Assembly: GCF_019244115.1 (NCBI RefSeq)
Contig: NZ_JAFATE010000314.1
Span: 1 to 44,923, forward strand
Length of the DNA stretch: 44,923 nucleotides
Origin: Bradyrhizobium sp.
Lineage (GTDB): Bacteria; Pseudomonadota; Alphaproteobacteria; Rhizobiales; Xanthobacteraceae
Direction: 5' to 3'
Position numbers and translations under genes: made by a program. The notes beneath the pieces were generated by a model. That model saw only the letters and a program-made list of their open reading frames with translations. It ran no database searches and was not told the DNA's origin. Shown piece after piece: positions 1-44,923 of the stretch (its first letter is position 1; the number at the start of each line of letters is the position of its first letter).

Positions 1-508
1 CGGGAAACCACTCTCGTCCAGTCTTCGTTTACAAGTGATTCGTGACTCATCTCGTGTTGGAATCACGAGCGTTTCCAATACGCAAGACCAAACTTAACGC
101 CTATGGGGAATGCCGGGTGCTGGCCGCAACCCATGGCCCGCCAGCAACAAGAAAAGCTGGCGGCAGTAACCACAGGTTCAGCCAAATCATCCCGGCATTC
201 CCTGCGCGATGGTTTTAACGCTTATGGCGCGCTCTCCCTGGGAACCGGGCTTTCTTGCTCCCATCGCCCGCGAGATCATCATCTCGCGAGCTTGGCCTCA
301 GCGTCGGGAGGCCAGGACCACGCGCTTTCGCCGTCCGCATCGATATCGCTCGTCCGGCGAGACCAACACGTCCACCGCATCCCCGCCTCACGTGTCGTGA
401 CGATCGCGATACGCCCTCTGCATCGAGGCGGGATAGCCGCACCATACTTCTGATTTGCCGAAACAGCAAGCAGAAATATTTTTTGCTCGGGGGCTGGACA
501 GCATTTTG
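1..508. repeat. Non-coding leader with probable dispersed genomic repeat
   Basis: No convincing gene is seen here. The open frames that cross it are short, overlap one another on both strands, and have no ribosome binding site. From roughly 100 to 545 the sequence resembles a long repeat that I recall from many Bradyrhizobium intergenic regions, where it yields spurious peptides with words such as DLPDG or PSGKSV (recollection, not a search). A perfect 8-bp stem with a 4-nt loop sits at 269-288 (CGCGAGAT / ATCTCGCG). The stretch lies downstream of the leftward dehydrogenase operon and may contribute to its 3' end, although I see no clean hairpin followed by a T-run. Confidence 0.45.
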
Positions 509-2077
509 TCAGAACGACCCGTCGGGCAAATCAGTCCGTACAATCCGACAGTTCAGCCCTCCCCATCCGCTTCCGACGGCGGTTTGAAACGCCGCCCGCT
601 CCGCCGACGTCAGCGACAACCGGTGCTTTGTCCGCCGATCGAGAATATCAGCGGCGCATGTCGCCCACTCCGTGTCGCTGACATAGCTGGCCTCCCGTTC
701 ATAGAGATTCGCGCCAAAATGCCGCCCGAGATCCGCGCAGCGGCGCGCCGATCCCAACAGTTCTCGCGCACGCGTGCCGTAGAGGCGCGCATAGTGATGG
801 ACCAGATCCTGCGGCAGGGCCGCATACTCGCGCGCCAGCTCCGCCGCAAAGTCTGGAAACGACGTCATGTCGCCGCCGGGCAGCGGTTTTCCGGCGGTCC
901 AGGCCGGCTGCATGTCCGGAAACCATGGCAGGAGACGCTGCATCGCGTGCTCGGCGAGTTTTCGGTAGGTGGTGATCTTGCCGCCAAAAATCGACAGCAG
1001 CGGCGCGGTGCCTGCCGCGCCGTCGACCTCGAAGACATAATCCCGCGTCACCGCGGACGGATTTTTGGCATTGTCATCATACAGCGGCCGGACACCGGAG
1101 AAAGTGTGAACGATGTCGCGCGCCTCCGGGGCCTTTCGAAAGTAGCGGCGCAGCACGCGCAACAGATAATCGGTCTCGGCAGCGTCGATCGCGACATCCT
1201 CGGCGCGGCCGTCATAGGGAATGTCGGTGGTGCCGATCAGCGCGAGCTTGTCGCCATAGGGATTGACGAAGATGACGCGACGATCGTCGTTCTGCAGCAG
1301 ATAGGCCTGCGGCCCGTTCCAGAACTTTGGCACTACCAGATGGCTGCCCTTGACGAGGCGCACCCTGTGCCCGGAATTCAGTCCGGCAACGACAGATGCG
1401 ACGTCCTGGACCCAGGGGCCGGCTGCATTGACGAGCACGCGCGCGCGAACGACCTGCGTCGTGCCATCCGCGCCCTGCATCTCGAGCAGCCAGCCGCCGT
1501 TTGCGCGCTGCGCGCGCAAGGCGCGGGTGCGCGGCAGCACGCGCGCGCCGTTCTGGGCCGCATCGATCAGGTTGAGGATGACGAGCCGCGCATCGTCGAC
1601 CCAGCAGTCGGAATATTCGAAACCGCGGCGAAATTCAGAGCGCAGCGGCTTGCCTTCGGGGCTGCGGGTGAGATCCAGGCCGCGGCTCGGCGGGAGGCGC
1701 TTGCGGCCGCCGAGATGATCGTACAGGAACAGGCCAGCCCTTACCAGCCACGCCGGACGCTGCTCCGGCGAATGCGGCAGCACGAACCGCATCGGCCAGA
1801 TGATGTGGGGCGCGGAGGCGAGCAGGACCTCGCGCTCGATCAGCGCTTCGCGCACCAGGCGAAACTCGTAATATTCGAGATAGCGCAGACCGCCATGGAC
1901 GAGCTTGCCCGAGCGCGACGACGTGCCCTCGCCAAAGTCGTCCTTCTCGCAAATCAGAACTTTAAGGCCCCGCCCGGCCGCATCGCGCGCGATGCCGGCC
2001 CCGTTGATTCCGCCCCCGATGACGGCGATGTCGACCAGCCCGTGATCCCCGCCCGCGGCCGGTGCAGCACCATTCAT
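509..2077 (-). CDS. glpD: FAD-dependent glycerol-3-phosphate dehydrogenase family (GlpD/EryB-like)
   Basis: This 522-residue flavoprotein of the GlpD family oxidises a polyol phosphate to a keto phosphate and normally passes electrons to quinone at the inner membrane. The N-terminal FAD-binding motif IGGGINGAGIARDAAGRG is at about residues 19-36, followed by the family blocks GTSSRSGKLVHGGLRYLEY and IGTTDIPYDG and a late SIFGGKITTYRKLAEHA block. Start and upstream aldolase stop share ATGA (2074-2077), so the pair is translationally coupled. It is the last gene of the long leftward operon. Rhizobial EryB proteins (erythritol phosphate dehydrogenases) belong to the same family and look nearly identical, so with an EryA-like kinase upstream the substrate may be a C4 polyol phosphate rather than glycerol phosphate. 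The last 20 or so residues depart from the family and run towards the repeat downstream. Confidence 0.85.
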   Translation of the reverse strand: MNGAAPAAGGDHGLVDIAVIGGGINGAGIARDAAGRGLKVLICEKDDFGEGTSSRSGKLVHGGLRYLEYYEFRLVREALIEREVLLASAPHIIWPMRFVLPHSPEQRPAWLVRAGLFLYDHLGGRKRLPPSRGLDLTRSPEGKPLRSEFRRGFEYSDCWVDDARLVILNLIDAAQNGARVLPRTRALRAQRANGGWLLEMQGADGTTQVVRARVLVNAAGPWVQDVASVVAGLNSGHRVRLVKGSHLVVPKFWNGPQAYLLQNDDRRVIFVNPYGDKLALIGTTDIPYDGRAEDVAIDAAETDYLLRVLRRYFRKAPEARDIVHTFSGVRPLYDDNAKNPSAVTRDYVFEVDGAAGTAPLLSIFGGKITTYRKLAEHAMQRLLPWFPDMQPAWTAGKPLPGGDMTSFPDFAAELAREYAALPQDLVHHYARLYGTRARELLGSARRCADLGRHFGANLYEREASYVSDTEWATCAADILDRRTKHRLSLTSAERAAFQTAVGSGWGGLNCRIVRTDLPDGSF

Positions 2078-2823
2078 CGCGTCTTGCCGACCCGCTTCTC
2101 AATTCGCCGCGCGGACGCTTTCGCCGAGGCGCGCGGCTTCACGGCCGGCTTTGCCACGGCTTTGGGCTTCGGAGCCTGCAAGCCGTAGGTCGAAAATCCC
2201 CGCGCGGTCTCCGCGATCTCGTCGTCGCTGAGAATGACGGGCTCACCGAGCGCGAGCGAGAGATAGTATTGGCGCGCAATGGTCTCGAGTTCGACCGCGA
2301 GCCACATCGCCTTGTCGAGGTTGGCGCCGACCGCGATCATGCCGTGATTGGCCAACAGACAGCCATTGCGGCCTTCGAGCGCTTCCAGCGCGAGCTCGGA
2401 GAGCTCCGCGGTGCCGTAGCGTGCATAGCCCGCGCAGCGAATGTCGGTACCGCCGAACGCGGCCATCATGTAGTGGCAGGCGGGGATCGGCTTGCGCGCG
2501 ATCGCGAGCACCGTGGCATAGGTGGAATGGGTGTGCACGACGCTGCCCACGTCCGGGCGGGCGCGCATGATGTCGAGATGAAAGCGCCATTCGGTCGAGG
2601 GCTGCAATGGCCCGGACCATTCGCCATAGGAATCGTCGAGCGCCATCGCGGCGATCATCTCCGGCTTCATCGCGTCATAAGGCGTGGCCGACGGGGTGAT
2701 CAGCATGCGGTCCTTGTAGCGGGCGGAGATGTTGCCTGAGGTACCCTGGTTGAGACCCGAGTCGTTCATCCATCGGCATTTTGCGATGATCGCCTCGCGC
2801 AGCTTTCGTTCCTCACCGGTCAT
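2074..2823 (-). CDS. Class II aldolase (L-fuculose-phosphate aldolase family)
   Basis: A 249-residue zinc-dependent aldolase of the class II aldolase/adducin fold. It would cleave a ketose 1-phosphate into dihydroxyacetone phosphate and an aldehyde. The glycine-rich phosphate loop NQGTSGNIS is at 25-33, the likely acid Glu78 lies in PSTEW, and the zinc ligands are His97 and His99 (HTHS) and His160 (NHG). About 35 residues after the fold ends are Lys/Ala/Arg-rich (PKPKAVAKPAVKPRAS onward), an extension not usual in FucA. A weak purine-rich ribosome site precedes the ATG. It follows the hydroxyacid dehydrogenase gene with a short gap and overlaps the dehydrogenase gene by 4 bp. The family is clear; the substrate is not. 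Confidence 0.85.
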   Translation of the reverse strand: MTGEERKLREAIIAKCRWMNDSGLNQGTSGNISARYKDRMLITPSATPYDAMKPEMIAAMALDDSYGEWSGPLQPSTEWRFHLDIMRARPDVGSVVHTHSTYATVLAIARKPIPACHYMMAAFGGTDIRCAGYARYGTAELSELALEALEGRNGCLLANHGMIAVGANLDKAMWLAVELETIARQYYLSLALGEPVILSDDEIAETARGFSTYGLQAPKPKAVAKPAVKPRASAKASARRIEKRVGKTR

Positions 2824-2841
2824 AAGCGAAACCTTTCGTCC

Positions 2842-3933
2842 TCAGCAGGGGTTGAGCGGCGGCTCGCCGGCCAGAAAGCGGCGAACCTCCTCGGCCGCCT
2901 GCTCGGCGGCAACAGTGACGGTGCGCACCGAGGCGCCGGCAATGTGCGGCGTCAGTGTGACATTGGGCAGTTGCAGGATCGGCCAGTCCGGCGGCGCCGG
3001 CTCGACGGCATAGGTGTCGAGCATCGCGCCGGCCAGCCGGCCCGAAACCAGCGCGTCATGCAGTGCCTCGTAATCCACCAGCGGCCCGCGCGCGGTATTG
3101 ATGAGGATCGCGCCGTCCTTGACCCGCGCCAGCGCATCACGACCGATGAATCCCGTTGTCTCCAGCGTGACCCGCGCATGCAGGCTGATCACGTCGGCAC
3201 GCGCCAGCAATTCATTCAACGCAACATGCTCGACGCCATCATGACGGTCTTGCGCGCTGAGCTGGACATAGGGATCGGTCACCAGGATCCTGCAGCCAAA
3301 GGCCTTGAGCAGTCTTGTCACCCGGCTGCCGATCGCGCCATAACCGACGATCCCGACCGTCATCTCGGACAGCTCGCGCCCGGTGCGGTCGGCACGATAG
3401 AGATCGCCGCGCCATTCGCCTGATCGCAACGCCTCGTGGCCGCTGCGGATCAGGCGCGTTTCGGCGAGAATCGCCCCGATGGTGAATTCGGCGACCGCGC
3501 TCGCATTGCGGCCGGGCGTGTTGACCACCAGCACGTTGTGATCGCGCGCCGCCTTGAGGTCGATATTGACCGGGCCGCCGCGCGAGACCGCGATGAATTT
3601 CAGCTTGGGAAGCCGTTCCAGCATGGCCCGCGAGATCGGCGCAAGATGCGTGACGAGCAGCGCCGCATCGCCGATGAAGGCCGCGACCTCGTCCGGCTGT
3701 CCCATATATTCCTTCAGGCCATCGAGCGGGGAGCCGGCATAACCGTGCTCCATCGGCTCGTCCGGCCAGGGCTGCTCGAGCGTTTTGATGCTGATGCCGT
3801 TGCCGCACGCCGCGGCAATTTGCTCGGCGAAGACCGACGGCAGCATGAAACGATCGCCGATGACGGCAATGGCGTTGGTATTGGAATGAGACAGCGTCGA
3901 ATCGGGCATCGCGTGAGGCTTTGTACTAGACAT
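2842..3933 (-). CDS. D-isomer-specific 2-hydroxyacid dehydrogenase
   Basis: A 363-residue NAD(P)-dependent oxidoreductase of the D-2-hydroxyacid dehydrogenase (PGDH/glyoxylate reductase) family, interconverting a 2-hydroxyacid and a 2-oxoacid. The Rossmann motif VGYGAIGSRV lies mid-protein, followed by catalytic Arg in NTARGPLVDYEAL, Glu in AVEPAPP and His in TPHIAG. I chose the ATG at 3933 because GGGGGA precedes it at good distance and it overlaps the kinase stop by 8 bp, typical of coupling; an internal ATG at 3909 is the alternative. The reading frame stays open further upstream but that would lie inside the kinase gene. In this operon it could process the acid or aldehyde arm produced by the aldolase (inference). 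Confidence 0.85.
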   Translation of the reverse strand: MSSTKPHAMPDSTLSHSNTNAIAVIGDRFMLPSVFAEQIAAACGNGISIKTLEQPWPDEPMEHGYAGSPLDGLKEYMGQPDEVAAFIGDAALLVTHLAPISRAMLERLPKLKFIAVSRGGPVNIDLKAARDHNVLVVNTPGRNASAVAEFTIGAILAETRLIRSGHEALRSGEWRGDLYRADRTGRELSEMTVGIVGYGAIGSRVTRLLKAFGCRILVTDPYVQLSAQDRHDGVEHVALNELLARADVISLHARVTLETTGFIGRDALARVKDGAILINTARGPLVDYEALHDALVSGRLAGAMLDTYAVEPAPPDWPILQLPNVTLTPHIAGASVRTVTVAAEQAAEEVRRFLAGEPPLNPC

Positions 3934-5500
3934 GGGCGTCCCCCGCGCGCAAGGCGGCGAGCTGCTTCCAGACCGGCCGGGAGCCGAGCCGCGCATCGAG
4001 GTAGACCGGAAACAGTTTTGCGTAGCGCGCAGCCAGGACCGGATCGGGCGCCTGCGGCGTACTGAGATGCGGGCTCACCCAGTCTTCTGCGCAGGCTGCC
4101 ATGTCGGCGTAGCAGCCGGTGGCGACAGCCGCGATCATCGCCGCTCCCGCGGCACCGGCCTCGGCGCGACTGCAGATCCGAATGTTGCAGTCGAGCGTGG
4201 CCGCAAGGATCGTGCCGAGCGCCCGGCTGCGCGCCGCGCCGCCGGTGATCCTGATATCGCGCGGCAGCGTTCCCATGGCGGCGTAACAATCGCGCGCCGC
4301 GAATGCCAGTCCCTCGATGACAGCGCGCATCAGGTCCCAGTAGCGGTGGCGGGAGCGCAGGCCGAAAAATTGCGCGCAGGCCTCATGCGCGACGAACGGG
4401 CCGCGCTCGCCGGCATCCGAGATGAAGGGATGAAACAGCAGTTCGCCCGGCTCGGCCTGCAGCACGCGTTCGTCGAGCCGTTTGAGGAGATCGCCGCGCG
4501 CGCGCGTCACGCCTTCGGCGGCCAGCACGTCCAAAGCAAGATCGAGCAGCCAGTCGATGTTCAGCGTCGCCGCCATGTTGGATTGCATCTGCGCATAATG
4601 GCCGGGCACCGGGAACGGCATGGTGTAGCCGGTCGCCTCGCTGTTCAATGTCACTGCGTCCGCATTGGCGGCGAGCCGCATATGCATGCCGGTCGAGCCG
4701 ACGATGGTGCAGCCGATATCGGGCGCGGTATCGTAGAGGCCGGCGCCCAGCGCATTGCAGATCACGTCGACATAGCCGAGCGACACCGGCACGCCGGCGG
4801 GCAGGCCAGTCTCCGCCGCGGCCGCATCGGTCAGCCGATGCGTGGTGGCGACGCCGTCGACCACTTTGGGAAAAAGCCTCATCAGATCGGAGATGCCGAT
4901 GAGACCAGCGGTCTCCTCATCAAAACCGCGCTTGCGAAACTTGCCACACGTGAAGGTGGCTTCCGACGGATCGGTGGCGCGCTCGCCGGTGAGCAGGAAG
5001 TAGAGCCAGTCCTTGCAATGAAAGGCGGTGCGCGCCCGCGACAGCACATCCGGCTCGTGGGCCTTGAACCACGCCAATTGGGCGCCCTGCTGGCACGCAT
5101 TGAGGCCGGAGCCAGTGCGGCGATAGAGTTTTGCGTTACGCTCGCTGGACCTGATCTCGTCCACCAGTTTTGCCGCGCGCGAATCGAGCCACAGCAGCGC
5201 CGGCGCGACCGGCCGCCCGTCGTCGTCGATCAGCCAGGTGCCGTCGCCCTGCCCGGTGACCGCGATGGCCGCCAGGCGCGTGCCGAGATCGGGGACGACG
5301 GAGGCAAGTCCCCTGACCGCGGCGACCGTATCGGTCCAGGTCCGCGCCATCTCCTGCTCGACCCGGCCGCCTGCGGCGATGCGATAGCTGTTCGGCAGCG
5401 CGAATTCGCCGAGCTGCCCGCCGTCACGCGCGAACGCCACGGTCTTGATCATCGAGGTGCCGGCATCGATGCCGACGATCAGGTCGCGGCTTTGCGTCAT
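3926..5500 (-). CDS. eryA: FGGY-family carbohydrate kinase, erythritol kinase (EryA)-like
   Basis: A 524-residue sugar/polyol kinase with both FGGY domains. The N-terminal ATPase-fold motif GIDAGTSMIKTVAF is near residue 10, AVTGQGDGTWLIDDDGRP near 80, and the C-terminal block ITGGAARSRALGTILAATL near 420. Several blocks (HCKDWLYFLLTGERATDPSE, NMAATLNIDWLL, ISDAGERGPFV, ATRDCYAAMG-like ARDCYAAMG) match what I remember of Brucella and Rhizobium EryA, which phosphorylates erythritol. Length also fits. It overlaps the upstream ATPase gene by ATGA (5497-5500). Together with the GlpD/EryB-like protein it gives a kinase-dehydrogenase pair as in erythritol catabolism, but the eryC and isomerase genes of that pathway are not nearby. 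Another C4-C5 polyol substrate is possible. Confidence 0.75.
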   Translation of the reverse strand: MTQSRDLIVGIDAGTSMIKTVAFARDGGQLGEFALPNSYRIAAGGRVEQEMARTWTDTVAAVRGLASVVPDLGTRLAAIAVTGQGDGTWLIDDDGRPVAPALLWLDSRAAKLVDEIRSSERNAKLYRRTGSGLNACQQGAQLAWFKAHEPDVLSRARTAFHCKDWLYFLLTGERATDPSEATFTCGKFRKRGFDEETAGLIGISDLMRLFPKVVDGVATTHRLTDAAAAETGLPAGVPVSLGYVDVICNALGAGLYDTAPDIGCTIVGSTGMHMRLAANADAVTLNSEATGYTMPFPVPGHYAQMQSNMAATLNIDWLLDLALDVLAAEGVTRARGDLLKRLDERVLQAEPGELLFHPFISDAGERGPFVAHEACAQFFGLRSRHRYWDLMRAVIEGLAFAARDCYAAMGTLPRDIRITGGAARSRALGTILAATLDCNIRICSRAEAGAAGAAMIAAVATGCYADMAACAEDWVSPHLSTPQAPDPVLAARYAKLFPVYLDARLGSRPVWKQLAALRAGDAHV

Positions 5501-6624
5501 CGTGCCGCCGCCTCCGCATGGTGAATGCAGGTGCCGTCGGCGGCGAAAATGTGGATGTGACGCGGCTCGATCGCAAACGGCACGAGCTCACCCGGCCGCG
5601 CCGCGACGCGGCCCGGCGTGACGGCAATCACGAGATGGCCGCAGAGTTCGCCGGCGATATGCGACTGGTCGCCGAGCCATTGATTGGAGGCAACGCGCAC
5701 GCGTGCCTCGCCCGATCCGACCGCGATCTTCTGTGGCCGGATGCCGATGCGCAGCGACGGCGCCGTCTCCAGCGTTTTTCGCGCGACGGCGTCGAGCGCG
5801 TCGCCCTCGATCTGGAGGGCCACGTCGCGGCCGACCGACAGGCGGAAGCCGCCATCGGTGCGGCTGACATCCGCCTCCAGCAGGTTCATCGGCGGCTCGC
5901 CGATGAAGCTGGCGACGAACAGGTTTGCGGGCCGGTCCTTCAATTCCTTCTCGCTGGCGAACTGCTGCAGCACGCCGTCCTCCATGACCGCGATGCGATC
6001 CGCCAGCGCGCTCGCTTCGGTCTGGTCGTGGGTGACGAAGATCGCCGTCATTTCCCGCTCGGCAAGGAGGCTTTTGATTCGACCGCGCAGCACCGCGCGA
6101 AGCTGCGGCTCGAGCTGCCCCATCGGCTCGTCGAGCAGATAGAGATCGGCGTCGCGCACCAGCGCGCGTGCCAGCGACACCCGCTGCTGCTGACCGCCCG
6201 AGATCGAGCGCGGATAGCTGTCCAGAATGTCCTCGATCTCGACCAAGTGCGCGATCGTGTCGACGCGCCGCGACATCTCCGCGCGCGACAGCTGCCGGGA
6301 TTTCAGCGCAAACGCGATGTTCTCGCGCACCGTAAGCGGCGGATAGAGCGAGTAGCCTTCAAAAGCCATCGCGACCTTGCGCCGGGCCGGCGGCAGCTCG
6401 TGGATGCGCCGTCCCTGCAGCGTGATCGATCCGGCCGTCACGCTCTCAAAACCCGCGATCATGCGCAAGGTCGAGGTCTTGCCGCAGCCGGATGAGCCCA
6501 AGAGTGCGACGATCTCGCCCTTGCCGATCTCCATGTCGAGAGATCGCACGGCGTGAACCGGCGTCTTGCTGCGGCTCGCATAGACCTTGTCAACGCTGCG
6601 AAGCTCGAGTATGCCCATGGCCAT
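5497..6624 (-). CDS. ABC transporter ATP-binding protein (CUT1/MalK-like), consensus-site subunit
   Basis: A 375-residue cytoplasmic ATPase for the polyol/sugar importer. Walker A GSSGCGKT is at 43-50, signature ISGGQ at 141-145, Walker B LYLLDEP with Glu166, switch His199 (VTHD), then a C-terminal TOBE/MalK-type regulatory region. Two positions are unusual: the Q-loop has Glu89 (MAFEGYSLYP) instead of Gln, and the D-loop reads GQLEP instead of the usual SNLDA. I chose the ATG at 6624 because GGAG lies 5 nt upstream; the frame is open further upstream inside the preceding gene. It starts 10 bp after the other ATPase gene ends. A pair of different ATPases matches the rhizobial glycerol importer GlpSTPQV layout. 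Confidence 0.88.
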   Translation of the reverse strand: MAMGILELRSVDKVYASRSKTPVHAVRSLDMEIGKGEIVALLGSSGCGKTSTLRMIAGFESVTAGSITLQGRRIHELPPARRKVAMAFEGYSLYPPLTVRENIAFALKSRQLSRAEMSRRVDTIAHLVEIEDILDSYPRSISGGQQQRVSLARALVRDADLYLLDEPMGQLEPQLRAVLRGRIKSLLAEREMTAIFVTHDQTEASALADRIAVMEDGVLQQFASEKELKDRPANLFVASFIGEPPMNLLEADVSRTDGGFRLSVGRDVALQIEGDALDAVARKTLETAPSLRIGIRPQKIAVGSGEARVRVASNQWLGDQSHIAGELCGHLVIAVTPGRVAARPGELVPFAIEPRHIHIFAADGTCIHHAEAAAR

Positions 6625-6634
6625 CACTGCTCCA

Positions 6635-7732
6635 TCATGCGGCCTGTCGCCGGTGCGACAGTTCGATGCGGCGTCCGCTCGCGCGGTCGAACAACAGCGC
6701 CGCCTCCGGCGTGAAGCGGACAAAGACTGACGCGTCGGACGCCGTGTAAGGTGCGTCAGGCGGCAGGGCCGCGAGCCATTCCGTTCCATCGGCCAGGCGA
6801 AGCAACAGCACGGCCTTTTCGTGGATCGGCGTGACCGCGAGGATGCGCGCCGGGACGGCGTCGTCAGCAGCCGATAACGAGATCATCAGATCTTCAGGCC
6901 GCACGCCGAGCCAGCAGGCCGCTGTCGGCGGCTCCGCGCCAGCCGGGCCGAGATGCACGCGGGCGCCAGAGATCGCGGCCGAGAGCGCGCCATGCTCGGC
7001 GAGCGGCGTCACCTCGACGAGATTGATGGAGGGATCGCCAAACAGCCGCGCGACGGCGACGGAGGCGGGTCTCGCATAAATGTCCTCGGGAGGCGCGACC
7101 TGCTCGAGGTGGCCGTCGATCAGCACGGCGATGCGATCGGCGATCGCCATCGCCTCGCGATAATCCTGGGTCACATAGAGCACCGATGAAGAACCGCGCC
7201 GCAGCAGGTTCGGCAGTTCGAGCCGCATTTCATAGCGCAGCTTGGCGTCGACATTGCGCAGGGGATCGTCCAGCAGCAGCACGTCCGGGCTGCCGATCAG
7301 CGCACGCGCCAGCGCGGTGCGCTGCTTCTGCCCGTTCGACAATTCACGCGGCATGTGACCCAGCACATGCTCGATCTTGAGCAATCGGCTGATCGCCTGC
7401 ACGCGGGCCGCCACCTCGGCGGCTTTGCCGCGCAGTCCGCTCGCGATGTTCTGGCGGGCCGACATGTGCGGAAACAGCGCAAAATTCTGGAACGCCATGC
7501 CGATGCCGCGCCGCTCGGGCGGCGCGCCGACCATCGAACGGCCGCCGATGAGAATTTCGCCTTCGTCGGGCTCGAACATGCCCGCGATCATGCGCAGCAG
7601 CACCGTCTTGCCACTGCCGGACGGTCCGAACACGGCGACGATCTCGCCGGGCTCGACGGCGAGCGACAGACGATCGGCCGGCAGTGTCGTGCCAAACGCC
7701 TTGCTGACGGATTTGAGCTCGAGCCGTGACAT
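6635..7732 (-). CDS. ABC transporter ATP-binding protein (CUT1/MalK-like), degenerate-site subunit
   Basis: A 365-residue ATPase, partner of the one downstream. Walker A GPSGSGKT is at 36-43, Q-loop Gln82 (FQNFALFPH), signature LSNGQ at 131-135 (usually LSGGQ). Walker B reads VLLLDDP, so the catalytic Glu is Asp156, and the switch His is Gln188 (YVTQDYREAM). Loss of both catalytic Glu and His suggests that its own Walker site binds ATP but hydrolyses poorly, while its signature motif completes the active site of the partner. A TOBE-like C-terminal region follows. It sits 3 bp after the permease gene, so it is clearly in the operon. Confidence 0.88.
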   Translation of the reverse strand: MSRLELKSVSKAFGTTLPADRLSLAVEPGEIVAVFGPSGSGKTVLLRMIAGMFEPDEGEILIGGRSMVGAPPERRGIGMAFQNFALFPHMSARQNIASGLRGKAAEVAARVQAISRLLKIEHVLGHMPRELSNGQKQRTALARALIGSPDVLLLDDPLRNVDAKLRYEMRLELPNLLRRGSSSVLYVTQDYREAMAIADRIAVLIDGHLEQVAPPEDIYARPASVAVARLFGDPSINLVEVTPLAEHGALSAAISGARVHLGPAGAEPPTAACWLGVRPEDLMISLSAADDAVPARILAVTPIHEKAVLLLRLADGTEWLAALPPDAPYTASDASVFVRFTPEAALLFDRASGRRIELSHRRQAA

Positions 7733-7735
7733 TCC

Positions 7736-8593
7736 CTAGCCTTTCACCGCGCCGAGCGACAGCCCCTCGACCAGGTAGCGCTGCGCATAAAGCGCGAGCA
7801 GCAGGGTCGGCGTCACCGAGAGCACGATCGCCGCGGCGATCTGCCCGTATTGGATTCCCGAAGCCGTGACGAAGGCGAGCGCGCCGACCGTCACCGGCTG
7901 CTTGTCTGCGGAGGCGAGGATCAGCGCGAAGACAAAATTGTTCCAGCAGAAAATGAACGACAACAGGCCGGCCGCGGCAATGCCGGGCCCGGCGAGCGGC
8001 ACCGCGATGCGCGTAAAAGCCTCGCGCCAGGAATGGCCCGCGAGACGGTAGGCATGCTCGATATCGGGGCTGATGTCCTCAAAGTAGCCGCGCACGATCC
8101 AGAGGATCAACGGCAGTGCAATGAGCTGATAGACCCAGACGATGCCGAAATAGGTGTCGTTGAGGCCGATGTCCTGATAGTACAGCGACAGCGGCAGCAG
8201 CACGAGCAACGGCGGCGCGAAGCGGAACGAGAGCAGCGTGAAGGCGATGGTTTCGCCGAGCTTGAACTTGAATCGTGCGAAGGCATAGGCCGCCGGCACG
8301 CCGAGCAGCAGCGCCAGCACGACAGCGGCGCTCGACAGCGCAAAGCTGTTCCACAGATTGTGCACGAAGGAAATTTCGAGATTGCCCGCGGTCGTCCGCA
8401 ACTGGCCGGAGATCAGCGCCGCGTAATTGCCAAGCGTCGGTTCGAACACGAGGCGGGGCGGGATCCGCAAAATCTGCTCGTTGGTCTGGAACGACATCAG
8501 AAAGATCCAGACGATCGGAAACATGAAGAACACGAGGACGAGCGCAAGGGCGATGCCTCGGAAGATGCGTCCGGCGAGACTGGAATGTTCCAT
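7736..8593 (-). CDS. ABC transporter permease (CUT1, MalG-type)
   Basis: A 285-residue inner-membrane permease with about six hydrophobic segments, the first at about 12-32 (GIALALVLVFFMFPIVWIFL). The cytoplasmic EAA loop that docks to the ATPases is visible near residue 190-205 as HAYRLAGHSWREAFTRI, with the conserved Gly. The N-terminal segment followed by the SFQTNEQIL periplasmic stretch is typical of MalG-like partners. It lies 16 bp downstream of the other permease gene and 3 bp upstream of an ATPase gene. It is one half of the translocation pore for the substrate delivered by the binding protein at 9649-11088. Confidence 0.88.
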   Translation of the reverse strand: MEHSSLAGRIFRGIALALVLVFFMFPIVWIFLMSFQTNEQILRIPPRLVFEPTLGNYAALISGQLRTTAGNLEISFVHNLWNSFALSSAAVVLALLLGVPAAYAFARFKFKLGETIAFTLLSFRFAPPLLVLLPLSLYYQDIGLNDTYFGIVWVYQLIALPLILWIVRGYFEDISPDIEHAYRLAGHSWREAFTRIAVPLAGPGIAAAGLLSFIFCWNNFVFALILASADKQPVTVGALAFVTASGIQYGQIAAAIVLSVTPTLLLALYAQRYLVEGLSLGAVKG

Positions 8594-8609
8594 GGCCAGC
8601 GCTCCATCC

Positions 8610-9542
8610 TCAGGCCTGGCCGTGTGCGCGTGCGCGCAATCGCAGCCAGTTCCTGATGAAGATGTTCGAGAGGATATTGGTGATGAGCCAGAGGATCATC
8701 AGAAGTGCGGCCGAACGCCCGACATTCGTATACTGGAAGAATTCGAGATAGGCCTGCACCTGGAACACCATCAACCGGTCGCCGGGCCCGCCCTGGGTCA
8801 TCGCATAGATGATGTCGAACTGCTGGATCGAGTCCAGCAGGCGGAACAGCGAAGCGGTGATGATGTAGGGCGCCAGCATCGGCAGCGTGATGCGGAAGAA
8901 CACGAAACTGGCCGGCACGCCGTCGAGCGCGGCCGCCTCGAACGGCTGGCGCGGCAGCGAGCGCAGGCCGGCGAGCAGCAGGATCATGATGAAGGGCGTG
9001 TAGACCCAGATGTCGACCAGCACCACCGTGAACAGCGCGCTCGACGGATCAGAGGCCCATTTGAAGTCGGTGACGCCGAACAGACTGACGAGATAAGAGA
9101 GAATGCCAAAGCCCGGATTGGTCATCAGCTTCCACATCAAGGCCGCGATGGCGGGCGCGGTCATCAGCGGCAGCAGCAGCACGATCGAGACCGCGTTGTG
9201 GAAGCGCGTCGGACGCCGTAGCAGGAGTGCGATGCCAAGCCCGAGCAGGAGCTCGAGAATCACGGTCAAGGCAGTGTAGACGAGCGAGATGCGCAGCGTG
9301 TTCCAGAACGCCGGATCCGACAGAAAGTCGATATAGTTGTCGACCCCGATGAAGCCGCGAAGGTACGGCAAATTGAGCCGGTAGCGCTGCAGGGAATAGG
9401 CCGCCGCGGTCACGAACGGCACCAGGATCGCGATGCAGACCAGCAACGCCGGCAGGCTGAGCAGATAAGGCAGCCAGCGACCGCGTGGCCGCGCCTTGCG
9501 GCCGGTCAGCGGGCTGGTGTGAAGAAGCTGAAGTATGCTCAT
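8610..9542 (-). CDS. ABC transporter permease (CUT1, MalF-type)
   Basis: A 310-residue inner-membrane permease that pairs with the downstream one. Six hydrophobic segments are seen, the first at about 24-46 (LPYLLSLPALLVCIAILVPF). The EAA loop is near residue 205-225 (FEAAALDGVPASFVFFRITL). The frame continues upstream of 9542, but I start at the ATG of MSILQLLH because GGTCAGGG lies just before it, and because the upstream part reads as a low-quality Arg-rich peptide through an intergenic hairpin. A gap of 106 bp separates it from the binding-protein gene. Confidence 0.87.
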   Translation of the reverse strand: MSILQLLHTSPLTGRKARPRGRWLPYLLSLPALLVCIAILVPFVTAAAYSLQRYRLNLPYLRGFIGVDNYIDFLSDPAFWNTLRISLVYTALTVILELLLGLGIALLLRRPTRFHNAVSIVLLLPLMTAPAIAALMWKLMTNPGFGILSYLVSLFGVTDFKWASDPSSALFTVVLVDIWVYTPFIMILLLAGLRSLPRQPFEAAALDGVPASFVFFRITLPMLAPYIITASLFRLLDSIQQFDIIYAMTQGGPGDRLMVFQVQAYLEFFQYTNVGRSAALLMILWLITNILSNIFIRNWLRLRARAHGQA

Positions 9543-9572
9543 CCCTGACCATTGATCGCGTTGCGAGGCACA

Positions 9573-9609
9573 CCGCCGGCCCGGACGGGGCCAACTTCCG
9601 AACCGGCGG
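9573..9609 (-). promoter_or_regulatory. Stem-loop between binding-protein and permease genes
   Basis: A perfect 7-bp GC stem (CCGCCGG at 9573-9579, CCGGCGG at 9603-9609) with a 23-nt loop that can itself fold (CCCGGACGGGG). There is no T-run. Stem-loops in this position of ABC operons commonly protect the abundant binding-protein mRNA or attenuate downstream genes; that role is inferred from position only. Confidence 0.4.
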
Positions 9610-9648
9610 GCTGTCATGGTGCGGGAGGAACGGGCACCATGCAAGACA

Positions 9649-11088
9649 TCAGCCGAGACCAGCCTGCTTGAGCTGGCGGTTGATGCTGTCGGCGAGCTTG
9701 TCGAGCCCTTCGTCGACGCTGACCTCCTTGGCGACCATCTTCTGCAGCGAGGCCGCCCATTCGGTGGTCAGATCGAAGAACAGCGGCTGCGCGGTAAAAT
9801 AGATCTTTGCGCCGGGCGCCGAGACGTCGTGCTGCTCGAGATAGCCCGGATAGGACTTTGCGATGCGGTCGCGGAACTCGCTGTCCTTCCAGACCGAGGC
9901 ACGCACCGGATTGACAAAATCCATCTTGCGGGCGCCGAACAGGTCATGCTCGGTCGAAGCCGCCCATTGCATGAAGGTCCAGGCCGCATCCTTCTGCTTG
10001 GAGAAGCTCGACATCGCCAGCGACCAGATCCAGACATTCGGCGTCGGCGCCTTGGCGGCCGGATTGGCCGCGAAGGCGGCATAGCCGAGATGGCCCTTCT
10101 CCTTGTTGTCGCCCCCGTTCATGAAGTAGCCGAGAATGTCGGCATCGAAGATCATGCCGGAGGCGCCGGCGCCGAGATCGGTGCCGACCTGGTACCAGGT
10201 GTAGGTCGACCAGTTCTTTGGTCCCGACTGCTGGATCATCCTGACCCATTTCTCGTGGAAATCCTTCGAGGCCTTGGTGTTCATGGCGGCCTTCAGCTTG
10301 CCGCCCTCCATCACAAAATCCTTTTGGCCGAAATTCGAATAGGCCGACAGGAAGCCCGGATGGATGGTCGCCCATGAGCGCGAGCCGCGCACGCCGACAC
10401 CATAGGGCCCGCCGGCATCCTTGGTGATCTTGGCCGCGACCTCGATCATCTCGTCGAGATTTTGCGGCGGCTTGACGCCGACCTTCTCGAAGATGGTGCG
10501 GTTGTAGGTGATGTTGTTGAGCTCATACCCCCAGGGAATGCACCATTGCTTGGCCTTGCCGGAGCCGAGCTCGGAGCCGGCGACGCCGTCCCACGCCGTC
10601 GAGGCGCGCAGGCCCGGCAGCACGTCATCCCAGGCGAAGGCCGGATTGGTTTTCGCGCCATCCTTGATGTAGGTGTTGAGGTCCTCGATCCACCCGGCGG
10701 GGCCGTAGGTCCAGGTCATGTACGCGCCGGTCATGAACGCGTCGTATTGGTCCGATTTCGACGACAGCGCCGCGGTGACCTTGTCGAAATAGACGTCCTC
10801 CGGGAAGATGTCGTAGGAGACGTTCATTCCGGTCAGCGCCTTGAAGGCGTCGAGGTCGCCGATCATCGCATCGACGTAAGGGTGCTTGTTCAGCAGCAGC
10901 TTGATCGACTTGCCGCTCTGGCCCTTCCAGTTGAAATCCGCCGCCATCGCCCGCGACACCGAGGCTGCGAAGGCGGCATTGGCGGCGAGCCCGGCGATGC
11001 CGAGTTTGGCGGCGCCGTCCAAGAGATCGCGCCGGCTGATGCGCTTCTTGGCGTAGGAGTCGAACAGATTCTTCTCACGATCGAACAT
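9649..11088 (-). CDS. Extracellular solute-binding protein, Tat-exported (CUT1 family)
   Basis: A 479-residue periplasmic binding protein (SBP family 1) that captures the substrate for the importer. The N-terminus has about 15 charged residues and then a twin-arginine signal, KKRISRRDLLDGAAKLGIAG, a hydrophobic stretch and a likely cleavage after AAFA or SRAMA, so export as a folded protein is expected. The mature protein begins near ADFNWKGQSGK and has the usual alternating motifs of the family (YDIFPEDVYFDKV, MTWTYGPAGWIEDLN). It is longer than typical 410-440 residue sugar-binding proteins. It follows the regulator by 25 bp. Presence of a Tat signal and of two ATPases recalls the rhizobial glycerol/polyol importers; the ligand is unknown. 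Confidence 0.88.
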   Translation of the reverse strand: MFDREKNLFDSYAKKRISRRDLLDGAAKLGIAGLAANAAFAASVSRAMAADFNWKGQSGKSIKLLLNKHPYVDAMIGDLDAFKALTGMNVSYDIFPEDVYFDKVTAALSSKSDQYDAFMTGAYMTWTYGPAGWIEDLNTYIKDGAKTNPAFAWDDVLPGLRASTAWDGVAGSELGSGKAKQWCIPWGYELNNITYNRTIFEKVGVKPPQNLDEMIEVAAKITKDAGGPYGVGVRGSRSWATIHPGFLSAYSNFGQKDFVMEGGKLKAAMNTKASKDFHEKWVRMIQQSGPKNWSTYTWYQVGTDLGAGASGMIFDADILGYFMNGGDNKEKGHLGYAAFAANPAAKAPTPNVWIWSLAMSSFSKQKDAAWTFMQWAASTEHDLFGARKMDFVNPVRASVWKDSEFRDRIAKSYPGYLEQHDVSAPGAKIYFTAQPLFFDLTTEWAASLQKMVAKEVSVDEGLDKLADSINRQLKQAGLG

Positions 11089-11113
11089 TCAATCCTCTCC
11101 CTGGTTACACGTT

Positions 11114-12124
11114 TCACTTCCGACCCTTGGTTCTTCTCGTGCCGGATGTCGCCTCCGGCTTGTCACTGGCGAGCGCCTGAGCGGTCGCCTCGTCGGTGAT
11201 GAGCCCGTGCAGCATGCCGCTGCGCAGCACCGCCCGCAGCGCGGTCAGCTTGGGCAGGCCGCCCGCGATCGCCACGATGCGGTGCTTTCGCAGGTCATCC
11301 GCGCTCATGGACGTGGCCCGCGCCGACAGATCGATGTCGAGCACGCGGCCGTCCTCGTGAAAAAAATGCCCGAGCAGATCGGCGCAGGCGCCGACCCGCT
11401 TCAATTCGACGACCTCCTCCGGCTTGATCATGCCGCTGGAGACGAGAAAGCCGTCGCGGCTGATCTGGCCGATGCCGACGAACAGCAGCGAGGCCTGGCG
11501 CGCCAACGCGAAGACGTCGGCTATGCCGTATTGCTTCATCAGCACGGCGCGATCGGCGACGGAATTGGCGAATACCGGCACCGGCAGCAGATAGGCCTCG
11601 GCGCCGGTGCGTTCGGACAGGCGATGGATCACGTCGAACGGATTGGCCGCAAACTTTCGCGTCAACCCGCCGAGCAGCGAGACGAACTGCACCTCGCGCG
11701 CCGGCGTCCGCGGCAACTGCTCGATCACGGCGGCGAGCGTACGGCCATGGCCGACGCCAATGACCTTGTCGTCGCCGCGTTCGAGAATCTGGCGCAAGAA
11801 ACTTGCGCCTTCGAGCGCCAGCGCTTTTAGCGGCAGGTCGCCCTCGCCAAGGTCGGGCGCGACGCGACAGAACGCAAGCCCGAGGCGCTGGGCCAGCGTG
11901 TTTTCCAGCGCGACGCATTCCGCCACCGGTCCTTCGACGAAGACGCGGATCATGCCCTCGCGGCTGGCCCGCGCGATCAGGCGGTGCGCCTTGGTGCTCT
12001 GGATGTTCAGCCGTTCGGCGACTTCCGACTGCGTCAGCCCGGCGGCGAAATAGAGCCAGGCCGCGCGCGTCGCCAGTGACGCATCGTCGTCGATGATCGG
12101 CAGCCTGTCGGAAGACCCAGCCAT
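11114..12124 (-). CDS. SorC/DeoR-like sugar-binding transcriptional regulator (EryD-like)
   Basis: A 336-residue regulator of the SorC family. Residues about 15-55 form a helix-turn-helix (RAAWLYFAAGLTQSEVAERL then IQSTKAHRLIARA), and the rest is the phosphosugar-binding domain with VIGVGHGRTLAAVIEQLP and the closing VAIAGGLPKLTALRAVLRSG, which in the family precedes a final helix. Family members respond to phosphorylated sugars made by the operon kinase. EryD, the erythritol regulator, belongs to this family. I start at the ATG at 12124 (MAGSSDRLP); a start at 12145 would overlap the operator. As first gene of the leftward operon it probably represses itself, the operon and perhaps the divergent one. 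The C-terminus is short and basic (TSGTRRTKGRK). Confidence 0.85.
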   Translation of the reverse strand: MAGSSDRLPIIDDDASLATRAAWLYFAAGLTQSEVAERLNIQSTKAHRLIARASREGMIRVFVEGPVAECVALENTLAQRLGLAFCRVAPDLGEGDLPLKALALEGASFLRQILERGDDKVIGVGHGRTLAAVIEQLPRTPAREVQFVSLLGGLTRKFAANPFDVIHRLSERTGAEAYLLPVPVFANSVADRAVLMKQYGIADVFALARQASLLFVGIGQISRDGFLVSSGMIKPEEVVELKRVGACADLLGHFFHEDGRVLDIDLSARATSMSADDLRKHRIVAIAGGLPKLTALRAVLRSGMLHGLITDEATAQALASDKPEATSGTRRTKGRK

Positions 12125-12139
12125 GCTGAAAACGACCGC

Positions 12140-12174
12140 TTGCAAAATTCTTCACGTCTTGCAAAAAATTGCAA
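12140..12174. promoter_or_regulatory. Three TTGCAA sites, probable SorC-regulator operator
   Basis: Three copies of the self-complementary hexamer TTGCAA start at 12140, 12159 and 12169, so they are 19 and 10 bp apart, about two and one helical turns. Each copy is followed by A-rich sequence (TTGCAAAA). They lie 16-50 bp upstream of the regulator start and 109 bp or more upstream of the divergent kinase start, the only spacer shared by both operons. Face-of-helix phasing fits binding of a tetrameric regulator of the SorC type. A GCCGGTC/GACCGGC hairpin at 12232-12255 lies in the leader of the rightward operon. Confidence 0.6.
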
Positions 12175-12282
12175 AAGCAGCTCCGTGCGTCAAGCCCCTG
12201 ATCATGCTGCGGCGCAACGGTGGTGGCGGCTGCCGGTCGGTGGCACCTGACCGGCTGACCGCAAAGGGCGTAGTGAAGTCGA

Positions 12283-13563
12283 ATGGCAGACCTGTTCCTC
12301 GGCATCGATATCGGCACCGGCGGCGTCCGCGCCTGTGCGATCGATGCACGCGCCGAGATCCAGGGCACGGCTGCGGCGTCCCTGCCGCCGCCGCGGCAGC
12401 AGGGCGATGCGATCGACCAGGAGCCGGAGCTTTGGTGGCAGGCGATGGTGACTGCGATCGGCAAGCTCGGCCAGGCCGTCGATCTCGGCCGCGTCACGCG
12501 CATTTCGGTCGACGGCACGTCCGGCACCTTGCTGCTGATCGATGCGGAGGGCCGGCCGCGTTCGCCTGGGTTGATGTACAACGACGCGCGCTCCGTCGCG
12601 GAGGCAGCCCGCATCGCCAAAATCGTGCCGGCGGAGAGCGGCGCGCATGGCCGCAGCAGCGCGCTGGCAAAACTGCTGCATTTGCTGGACCAGGCCGAGG
12701 CCACCGATCTCCGCCACGCCGTGCACCAAGCTGACTGGATCGCCGGCCGCCTCGCCGCTCTGCACGGCATCAGCGACGAGAACAATGCCTTGAAGCTCGG
12801 CTATGATCCGGTGACCCGCAGATGGCCGGCCTGGCTCGATCACGTCGGCGTGCCGCGCGCGCTGCTGCCAAAGGTGCTGGTGCCGGGGACATCGCTGGCG
12901 ACAATCGATCCGGCCGTCGCGCGATCATTGGGTCTGCCGCCTTCGGCCGAGATCGCGGCCGGCACCACCGACGGCGTCGCCTCCTTCCTCGCAACCGGCG
13001 CAGATCAGCCGGGCGATGCCGTCACTTCGCTCGGCACCACGCTGGTCCTCAAGCAGCTCGCAACCCAGCCCATCTTTGCCGCCGACCAGGGCGTCTACTC
13101 GCACCGCCTCGGCGAGCGCTGGCTCGCGGGCGGCGCCTCCAACACCGGCGGCGCGGCGCTGCTCGCGCATTTCACCGCAGATGAGATGGACCGCCTCACT
13201 CCACAGCTCACACCGGCGGAGCCCACCGGGCTCGACTACTATCCGCTGCCAAAGCCCGGCGAGCGTTTTCCGATCGCCGATCCTTATCTCGCGGCGCGGA
13301 TCACGCCGCGCCCCGCCGAACCGGTTCGCTTTTTTCAGGGCCTGCTCGAGGGCATCGCTGCGGTCGAGGCGCTCGCCTATCAGCGCCTGGCGCTACTCGG
13401 CGCGCACCCCCTGCGCCGCGTCATCAGCATCGGCCGCGGCGCGAAGAATGCACCATGGACGGACATCCGCCGCCGCACGCTCGGCGTTCCCGTCACGACA
13501 GCAGAACAGACGGAGGCCAGTTACGGCGCCGCGCTGCTTGCGCTTCATGGCAGCCCGCCATGA
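12283..13563 (+). CDS. FGGY-family carbohydrate kinase, D-ribulose/xylulose kinase-like
   Basis: A 426-residue kinase, first gene of the divergent operon. The N-terminal nucleotide motif FLGIDIGTGGVRACAID is at about 5-21; RISVDGTSGTLLLIDAEGRP is near 75-95; the likely catalytic base is the Asp in AAGTTDGVASFLATG near residue 230; the C-terminal adenosine motif reads ISIGRGAKNAPWTDIRRR. At 426 residues it is clearly shorter than the EryA-like kinase and resembles the cyanobacterial/plant D-ribulokinase (XK-1) group, by my recollection. Its stop overlaps the start of the HAD gene as ATGA. It could phosphorylate a ketose made or released by the pathway. Substrate uncertain. Confidence 0.8.
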   Translation: MADLFLGIDIGTGGVRACAIDARAEIQGTAAASLPPPRQQGDAIDQEPELWWQAMVTAIGKLGQAVDLGRVTRISVDGTSGTLLLIDAEGRPRSPGLMYNDARSVAEAARIAKIVPAESGAHGRSSALAKLLHLLDQAEATDLRHAVHQADWIAGRLAALHGISDENNALKLGYDPVTRRWPAWLDHVGVPRALLPKVLVPGTSLATIDPAVARSLGLPPSAEIAAGTTDGVASFLATGADQPGDAVTSLGTTLVLKQLATQPIFAADQGVYSHRLGERWLAGGASNTGGAALLAHFTADEMDRLTPQLTPAEPTGLDYYPLPKPGERFPIADPYLAARITPRPAEPVRFFQGLLEGIAAVEALAYQRLALLGAHPLRRVISIGRGAKNAPWTDIRRRTLGVPVTTAEQTEASYGAALLALHGSPP

Positions 13564-14429
13564 CGGAAGGTCCCGTCGCCATCGCCGGGCTTGGCGCCAT
13601 CGCCGACCGTTTCGATCACGTCCTGCTCGACCAATGGGGCACCCTGCACGAGGGCCGCGCGATCGCGCCCGCCGCCTATAGCTGCGTGATGAAGCTTCGC
13701 GACGCGGGCAAGCGCGTGCTGGCGCTGTCCAATTCCGGCAAGCGCGCCGAGGCCAATCAGCGCCGTCTCGCCGCGCTCGGCCTGCCAGCGGAGAGCTATG
13801 AGGGCGTGCTGTCGTCCGGCGAGGTGACGTGGAACGGACTGCGCGCGCGCGATCGCGCGCCGTTCAAGGACCTCGGCCAGGCCTGCTTTTTGATCACGCG
13901 CGACAATGACCGCTCCATCGTCGCCGGACTCGGCCTCAGCCTGGTCGACGATCTCAAACAGGCCGACTTCATCCTGCTCGGCGGGCTCGATGACGCGGCC
14001 GCAGAGCCGGAACAGTGGCGGCGCCGCCTGAGCACGGCGGCGATGCACGACGTCCCGATGCTGTGCGCCAATCCGGACCTCGTGATGTTCGGTGCCGGAG
14101 GACTGATCCCGGCGCCGGGCGCCTTGGCGGCCTTCTATCAATCGCTCGGGGGCAAGGTGAGATTCGTCGGCAAGCCGCATGCCCCGATCTTCGAAGCGGC
14201 GCTGGCGCGGCTCGGCCAGCCGGACCCTAGCCGCGTCCTCGTGGTCGGCGATTCGCTCGATCACGACGTCGCCGGCGGACGCGCGGCGGGCATGCTGACG
14301 GCGCTGATCCGCTCCGGTGTCCACCGGGCGGCGCTGGCGGACGCCGCCGATCTGCCACAGGCGATCCTTAAACTCGCCGGCTCCGAAGCGCGCACGCCGC
14401 ATTGGACACTGCAACATCTGGCCTGGTGA
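13560..14429 (+). CDS. HAD superfamily IIA hydrolase (TIGR01459-like)
   Basis: A 289-residue HAD protein of the NagD-like class IIA group. Motif I is VLLDQWGTLHEG with nucleophile Asp24; motif II is LALSNSGKR; motif III Lys is in VGKPHAPIF; motif IV is VVGDSLDHDVAGG. The second acid of the usual DxD motif is Trp here (DQW), which I associate with the TIGR01459 subgroup and which raises the question of how strongly it acts as a phosphatase. The frame is open back to 13455, but the ATG at 13560 overlaps the kinase stop and is the natural start. Probably removes phosphate from a sugar phosphate of the pathway, as repair or bypass (inference). Confidence 0.82.
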   Translation: MTEGPVAIAGLGAIADRFDHVLLDQWGTLHEGRAIAPAAYSCVMKLRDAGKRVLALSNSGKRAEANQRRLAALGLPAESYEGVLSSGEVTWNGLRARDRAPFKDLGQACFLITRDNDRSIVAGLGLSLVDDLKQADFILLGGLDDAAAEPEQWRRRLSTAAMHDVPMLCANPDLVMFGAGGLIPAPGALAAFYQSLGGKVRFVGKPHAPIFEAALARLGQPDPSRVLVVGDSLDHDVAGGRAAGMLTALIRSGVHRAALADAADLPQAILKLAGSEARTPHWTLQHLAW

Positions 14430-14438
14430 CACCACGCA

Positions 14439-15467
14439 ATGCAGAAACCCGCTGGTATCGACGAACTCCGCCGCATGTCCGCGCGCGTCGGCAGCAACAT
14501 CCTGCTGACGCAGGCCGCCGGCGGCAATTCCTCCATCAAGCAGGACGACGTGCTCTGGGTCAAAGCCTCCGGCATGTGGCTGGCCGATGCCGAGGACAAG
14601 GAGGTCTTCGTGCCGATTTCGCTCTCCGGTGCCCGCGCCGCACTTGCCGAGGACGACGAGCGCATGCCGCTCGCACCGGGCCACCACAGCCCGCTTCGCG
14701 GATCCATCGAGACCTCGCTGCATGCGCTGATGCCGCATCCGGTCGTGCTGCACGTCCATTCCGTGAATACGATTGCATGGTCGGTGCGAACCGACGCGGC
14801 CGACAAGCTGGCCGCGCGCCTTCATGGCCTCGCCTGGCAAAGGCTCGACTATCACCACCCCGGCCTGCCGCTTGCACGCGCCGTGAGCGAAAGCCTGGCG
14901 CGGCGGCCCGCCGACGTGCTGATCCTGGGCAATCATGGCCTCGTCGTCGGCGCGCAAACCTGCGAGGCCGCGGAGGCGCTCGTCCTGGAGGTCGAGCGCC
15001 GCCTTGCGCTGCCACCGCGCAGCGCTGCGCTTGCCGACACGACCGCGCTCGCGGAGATCTGCGATGGCACGGCGTATAGCCCCGTGGCGGACCAGATCAG
15101 CCACCAGCTTGCGACCGACCGTCACAACCTTCGCCTCGTCACGTCAGGCTCGCTCTATCCGGACCACGTCATTTTCCTCGGCCCCGCCTTGCCCGCACTT
15201 GTGGGCGGCGAAACCCTGACGGCGAGACTCGCACACACCGCGAGGGCCGGTTTGCCCGCGCCGATCGCCATGCTGATCCCCGGCAAGGGCATCGTCATCC
15301 GCAACGACGCCAATGCGGCCGCGCAGGCGATGCTGAGCTGCCTCGTGCTGGTTGCGAGCCGCCTGCCGTTGCGGGCACAGATCAAATACCTGCCCGCAAA
15401 GGCCGAGCAGGCCCTGCTCAACTGGGACGCCGAGCGTTACCGTCAACAGATGACGGCAAGTCGCTGA
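14439..15467 (+). CDS. Class II aldolase, RhaD-type N-terminal domain only
   Basis: A 342-residue class II aldolase. TQAAGGNSSIK near residues 24-34 is the phosphate loop; Glu91 (SIETS) and His105/His107 (LHVHS) with His166 (GNHG) form the metal site. The pattern, including the long second half from about 210 to 330, matches the aldolase part of the bifunctional rhamnulose-1-phosphate aldolase/short-chain dehydrogenase proteins of rhizobia, which are about 700 residues; the dehydrogenase domain is absent. It begins 9 bp after the HAD gene. Two class II aldolases of different subtype in one locus suggests two cleavage steps or two substrates. Confidence 0.82.
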   Translation: MQKPAGIDELRRMSARVGSNILLTQAAGGNSSIKQDDVLWVKASGMWLADAEDKEVFVPISLSGARAALAEDDERMPLAPGHHSPLRGSIETSLHALMPHPVVLHVHSVNTIAWSVRTDAADKLAARLHGLAWQRLDYHHPGLPLARAVSESLARRPADVLILGNHGLVVGAQTCEAAEALVLEVERRLALPPRSAALADTTALAEICDGTAYSPVADQISHQLATDRHNLRLVTSGSLYPDHVIFLGPALPALVGGETLTARLAHTARAGLPAPIAMLIPGKGIVIRNDANAAAQAMLSCLVLVASRLPLRAQIKYLPAKAEQALLNWDAERYRQQMTASR

Positions 15468-15483
15468 GAACAGATTGGGATTT

Positions 15484-15600
15484 CCGACGTCATCGCCCGG
15501 CTCGACCGGGCGATCCAGTACGCGGCGGCTCATCAGCTCGAGCACTGCCGTCTCTGGAATACTGGATGCCCCGCTTAAAGCGGGGCACGACAGCGGAGAG
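15484..15600. repeat. Dispersed palindromic repeat; acts as convergent terminator
   Basis: Two strong hairpins: a 9-bp stem at 15492-15514 (ATCGCCCGG / CCGGGCGAT, loop CTCGA) and a 9-bp stem at 15567-15587 (TGCCCCGCT / AGCGGGGCA, loop TAA). The connecting text GATCCAGTACGC and CTGGAATACTGGATG is familiar to me from repeats scattered through Bradyrhizobium genomes. It lies at the convergent ends of the aldolase gene and the VOC gene and overlaps the 3' end of the latter, so it can stop transcription from both sides. Confidence 0.6.
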
Positions 15601-16056
15601 ATATTGAAGCAGCTCAAGTTTGGGCCTGGCTCCCATGTCCTCCGCAAAGCGCAGCAAGTATCCGTCGGGGTCCTGGACCAGGAATTGCCGGCTGCCTTTT
15701 TCCTGATTTCCGATCCGATACCACGCGACGTGACAGTCCCGAAACAGCGGCCAATTTGCCCGCGCGAGTGCATTGAGCAGCGGGTCGACAGAGGCCACGA
15801 ACATCTGGAAATTGATGCCACGTCCCAAGGGGCACTCGAGATGGCCGGTTTCCCAGTTGCCATTGTGCTGGCACAGCATGATCTGCGATCCCTGCAGCTC
15901 GAGATAGAGAAAGCCGTTCTCCGGCCGCTGATACGCGATCTGAAAACCAAGAATGTCGCACCAGAACTGCTTGCTCTTCGCCAGATCGAAGACGTCGAGC
16001 TCGGGGACGAGCGGTGCGAACCCGCCTGTCGGCATTCGGTCCAGTGAATTTTCCAT
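15490..16056 (-). CDS. VOC-family (bleomycin-resistance/glyoxalase fold) protein with repeat-derived C-terminus
   Basis: A 188-residue protein. Residues about 12-135 form a vicinal-oxygen-chelate domain of the bleomycin-binding type (VPELDVFDLAKSKQFWCDIL, then LVQDPDGYLLRFAED). Such proteins bind small molecules or catalyse metal-dependent reactions; the exact role cannot be told. Family members of this type end around residue 130-140. Here a further 50 residues (PRFKRGIQYSRDGSARADEP and beyond) are encoded by the dispersed repeat at 15484-15600, so the tail is probably an accident of repeat insertion. The ATG at 16056 follows CGGAG. Monocistronic and convergent with the aldolase gene. Confidence 0.78.
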   Translation of the reverse strand: MENSLDRMPTGGFAPLVPELDVFDLAKSKQFWCDILGFQIAYQRPENGFLYLELQGSQIMLCQHNGNWETGHLECPLGRGINFQMFVASVDPLLNALARANWPLFRDCHVAWYRIGNQEKGSRQFLVQDPDGYLLRFAEDMGARPKLELLQYLSAVVPRFKRGIQYSRDGSARADEPPRTGSPGRAGR

Positions 16057-16195
16057 TTGCTGCTGCTCCGTGCACGGGCAAGGCTAGACCAAGCGCGCCG
16101 GAAGCAAAAGCGGACCATCAAAGCGTGCCCCGATCAGGCGCGCATCGCGGCCGCAATCGCGACGCTCCGCTCGTTGCGACGAGCCAGGCGGCCGA

Positions 16196-18292
16196 TCAGC
16201 GGGCGCAATATTGCCGCGGGCCGCCCGAATAGGGCTGGTAGGTGCAATCCGATGATCGGAACGAGTGATAAAACTGCTCGCAGGCCGCAACGTTGCACTG
16301 GCCGCCATGCGACTCGGCAGAGGCCGGCGCGAGGCTTCCATCGGCGGCCGCCGCGCGATCCTGGTCCGATGCGATGGCGCGCTCGGGCGAGGTCCCGCCG
16401 CTGGACTGTCCGACCGTCGTTGCCGGCGCGCCGGATGCCGGCGAATTGACATCAACCGCCGCTATCTGCTCCGCCTGCTCCACAAAATCCTTCCAGATTT
16501 TTGCAGGCAGCGAGCCGCCCGTCACACGGTTCATCGGGGTGTGGTCGTCATTGCCGACCCAGACGCCGACGACGAGATGGTCGTCGAAGCCGATGAACCA
16601 GGCGTCCCGATAGTCCTGCGCCGTCCCGGTCTTGCCCGCGGCAAAGCCCTGCAGCGCCGCCGCACGCCCGGTGCCGTGCTCGACCACGCCGCGCAACAGT
16701 GCGATCAATTGGGACTGGTACTGTCCCAGACTGTGCTGCGTCGTGCCGGACGCATCGGCCGGCACGTCGCCCTTCTCGGTCACGAGCGCCGCAATGCCGC
16801 GCGGGCTGACGGGGGCCTGTCCGGCGCGGACGGCAGCATAAGCCGAGGTCAGATCGAGCAGCGTCACCTCGTTGCTGCCGAGCGCAAGGCTCGGATTGTT
16901 CTTCAGTGGGGCCCGCAGGCCGAGGTCGCGCGCCGCTGATATCACCTCGCCGATGCCGACCTGCTGCGCCAGGCGCACGGCGGCGTCGTTGAGCGAATCG
17001 GCAAAGGCATCCGCAAGCGTCACCTCGCCGCGGTGACGATGCCCATAGTTCTTGGGCTGCCAGCCGCGGATGTCGATCGGGGCGTCGAGCACCGTGTCAT
17101 CAGGCGTGTAACCCTGGCGCAGCGCGGCGTAATAGTCGAACAGCTTGAATGCCGAGCCGGGCTGCCGCTCGGCATCGACGGCGCGGTTGTATTGGCTCGA
17201 ATCGTAGTTTCGGCCGCCGACCATCGCGAGCACCGCGCCGTTGGGCCGCATCGCAACGAGCGCCGCCTGGCCAGCGTTCTTCTCGCCGCCAGATTTGGCC
17301 AGTGTCGATTGCACGATGTTTTGGGCCAGCTCCTGCAAACGCAGATCGAGTGTCGTCCGCAGGCGAACGGTGCCGCCGCTGGCCGGTATGATCGGCGCAG
17401 CCTTGTTGTAGACCCAGTCCGCGAACCAGCCGGTCGACGCCGGCGCGCTCTCGCCGGCCACGGGCGTCGCCGGATGCAGCTTTGCGACCAGCGCGTCCTC
17501 CTCGGTCAGCTTGCCGTTGGCCACCATCGCATCGATCACGCTGGTCGCCCGCTTGCGTGCGGCGCCAAGATCGTGGAATGGGTCGTCATGACTCGGCGCG
17601 TTGATCATGCCGGCCAGCATGGCCGCCTCGGCGAGGCTCAAATGGTCGACCGTCTTGCCGAAATACACCTTCGCGGCCGCTGGAAATCCGACGGTCCCCG
17701 AGCCGAGATAGACGTTGTTCAGATAGCTCGTGAGGATCTCGTCCTTGGTCAGGTGATGCTCGATCCACAGTGACATCGCCGCTTCCTGGATCTTGCGCTT
17801 GTAGGTTCGCTGCGGACCGAGAAAGAGAATTTTCACCAGCTGCTGCGTGATCGTGCTGCCGCCCGCCACCACCCTGCCGGCCTCGCTGTTCGCCCGGAAC
17901 GCCCGCACCATCGAGAGCGGATCGACGCCGTGATGCCGATAGAAGCGGCGGTCCTCGATGCTGAGCACCGCGTCGATGACGGTGGCGGGCATGTCCTTCA
18001 CCGCCACCGGCGCCAGCTGCAGGTTACCCTTGCGGAACAGGTCGTGCCCGTCGGCCGAGGTCATCACGATCACGCGCCGCGACGTCACCTCCGCTGCCGT
18101 CGGCCACGGGAACGCGACCAGGAACCCCGCTGCGATGCTCGCCGCCACGATGAAGACGAGACAGAGAAGCGTGGCGACGACATATCCCCATCGCGGCCGC
18201 CCCGCGCTCCTTCTGCCGCCCTCTCCCGGATCCGGATTGCTGGCCAAAGGCTCCCTGGAATCGACGGCATTGGCGATGGGTTCGTCGGGCAT
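16196..18292 (-). CDS. Class A penicillin-binding protein (PBP1A-like) with BA14K-like tail
   Basis: A 698-residue bifunctional peptidoglycan synthase anchored in the inner membrane. A TM helix ([20 protein letters not shown]) lies near residues 36-58. The GT51 glycosyltransferase domain shows [12 protein letters not shown] and [11 protein letters not shown]. The transpeptidase has SAFK (catalytic Ser), SLN and KTGTAQ. After the transpeptidase and a low-complexity linker, the last 35 residues have Cys spacing and a [13 protein letters not shown] block like the BA14K family of small rhizobial proteins. I chose ATG 18292 (MPDEPIAN) with GGCGGA upstream; a GTG at 18331 would add 13 residues. Stands alone. 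Confidence 0.85.
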
Positions 18293-18485
18293 GTCACTCG
18301 TTCCGCCAGATGTCAGGGAGGAACCGCCCACCTGGTGATGGACCAGGCCCAGGCCGGCGGGCGGAGGCCAACGCTAGATGCGCCGCGGGAGTTCCCGCAG
18401 TTGCAAACGGATGCTTCACGACTGCACGGGGAACGGCGCGCCCGACAACGAGCGGCGGGCGGTCATTTTGCCGACGGCGACGCAG

Positions 18486-19037
18486 TTAGGAAGCCGCGGC
18501 GCGCGAGGGCAGCCGCCGGGCCGCGCCTTTCGCCATCGCGATCCCTTTGGGAAAGCCGCTGCGATCGGGGTAAAGCCGCCGCCTGCCCCGCTTCGGGTCG
18601 TGCTGCACGGCGAGGTCCTGGGCGCTTCTGACGTCGAGCATGGTGACGGCGCCCACCATCAACAGGGCCAGCACGACATTGCCCTTGCGCGGATTGTCGA
18701 AGCGCAGGGCCGCCAGCAGCGCCAGGATATCGAGGCCATCGCCGGCGATGCGGCTTTTCAGACCGGCCTGCTTGTCGACTGAAAGCGACATCACGCCGGC
18801 CATGATTTCGCGCACGCCGAAGACGCGAATCAGACCCTCTCTGCCGCGCATCCCCAGCGCACGCGTCAGGCGACGTGCAGCAAGCAGTTCGACCGTGCCG
18901 AGCCCGATGCTGAACCAGCCGAGCGCACGCGCCATCCGGTCCGCCGGGGTCCGAACGCTTGGACCGGAGCTGACGATTTTCGGATCACCCTTCGATCTCG
19001 CAACATTGGCCAAGAAATTCATCGCAACAACTCGCAT
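18486..19037 (-). CDS. Small membrane protein (cyclase/dehydrase-associated type)
   Basis: A 183-residue protein with about four hydrophobic segments (ALGWFSIGLGTVELLAA, FGVREIMAGVMSLSV, DGLDILALLAAL, VVLALLMVGAVTMLDV). The LGWFSIGLGTVELLAARRLT and REGLIRVFGVREIMAG blocks resemble the membrane part found in rhizobial proteins annotated as cyclase/dehydrase or DUF4267-like; I do not know the function. A basic, Arg-rich tail follows (about 40 residues). It begins 4 bp after the alcohol dehydrogenase gene ends and is probably co-transcribed with it. The start could be the ATG at 19037 or at 19022 (MNFLANV). Confidence 0.65.
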   Translation of the reverse strand: MRVVAMNFLANVARSKGDPKIVSSGPSVRTPADRMARALGWFSIGLGTVELLAARRLTRALGMRGREGLIRVFGVREIMAGVMSLSVDKQAGLKSRIAGDGLDILALLAALRFDNPRKGNVVLALLMVGAVTMLDVRSAQDLAVQHDPKRGRRRLYPDRSGFPKGIAMAKGAARRLPSRAAAS

Positions 19038-19041
19038 GGTT

Positions 19042-20217
19042 TTACGGCTTGAGCACCACTTTGACGCAGGAATCCTGCTTGTCGCGGAACACCCGGTACA
19101 TCTCCGGTCCCTGCTCCAGCGCGACGCGGTGCGTGATGACGAAGGAGGGATCGATCTGGCCTTCCTCGATCCGCCGCACCAGTTCGTCGGTCCAGCGATT
19201 GACGTGGGTCTGGCCAGTGCGCACCGTCAGCCCTTTGTTCATGAGTGCGCCCATCGGGATCTTGTCGGAAAAGCCGCTATAGACGCCGGGAATCGAGATC
19301 ACGCCGCCCGGGCGGCAGACATAGATGATCTCGCGCAGCACGTGCGGGCGGTCGCTTTCGAGCATGAACATCTGCTTGGCACGATCGAGCAGCGTGGCGG
19401 GCTGAGCCATGTTGACGTGGGATTCCATGCCGGTTGCATCGATGCACTTGTCGGGTCCCTTGTGGTCGGTCAGCGCGTTCAGCCGCTCGACCACACTTTC
19501 CTTGTCGAAATCGATGGTGATGGCGCCCCCGGCTTCAGCCATGGAAAGACGCTCGGGAATGCGGTCGATCGCGATCACCTGCCGGGCACCGAGCAAAAGG
19601 GCGCTGCGGATCGACATCTGGCCGACCGGGCCGCAGCCCCACACCGCGACGCTGTCGGTGGGCTCGATGTCGCATTGCACAGCGGCCTGCCAGCCGGTCG
19701 GAAGGATGTCGCTGAGAAACAGCGCCTGTTCATCGGTCATGCCGGCGGGAATCTTGATATGCGTCCTGTCGGCATAGGGAACGCGCAGGTACTCCGCCTG
19801 GCCGCCGGGATAGCCGCCGGTGATGTGGGTATAACCGAACAGACCGGCGGTCGTATGGCCGAAGATTTTTTCGGCCAGCGCCTTGTTGCGGTTGGTGGTT
19901 TCGCAGACCGAGAAGTTGCCGCGCCTGCACTGGTCGCATTCGCCGCAAATGATGGTGAAGGGCACCACGATGCGCTCGCCCTTCTTCAGAGCGCCGTTGA
20001 CGCCGCCGCCGACCTCGACCACCTCGCCCATCGTCTCATGGCCCATGATGTCGCCGGGCATCATGGCCGGAATGAAATTGTGGAACAGGTGCAGGTCCGA
20101 GCCGCAGATCGCGCAGCTCGTCACCTTGATGATGGCGTCCCGCTCATGCTCGATTTCCGGATCGGTCACCGTGTCGCAGCGGATGTCTTCCTTGCCATGC
20201 CAGACCAGCGCTCTCAT
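19042..20217 (-). CDS. Zinc-dependent alcohol dehydrogenase (MDR family, glutathione-independent formaldehyde dehydrogenase-like)
   Basis: A 391-residue medium-chain dehydrogenase. Catalytic zinc ligands are expected at Cys38 (SCAICGSDLH) and in MGHETMGEV, and the structural zinc site is the four-Cys cluster CGECDQCRRGNFSVC. The NAD-binding motif is VWGCGPVGQMS. The inserted region after the structural zinc and the LSDILPTGWQAAVQ block are like the formaldehyde-dismutase/FdhA branch of MDR proteins often annotated glutathione-dependent or independent formaldehyde dehydrogenase, but the substrate cannot be fixed. It precedes a small membrane protein gene. The 199 bp upstream separates it from the divergent secreted protein gene. 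Confidence 0.85.
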   Translation of the reverse strand: MRALVWHGKEDIRCDTVTDPEIEHERDAIIKVTSCAICGSDLHLFHNFIPAMMPGDIMGHETMGEVVEVGGGVNGALKKGERIVVPFTIICGECDQCRRGNFSVCETTNRNKALAEKIFGHTTAGLFGYTHITGGYPGGQAEYLRVPYADRTHIKIPAGMTDEQALFLSDILPTGWQAAVQCDIEPTDSVAVWGCGPVGQMSIRSALLLGARQVIAIDRIPERLSMAEAGGAITIDFDKESVVERLNALTDHKGPDKCIDATGMESHVNMAQPATLLDRAKQMFMLESDRPHVLREIIYVCRPGGVISIPGVYSGFSDKIPMGALMNKGLTVRTGQTHVNRWTDELVRRIEEGQIDPSFVITHRVALEQGPEMYRVFRDKQDSCVKVVLKP

Positions 20218-20416
20218 CGCATCCTCCGCTGCCGTCCGCCTCTGCGCAACTCAACCGCGAGGGCTCGCGATCGTTCCTCGACGGACCGGCGCGCCGCTCC
20301 TCGCACCGACGTTTTCCGGGCAACCAATGATGCGGCGTTTCGACCAAGGGCCGGACGACTTAGGAACCACGGCTTGCGGCGTTCATTGCCCACCATCAAG
20401 CAGATGGAGAGCAACG

Positions 20417-20797
20417 ATGAAGTTGGTCACATGTTTCTTCGCGCTCGCGCTCGCCTCGGCCAGCACGGTTGCATTTGCACAAGACGGCGGTGGTGGCGGC
20501 GCGGGTGGCGGCGGCGCGGGTGGCGCCGGCGCAGGATCGTCCGCGGGCGCTTCGGGTTCGACCGGCAGCATGGGCACGGGCAGCGGCACTGCGACCGGCA
20601 CCGGCAATCCGGCGACCGGCAACCTGTCGGGTCAGAGCGGCACCACCGGCATGAATTCCGGCAATTCCCTGAATGCCAATCCCGGCGTCAATGCCAACCC
20701 CGGCACCAATGCCAACCCGGGCGTCAACCCGAACGCGGGCTGCACGGGCACGTCCAACAGGACGACGACGGGCACCAAGACGACGAACCCTTGCTGA
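20417..20797 (+). CDS. Small secreted Gly/Ser/Asn-rich repeat protein
   Basis: A 126-residue protein of unknown function. A clean Sec signal peptide ends at about VAFA|QDG (residue 21). The mature part is low complexity: a Gly-rich stretch with GGGGG and GAGGG units, a Gly/Ser/Thr stretch (TGSMGTGSGTATGTG), then tandem NANPG units (NANPGVNANPGTNANPG) and a C-terminus with two Cys (NAGC and final NPC). The ATG at 20417 lies next to GAGAGCAACG and matches the signal peptide; the open frame further upstream is antisense to the dehydrogenase promoter region. No domain is recognised. It may be a surface or cell-envelope filler protein (inference). Confidence 0.7.
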   Translation: MKLVTCFFALALASASTVAFAQDGGGGGAGGGGAGGAGAGSSAGASGSTGSMGTGSGTATGTGNPATGNLSGQSGTTGMNSGNSLNANPGVNANPGTNANPGVNPNAGCTGTSNRTTTGTKTTNPC

Positions 20798-20857
20798 GAA
20801 GGCGTCGCGATTGAGAGCGGCCCCGCGACCAGCGGGCTGCGCCGCATGCCAAAGAAA

Positions 20858-20886
20858 ATCGGGGCCGGCCATCTGCCGGCCCCGAT
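20858..20886 (-). terminator. Rho-independent terminator for the phosphoesterase gene
   Basis: A perfect 12-bp stem with a 5-nt loop (ATCGGGGCCGGC / GCCGGCCCCGAT). Read leftward it is followed by TTTTCTTT (20858-20851), the textbook layout for the gene ending at 20904. It could also stop the rightward gene ending at 20797, though no T-run exists on that side. Confidence 0.85.
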
Positions 20887-20903
20887 CGATTCGTCACTTC
20901 GTG

Positions 20904-22829
20904 TCAGTCGCGATCGTGACCGTGATCGTGGTCATGATCAAAGTCGTGACCATGGTCGAAATCGAACATGTCGAACAGATCGCCGATCGCCGGCATGTTG
21001 ACGGGAACGTAGGGATTGTCGTCGTCCGAGCGCGGATTGGGCAGGTTGTCGCGGCTGCGCGCCGTCAGCTTGCCGAGGTACCAGTTGCGTTCGACGAATT
21101 TCACGAACGAGGAATGCTCGTTGTAGACATGGCTGACATGGCCGCCGCGTGAGAACCGCGACACCGCGATCATCGGAATGCGCGGGCCGGTGCCGAAGAA
21201 GTCCACGGGCTGGATGAAACCGGAGTCGTAGTAGCCGCCACCCTCGTCCACCGTCACGAAGATCGCCGTGGATTCCCACTGCTCCCGATTGCTCTTAGCG
21301 AGTTCGATGATGTTCTTGGCAAAGGCCTCGAACAGATCGAACTTCGACGAGGCCGGATGACCGTCCATCGCGCCGTCGGGCTTGACATAGGAGACGGCCG
21401 GTAGCGTGCCTTTCTTCAGATCATCGAACAGGTCGGTGACATCGCGCATGTGATCGGCGCGCATTGCCGGATAGTTCAGCTGATACTCGAACGGATTGCA
21501 GATGTCGCAATAAAGTCCGTCGAGCGGAGCGCCGGTGCCGGACACGTTGTAGCCGCCACCATAATACTTCCATGGGATGTTCTTGGCGCTGAGGAGATCG
21601 CCGATCGAGGTCATCGTGACCGTCGGCACTGAACCCGCGCCGGCGGGGGTGCCCTGCGGCGTCCAGGCCGGGCCGATATTGACGGCGGGATAAAAATGGC
21701 CCGCATCGCACTTGGTCTGCAACCTGTAGGGCAGCTTGCCGAGGTAATCCAGGATCGCTTTCATGCCCGGCGCCGTCGAATCGGAGCAGTTGAACCACTG
21801 CTTGCGCGACGTATAGAGGTTGAGCGTGTTCGGTTGCGGGTCGGGATTGTAGATGGTGCTGGCCGGCGGCGCGATCGCGATGCCGTGGCCGTCGCTGTAG
21901 AAGATCTGATCGGCGAAGCCGAGCGGCATGCTGTCGGCCCAAGTCCCGCCCATGACCGGCTGATGATAGTTGTCGCTGATGGTGTAGGTGTCGGCGAGCG
22001 ACTTGAAGAAGGGCACGTCGCCCCGCTGCATGTTGAAGAACGCCATGGTCTGGCCGGTGTCGTGCGGCGTGCCGCCCGGGGGCGTCGAAAAGGTCGTGGT
22101 CACGGCCGACTGCAGATCGTGCAGGCAGCCGGTCGGATTGCGGCGGCTGACATGATTGCTGTCGATGGCACAATCCATCTGCTGATACATCTGGAAGAAC
22201 TGATGGATGGTGTCGCCGGTATAGGCGTCATAGGGCATGGTCGGTCCGGTCAACTGAAACGGGCCGGGCGGCAGCGTGTTGACATTGGTGATGCGGGTGT
22301 CCGGTCCGACGCTGTTCGGCAGGCCCGTTCCGCCCGTGCCGAACAGAAACTGATCCGCGGCCGGCAGGCCGGGATCGCCGCCGGGCAGACCGAGAATGGC
22401 AGCCGCGGGGGGATTTTGCACGCCCGCCAGGTCCGGCGCGGGCAGTGTCGCGTACAGCGTCTTGTTGGCCGGACCGGCGCTGATGAAAAACTTGCCGCCA
22501 TTCGGCGCCGAAACGATCTGGAACTGGTGCGCGCGGTCGAAATTCTCGTTCGGCGAGCCATCGGCCTTCACGATCCGCTCGGAGAGCAGATTGAGCACAT
22601 GCTCGTCGTCCGACTTCGGCCGGTAGGTCGCAAACAGATGATCAAAGCTACGGTTCTCGCCGACGATGATGATGACATGTTTGATCCGGGAGGCGGTCCT
22701 GATGCGTTCAACCGCATTCTGCGAGGCACTTCCCTCTTCCGCACGAACGGCATGTGACAGCGCGAGGGTGACGACCGATGCACCCAGCAGCAATCGGCCA
22801 AGCCTCCGCGCGAGCGAAGCTTTCCACAT
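20904..22829 (-). CDS. Exported phosphoesterase (AcpA/phospholipase C-type, PF04185)
   Basis: A 641-residue exported enzyme of the phosphoesterase family that contains acid phosphatase AcpA and phospholipase C. A signal peptide ends near HAVRA|EEG (residue 30). The catalytic block HVIIIVGENRSFDHLFATY holds Glu58, Asn59 and the nucleophile position Ser61; further metal/phosphate residues lie in DNYHQPVMGGT, SYVKPDGAMDGHP and VTVDEGGGYYDSG. The C-terminus is a His/Asp tail (FDFDHGHDFDHDHDHG, ending HDRD). The ATG has a strong AGGAGAG site. A Pho-box-like array lies 85-113 bp upstream. A paralogue is encoded at 24761. Probable substrate of the type II system nearby (inference). Confidence 0.85.
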   Translation of the reverse strand: MWKASLARRLGRLLLGASVVTLALSHAVRAEEGSASQNAVERIRTASRIKHVIIIVGENRSFDHLFATYRPKSDDEHVLNLLSERIVKADGSPNENFDRAHQFQIVSAPNGGKFFISAGPANKTLYATLPAPDLAGVQNPPAAAILGLPGGDPGLPAADQFLFGTGGTGLPNSVGPDTRITNVNTLPPGPFQLTGPTMPYDAYTGDTIHQFFQMYQQMDCAIDSNHVSRRNPTGCLHDLQSAVTTTFSTPPGGTPHDTGQTMAFFNMQRGDVPFFKSLADTYTISDNYHQPVMGGTWADSMPLGFADQIFYSDGHGIAIAPPASTIYNPDPQPNTLNLYTSRKQWFNCSDSTAPGMKAILDYLGKLPYRLQTKCDAGHFYPAVNIGPAWTPQGTPAGAGSVPTVTMTSIGDLLSAKNIPWKYYGGGYNVSGTGAPLDGLYCDICNPFEYQLNYPAMRADHMRDVTDLFDDLKKGTLPAVSYVKPDGAMDGHPASSKFDLFEAFAKNIIELAKSNREQWESTAIFVTVDEGGGYYDSGFIQPVDFFGTGPRIPMIAVSRFSRGGHVSHVYNEHSSFVKFVERNWYLGKLTARSRDNLPNPRSDDDNPYVPVNMPAIGDLFDMFDFDHGHDFDHDHDHGHDRD

Positions 22830-22913
22830 AGCTCTCTCCTGTTGGATTTTTGGAAATGAACAGCAACAGGAGCGTGCTTAGTGCGAGTCGATGACGCGCA
22901 ATTCAGCGCTTGC

Positions 22914-22942
22914 GTAACAGTTCGGAGACAACGAAGCGACAG
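22914..22942 (-). promoter_or_regulatory. Candidate PhoB box (three direct-repeat half-sites)
   Basis: On the minus strand three 7-mers occur with an exact 11-bp period: CTGTCGC (22936-22942), TTGTCTC (22925-22931) and CTGTTAC (22914-22920). They match the PhoB half-site CTGTCAT at 5, 4 and 5 positions, and the 7+4 spacing is that of tandem PhoB sites. The distance to the gene start at 22829 suits a promoter-proximal activator. Confidence 0.45.
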
Positions 22943-23008
22943 GACGGTGGCAGACCGATCGGACGGTAATTATTCCGGATCGCCGTGAACACGAAATCGC
23001 GAGCGCGC

Positions 23009-24568
23009 TCACACAAGCTCCGACTCCGGAATTTCGTGCGCGAGGCGCGTTCGCAGCGGCGCGAGATTTTTGGCATGATGCCGCCACCTGCCCAGGGACG
23101 ACGTATAGATCGGACGCCGCACCTGCACCGCGCTCGCGGTCGCCGACGGCGCCGGGCTTTCATGAAAGCGCAGCACCTCGTCGGCCCAGGGCAGTCCGAG
23201 AAAATCGATGATCGTTCGGCTCGACGTTTCCGGCTCGCGCACGACATCCTCGTAGTTTACGATCATCAGCGCGTGTGGCGGCAAGGTCGCCTGCCAATGT
23301 TGCGAGAGGCGGCGATAGGCCAGAATGGTGTCCGCCAGTTCGACCTGATCGTAGGCGAACGGAAACTTGCCCTGGAAATGCGCCTTGTAGATCGCCCAGC
23401 CGGCGTCGAGCGGATGACGCTGCACCAGGATGATTTTTGCAGCCGGCAGCGCCACGTGGATCAGCCCGCAATGGAGATAGTTCTCCAGCGTCTTGTCGAG
23501 AAAGCGCGCATTCGGCGGCAGGCGGAATGCGGCGGCGTCGATATATCGCTTGCCGAGCCGTGCCGGATCGGCCGCACCGGCCTGCCCCGCGATGGCGCGG
23601 GCGAGTTCGGAAGCGAATGCGCCGGTTTCGCCGACCGAACTCATCGCCGGGTGGCTCGCGATGATGCGCTCGACCAGCGTCGTGCCGGTGCGCGGCAGGC
23701 CGGTCACGAACACCGGGGCCGCGGCGGCGTGGCCTGAAGGCGCGGAGGCGATCCAGTCCCGCGTGTGCAGGCGGATGATCCGGTCGATCTCGGCCGCCAT
23801 ATTGGGACGATCAGGCGCCATGAGGTGGAGCTGCAAGTCGCACCCGGCCTGCACATGCGCGAAGGCGCGCTCCCAAAGCTCCAGATCCTCGCATTCCTTG
23901 CCGAGCGCAAAGCGCAGCAGGATCTCGCTCGGCCGCGCCAGCTTTGCGTCGCGGATCAGCGCCTCCATCTCCTCGACATGGTTGCGGTCGGCGCTCTGGA
24001 CCCGCAGGTCCGAGCGCAGATAATGCGCAAGCGCATAATGCGGATCGCGCGCGATGGCGGCATCGCAATGCGTTTCAGCATCGCCGAGCGCACCGATCAT
24101 GCGTTCTGTCGCCGCCAGATTGAACAGATATTGCGGCACGTCAGGGCATAGCTCGACCGCGCGGACGAAGAATTCGCCGGCCCTGCGGTGCAGTCCGAGC
24201 AGGCCGAACATCGCCCCGAGCGCGTCGAGCGCGTCAGGCGCGGCGCCGACGTGCTTCGCGGCAGCTTCCGTGGCCGACAACGCCTCGCGGCTGTCGCCGC
24301 TGAGGAAAAGGCATTTGGCGCGAAGAATGAGCGGCATGGCTTGGCGCGGCGCAAGCCTGACCGCGCGGCCTGCGCAGACGATCGCGGCATCGTACCGGCC
24401 GCGCCGCAGGGCCGTCTCGGTCAGGAGACACCACGCCGCCCAATCGTCGGCGCTATCCGCGAGAATTTCCGCGCAGATGCGCTCGGTCGCGGCAATGTCT
24501 CCCGCGCCGAACGCGCGCCGGGCTGCGTCGATGCCTGGCGGCTGACGGTGTGGAACGGTTGTTCTCAA
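23009..24568 (-). CDS. TPR-repeat sulfotransferase family protein
   Basis: A 519-residue protein. Residues about 10-210 are tetratricopeptide-like helical repeats (AATERICAEILADSADDWAA, RYDAAIVCAGRAVRLAPRQA, RRAGEFFVRAVELCPDVPQ). A sulfotransferase domain follows: PAPS 5'-phosphosulfate loop FVTGLPRTGTTLVERIIASH near 290 and a 3'-phosphate region near VVREPETSSRTIIDFLGLPW. Such proteins transfer sulfate from PAPS to carbohydrate, peptide or lipid acceptors. The start is TTG at 24568: no ATG occurs early, and AAGGAG sits about 9 nt upstream. It lies between two paralogous phosphoesterase genes on the same strand. Acceptor unknown; no signal peptide, so cytoplasmic. Confidence 0.82.
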   Translation of the reverse strand: MRTTVPHRQPPGIDAARRAFGAGDIAATERICAEILADSADDWAAWCLLTETALRRGRYDAAIVCAGRAVRLAPRQAMPLILRAKCLFLSGDSREALSATEAAAKHVGAAPDALDALGAMFGLLGLHRRAGEFFVRAVELCPDVPQYLFNLAATERMIGALGDAETHCDAAIARDPHYALAHYLRSDLRVQSADRNHVEEMEALIRDAKLARPSEILLRFALGKECEDLELWERAFAHVQAGCDLQLHLMAPDRPNMAAEIDRIIRLHTRDWIASAPSGHAAAAPVFVTGLPRTGTTLVERIIASHPAMSSVGETGAFASELARAIAGQAGAADPARLGKRYIDAAAFRLPPNARFLDKTLENYLHCGLIHVALPAAKIILVQRHPLDAGWAIYKAHFQGKFPFAYDQVELADTILAYRRLSQHWQATLPPHALMIVNYEDVVREPETSSRTIIDFLGLPWADEVLRFHESPAPSATASAVQVRRPIYTSSLGRWRHHAKNLAPLRTRLAHEIPESELV

Positions 24569-24615
24569 TCAACAGGCTCCTTCCGAAAAGGAGAACGATC
24601 GCTTCCCCCCCGGCT

Positions 24616-24705
24616 CGTCATGGACGGGGCTTGTCCCGGCCATTCACGTCTTTGAAGCACCAAAGAAGAAAAACGTGGATGCCCGACACAAGGCCGGGCA
24701 TGACG
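24616..24705. repeat. Long palindromic intergenic repeat
   Basis: An imperfect inverted repeat about 90 bp long. The left arm starts CGTCATGGACGGGGCTTGTC and runs to CATTCACGT; the right arm ends ACGTGGATGCCCGACACAAG and GCCGGGCATGACG. This is the common CGTCATGGCCGGGCTTGTCC-type element of Bradyrhizobium and relatives, by recollection. It lies between the TPR-sulfotransferase start and the end of the second phosphoesterase gene and may act as a terminator or mRNA end. Confidence 0.65.
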
Positions 24706-24760
24706 ACGGAGGAAATTCAGCGCCCCGGAGCCAAAGCCCCGATGCGCAATGTGCGCGCGA

Positions 24761-26848
24761 TCAGTCGTGATCGTGGTCGTGACCGCCGTGGCGGTCGAAG
24801 TCGAAGCTCGCGAAGAGATCGCCAAGCGCCGGACGGTTGAGCGGCACGTAGGGGTTCTCGTTCGACGTCTTCGGGTTAGGCAGATTATCGCGGCTGCGAT
24901 CCGAGATTTTTGGCAGGTCCCAGTTCCGCTCGATGAACTTCACGATCGAGGCGTGATCGGTATATTCGTGCGACACGCGCCCGCCCCGTGAATATTTCGA
25001 GACCACGATCATCGGAATACGCGTGCCGTCACCGAAATAGTCGAGCGGCTGCACGTAGCCCGAATCGTAATAGCCGCCGCCTTCGTCGGTCGTGACCAGG
25101 ATCGCGGTGGACTCCCAAAGCTCCTCGTTCGACTGTACCTGTTCGATGATCTTGCGCGAGAAGGCTTCGAACAGCGAGAATTTCGATGACGCCGGGTGGC
25201 CGTCGTTGAAGGTCGACGGCTTGACCCACGATACCGCCGGCAGGTTGCCGCTGGCGATGGCATCGTAGAGATCATTGGTGTCCTTCAGGTGAGCATCGCG
25301 CTGGTCGGCGTGCGTCATGATCGACGCCGAGTACAGGAAGGGATTGCAGATATTGCAGTAGAGATAGGCGACCGGATCGAGCGCGCCGAAATTCGTGCCC
25401 TCACCCGGCGCGGTCTTGAAGTCGTTCCAGCGCTCGCCGAAATAGGCCCAGGACACCTGGGCGCCGTTCAGCACGTCGCCGATATGCTTCTGCTTGATGA
25501 CCGGCGGTAGCGTGAACGGGCCATTGTTGATCGGGTCGGTCTGGCCGCTGCCGATATAGGCGGGCACGTAGTTGTTCAACAGATAATAATGGTCCGGCGC
25601 GCAGTTCGGCGAGACGTGCAGCGCGCCCAGATAGGAGACGATCGTCGCCACGCCTGGCTGCATCGAGTCGGAGCAGTTGGTGTAGCTGCCGCCGCCGTAG
25701 CCGTCATTGGTGTACCAGTTGTTGGTTTCCGGTGCCGGGTTCGGATTCTCGACCTCATCGACATAGGCGGGCGGATTGGAGCCCGGCACCAGCACATGGT
25801 TCGGCGTCGCCGGATTGCCGTTGGCGTCGGAATACCACAGCGCGTCGGCATAGCCGAACATCATCTGGTTGGCAAACGTGCCGCCCATGATCGGCTGGTG
25901 ATAATTGTCGAGCAGCGTGTATTCGCGGGCAAGCTTGACGAAATAAGGCGCATCACCTTTCGCGACGTTGTAGAAGCCCATCGCGATGTTGCCTTCCTTG
26001 AGCAGAGGCGACGGGGCGGGCGACGGGAACGGCTTGCCGTTGCTGCCCGAAGAGACGGTCTCCTCGACCCACGGGAACAGGTCGGCTTGGCATCCGCTGG
26101 CATTCTGCCGCGACACCTTGACGGCGTCGCAGTCGAGCTGCTGCCACATCTGGTAGAAGCGATGCACGGGGCTGCCGCCATAGGTGTCGTAGAGGCTCGC
26201 GCCCTGCGCCGTCACCAGCGGATAAGGTCCGTTCGGCAGGTTGGCAGCGTTTTGGATGCGCGTGTCCGGCGAGTTGCCGGCAATGCCCGTCGCCCCCTCG
26301 GTCAAGAGCGGCAGATCCTGCGTGCGCAGGCTGAAATGGACGCCATTGTCGTCACTCTCGGCCTGCTTGGCGAGATCGAGCGTGGCCATGCAGCCCGGAC
26401 CATTGAGCGCCGCAGTGTCGACCGCGCCATAGCAGGTCTGCGGCGCATAGGAGGTTCCGGGCGTCTGCAGCTTGTTGCTGGTGGTGTTGTAGGGCGTCTT
26501 GTTGCCGGGATGATTGGAATAGAAATTGGTGTCTTCGGCGGCGAACTGCGCGGCCTTCGCATAGTTCGGTCCCGGGGTGCCGTCGATGTTGATGATGCCC
26601 TTGGAGAGCAGGTTGTCGACCTGCTCGCCGTAACGCGGCACATAGGTCGCGAACACATGGTCGAAGGTGCGGTTCTCGCCCATGATGATGATGACGTGCT
26701 TGATCGGGGTGTCGGCCTTGCGGTCGCCCGCGTGCGAGCCACCCAGCGTGGCCTCGGACGCGTAAGCATCGCAGCCCATCAGCGAGAGAATGGCGGCGGT
26801 GACCACGGTGCGATCGCGCAGTCGTTGCGTCAGCTGCTTGAGCATCAT
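24761..26848 (-). CDS. Exported phosphoesterase paralogue (PF04185)
   Basis: A 695-residue exported phosphoesterase closely similar in layout to the one at 20904. An N-terminal hydrophobic signal (VVTAAILSLMGC) ends near AYA|SEA; the LMGC sequence is a poor lipobox. The catalytic block is HVIIIMGENRTFDHVFATYV (Thr in the nucleophile position, Ser in the paralogue). Conserved blocks include LLDNYHQPIMGGTFAN, SWVKPSTFNDGHPASSK and VTTDEGGGYYDSGYVQP. It also ends in a His/Asp tail (FDFDRHGGHDHDHD). Two ATGs adjoin at the start (26848 and 26845); AGGAC precedes them, slightly favouring the second. A perfect CTGTCAT lies 69 bp upstream. Confidence 0.85.
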   Translation of the reverse strand: MMLKQLTQRLRDRTVVTAAILSLMGCDAYASEATLGGSHAGDRKADTPIKHVIIIMGENRTFDHVFATYVPRYGEQVDNLLSKGIINIDGTPGPNYAKAAQFAAEDTNFYSNHPGNKTPYNTTSNKLQTPGTSYAPQTCYGAVDTAALNGPGCMATLDLAKQAESDDNGVHFSLRTQDLPLLTEGATGIAGNSPDTRIQNAANLPNGPYPLVTAQGASLYDTYGGSPVHRFYQMWQQLDCDAVKVSRQNASGCQADLFPWVEETVSSGSNGKPFPSPAPSPLLKEGNIAMGFYNVAKGDAPYFVKLAREYTLLDNYHQPIMGGTFANQMMFGYADALWYSDANGNPATPNHVLVPGSNPPAYVDEVENPNPAPETNNWYTNDGYGGGSYTNCSDSMQPGVATIVSYLGALHVSPNCAPDHYYLLNNYVPAYIGSGQTDPINNGPFTLPPVIKQKHIGDVLNGAQVSWAYFGERWNDFKTAPGEGTNFGALDPVAYLYCNICNPFLYSASIMTHADQRDAHLKDTNDLYDAIASGNLPAVSWVKPSTFNDGHPASSKFSLFEAFSRKIIEQVQSNEELWESTAILVTTDEGGGYYDSGYVQPLDYFGDGTRIPMIVVSKYSRGGRVSHEYTDHASIVKFIERNWDLPKISDRSRDNLPNPKTSNENPYVPLNRPALGDLFASFDFDRHGGHDHDHD

Positions 26849-27203
26849 GTCCTCATGATGAGATGAAAATGAAAATCGAAGCGACTTGATGTCGCGCCAG
26901 AACCTAAGCGGCCGACATGACAGGTTTGCTTCAGGATCGTGTCATTGCGCATGAGACCACAAAAGATGCGCGAAAAAATCGATCGAGGTATCGGCGGGAA
27001 CCGGCTTTGGATCGTCCGGCCGTTCGCCTTGCGGAACGCCGTCTCAGATTTCAACGCAGCGTCACAGCGGTGCCGTGGTATAGGCTTCCGGCAGTAATGA
27101 TGACGCCACGCAATCGCTTCCGGGCGAACTTCGGATTCGGGACAGTGGGCATATTTGGGTTATATGACGACGCGTCACTCTTCAGCCTGTCCATCTCACA
27201 GCC
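26849..27203. other. Divergent promoter region between phosphoesterase and prepilin peptidase genes
   Basis: 355 bp without a gene. It must hold the promoters for the leftward phosphoesterase gene and the rightward peptidase gene. On the minus strand a perfect CTGTCAT (26917-26923) is preceded, 11 bp away, by CTGAAGC (26928-26934), a possible PhoB site. I found no other clear signal. Confidence 0.5.
26917..26934 (-). promoter_or_regulatory. Candidate PhoB box
   Basis: Minus-strand CTGAAGC-AAAC-CTGTCAT. The second half-site is a perfect match to the PhoB half-site and the first keeps only CTG. The site lies 69-86 bp upstream of the phosphoesterase start. Confidence 0.35.
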
Positions 27204-27677
27204 ATGATCGCCGTCGCCTTCCTCGTCCTGCTTGCGCTTGCGAGCCTGCTGCTCGCGTGGATCGATCTGCGCCGCGGCATCATTCCCGACTGGCTCAATC
27301 TGGCAATCGCCGTTCTGGGTCTCGCCAGGATCGTGATCCTCGAGGACTGGGTCTTGGCGCTCAGCGCGGCCGCCGAGGGCATCCTGACCGGCGCGATCGT
27401 CTGGCTGCTGCGGTGGCTGTATTTTCGGCTGCGACAGCGCCAGGGCCTCGGGCTCGGCGATGTCAAGCTGCTCGCCGCCTCCGCGATCTGGGTCGGCATC
27501 GCCGGCATCCCGATGCTGCTGCTGGTCGCCTCGCTCGCAGCGCTCGCGGCCGCGGGCGTTCTGCATCTGGCGGGCGCGAAGATGACGCGGCAGACGGCGC
27601 TTCCGTTCGGCCCGTTTCTCGCGTTCGGGCAGCTCGCCACACTCGCCCTTCAGCAAACCGGCTGGATGGTCTATTGA
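27204..27677 (+). CDS. gspO: Prepilin peptidase (A24 family, short form) for the type II system
   Basis: A 157-residue inner-membrane aspartic protease that cleaves the leader of the pseudopilins GspG-K. Two catalytic Asp motifs are visible: WIDLRRGIIPDWLN near residue 20 and LGLGDVKLL (GxGDxK-like) near 82-90, with several TM helices around. The N-terminal methyltransferase/zinc domain of GspO/PilD is missing, so this is the short form like CpaA/TadV. It is convergent with the GspC/N-like gene, overlapping its end by 7 bp. Confidence 0.85.
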   Translation: MIAVAFLVLLALASLLLAWIDLRRGIIPDWLNLAIAVLGLARIVILEDWVLALSAAAEGILTGAIVWLLRWLYFRLRQRQGLGLGDVKLLAASAIWVGIAGIPMLLLVASLAALAAAGVLHLAGAKMTRQTALPFGPFLAFGQLATLALQQTGWMVY

Positions 27678-28351
27678 CGACGGTTGCCGCGACGCGGCGG
27701 ATCGGGGGACTGCTCGCTCTCATCGACTTGCGCACGCAACGAACTTGTCGGCGACGCGCCGGCCGTGCCGGGCTGGGGAAGGCTCAGGATCTCCGTCTGC
27801 TGGTCACGCTGCAGGATCACCTCGCGGCCCTGCACCGCGCGCAGTCGCCAGCCCTGAAAATCCTCGCCGATCTTCAGGCGCAGCGCCGCCCTGCTTGCCT
27901 GGTCAATGAAGATTCCAAAACTTTCATCTCCACTCGAGATCGTGCCCACCAGTGCGAGCGGCGGCCGCTCGACCCGGGGCTTTGGCGGAGGCGGCGCCGC
28001 CTTCACCAGCGCGACCGGCGCGACGGCGGGCGGAGGCGGCCGGCGCGAGACCGAAAAGATCGGCCGCTCGCGTGTGTTCGACAGTGTCGCAAGCGGGATC
28101 GCCCATAGCGGATTGGCGCTCAGCGCGCGTTCCGGTGGTGCAGGCGCCGATACCGGCGCCTGCACCGCGACCGCCGCCGGCTGATCCCACAATGACGGCG
28201 CCGTTGGCGTATCGGCGCGCCGCGGCGGGTCGATGTCATGACCGCTGTCGTCGATTGAAAAGGCCGAGGTCGAGGCTGGCACAGCGAATGCGGACAACAG
28301 CAGCACCGCAAGCGTCCTGGCGTGTTTCAGCATCGTCCCGAGCCCGCTCAT
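27671..28351 (-). CDS. Type II secretion GspC/GspN-like protein
   Basis: A 226-residue protein. An N-terminal hydrophobic segment (LAVLLLSAFAVPASTSAF) anchors or exports it, a Pro/Ala-rich linker with PIFSVSRRPPPP follows, and residues about 130-200 look like the HR homology domain of GspC (LALVGTISSGDESFGIF ... LRLKIGEDFQGWRLRAVQ). In the system such a protein links the inner-membrane platform to the secretin. I chose ATG 28351 as it overlaps the gspM stop as ATGA; ATGs at 28366 and 28336 are alternatives. Annotations in the genus may call it GspN; I cannot decide between the names. Confidence 0.65.
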   Translation of the reverse strand: MSGLGTMLKHARTLAVLLLSAFAVPASTSAFSIDDSGHDIDPPRRADTPTAPSLWDQPAAVAVQAPVSAPAPPERALSANPLWAIPLATLSNTRERPIFSVSRRPPPPAVAPVALVKAAPPPPKPRVERPPLALVGTISSGDESFGIFIDQASRAALRLKIGEDFQGWRLRAVQGREVILQRDQQTEILSLPQPGTAGASPTSSLRAQVDESEQSPDPPRRGNRRQ

Positions 28352-28908
28352 TTTGCCCCCTGCCATTGGCCGGAGACCGCGATCAGGACGCGCAGCTTGC
28401 CCTCACCGCCCGCTGACGCGCCGGCCGGCGCCTGCACGGAGAGTTGGTCGACAAACAGGAACGGCATGCCGGCCTCGACGTCATAGAGCAGCTTCTGCAG
28501 GCCGGGCTGATCGATCTCGCAGTTCGCGATGACCGTGACGAAGCCTGCCTTGGCTTGCGTGCCCTGCAGATCGATCTGCGAGGACAGTACATTCCCGCCA
28601 AGCCTGGTGACCGCGGTGGACACGCGCTGCAACAGCGCCGCGCCGGCGACGGTGACGGTGGCGCCATCCAAAAATGGCGAGCCGGCGGGCCCCTGAATGT
28701 CCACGGCCGACCCATGTGACGCCGTGGTCTTGCGGCCTTCGAACTGCTCCAGCATGGCCCTTGCCGCCGCGACCTCGGCGCGCTTGCCGAGCATGTCGGC
28801 AAGCGCGCCTCCGATCACGAACAGCGCCAGCAGCATGACGCAGGCGTAGGCTGCCGCGGCCGGCAGCGGCTTGCCCAAGGCCTTTTGCAGTGTGGCGGCC
28901 TGATTCAT
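28348..28908 (-). CDS. gspM: Type II secretion system protein GspM
   Basis: A 186-residue bitopic inner-membrane protein. A TM helix (AAYACVMLLALFVIGGALA) spans about 17-36; the periplasmic part has a short coiled region (EVAAARAMLEQFEGRK) and a ferredoxin-like domain ending LSVQAP and LRVLIAVSGQWQGAK. It binds GspL and stabilises the platform in known systems. The ATG at 28908 shares 4 bp with the gspL stop. A longer open frame extends upstream to 29604 but lies inside gspL and is not likely to be used. Confidence 0.8.
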   Translation of the reverse strand: MNQAATLQKALGKPLPAAAAYACVMLLALFVIGGALADMLGKRAEVAAARAMLEQFEGRKTTASHGSAVDIQGPAGSPFLDGATVTVAGAALLQRVSTAVTRLGGNVLSSQIDLQGTQAKAGFVTVIANCEIDQPGLQKLLYDVEAGMPFLFVDQLSVQAPAGASAGGEGKLRVLIAVSGQWQGAK

Positions 28909-29969
28909 GAACCTGATCCGAAATAGGGTGTGACATGGGCTTCGACATGGAAGCGCTCGCCGGGATCCTCCGGCGCGCGCGTCGTCGGAGCAAAGAATGT
29001 CGCGCGGGTGAACTGCGGTGACTGTTCGATCAGCCGGATCAGTGCGGGTGCATCCTGCGTCAGACCGGCCACCTGCATCTTGTCGCCCTCGATGCGCAGC
29101 TCCGTCACATAGGTGCTGTCCGGCAGCACGCGCGAGATGCCCTCGAGCACCATGACGCTCGACGGCGAGGTCTGCTTGCGCCGGGCGAGCAGCGTTTCGG
29201 CCGATCCGCTTCCCGGATTGAGCCGAAGCGCCGCGCGACGCTGCGCGATCCGCCGGCCCAGCTCCTGCTGTTCGGCCTCGAGCGAGCCGACCACATAGCT
29301 CGAGATTGCAAACGACAGCAGCGCCGCGGCGCAGCTGCCGAGCAGCGCGACGCGCAGCAGGCGTGGCGCATCGATCATGGAGGCGCCCGTCAGCCGCCGC
29401 TCGAACAGCGTGACCCGGTCCGTTCCGCTGGCTGCATCGACCGGCACGACCTGTCCGACGACAGACGCCGCACCGAGATTCTGCGCGAGCTTGACGAGTG
29501 GCTCGATCGTCTGCTTCGAGGTGGCCGCCAGCGTCAGGGCGATGCGGTCGCCCGCGACCGGCGCAGGCGCTGTCATGCCGAACACGGCGTCGTTTGCCGT
29601 CCACGGCGTCAAGCGGTCGATCTGGGCACGGATCATGCCGCCCAGAAAATCAGCCGCCTGTTTCGGGAAATCGACGGCGCGAAACAGCACCTGGTCCGGC
29701 CGCATCAGGATGTCGATGCGGCTGCCGCGGAACGCGGCGCGCCACTCCGCGCCGGGGGCCGGCTCGACGCGATCATGATCGAGCCTGAACGCAAGCTGTG
29801 GCAGCGTCGCCCCCTTTCGCAGCGCGCCCGCGCGCGCCGTGAAGGCGCCCGCTTCATGCTCGACGAGGACGATCCGCCGCTGCGGCGCGATTCGCGCCGT
29901 CACGGCATCGAGCGCGGCCGCGACGCCAGACATCCACACCGCGAACAGGTCTTTCAGTTCCGACATCAT
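28905..29969 (-). CDS. gspL: Type II secretion system protein GspL (PilN-domain)
   Basis: A 354-residue platform protein. The N-terminal part of about 200 residues is the cytoplasmic domain (actin-like fold in GspL), with the block RAVDFPKQAADFLGGMIRAQ. A TM helix (VALLGSCAAALLSFAISSYV) lies near 210-230, then a coiled segment and a periplasmic ferredoxin-like domain (STYVTELRIEGDKMQVAGL) of the PilN type. Start ATG 29969 or the adjacent 29966; 4-bp overlap with gspM and 6 bp after gspK. Confidence 0.8.
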   Translation of the reverse strand: MMSELKDLFAVWMSGVAAALDAVTARIAPQRRIVLVEHEAGAFTARAGALRKGATLPQLAFRLDHDRVEPAPGAEWRAAFRGSRIDILMRPDQVLFRAVDFPKQAADFLGGMIRAQIDRLTPWTANDAVFGMTAPAPVAGDRIALTLAATSKQTIEPLVKLAQNLGAASVVGQVVPVDAASGTDRVTLFERRLTGASMIDAPRLLRVALLGSCAAALLSFAISSYVVGSLEAEQQELGRRIAQRRAALRLNPGSGSAETLLARRKQTSPSSVMVLEGISRVLPDSTYVTELRIEGDKMQVAGLTQDAPALIRLIEQSPQFTRATFFAPTTRAPEDPGERFHVEAHVTPYFGSGS

Positions 29970-29975
29970 GTCCTG

Positions 29976-30899
29976 TCAAAACTCCCTTGAAGCGCGCCGG
30001 AGCCTCGGCACGTCGTTCTGCCATGACAGAACCCGGTAAGGGTCCTCTTCTTTTTCGTTGCCGAGACGGATCACGATTTCGGACATCGTCTGCCGCCCGT
30101 TCGGAAAGCGCAACCGGACCTCGATCCGGTAGGCGCGGCTCTGCTGCGCGGACGCGCTGGCGGCGGCCGGGCCGAGCGCGGCGGCGATGGCCGCCTTGTC
30201 GTTCGCGAGCGCGCCTCGACCGTCCAGAAACTGCTTCAGGAGCAGCGGCGTCATGCCGGGGAGTGCCGCGATCACCTCGGGCGCTGCGGTCAGGGCATCG
30301 ACGCCAGCTGCACCGCTGAACACGGTGAGATGGGGCAGCGCCCGCGCCACCAGCGCCGGCGGCAGGCCGAGCACGAGCGCAAGCTCGTTGACATGGGCGA
30401 ACGGCGCCTGGCGCGGCGAATAGGCCCGGCCTGCCGCCCGATAGAGCGCGTCCTCTTTTCCTTTGTCGTCCTCCATCGCCTTGGTGCGCCAGGCGATGAT
30501 GCGCTCGGCATATTCGCGCGCGTCCTCCGCCGATGCACCGAGCACGGTCAAAAGGCCGGCGATCAGCTCCTTCGGCGCCGCATTGAGATCGATACGCGCC
30601 GCTTCCGACACGAAGCTGACGGCGAGATCCATGTCGCTCAGGCGGGCGTGAAACGATCCGCGCGCCGGCCGCGCCTTCTCGCCTGTGAGCTGCAGTTGAT
30701 AGGCGGTCAGTTCGACGCCGGCGGACACCAGGCCTTCGGCCTGCACCGCCTCGTCAGCAACCGAGAGCGCGCGCGCCGAGTTCGACAGATAGACCGAGAA
30801 GACCGTCACCAGCGCGGCCAACGCGGCAAGCAGCCAAAGCACCGCGACAATGACGAAGCCGCGATTGGATGATGCGCGGGACGCGGAGAATCTTGTCAT
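29976..30899 (-). CDS. gspK: Type II secretion minor pseudopilin GspK
   Basis: A 307-residue minor pseudopilin, the largest of the set. A prepilin leader is followed by RG|FVIVAVLWLLAALAALVTVF; Glu5 is missing, as is typical for GspK, which caps the pseudopilus tip. The body has helix-hairpin-helix-like motifs (DLNAAPKELIAGLLTVLG and LTAAPEVIAALPGMTPLLL) seen in GspK. Its ATG overlaps the gspJ stop (ATGA). Confidence 0.85.
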   Translation of the reverse strand: MTRFSASRASSNRGFVIVAVLWLLAALAALVTVFSVYLSNSARALSVADEAVQAEGLVSAGVELTAYQLQLTGEKARPARGSFHARLSDMDLAVSFVSEAARIDLNAAPKELIAGLLTVLGASAEDAREYAERIIAWRTKAMEDDKGKEDALYRAAGRAYSPRQAPFAHVNELALVLGLPPALVARALPHLTVFSGAAGVDALTAAPEVIAALPGMTPLLLKQFLDGRGALANDKAAIAAALGPAAASASAQQSRAYRIEVRLRFPNGRQTMSEIVIRLGNEKEEDPYRVLSWQNDVPRLRRASREF

Positions 30900-31621
30900 C
30901 CGTTTGCCCCCGGCTTTGCGGGCGCGGCCGGGGTGTCGCCCTTGCCACTGTCCTTCGTGTCGCCCTTTGCATCGTCATCGGATTTGGCGGCACCCGCGGC
31001 CGCATCGACATGGACCGTCGCCACCGTCGACACCGAGAGGACCCGTCCGCTGCCCGCCTCCCGGACGGTGAGCCTGACCAGTGCCGGCAGCATCTCCATG
31101 TCGTGCCAGGCGTCGTGGAACACGTGGTCCGGACCGGCATAGGACAGCGACAGGCGCAGCGGCGATCGCAGCAGAACCACGGGATCGGCGACGTGAATCT
31201 CCGACGGCGCGACGCCGGGCGATAGCGGTGCGAATGGCGCGCGCGAGCGCACCGTGATGAACTGGCCCTTGTCGGCGTTTTCGCCGATCCGCACCACGTC
31301 CAGCCCGATGCCGACATTGGGACCGAGCGCGGTGCGCACGAACGTCACCGCAAGCGCCGAGCCGTCGAACAGCGGCTTCTTGCTGTTGCCGCTGGCCGGC
31401 ACATATTCGGCGGCCGCGAGATCGGCGGCGACCCGCTGCATCGCGATGCCCAAAATCTCGCTGCGCTGGATGCGGTCGATGCCGCGATTCCAGTTCGGCA
31501 GCCATTGCGCGGTCAAGGTCGCGAGGGCGGACAATACGAGACCGGTCAGCGCCAGCGCGATCAGCGCCTCGATCAGCGTAAAGCCCCGCTCGCCAGCTCG
31601 CCCGATGGCCATCGTGGTCAT
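30896..31621 (-). CDS. gspJ: Type II secretion minor pseudopilin GspJ
   Basis: A 241-residue minor pseudopilin with the leader ending ERG|FTLIEALIALALTGLVL and Glu5 present. The globular part is GspJ-like, with the block WNRGIDRIQRSEILGIAMQRV after the helix. The last 35 residues are a charged, low-complexity tail (KSDDDAKGDTKDSGKGDTP then APAKPGANG). It overlaps gspI and gspK by 4 bp each, so it is translationally coupled on both sides. Confidence 0.85.
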   Translation of the reverse strand: MTTMAIGRAGERGFTLIEALIALALTGLVLSALATLTAQWLPNWNRGIDRIQRSEILGIAMQRVAADLAAAEYVPASGNSKKPLFDGSALAVTFVRTALGPNVGIGLDVVRIGENADKGQFITVRSRAPFAPLSPGVAPSEIHVADPVVLLRSPLRLSLSYAGPDHVFHDAWHDMEMLPALVRLTVREAGSGRVLSVSTVATVHVDAAAGAAKSDDDAKGDTKDSGKGDTPAAPAKPGANG

Positions 31622-32031
31622 TGCCGAGGCCTTTGCATCAGGCGGACGGTCTCGAGCTCGACGCTCGCGCCGGAGGCGGCGCGTACCCGGACCTTCACCA
31701 GCTCGGGAATCCAGGCCACATCCGCATGCTCAACGATCCAGTCGCCGCCGACCGGACCGATGTCGATCCGCCAGCGAAAGTCGTGCAGCTGCCCGGAGAG
31801 TACGCCGGGCCGCAGCTCCTTGCGCGGCGGCACTTCGCTCGCGAGCACGCTCTGTGCGGTCTGCATCAGCGCGACATGGCTTTCCAGCGTCCGCACACCG
31901 CGCGCATTGGTCGACATGACAGAGCCGATCGCGACGACCGCCACCGCCACGATCGCGAGCGCGATCAGGACTTCCAGAACCGTGAAGCCGGCCTCACATC
32001 GGTCAGTTGGCGAATGGCGCGCGGGAGACAA
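31618..32031 (-). CDS. gspI: Type II secretion minor pseudopilin GspI
   Basis: A 137-residue minor pseudopilin. The cleavage site is EAG|FTVLEVLIALAIVAVAVVA with Glu5. The C-terminal block DVAWIPELVKVRVRAASGAS is GspI-like. The start must be TTG at 32031 (no ATG precedes the leader), supported by AAGGA about 8 nt upstream. It overlaps gspH by 29 bp. Confidence 0.82.
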   Translation of the reverse strand: MSPARHSPTDRCEAGFTVLEVLIALAIVAVAVVAIGSVMSTNARGVRTLESHVALMQTAQSVLASEVPPRKELRPGVLSGQLHDFRWRIDIGPVGGDWIVEHADVAWIPELVKVRVRAASGASVELETVRLMQRPRQ

Positions 32032-32467
32032 TTTCGATCCTTCCGGTCAGCCAGTTGACGCGAATCTCGTAGGTCTGATCCAGCCGTGTCAGCGCGATCG
32101 CGCCGCCGCACGACATGCCGTCGGCGAAGAAGCTGATGGTCGACAGCGCCGCGTATTGCCGACAGGTTTTTGGCAGCAACGCATCGAAGCGCACGTCCTC
32201 GGGAATGCGAAGCGCCTGCGCCGTCGCGCCCGAGCGGATGGCGCGCGCATGTGCATCAACCAGCGTCGCGACGTCGGCGTGACGGCGGATCGCGATGTCG
32301 CGATCGGTCTTCAGCACCGTCGCCGCCTCCAGCGCATAGGCCTGCAGCTGCGCACGCGAGGTGTGGCGGGCAAGCGCCGGCAGCAGCACGGCCGCCAGCA
32401 CGGCGATGAGCGCGATGATGCACACCATCTCCAACAGCGTGAAGCCCTGCTGGCTGGACCTCGTCAT
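32003..32467 (-). CDS. gspH: Type II secretion minor pseudopilin GspH
   Basis: A 154-residue minor pseudopilin with a very short leader, MTRSSQQG|FTLLEMVCIIALIA, Glu5 present. The body (ALEAATVLKTDRDIAIRRHA and SFFADGMSCGGAIAL with IRVNWLTGRI) matches the GspH fold of two beta sheets. It abuts the gspG stop with no gap. Confidence 0.85.
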   Translation of the reverse strand: MTRSSQQGFTLLEMVCIIALIAVLAAVLLPALARHTSRAQLQAYALEAATVLKTDRDIAIRRHADVATLVDAHARAIRSGATAQALRIPEDVRFDALLPKTCRQYAALSTISFFADGMSCGGAIALTRLDQTYEIRVNWLTGRIEIVSRAPFAN

Positions 32468-32950
32468 CTACTCGTTTCGCGCGCTCGTCATGGTGTCGAG
32501 CGAGATGTCGGCGGCGGTGCCGCTGCCGCCTTCCTGCCCGTCCGACCCCAGGGAAATGATGTCATAGGCGCCGTGCTCGCCGGGCGCGCGATAGATGTAG
32601 GGATGGCTCCAGGGATCGTTGGGAACGGCGCCGCCCTTCAGATAAGGCCCGTTCCAGGCGGCCACCCCGGGAGCCGGGCGCACCAGCGCGGCGAGGCCCT
32701 CCGCGCTCGACGGATAGCGGCCGGCGTCCAGATTGAAGAGATCCAGCGCGCTGGCAAAGCTCTGCATCTGGATCTTGGCCGCCTTGACCTTCGACTCGCT
32801 CAGATAGTTGAGCACGCGCGGGCCCACCAAGCCCATGATCAGACCGATGATGGTGATCACCACCAGCATCTCGACCAGCGTGAAGCCGAGCTCGCCGCCT
32901 CTGCCTTGCCGGCGATGCATGTCCCTTTTTGTTAGAGCTTCTTTTCGCAT
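32468..32950 (-). CDS. gspG: Type II secretion major pseudopilin GspG
   Basis: A 160-residue major pseudopilin that builds the periplasmic piston. The leader ends ELG|FTLVEMLVVITIIGLIMG with Glu5. The NLDAGRYPSSAEGLAALV and PYLKGGAVPNDPWSHPYIY blocks and the calcium loop LGSDGQEGGSG are diagnostic. GGAGG is 5 nt upstream of the ATG at 32950, the strongest ribosome site in the operon, in line with the need for many copies. Confidence 0.93.
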   Translation of the reverse strand: MRKEALTKRDMHRRQGRGGELGFTLVEMLVVITIIGLIMGLVGPRVLNYLSESKVKAAKIQMQSFASALDLFNLDAGRYPSSAEGLAALVRPAPGVAAWNGPYLKGGAVPNDPWSHPYIYRAPGEHGAYDIISLGSDGQEGGSGTAADISLDTMTSARNE

Positions 32951-32962
32951 GACGACCTCCGA

Positions 32963-34174
32963 TTATCCGACGAGCTGGGTGACCGAGAGCAGCGCGGTCA
33001 TGACCGAGACGATCAGGCCGCCGACCACGGTCGAGATGGAGATGATGGCGAGCGGCCCGATGATGCCGACGACGCGATCGAGCCTGCGCTGCAGCTTGGC
33101 CTCGTAGAATTCGGCGACCCGGCCCGCGAGCACGGGCAGTTGCCCGGTCTCCTCGCCTAATCTGAGCATGCGCACCGCCATCGGCGGCAGGCTGTTGGTA
33201 GCCGACAGGCCTTCCGACAGCTTGCCGCCATGCCGCACGCGATCGGCGGCGACCGACCAGGTTTGCGCGTCACCGGTGACCGCCATGATGTCGACCAGGA
33301 TGCGCAGCGTCGCCGTCAGATTGACCCCGCTCGACAGCAGCACGCCGAGATTCCGGCAGAACAGGCTGGTCCGGTAGAAGCGGAAGATACCGGAGATGCC
33401 GGGCAGCCGCGCGATCGCGCCGATCAGGGCGGCCCGCGCGCCGCGCTGGCGCAAGGTGAACCAGATCGCGGCAATCAGGGCGGCGGCCGCGAGCGAGAGC
33501 GTCGTTGCATTGCCGCGCATGAGCTCCGACAGCTGGATGAAGAAGCTCAGCGCGGTATCGGACTTGCCGCCAAAATCCTGCAGCACGGAGGAGAATTGCG
33601 GCAGCACGAACAGGATGAAGAACAGCATCACACAGAGCGCCGCGACCAGCACGAAGGCGGGATATTGCATGGCATCCGACAGTTTGCGGCGCATCTGCTC
33701 GGCCCGTTCGCGCTCGCTCCCGAGGAGTTCCAGCACCTGGTCGAGCGTGCCGGAGACCTCGCCGACCCTGACCAGCGCGACATACATCGGCGGAAACAGC
33801 AGGGGATGGCCGCCGACTGCCTCGGCAAAGCTTTCCCCGGTCAGCAGCGCGGCACGCAATTTGGCGACCACAGGGCGCAGGCGGCCGACATCGGCATCGC
33901 TTGCAAGCAGCTCGAGCGCATCGTCAAGCCGCGCGCCGGCCTTGAGCAGCAGCGCGAGATCGCGCGTGAACGTCGTGACTTCTGCGGCGCTCGGCTGGTT
34001 GAAGAAGCCGAAGCTGGCGCCCGCCGCGGCGGCGCGTTTCTCCTCGACGGTTTCGATCGGCAGCAGCCGCAGATATTCGATGCGGGCGGCGACCTCGTGC
34101 TCGGTCGGCGCCGAGAGCGTGCCCTGGACGATCTCGCCGGTCTGGGTCAGGGCCCTGTAGCGAAATGTCGGCAC
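32963..34174 (-). CDS. gspF: Type II secretion platform protein GspF
   Basis: A 403-residue inner-membrane platform protein with two cytoplasmic GspF domains and three TM helices (near 170-195, 220-240 and 365-395). Motifs FTRDLALLLKAGARLDDALE and FCRNLGVLLSSGVNLTATLR mark the two domain repeats. The start is GTG at 34174 with AGAGG upstream. It is 9 bp downstream of gspE. Confidence 0.92.
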   Translation of the reverse strand: MPTFRYRALTQTGEIVQGTLSAPTEHEVAARIEYLRLLPIETVEEKRAAAAGASFGFFNQPSAAEVTTFTRDLALLLKAGARLDDALELLASDADVGRLRPVVAKLRAALLTGESFAEAVGGHPLLFPPMYVALVRVGEVSGTLDQVLELLGSERERAEQMRRKLSDAMQYPAFVLVAALCVMLFFILFVLPQFSSVLQDFGGKSDTALSFFIQLSELMRGNATTLSLAAAALIAAIWFTLRQRGARAALIGAIARLPGISGIFRFYRTSLFCRNLGVLLSSGVNLTATLRILVDIMAVTGDAQTWSVAADRVRHGGKLSEGLSATNSLPPMAVRMLRLGEETGQLPVLAGRVAEFYEAKLQRRLDRVVGIIGPLAIISISTVVGGLIVSVMTALLSVTQLVG

Positions 34175-34183
34175 GTGTCACCT

Positions 34184-35899
34184 CTAGCGGGCGGTGGTGA
34201 CGCGGAGGATTTCCGCGGGACTGGTGAGGCCGGCCCGGCACTTGGCAAGCCCGTCATCGAGCATTGTGGTCATGCCGCCGCGGATCGCGGTTTGGTCGAC
34301 CTTCAGTCCATCGGTCTTTTCACCGATCAGTTCGCGCAGCGCGTTGTCCAGTTCGAGCACCTCGAACACGCCGATCCGGCCGCGATAGCCCGTGCCGCCG
34401 CAACGCTCGCAGCCGCAGGGCTGATGGATGGTCTCCCCGATCCGGAAGCCAAGGGAGGCAAGGCGCGGATCCTCGGCCATATCGGCCTCGTCGAGCACCC
34501 TCGCAGACTTGCAGCGTTCGCAGAGCTGGCGCACCAGCCGCTGCGCGATGACGGCGCGCAAGGTCGAGCGCAACAGATAGGCCTCGACGCCGAGATCGAG
34601 CAGCCGCGGCAGGGCGGCGGCCGCAGTCTCGGTGTGCAGCGTGGTCAGCACGAGATGCCCGGTCAGCGCGGCATGCACGGCAACATGGGCGGTCTCGGCA
34701 TCTCGGACCTCGCCGACCATGATGACGTCGGGGTCCTGGCGGACGAAGGAGCGCAGCGCGCTCGCAAAGGTGAGACCGATGGCCGGCTTGACCTGCGACT
34801 GGTTGACCCCGGCAATCTCGTATTCGACCGGATCCTCGATCGTGAGAATCTTTCGGGTCGGCTCGTTCAGGATCGACAGGATCGTCGCCAAAGTGGTGGT
34901 CTTGCCGCTGCCGGTCGGCCCGGTGATCACGATCATGCCGTGCGGCAGTTTCAAGAGACGCCGCAGCTTGGCTTCGTCGGTCCGCGCGAAGCCGAGCCTG
35001 TCGACGACCAGCAGGCCGCGATCCTTCGGCAGGATGCGGATGACGGCGGATTCGCCATGCTGGGTCGGCATGATCGCGACGCGGATGTCGATGTCGGTGC
35101 GGCCGGCGTGCAGGCGCGCCGCGCCATCCTGCGGCAGGCGGCGCTCGGCGATGTTGAGGCTTGCGATGATCTTGATGCGCGAGATGACCGCCTGCGGCAG
35201 CACGCCGGCCGGGGACGCGACCGGCCGCAGCAGGCCGTCGATCCGCATGCGAACGACGAGGCCTGACGCAAACGGCTCGACATGGATGTCGCTGGCGCGC
35301 AGTTCGACAGCCTTTTCCAGGAGATCGTTGACCGCGCGCACGACGGGCGCGCCGCTCGCGAGGTCGCGCAGGCTCTCGATATCGTCCTCGCGCAGCTGTG
35401 CGGGCCCGTCCGCATCGCGCTGTCCATCGACCTGGTCGGTCACGAGGCGCTGGTCCAGCACGATGGCGAGTTCGTCGAACGCGGCGATCCGGATTTCGAT
35501 ATCTGCGCCAAGCACGATTTCCGCCGCACGCCTGGCCGCCAGGTCTGTCGGATCGGCAATGGCGAGGATGGCGCGACGATCCTCGGACTGGTAGGGAAAG
35601 ACCAGCGTCTCGCGCAGAAAGCGCTGCGAGAAGGCGGCGATCAGCGGCGTCGCCGCCAGCATCTCTTGCAGTGCAACACGTTCGCTGTGGAAAAAGCGGG
35701 CACCCTCGTCGGCAAATTCGCCCGGCGACAGCGTAGTCATTTCCCAGAGCTTGGCGAGCGGGGCCTGTTGCGGGCTGCGCGGGCCGCTGCCCTGCGGCTG
35801 GTCGGCGATGCCGGAATCGGTAACCTGGGAGGCTTCCGTGGGCTTCAGATGCCCGGCCTGGCGAAGATACTCTATGAACTGCAATGGCTGGCCGGTCAT
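34184..35899 (-). CDS. gspE: Type II secretion ATPase GspE
   Basis: A 571-residue hexameric ATPase that powers pseudopilus assembly on the cytoplasmic face. Walker A GPTGSGKTTT is near residue 320, the Asp box near 345 (ILTIEDPVEY), Walker B DPDVIMVGEVRD near 385, and the His box near 410 (GHLVLTTLHT). A four-Cys zinc motif is seen (LCERCKS and PCGCERCGGTGYRGR). The N-terminal 140 residues hold the N1-type domain that binds GspL. It is the first gene of the leftward gsp operon; the 440 bp upstream separate it from gspD. Confidence 0.93.
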   Translation of the reverse strand: MTGQPLQFIEYLRQAGHLKPTEASQVTDSGIADQPQGSGPRSPQQAPLAKLWEMTTLSPGEFADEGARFFHSERVALQEMLAATPLIAAFSQRFLRETLVFPYQSEDRRAILAIADPTDLAARRAAEIVLGADIEIRIAAFDELAIVLDQRLVTDQVDGQRDADGPAQLREDDIESLRDLASGAPVVRAVNDLLEKAVELRASDIHVEPFASGLVVRMRIDGLLRPVASPAGVLPQAVISRIKIIASLNIAERRLPQDGAARLHAGRTDIDIRVAIMPTQHGESAVIRILPKDRGLLVVDRLGFARTDEAKLRRLLKLPHGMIVITGPTGSGKTTTLATILSILNEPTRKILTIEDPVEYEIAGVNQSQVKPAIGLTFASALRSFVRQDPDVIMVGEVRDAETAHVAVHAALTGHLVLTTLHTETAAAALPRLLDLGVEAYLLRSTLRAVIAQRLVRQLCERCKSARVLDEADMAEDPRLASLGFRIGETIHQPCGCERCGGTGYRGRIGVFEVLELDNALRELIGEKTDGLKVDQTAIRGGMTTMLDDGLAKCRAGLTSPAEILRVTTAR

Positions 35900-36339
35900 G
35901 CTTCGTTCCAGTCGCAGCGTTTCAATTGAACCGATGATGCGGTGGCCGCCCGGACCAATGGTCTGGTGCTAGTTTGGCGCATCTGACATTCGCTACATCA
36001 TGTCCGCAGGTTCTGATAGCAAACGTCAGATCAAAGCCATACTAGAATCTTGATTTTGCTAGTGTCCTTCGGTTCTGACATCCGCGAATGAGCCCGCGGC
36101 GGGATAATACGAATGTCGGGACCGGGACACCAGCCTTATCGATCCGAAATGTGACACCGCTACGAAGACGGCAGTGCAGCAAACGACCATTGCCGAAAGG
36201 TCACACTTGTCTGTCATTAAGTCATCAAGCACGCCAGCTAATTGTTGTTGTCATGTTCCCCGGCTACTGATGCAACCTTGTGCGGATCGCCATCGTGCAG
36301 GATTCGCAATCGACATTGTTGAGTTGAATCGGGGAAGAG
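35900..36339. other. Divergent control region between gspE and gspD
   Basis: 440 bp without a gene, holding the promoters of both gsp units. Two imperfect direct repeats 90 bp apart begin GCTAGT (about 35969 and 36059) and end CTGACATTCGC / CTGACATCCGC (about 35993 and 36085). ATCTGAC (35981-35987) and GTCAGAT (36025-36031) form an inverted pair. A perfect CTGTCAT lies at 36211-36217. I cannot assign a -10/-35 pair with confidence. Confidence 0.5.
36211..36217 (+). promoter_or_regulatory. CTGTCAT, possible PhoB half-site upstream of gspD
   Basis: A perfect 7-mer match to the PhoB half-site, 123 bp upstream of the gspD start. The flanking positions at the 11-bp period (GTCACAC and TCATCAA) match at only about 3 of 7 positions, so this is a weak candidate on its own. 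Confidence 0.25.
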
Positions 36340-38706
36340 ATGGTGCGTGTCGGCAGTCAGCGCCGGCCTATTGCGACCGTACCTGGACTTTGTGCGATCG
36401 CGGCGGCGCTTTGCGCGATCAGCCTCTTGGCATCTTGCAACTCCGCGACATTTGGGACCACCGGAAACACGGCTCCCGCCGATATCGACGTGCTCGACAA
36501 GGTGCGTTCGCTGGACATCATGCCCCGCCAGGCACAGGGCGTGAACGGCTCACAGCCCGGGATGAACGGCCGAAGCCAGGCTGCCGTGTATGAAGGAACC
36601 GTCGTAGCGGACGTTCCCGATGCGCGGGTGCAGCGCACATCGAGCGGCAACGGCTACGATCTCAATTTCGAGAACACGCCGGTCGCGACCGTTGCCAAGG
36701 TGGTACTCGGCGACATCATGAACACCGGCTACACCATCGATCCGCGGGTGCAGGGCACGGTCAGCCTGGTCTCGGTGCGGCCGGTCGCCAAATCCGACAT
36801 CATTTTCGTGCTCGAGAGCGCCCTCAGGCTGAGTGGCGTGGTGCTGGTGCGCGACGTCAGCGGTTATCGCCTGTCGCCGCTCGGCGATGCCATCGGCTCC
36901 GGCCGGGTCGATGCGAACGCAGGGAGTCCGGAACCCGGCTACGGCGTCTCCATCGTGCCGCTGCAATATGTGTCGGCGCAGACCATTTTGAAACTGCTCG
37001 ATTCCTTTGCGACCAGGCCGGGCAGCGTGCGCGCCGACACGACGCGCAATCTGCTCATGATCCAGGGCACCGGCACCGAGCGGCAGTCGGCGGTCGAAAC
37101 CGTGATGAGCTTCGATGTCGACTGGATGCGCGGCCAGTCCGTCGGCATCTACCCGCTCGCCAACTCGGCGCCCGAACCGATCATCTCCGAACTGGAAAAG
37201 ATCATGGACTCCGGTGAAAGCGGCCTCAGCCAGAATCTCGTCAAGCTGCAGGCCATCGCCCGGCTGAATGCCATCCTGGTGGTCAGCCGCAAGCCGGCGC
37301 TGCTGCAGACCGCCGCGACCTGGATCAGGCGGCTCGACCGAGGTGACATGGCGCGCAACACCGTTCACGTCTACCATGTCCGCTTTGGCGAAGCGCGCCA
37401 GATGGCCCGGGTCCTGACCGACATGTTCATCGGCGGATCACAATCCTCGCTCGACAATGCCGACAACGAGATTGCGCCTGGATCCGGCTCGTCGGCGACA
37501 TCGAGCGTTGCCGACCGGCTGTCGCTGAATACGAACAACTCCTCCGCCGGTGGCAATTCGCAGTCTTCACCAGGCAGCTTTGCCTCGCGCTTTCAATCCG
37601 CTACGGGCGGCGGCACATCGGGGTTTGGCCAATCGTCGCAAACGGCCCAAACCGCCGCCGGATCGCAATCGGCGGCGGGCGGCGCGCTCGACAGCCGCTC
37701 CGCTGGCGGAGGCGGCCAGCCGCCGATGCAGGGCGTGCGCATCACGCCGGATACCGTCAACAACACGCTGCTGATCTATGCGGACCAGGGCAACTATCGG
37801 ATCATCGAGGCTACGCTGCAGCAGATCGACCGGCCGCAATTGCAGGTCGCGATCGATGCGACGATCGCCGAGGTGACGCTCACCAACGAATTGAGCTATG
37901 GCGTGCAGGCGTTCCTGACCAGCAAGAATCTTGGCCTGAAGCCGGACCAGGGCTCGATCCTCAATACGCAGTCGACGGCGCCGCCGGCCACAACCACCAC
38001 GACGGTCAACAATGTCGCGACCACGGTGACCAGCGCCTTCATCAACCGCGCCTTTCCGGGATTCAATTTCCTGATCGGCTCGGAGGCGCAGCCGAGCGCG
38101 ATCCTGGATGCCCTCCACACCGTCACCAGCGTCAAGGTGCTGTCCAACCCATCCCTGGTGGTGATCAACAACCAGGTCGCGACGCTGCAGGTCGGCGACG
38201 TCGTCCCGGTCTCCACCGGCAGCGCCACGGTGCTCACCACCAGCAACACCGTCGTCAACACCATCGATTACCGCAACACCGGCATCATCCTGCGCGTGTC
38301 GCCGCGCATCAATGCCAACGGCAATGTCCGGCTGGAGGTCGAGCAGGAGATCAGCAACGTCTCGCCGCAGACAGCTGCTTCGCTGACGCCGACGGTTTCG
38401 GAACGGCGGGTGAAAAGCTCGATTTCCATCGCCAACGGCCAGACCGTGCTGCTGGCCGGCCTGATCAGCGAACAGCAAAATGGCGCGCGCAACGGCATTC
38501 CCGTGCTCGACGAGATCCAGGGGCTGGGCGACGCCTTCTCGCATCAGGACAAGAAGGGCACGCGGACCGAATTGATCATCTTCATTCGTCCGCAGATCAT
38601 CCGCGACGGCAGCGATGCCCATCACGTCGCCGAAGAGCTGCGGTCGAAACTGCGTGGCAACGTGGGGGCAAGCACCGATGATCTCGTGGTTCACACGACG
38701 CGGTGA
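36340..38706 (+). CDS. gspD: Type II secretion secretin GspD with lipoprotein signal
   Basis: A 788-residue outer-membrane secretin. The signal peptide ends in a lipobox, SLLASC with Cys33, so the protein is probably lipidated. N0-N1 domains follow (DLNFENTPVATVAKVVLGDI; VSIVPLQYVSAQTILKLLDS), then N2/N3 with a roughly 90-residue Gly/Ser/Gln-rich insertion (SSAGGNSQSSPGS and GGGGQPPMQ), and the secretin core with VPVSTGSA, GIILRVSPRINANGNV and SSISIANGQTVLLAGLI. It is transcribed away from gspE. No pilotin gene (gspS) is seen; a lipidated secretin can reach the outer membrane on its own, as HxcQ does. The Sel1 gene overlaps its end by 29 bp. Confidence 0.92.
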   Translation: MVRVGSQRRPIATVPGLCAIAAALCAISLLASCNSATFGTTGNTAPADIDVLDKVRSLDIMPRQAQGVNGSQPGMNGRSQAAVYEGTVVADVPDARVQRTSSGNGYDLNFENTPVATVAKVVLGDIMNTGYTIDPRVQGTVSLVSVRPVAKSDIIFVLESALRLSGVVLVRDVSGYRLSPLGDAIGSGRVDANAGSPEPGYGVSIVPLQYVSAQTILKLLDSFATRPGSVRADTTRNLLMIQGTGTERQSAVETVMSFDVDWMRGQSVGIYPLANSAPEPIISELEKIMDSGESGLSQNLVKLQAIARLNAILVVSRKPALLQTAATWIRRLDRGDMARNTVHVYHVRFGEARQMARVLTDMFIGGSQSSLDNADNEIAPGSGSSATSSVADRLSLNTNNSSAGGNSQSSPGSFASRFQSATGGGTSGFGQSSQTAQTAAGSQSAAGGALDSRSAGGGGQPPMQGVRITPDTVNNTLLIYADQGNYRIIEATLQQIDRPQLQVAIDATIAEVTLTNELSYGVQAFLTSKNLGLKPDQGSILNTQSTAPPATTTTTVNNVATTVTSAFINRAFPGFNFLIGSEAQPSAILDALHTVTSVKVLSNPSLVVINNQVATLQVGDVVPVSTGSATVLTTSNTVVNTIDYRNTGIILRVSPRINANGNVRLEVEQEISNVSPQTAASLTPTVSERRVKSSISIANGQTVLLAGLISEQQNGARNGIPVLDEIQGLGDAFSHQDKKGTRTELIIFIRPQIIRDGSDAHHVAEELRSKLRGNVGASTDDLVVHTTR

Positions 38707-39247
38707 CGGCGTCGCCGCAGGCGCGTCACACCATTTGATAGCGGCGGATGCGCACTGGCGCGTCTGGCTTACGGTCGCGCTGCTCGCAGTATGCTGCGTC
38801 GGACAGCCGGCGCCCGCGCGTGCGGACGCGGTCGCGCGCGCCAACGCCGCCTATGCCCGCGGCGACTTCATCCAGGCGGTCAACCTGTTGACGCCGCCGG
38901 CACTGCATGGAAACGCGCGGGCGCAGGCGTTTCTCGGCTTTCTGTATGAGAACGGCTACGGCGCGCCGCAGGCCTATGTCGCTGCCGCAGATCTTTATAT
39001 GCAGGCGGCGGTCAGCGGTAATCCGTTCGCTCAGTGCATGCTCGGGCTGATGTACGACAAAGGGCATGGCGTGCCGCAGGATTTCGTGCTGGCCTATAAA
39101 TGGCTCGATCTCGCCGCGGCGCGGGCTTCGCTGCGGGAGCGCGATTATTTCTTGCGCCTGCGCAATGCCGTGGCCTCAAAGATGTCGCCGGCGCAGATCG
39201 GCGAAGGACAGCATCTCGCGCTTAGCTGGGCACCGGGCCGATTCTAA
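38678..39247 (+). CDS. Exported Sel1-repeat protein
   Basis: A 189-residue protein with an N-terminal hydrophobic signal (VWLTVALLAVCCVGQPAPARA) preceded by about 28 residues, and two Sel1-like repeats (ARAQAFLGFLYENGYGAPQA and PFAQCMLGLMYDKGHGVPQD). Sel1 proteins act as scaffolds. I start at the ATG at 38678, which overlaps gspD by 29 bp; the frame is open to 38615 but that would lie deeper in gspD. Co-transcription with gspD suggests a role in secretin assembly or stability (inference). Confidence 0.75.
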   Translation: MISWFTRRGDGVAAGASHHLIAADAHWRVWLTVALLAVCCVGQPAPARADAVARANAAYARGDFIQAVNLLTPPALHGNARAQAFLGFLYENGYGAPQAYVAAADLYMQAAVSGNPFAQCMLGLMYDKGHGVPQDFVLAYKWLDLAAARASLRERDYFLRLRNAVASKMSPAQIGEGQHLALSWAPGRF

Positions 39248-39266
39248 ATTCATTGCCCGGCACGAC

Positions 39267-39290
39267 AATGTCACGGCGTGCCGCGACATT
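39267..39290. terminator. Imperfect 24-bp palindrome after the Sel1 gene
   Basis: Arms AATGTC and GACATT enclose CGGC and GCCG with a 2-nt centre; an overlapping GGCACG/CGTGCC pair (39259-39264, 39277-39282) gives an alternative fold. No T-run follows. It could end the gspD-Sel1 transcript or bind a regulator of the next gene. Confidence 0.35.
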
Positions 39291-39308
39291 CATGTGCGTT
39301 CCGGTCAG

Positions 39309-39326
39309 ACGTCACGCCAGCGTCAA
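39309..39326 (+). promoter_or_regulatory. Weak Pho-box-like repeat upstream of the third phosphatase gene
   Basis: ACGTCAC-GCCA-GCGTCAA, two GTCA-containing 7-mers at an 11-bp period, each matching the PhoB half-site at 4 of 7 positions. It lies 75-92 bp upstream of the gene start. Weak by itself. Confidence 0.2.
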
Positions 39327-39400
39327 CGTAGCGCAACACGCCGCACCGTAATCTCTCCATGTCGGACATTTCAGTCTTCACCAGCCGACGTCGGGAGAAC

Positions 39401-41524
39401 ATGATGACAAGATTGAAAGCTCAAATGCGGGCGCCGATCTCCGTTGCGCTCGGCCTGTTCTTTCTCGGTACCGCCTCGCAATCGGCATCGGCCGCCTGCC
39501 AGTTGCATTCGCCGGACGGCCGGATCAAGCATGTGATCAATATCGTTTTCGACAACGTGCATCTGCGGCGTGACAATCCGAACGTTCCCTCCGACCTCGA
39601 ACAGATGCCGAACCTGCTCAACTTCCTGCAGAGCAACGGCGTCGTCAGCGGCAACAACCATACGCCGCTGATCTCGCACACCGCGCACGACATCGTCACC
39701 GGTCTGACCGGCGTCTATGGCGACCGCAACGGTATTCCCGTCGCCAACTCCTACGGCTTCTTCAAGCCGGACGGCAGCGTCGGCTTCTCGAGCTCCTTCC
39801 TGTACTGGACCGCGCTCGGCGGCGACGGCAAACCGGAAATGCTCAACGAACTGGGCAAGACCGCGCCCGCGCCATGGGTGCCCTATACCCGCGCCGGCTG
39901 TGACGTCGGCGCGTTCTCCGTCGCCAATATCGAGTTCGAGCGCGTGCCGGACGACGTGACAACATTCTATGGCGCGGGCAGCCCTCAGGACCTCGCGGTG
40001 CGGGCGGACCTCGCCTCGTCGAGCCCGGCCACCCGCCAGCAGGCGACCACCGACTATCTCGGCATCGCCATCCATTGCGCCGTCGGCAGCAAGCTCTGCC
40101 AAAACGGCTTTGCCGCAAATGATCCCCTGCCCGACGAGCCCAACGGCTATGTCGGCTTCAAGGGCCTGTTCGGCAACATCAACGTGCAGCCGGTGATCTC
40201 GCCATCCGGTCCGGTGAAGGATCTTGATGGCAACGTGATTGCCGACCAGTTCGGCCATCCCGGCTTCCCGAACGGTTTTAGCCCGCTGGCGACGCAATCG
40301 CTCGGCTATGCCGCGACCATGCTCGAATCCGGCGTGCCGGTGGTGTATTTCTACATCGCCGACGCGCATGACAACCGCTCCGCCCCCGGCACCTTCGGCC
40401 CCGGCGAGGCCGGCTACGTCGCGCAGCTCAAGCAGTACGACATCGCGTTCGGAAAATTCTTCGAGCGCCTCGCCAAGGACGGCATCACCAAGGACAATAC
40501 GCTGTTCACGGTGGTGCCCGACGAGAACGATCATTTCGTCGGCAGCGCTCCGACGCCGGCCAATTGCGACGGCATCAAGGTGCCCTGCACCTATGCAAAG
40601 GTCGGCGAGGTCAACGCCCAAATCGATCGTCTCTTGATCACGCAGCGCGCCAACACGACACCGTTCGCGATCCACACCGATGACGCGCCGACCTTCTATC
40701 TCACCGGCAATCCAGCGCCAACCGCCGCCGTCACCCGCACGATGGAGCACGATCTGGATGCGCTGGTCGCGACCAACCCGATCACCGGCAATACCGACAA
40801 GCTGTCGGCGCTGCTGGCCGATCAGGCCGAGATGAAGCTGCTGCACATGGTCACCACGAGCGCCGCACGCACGCCGACGCTGACCATGTTCGGCAACGAA
40901 AATTACTTCTTCGTAACCGTCAGCAAGCCGCCTGCGACGGCTTGCGCGGTTCAGTCCGACTGCGTCTTCGTCGGCTCCGGCTTTGCCTGGAATCACGGCG
41001 ACTTCCAAAGGGACATCACGCGGACCTGGGTCGCGATGGTCGGCCCCGGCGTGAAACAGCTCGGGCGCAATGATGAGGTGTTCACCGATCATGCCGACGT
41101 GCGGCCGACGGTCATGGCGCTGCTCGGCCTCTCCGACGACTATCTGCATGAGGGCCGCGTGGTCGCCGAATGGATCAATGAGCGCGCGCTGCCGGACGGC
41201 ATCCGTGATGCCCGGGAAAACTTCATCGAGCTCGCGCAGGCCTACAAGCAGCTTAATGCCCCGCTCGGCCGGCTCGGCCGCGCGAGCCTCGTCTGGTCGA
41301 ATCGCTCCGTGATCGCGACCGACAAGGTCTATGCGCGCTATCTGAAGGAGATCGGCGACGTCACTGAGGATCGCGACGAACTCGCGGGCCAGATCAAGAC
41401 GGTGCTCGACAACGCGGCATTCCATCATCGTCCGGTCGACGAACGGGCCGAAGACGGGCTTGGCGATCGCGCGAAAAGGCTGATCGACCACGTCGAGGAT
41501 CGCGCCGAACGCGATCGCGACTGA
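39401..41524 (+). CDS. Exported alkaline-phosphatase-superfamily phosphodiesterase
   Basis: A 707-residue exported enzyme of the sulfatase/alkaline phosphatase superfamily, different from the two PF04185 enzymes. The signal peptide ends near SASA|ACQ. Likely metal and catalytic residues lie in VINIVFDNVHLRRDNP, GNNHTPLISHTAHDIVTGL (Thr in the nucleophile position), FTVVPDENDHF and VFTDHADVRPTVMALLGL. The C-terminal 40 residues are charged (DERAEDGLGDRAKR) and end ERDRD. Two ATGs adjoin (39401, 39404) after GGGAGAAC; I use the first. The frame is open to 39359 but lacks a better start. Probable type II secretion client by position (inference). Confidence 0.82.
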   Translation: MMTRLKAQMRAPISVALGLFFLGTASQSASAACQLHSPDGRIKHVINIVFDNVHLRRDNPNVPSDLEQMPNLLNFLQSNGVVSGNNHTPLISHTAHDIVTGLTGVYGDRNGIPVANSYGFFKPDGSVGFSSSFLYWTALGGDGKPEMLNELGKTAPAPWVPYTRAGCDVGAFSVANIEFERVPDDVTTFYGAGSPQDLAVRADLASSSPATRQQATTDYLGIAIHCAVGSKLCQNGFAANDPLPDEPNGYVGFKGLFGNINVQPVISPSGPVKDLDGNVIADQFGHPGFPNGFSPLATQSLGYAATMLESGVPVVYFYIADAHDNRSAPGTFGPGEAGYVAQLKQYDIAFGKFFERLAKDGITKDNTLFTVVPDENDHFVGSAPTPANCDGIKVPCTYAKVGEVNAQIDRLLITQRANTTPFAIHTDDAPTFYLTGNPAPTAAVTRTMEHDLDALVATNPITGNTDKLSALLADQAEMKLLHMVTTSAARTPTLTMFGNENYFFVTVSKPPATACAVQSDCVFVGSGFAWNHGDFQRDITRTWVAMVGPGVKQLGRNDEVFTDHADVRPTVMALLGLSDDYLHEGRVVAEWINERALPDGIRDARENFIELAQAYKQLNAPLGRLGRASLVWSNRSVIATDKVYARYLKEIGDVTEDRDELAGQIKTVLDNAAFHHRPVDERAEDGLGDRAKRLIDHVEDRAERDRD

Positions 41525-41559
41525 TTTCACGCGCCGCAATAGATCGTCCAACAGGCAGA

Positions 41560-41580
41560 CCCGCCGGCTCAACCGGCGGG
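41560..41580. terminator. Convergent hairpin terminator
   Basis: A perfect 8-bp stem with a 5-nt loop (CCCGCCGG / CCGGCGGG) between the ends of the phosphatase gene (41524) and the 2H phosphoesterase gene (41613). The T content on either side is low, so it may work with Rho or be bidirectional. Confidence 0.5.
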
Positions 41581-41612
41581 ACTTGTCCAACTTGGGCTCA
41601 GGATCGGGCTGT

Positions 41613-42245
41613 TCAACCCGCAGGTCCGATCCGAGCCAGCGACGCCGAGATCAGCGTTTGCCTGTGCAACGAGGGATAGACCGTCTCGCGGACGAGCGTC
41701 AGCGTGTCGATGTCGGCGCGGAGTTCCAGCCGCAACGGCGCCACGGTCTCGGGCAGATCGCGCCTGATGCCGCTTGGGTCCGCGTAGCGACAGAGTGTGA
41801 CGTGGATGGTGTCGTAGACCAGCGATTGCTTTGCGCCGGGCGGTAGCACGAGCCGCGAAAACACTCGGCGCGCGCGTGCGACCGATGGCTGGTCATCGGC
41901 CAGCACGACGATTGCGCGCTCGGTAACGCGTATTGTCCGGAAACGAAGCTGGAACGCCGGCACCTCCAGTTGGATGCGCCTGACGGCCTCCTCGGCCTGC
42001 GATCGCATGCTGCGCCAATAGCGGTCCTTGTCGAAAGACAGGTCGCGGGGAGAAACCAGCGAATAGCAAGTCACGTGAAGGCTTTCCGCGGGAGCAACCC
42101 ACAATCCGGACACCACGGTCTGTCGAAGCCGGCGCGAGAATTCCGCCAATGCGCCGCGGACCGCTGCCGGCAATGCGAACTGGGCCTGATAGGACAGGCA
42201 TGATTGCTCCAGAAGCTCATCGCGCTGCGGATTGAATCCCGTCAT
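41613..42245 (-). CDS. 2H phosphoesterase superfamily protein (2'-5' RNA ligase-like)
   Basis: A 210-residue cytoplasmic protein. Two HxT motifs typical of the 2H phosphoesterase fold are seen: SLHVTCYS near residue 60 and TIHVTLCRYA near 150. Family members cleave or form 2',5' or cyclic phosphodiester bonds in RNA or small nucleotides. The ATG at 42245 is near the divergent PadR operon; no neighbour points to a substrate. The gene stands alone and ends towards a hairpin. Confidence 0.75.
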   Translation of the reverse strand: MTGFNPQRDELLEQSCLSYQAQFALPAAVRGALAEFSRRLRQTVVSGLWVAPAESLHVTCYSLVSPRDLSFDKDRYWRSMRSQAEEAVRRIQLEVPAFQLRFRTIRVTERAIVVLADDQPSVARARRVFSRLVLPPGAKQSLVYDTIHVTLCRYADPSGIRRDLPETVAPLRLELRADIDTLTLVRETVYPSLHRQTLISASLARIGPAG

Positions 42246-42413
42246 CCCTCCCCCTCGCGCTGATCGCGGACCTTACAGCCTTGCATGTCAATCCCCCATC
42301 CCTGATCAGCGCGAAAGCGGCTTTTGCCTTGCCGCGCCGCCATGCGGCGGCCCCTTCGCGGCGGCTGCCCGGCCGTCGCAGGACAATCAGGGATCGAGAA
42401 ACTTGCTTCAACA

Positions 42414-42450
42414 GGTACCTTGCTATACAGTGTACCTTGCTATATAAGGT
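42414..42450 (+). promoter_or_regulatory. Promoter and PadR operator of the PadR-HAAS-GIN operon
   Basis: GTACCTTGCTATA occurs twice (42414-42426 and 42431-42443, 17 bp apart). The second copy extends into an inverted repeat, TACCTT-N7-AAGGTA (42432-42450). A -35 TTGCTA (42419-42424) and a -10 TATAAG (42442-42447) are 17 bp apart and lie inside these repeats. This is the arrangement expected for autorepression by the PadR protein encoded just downstream. Confidence 0.7.
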
Positions 42451-42481
42451 AAGGCGAAGAGCCAGCGGGCTGTGCGCGTTG

Positions 42482-42808
42482 ATGACGGACTCGGCGAACC
42501 AGATTCAGCTCAAGAAAGGCGCGCTCGAACTGTGCGTGCTCGCCCTCCTGGCGCGGCGCGAGAGCTACGCCTATGAGATCGCGAGCACGCTTGCGGCCGG
42601 CGTCGGCATGAGCGAAGGCACGATCTATCCCCTTATGCGTCGCATGCAGGACGACGGGCTGGTGGATACCCGCCTCGCCGAATCGAGCAGCGGCCCGCCG
42701 CGAAAATACTATCGCCTCACGCCGGCCGGCCGCTCGGCCTTCGCGGCGCAGAAGCGCGAATGGCGAAGTTTTACGGATGCCGTCGATCAGTTGCTGGGAG
42801 ACCGCTGA
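42482..42808 (+). CDS. PadR family transcriptional regulator
   Basis: A 108-residue winged-helix repressor. KKGALELCVLALLARRESYA and YEIASTLAAGVGMSEGTIYP are the recognition region of PadR proteins, and PPRKYYRLTPAGRSAF is the wing and start of the dimer helix. I use the ATG at 42482 (MTDSANQIQ), which gives the normal PadR-s2 length; the frame is open to 42281 but would read through the operator. Its TGA directly abuts the ATG of the next gene. It probably represses its own operon. Confidence 0.88.
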   Translation: MTDSANQIQLKKGALELCVLALLARRESYAYEIASTLAAGVGMSEGTIYPLMRRMQDDGLVDTRLAESSSGPPRKYYRLTPAGRSAFAAQKREWRSFTDAVDQLLGDR

Positions 42809-43381
42809 ATGAACCGCGTCGCCTTCTTGACCATTCTCAATGACGGGCTTGCCGGGCTTCCCGCCGACGAGATCGACGACATCCTCGCCGACTACATGTC
42901 GTATTTCGATGAAGCCGAGGCCTCCGGCCGAAGCGAGGCGGAGGTCGCTGCCGCGCTCGGCGATCCCCGGCGGCTGGCGCGGGAACTGCGCGCCGAAACC
43001 GGGCTGCGCCGCTGGGAAAATCGCCGCAGCCTCGGCAATTCCGCAGCCGCCCTGCTGGCGCTCGGCGGATTGGCCGCGGTCGACTTTCTGTTTCTGCTGC
43101 CGGTGCTGTTCACGGTGACGCTGATCATGCTGGTGATCGGTCTCGTCGTCGTCGTGCTCGGCATCGTCGGCATCGGCTTGCTGCTCAGTCTCCTAAAACT
43201 CGGGCACTTCGCCTCGATCGCCGCAATCGTGCTGCGTGCGGTGGCGGGCATCGGGCTGATCGCCGGCAGTGTCGGCGGCGGCGCGCTGCTGCTGCTGGGG
43301 CTCAACGGCGCGGTGAAGATGCTCGGCAATTACGCCCGGCTGCATTACCGGCTGCTCAAGCCGGAACAGGACCAGATTTAA
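42809..43381 (+). CDS. HAAS-domain (DUF1700) membrane protein
   Basis: A 190-residue membrane protein. The first 70 residues form the HAAS/DUF1700 signature (LPADEIDDILADYMSYFDEA with AAALGDPRRLARELRAET). After that come about four TM helices (FLFLLPVLFTVTLIMLVIGL and LIAGSVGGGALLLLGLNG among them). Such genes almost always follow a padR gene and probably sense or respond to membrane stress; the activity is unknown. The start codon follows the padR stop directly. Confidence 0.85.
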   Translation: MNRVAFLTILNDGLAGLPADEIDDILADYMSYFDEAEASGRSEAEVAAALGDPRRLARELRAETGLRRWENRRSLGNSAAALLALGGLAAVDFLFLLPVLFTVTLIMLVIGLVVVVLGIVGIGLLLSLLKLGHFASIAAIVLRAVAGIGLIAGSVGGGALLLLGLNGAVKMLGNYARLHYRLLKPEQDQI

Positions 43382-43400
43382 CAGGGATCAGAGGTGCGCC

Positions 43401-44321
43401 ATGAACAGACGTCTCATAGGGATTGCGGCGGTGTCGCTGAGCATTGCGGCGGCGTGCGGGATATTCACGGTTCTGACGTCGGCAACGGACTGGATCAACG
43501 GCGACTACCGATCCTGGGCCGCTCCGCTCCGAACCTGCGCATCGGCGAAAAAAGCCGGCGCGGGCGAGCACCGCACCGTCGATCTCGATTGGCTCGGCAG
43601 CAACGCCGTCAAGATCAAGATTCCGGCGCAGGTGCGTTACCAGCCGGGACCCAAGGCAGAGGCAAGCGTCAGCGGTGACGCCGACCTGGTCAGCCATGTG
43701 CGCCTGCGCGATGGCACGCTGGAGTGGGACACGGTGGAATGGGACCGCCTGGTCGACTGTTTCCCGGCGGGCGATCTCGTGATCCAGTTCTCCGGCCCCG
43801 CGGTCACGGCATGGACGCTGAACGGATCGGGTGAACTCGACCTCTCCGACGTCAAGCAGGATGTGCTGCGCATCACCATGCATGGCAGCGGCATCGTGAC
43901 GGCAAGCGGCGAGGTTCGCGAGGCGTCGCTCGAGGCATCCGGCTCCGGCCTTGCCCACCTCGGCCGGCTCGTCACCCAGCAGACCATCGCGAAAATCCAC
44001 GGCAGCGGCGCTCTCGACCTCGCCGACATCAAGCAGGACGTGCTGCGCCTCACGATGCATGGCAGCGGCGTCGTCACCGCCAGCGGAGCGGCCAAAGAAG
44101 TATCGCTCGAGTCCGCTGGCTCCGGCCGCGCCGACCTCGGCCGGCTGATCACCGAACGCGCCAGCGCGCAGGTTTACGGCAGCAGCGACGTCGACCTCGC
44201 GCCGCGCCAGGATGCCGATATCTCCGTCTTCGGAAGTTCGGTGGTGAAACTGCACGGCGCGGCGGCGGCGCGGATCAATTCGCGCGTGTTGGGTTCAGGT
44301 CAGATCAAGCAGATGCCGTAG
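43401..44321 (+). CDS. Exported GIN-domain (DUF2807) protein
   Basis: A 306-residue protein of the head-GIN/DUF2807 group, exported by an N-terminal hydrophobic signal (IGIAAVSLSIAAACGIFTVL). The second half forms a beta-helix-like repeat, with two copies of about 59 residues (DVKQDVLRITMHGSGIVTAS and DIKQDVLRLTMHGSGVVTAS). AGAGG precedes the ATG. It is 19 bp after the DUF1700 gene, in the usual PadR-HAAS-GIN order. The role is probably envelope-related; no enzyme motif is seen. Confidence 0.82.
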   Translation: MNRRLIGIAAVSLSIAAACGIFTVLTSATDWINGDYRSWAAPLRTCASAKKAGAGEHRTVDLDWLGSNAVKIKIPAQVRYQPGPKAEASVSGDADLVSHVRLRDGTLEWDTVEWDRLVDCFPAGDLVIQFSGPAVTAWTLNGSGELDLSDVKQDVLRITMHGSGIVTASGEVREASLEASGSGLAHLGRLVTQQTIAKIHGSGALDLADIKQDVLRLTMHGSGVVTASGAAKEVSLESAGSGRADLGRLITERASAQVYGSSDVDLAPRQDADISVFGSSVVKLHGAAAARINSRVLGSGQIKQMP

Positions 44322-44366
44322 GCTCTTTGCAGTCGAGCAACCTTGCGCAACAGGGAGGAGAAGTCG

Positions 44367-44923
44367 ATGTACGCTTCCAACCACGTCTGCCGATTCCTTT
44401 CCGTCATCGGCTTCTGCCTCACGGCGACGCTGGCATCGGCCGCCGGGCTGATGGGGATCGATATTCCGGCCGACGCCGAAGGTCCGGCCATTCACGGCGT
44501 GGTGTGGTCACCCTGCACTGAGCCGCCGGGAGAGTTTCATGCCGACAATTTCATCGTGCCGGCCGTGCCGGGCTGCCCGCTCGCGGGAGACCATCTGCCG
44601 CTGATCGCTTTTTCCCATGGGCAAGGCGCTGGCCTTCTCATCAATCACGACACCGCCGAGGCCCTCGCCGATCACGGCTTCATTGTCGGAGCGATCAATC
44701 ACCCCGGCGATTACGTGCAGGATCTGAGCCATACCGACGACCTCTCGGGCTTCAACGAGCGGCCCACCGACATCAAGCGCCTGATCGACTTCATGCTCGG
44801 TGCGTCGCCGTTCGCCGCGAGAATCGATCAGGAGAGAATCGGCTTCTTTGGCTACTCGCGCGGCGCCTATGCCGGGCTTGTGCTGATCGGCGCCAATCCG
44901 GATTGGGCCGGAGCGGCCTCGAA
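44367..44923 (+). CDS. Exported alpha/beta hydrolase (dienelactone-hydrolase-like), truncated by window end
   Basis: The first 185 residues of an exported alpha/beta hydrolase. A signal peptide (MYASNHVCRFLSVIGFCLT) ends near ASAAG. IAFSHGQGAG near 85-95 may be the oxyanion part, and GFFGYSRGAYAGLVLIG carries the nucleophile elbow GYSRG. The gene runs off the right edge, so the Asp and His of the triad are not seen. GGGAGGAG lies about 8 nt upstream of the ATG. It follows the GIN gene by 45 bp and may belong to the same transcript. Confidence 0.78.
   Translation, partial: MYASNHVCRFLSVIGFCLTATLASAAGLMGIDIPADAEGPAIHGVVWSPCTEPPGEFHADNFIVPAVPGCPLAGDHLPLIAFSHGQGAGLLINHDTAEALADHGFIVGAINHPGDYVQDLSHTDDLSGFNERPTDIKRLIDFMLGASPFAARIDQERIGFFGYSRGAYAGLVLIGANPDWAGAAS

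Follow-up and report, generated by a model that had tools for sequence, protein, structure and literature searches.

A probable ribitol and L-arabitol locus in a Bradyrhizobium genome, related to the S. meliloti polyol locus and devoid of eryC

The S. meliloti erythritol, adonitol and L-arabitol locus (strain Ak57, CP090106.1) comprises 17 genes, and published S. meliloti genetics assign erythritol, adonitol and L-arabitol to the MptABCDE transporter and the EryA kinase and pentitols only to lalA-rbtABC. The erythritol locus of R. leguminosarum (now R. johnstonii) 3841 plasmid pRL12 and of Brucella is organized as eryABCDR-tpiB-rpiB, with an EryEFG transporter, EryC, TpiB and RpiB, and contains no rbtA, fucA, lalA, rbtB or rbtC. 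A Bradyrhizobium type, found in strains BTAi1 and ORS278, carries eryABD, mptABCDE, lalA and rbtABC and lacks EryC, EryR and TpiB, according to Geddes, Hausner and Oresnik (2013, PMC3599248).

We analyzed a 44,923-nucleotide stretch of Bradyrhizobium sp. DNA (contig NZ_JAFATE010000314.1, hereafter the window), in which a module of 13 genes occupies positions 509-15467. All the genes named beforehand by a sequence-only reading are found there. The minus strand encodes, in order, an eryB-like gene, a fucA-like gene, a 2-hydroxyacid dehydrogenase, an eryA-like gene, a five-gene ABC importer and a SorC regulator, and the divergent plus-strand set encodes a ribulokinase, a HAD protein and a class II aldolase. 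All 13 genes have counterparts in the S. meliloti locus, which additionally has eryC, eryR, tpiB and rpiB and in which lalA-rbtB-rbtC come after eryB in its orientation; in the window they are divergent. Relative to R. leguminosarum and Brucella, EryA, EryB and EryD are orthologous, but the eryC-tpiB-rpiB isomerases and the EryEFG transporter that characterize an erythritol locus are absent from the window locus. Compared with the published description of the BTAi1/ORS278 type of the same genus, the window locus revealed no difference in gene content.

These similarities make it probable that the module is a Bradyrhizobium-type pentitol locus, for adonitol (ribitol) and L-arabitol, and an eryC-less relative of the S. 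meliloti locus; this assessment covers locus identity and substrate class, the order of chemical steps being rated separately below. The gene neighborhood comparison that the sequence-only reading had called for revealed that gene order and orientation are kept in Bradyrhizobium and gene content in other Alphaproteobacteria, so the grouping did not arise by chance. The module is a polyol locus of a known kind, already described in root-nodule bacteria, and in itself ordinary. The earlier statement that no known operon matches it was mistaken, as it corresponds to the type described by Geddes et al. (PMC3599248), and the supposed novel pathway falls away.

The eryB ortholog (509-2077, minus strand) encodes an FAD-dependent polyol-phosphate dehydrogenase of the GlpD family (NF009906, 798 bits), with 66% identity to its counterpart at the eryB position in R. 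johnstonii 3841 and 64% to the one in S. meliloti; the genome's other full-length GlpD shares 55%. The eryA ortholog (3926-5500, minus strand), an FGGY polyol kinase identified by its identity to eryA-position genes, shares 50% identity with that of R. johnstonii 3841 and 56% with that of S. meliloti, versus 31% with the other FGGY kinase of pRL12. The EryA-like kinase and GlpD/EryB-like dehydrogenase proposed from sequence are borne out by this orthology. A kinase at positions 3-1538 of another locus (L142) was first taken as EryA and was dropped, as the pRL12 eryA position holds a kinase of the window type. Threitol, considered as a substrate because the core adjoins dhaK, tpiB and rpiB in Mesorhizobium, was dropped upon identification of the locus.

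The importer is of the MptABCDE type, not EryEFG, with all five subunits syntenic. Its minus-strand genes encode two ATP-binding subunits (5497-6624, with PF00005 and TOBE domains and 56% identity to the S. meliloti protein; 6635-7732, assigned from its sequence, 51%), two permeases, likewise assigned from sequence (7736-8593, 68-84% in two pieces; 8610-9542, 74%), and the SBP_bac_1 polyol-binding protein MptA (9649-11088, PF01547), which is 70% identical to its S. meliloti counterpart, against a published cut-off of 56%, and has as nearest PDB entry 4rya, a sorbitol-type ABC binding protein. The eryD ortholog (11114 to about 12124, minus strand; PF04198), a SorC-family regulator whose reading frame opens at 12145 with an in-frame ATG at 12124 as the likelier start, is 53% identical to the R. 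johnstonii eryD-position gene product and 58% to the S. meliloti one. Between the divergent operons, a conserved footprint (12140-12175, assigned to neither strand) contains the palindrome TGCAAAAAATTGCA (12160-12173), a candidate EryD operator. Its bases reach 95% conservation or more across 26 genomes, and no other site in the window matches it with two mismatches or fewer (0.04 expected). This conservation suggests that EryD may control both operons. The two operons previously recognized act as a single conserved divergent module that shares the palindrome.

On the plus strand, rbtB (12283-13563) encodes an FGGY kinase of the SePSK/AtXK-1 D-ribulokinase type, which scores 346 bits to 5htn over residues 5-423, in agreement with the ribulokinase-like kinase predicted earlier. 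RbtB matches SePSK over its full length and retains the equivalents of SePSK D8, T11 and D221 as D9, T12 and D230; the kinase closest to it has been shown to be active on D-ribulose (PMC4880283). Both kinases of the locus keep their catalytic residues. The predicted HAD protein is encoded by rbtC (13560-14429, plus strand; HAD-IIA, NagD-like, TIGR01459 at 187 bits, above cut-off). In all 39 loci, RbtC motif I reads DQWG or DQFG (Y once) where phosphatases usually have DxD; the missing second Asp weakens the case for a phosphatase step, and the nucleophile Asp, the Lys and the motif IV Asp are retained. RbtB is 51% identical to the S. meliloti protein and RbtC 44-48%, in two pieces.

The gene at the rbtA position (2842 to about 3933, minus strand, with an open reading frame reaching 3996) encodes the anticipated 2-hydroxyacid dehydrogenase (D-2-hydroxyacid dehydrogenase family, PF02826/PF00389), 67% identical to its S. 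meliloti counterpart. Arg286, Glu315 and His334, numbered from a start at 3945, are invariant in 76 loci. Two loci (L104 and L151) carry eryA and rbtA without a nearby eryB. One Paracoccus plasmid locus has eryA-, rbtA- and fucA-like genes without eryB, and ltnD lies about 12 kb downstream.

Two class II aldolases of different subtypes, FucA-like and RhaD-like as claimed beforehand, complete the module. The fucA1 ortholog (2074-2823, minus strand), which has E. coli FucA as best PDB match (1e-57), is 65% identical to the S. meliloti protein, and its E78, H97, H99, Y118 and H160 are invariant across 38 loci. LalA (14439-15467, plus strand) resembles the aldolase half of bifunctional RhaD, RhaD-aldolase/SDR profiles matching best, is 43% identical to the S. 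meliloti protein and has invariant E91, H105, H107 and H166 across 52 loci. Both enzymes retain the aldolase Glu and the metal-binding His residues. LalA was also considered as a C4 epimerase, a role made less likely than that of an aldolase by the invariant Glu at the aldolase position.

We assigned the LalA and RbtA/B/C names to positions from the order and number of the genes and by elimination. Measured against the identity cut-offs of Geddes et al. 2013 (EryA 46%, EryB 65%, EryD 44%, MptA 56%, RbtA 50%, RbtB 51%, RbtC 40% and LalA 49%), LalA (43%) falls short, EryB (64% to S. meliloti) narrowly misses and RbtB (51%) exactly equals its threshold, so the orthology of these three rests on synteny plus identity.

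The window-type kinase occurs in 30 of the 149 sampled Bradyrhizobium genomes, and in these carriers the module is intact wherever the contig permits, with one rearranged copy. No eryC or isomerase gene is present within 509-15467, as the sequence-only reading had stated. EryC is absent from all 30 carrier genomes, in searches with working positive controls; the one TPI present has just 33-38% identity to TpiB, and EryR is absent from the locus, to which its search was confined.

In the scheme that we tentatively favor, with somewhat less than even confidence in the order of its steps, the MptABCDE-type importer would take up ribitol and L-arabitol, EryA would phosphorylate a terminal carbon and EryB would oxidize the adjacent one, so that ribitol would give D-ribulose-1-phosphate and L-arabitol would give L-xylulose-1-phosphate. 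RbtC would then strip the phosphate and RbtB re-add it at C5 to form D-ribulose-5-phosphate, while LalA would either feed L-arabitol into this branch or cleave L-xylulose-1-phosphate. The FucA-type aldolase could provide a side branch or an alternative by splitting D-ribulose-1-phosphate into DHAP and glycolaldehyde and/or D-erythrulose-1-phosphate into DHAP and formaldehyde. The pentulose-1-phosphates would most likely reach central metabolism through the ribulokinase/HAD pair or through retro-aldol cleavage. The sequence-only reading had named a well-known pentitol used by a standard route as counter-evidence, and this half applies: the pentitols are known ones, and their published route is worked out in part.

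Oxidation followed by retro-aldol cleavage in place of isomerization is chemically plausible as judged from the encoded enzymes, because both aldolases keep their catalytic residues and E. coli FucA and RhaD produce 3R ketose-1-phosphates (PMC10733421). Taken further, two stereocomplementary aldolases could serve pentitol breakdown, the FucA-type enzyme acting on D-ribulose-1-phosphate (3R,4R, from ribitol) and the RhaD-type LalA on L-xylulose-1-phosphate (3R,4S, from L-arabitol), both yielding DHAP and glycolaldehyde, with the ribulokinase/HAD pair as a salvage side branch. The respective FucA-like and RhaD-like best matches, the conserved aldolase Glu in both enzymes, the FucA family membership of a haloarchaeal ribulose-1-phosphate aldolase (PMC9700705) and the description of lalA as an L-arabitol catabolic gene agree with this arrangement. 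We nevertheless consider it doubtful, as Geddes et al. (PMC3599248) report that S. meliloti can do without fucA when growing on erythritol, adonitol or L-arabitol, the reported pentitol genes are rbtABC and lalA, and no glycolaldehyde-processing enzyme is evident within the locus. Direct cleavage of EryB products by the FucA-type aldolase, and by LalA of the RhaD type, in bacteria without EryC-TpiB-RpiB, including that of D-erythrulose-1-phosphate to DHAP and formaldehyde, appears unlikely.

An EryC-independent tetritol route, in which erythritol, once taken up, is phosphorylated and oxidized to D-erythrulose-1-phosphate and FucA-type cleavage to DHAP and formaldehyde replaces EryC-TpiB-RpiB, is more improbable still. 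Nearly all full-core loci carry either the fucA-like gene or eryC but not both (33 with the former only, 30 with the latter only, 3 with both and 3 with neither), and E. coli FucA and RhaD form D-erythrulose-1-phosphate, the isomer used by EryC, from DHAP and formaldehyde in vivo (PMC10733421); however, this anticorrelation is largely a Bradyrhizobium versus Mesorhizobium split and hence represents few independent events. The dispensability of fucA also argues against it, albeit in S. meliloti, which has eryC, as do the assignment of eryC-less loci to pentitols by Geddes et al. (PMC3599248) and the absent or weak erythritol use in one set of Bradyrhizobium type strains, which may or may not carry the locus (PMC8375429). 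An alcohol dehydrogenase at 19042-20217, which might be linked to formaldehyde, has no conserved place next to the module. The sugar-acid catabolism proposed earlier, for which the presence of the 2-hydroxyacid dehydrogenase was the one piece of support, would have this enzyme act on a phosphorylated aldonate in a new sugar-acid or mixed pathway. Its Arg-Glu-His triad, typical of acid-specific enzymes and kept in the 76 loci, and the eryB-less Paracoccus arrangement with ltnD fit such a role, yet the remaining parts have orthologs in a characterized polyol locus, where the transporter and the kinase both work on polyols, making this the least credible reading.

Our survey widens the record of this locus type to about a fifth of the sampled Bradyrhizobium and to Denitrobaculum, Pelagibius and uncultured Kiloniellaceae. 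The point left for test is how the EryB product is handled in eryC-less loci, where a FucA-type aldolase is present and the isomerases are missing. If direct cleavage were true, nature would be running the engineered erythrulose monophosphate route backwards, and polyol catabolism would have a retro-aldol branch.

The gene content listed by the sequence-only reading is borne out. The minus-strand operon (509–12124) begins with a SorC-family regulator, followed by an ABC importer made up of a binding protein, whose nearest solved relatives bind polyols and sugars, a pair of permeases and a pair of ATPases. An FGGY kinase and a D-2-hydroxyacid dehydrogenase come next, and a FucA-type class II aldolase precedes the final gene, for a GlpD-type dehydrogenase. 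The divergent plus-strand operon (12283–15467) starts with another FGGY kinase, continues with a HAD-IIA protein and ends with the other class II aldolase, which is akin to the aldolase portion of bifunctional RhaD. Motif I of the HAD-IIA protein (13629–13640) reads DQWG in the window and lacks its second aspartate in 39 of 39 loci, which may make an ordinary phosphatase role doubtful.

The locus of Sinorhizobium meliloti Ak57, completed with unannotated genes supplied by tblastn, follows the order regulator, five transporter genes, kinase, 2-hydroxyacid dehydrogenase, FucA-type aldolase and GlpD, and continues with class II aldolase, FGGY kinase, HAD, eryC, eryR, tpiB and rpiB. Its 17 genes equal the number stated for S. 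meliloti by Geddes, Hausner and Oresnik (PMC3599248), who name eryABCD, eryR, tpiB, rpiB, mptABCDE, fucA1, rbtA and a lalA-rbtB-rbtC suboperon. Matched to these names by position and elimination, the genes of the window would correspond to eryB, fucA1, rbtA, eryA, five mpt genes and eryD, with rbtB, rbtC and lalA divergently transcribed.

The window kinase is 50% identical to the product of the gene that heads the eryA-eryB-eryC-eryD-eryR-tpiB-rpiB array of Rhizobium johnstonii 3841 plasmid pRL12 (names assigned from the published order), divergent from which lies a DUF2291/ATPase/permease/binding-protein set fitting eryEFG. The other FGGY kinase–GlpD pair of pRL12 is only 31–32% identical to the window proteins. 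Loci L142 and L140 (Mesorhizobium, Rhizobiales) and L148 (6565–9883) likewise carry two kinase–GlpD-type pairs per erythritol locus, the second being 30–34% identical to that of the window. A tree of ten GlpD-family proteins is poorly resolved; judged by path length, the protein of the window sits closer to EryB proteins than to the other GlpD of its own genome.

The claim that this combination matches no known erythritol, ribitol or glycerol operon is refuted, as the same locus type was described in the same genus in 2013. The paper of Geddes et al. places Bradyrhizobium BTAi1 and ORS278, Acidiphilium and Verminephrobacter in a third category, with EryABD, Mpt, LalA and RbtABC present and EryC, EryR and TpiB missing, and treats lalA-rbtB-rbtC as the key component of Bradyrhizobium-type loci (PMC3599248). 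We detected no EryC in 30 of 30 carrier genomes with a query that was positive in three control records. In every carrier there is just one match to triose-phosphate isomerase, 33–38% identical to TpiB, and we take it to be the ordinary enzyme. What remains is a modest possibility, that aldolases replace the isomerases.

The module is conserved as a unit. The kinase was found in 30 of the 149 same-genus genomes searched, including that of the window, and the named-collection relatives belong to Bradyrhizobium. Inspected relatives keep all 13 genes, their order and their orientation, barring contig ends and L067, a locus whose two operons share one strand. The full 13-gene set occurs in 30 loci, including those of Denitrobaculum, Pelagibius and uncultured Kiloniellaceae; there, too, the second set shares the strand of the first. 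In L066 (genome G078), eryA, mptA and rbtB each match in separate pieces, which suggests frameshifts or assembly errors in a draft genome.

A dispersed repeat (106–533) overlaps the 3′ end of eryB and extends just past it, and nearly all 40 scored matches in this genome are copies of it, at 76–94% identity on many contigs. Immediately past lalA, a minus-strand gene (16196–18331) encodes a penicillin-binding protein with transglycosylase and transpeptidase domains; it is not kept beside the module in relatives. Two minus-strand PF04185 phosphoesterases of the phospholipase C-type family (20904–22829 and 24761–26848) flank a TPR-sulfotransferase gene near type II secretion genes (28348–38706) and are possibly secreted substrates.

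In the gap between the divergent operons, TGCAAAAAATTGCA and the adjoining CTTGCAAAaTTCTTCA are nearly unchanged across 26 Bradyrhizobium genomes (footprint 12140–12175). The palindrome (12160–12173) occurs once in the window versus 0.04 expected, and in other genera the regulator gene is preceded by similar A/T-rich elements, such as TGAAAAATTTTGCA. This conservation supports a candidate operator through which the SorC regulator would control both operons.

Full-core loci seldom carry both the FucA-type gene and eryC, or lack both (FucA-type only, 33; eryC only, 30; both, 3; neither, 3). The split is compatible with a FucA-type aldolase standing in for the isomerases or with mere lineage history: it runs mostly between Bradyrhizobium and Mesorhizobium, so its Fisher value, which ignores relatedness, is not readable as a probability. 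RbtA is present in nearly all loci that are not purely erythritol-type, in two cases without a neighboring eryB. These are L151 (Paracoccus seriniphilus plasmid, 13989–17254), with eryA- and rbtA-like genes and fucA beside sulfatase and tripartite transporter genes, and L104 (434–6000), with eryA- and rbtA-like genes and lalA-rbtB-rbtC; both possibly serve a different pathway.

Others have shown in S. meliloti that MptABCDE transports erythritol, adonitol and L-arabitol, that EryA acts on all three and that lalA-rbtABC serves pentitols only. D-erythrulose-1-phosphate is the substrate epimerized by EryC (PMC10733421), implying that EryB yields a 3R ketose-1-phosphate; from established stereochemistry, the same geometry would convert ribitol to D-ribulose-1-phosphate and L-arabitol to L-xylulose-1-phosphate. 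The closest relative of RbtB is SePSK, whose ATPase activity rises strongly with D-ribulose (PMC4880283), suggesting D-ribulose as an intermediate: RbtC would take the phosphate off and RbtB would put it back at C5. The RbtC step is uncertain, since its motif I is DQWG or DQFG and not DxDG. The FucA step is a proposal that no genetic result so far demands. In S. meliloti, fucA is reported to be dispensable for erythritol, adonitol and L-arabitol (PMC3599248). FucA chemistry would suit D-ribulose-1-phosphate and RhaD chemistry L-xylulose-1-phosphate, which would account for the two aldolases of different subtype.
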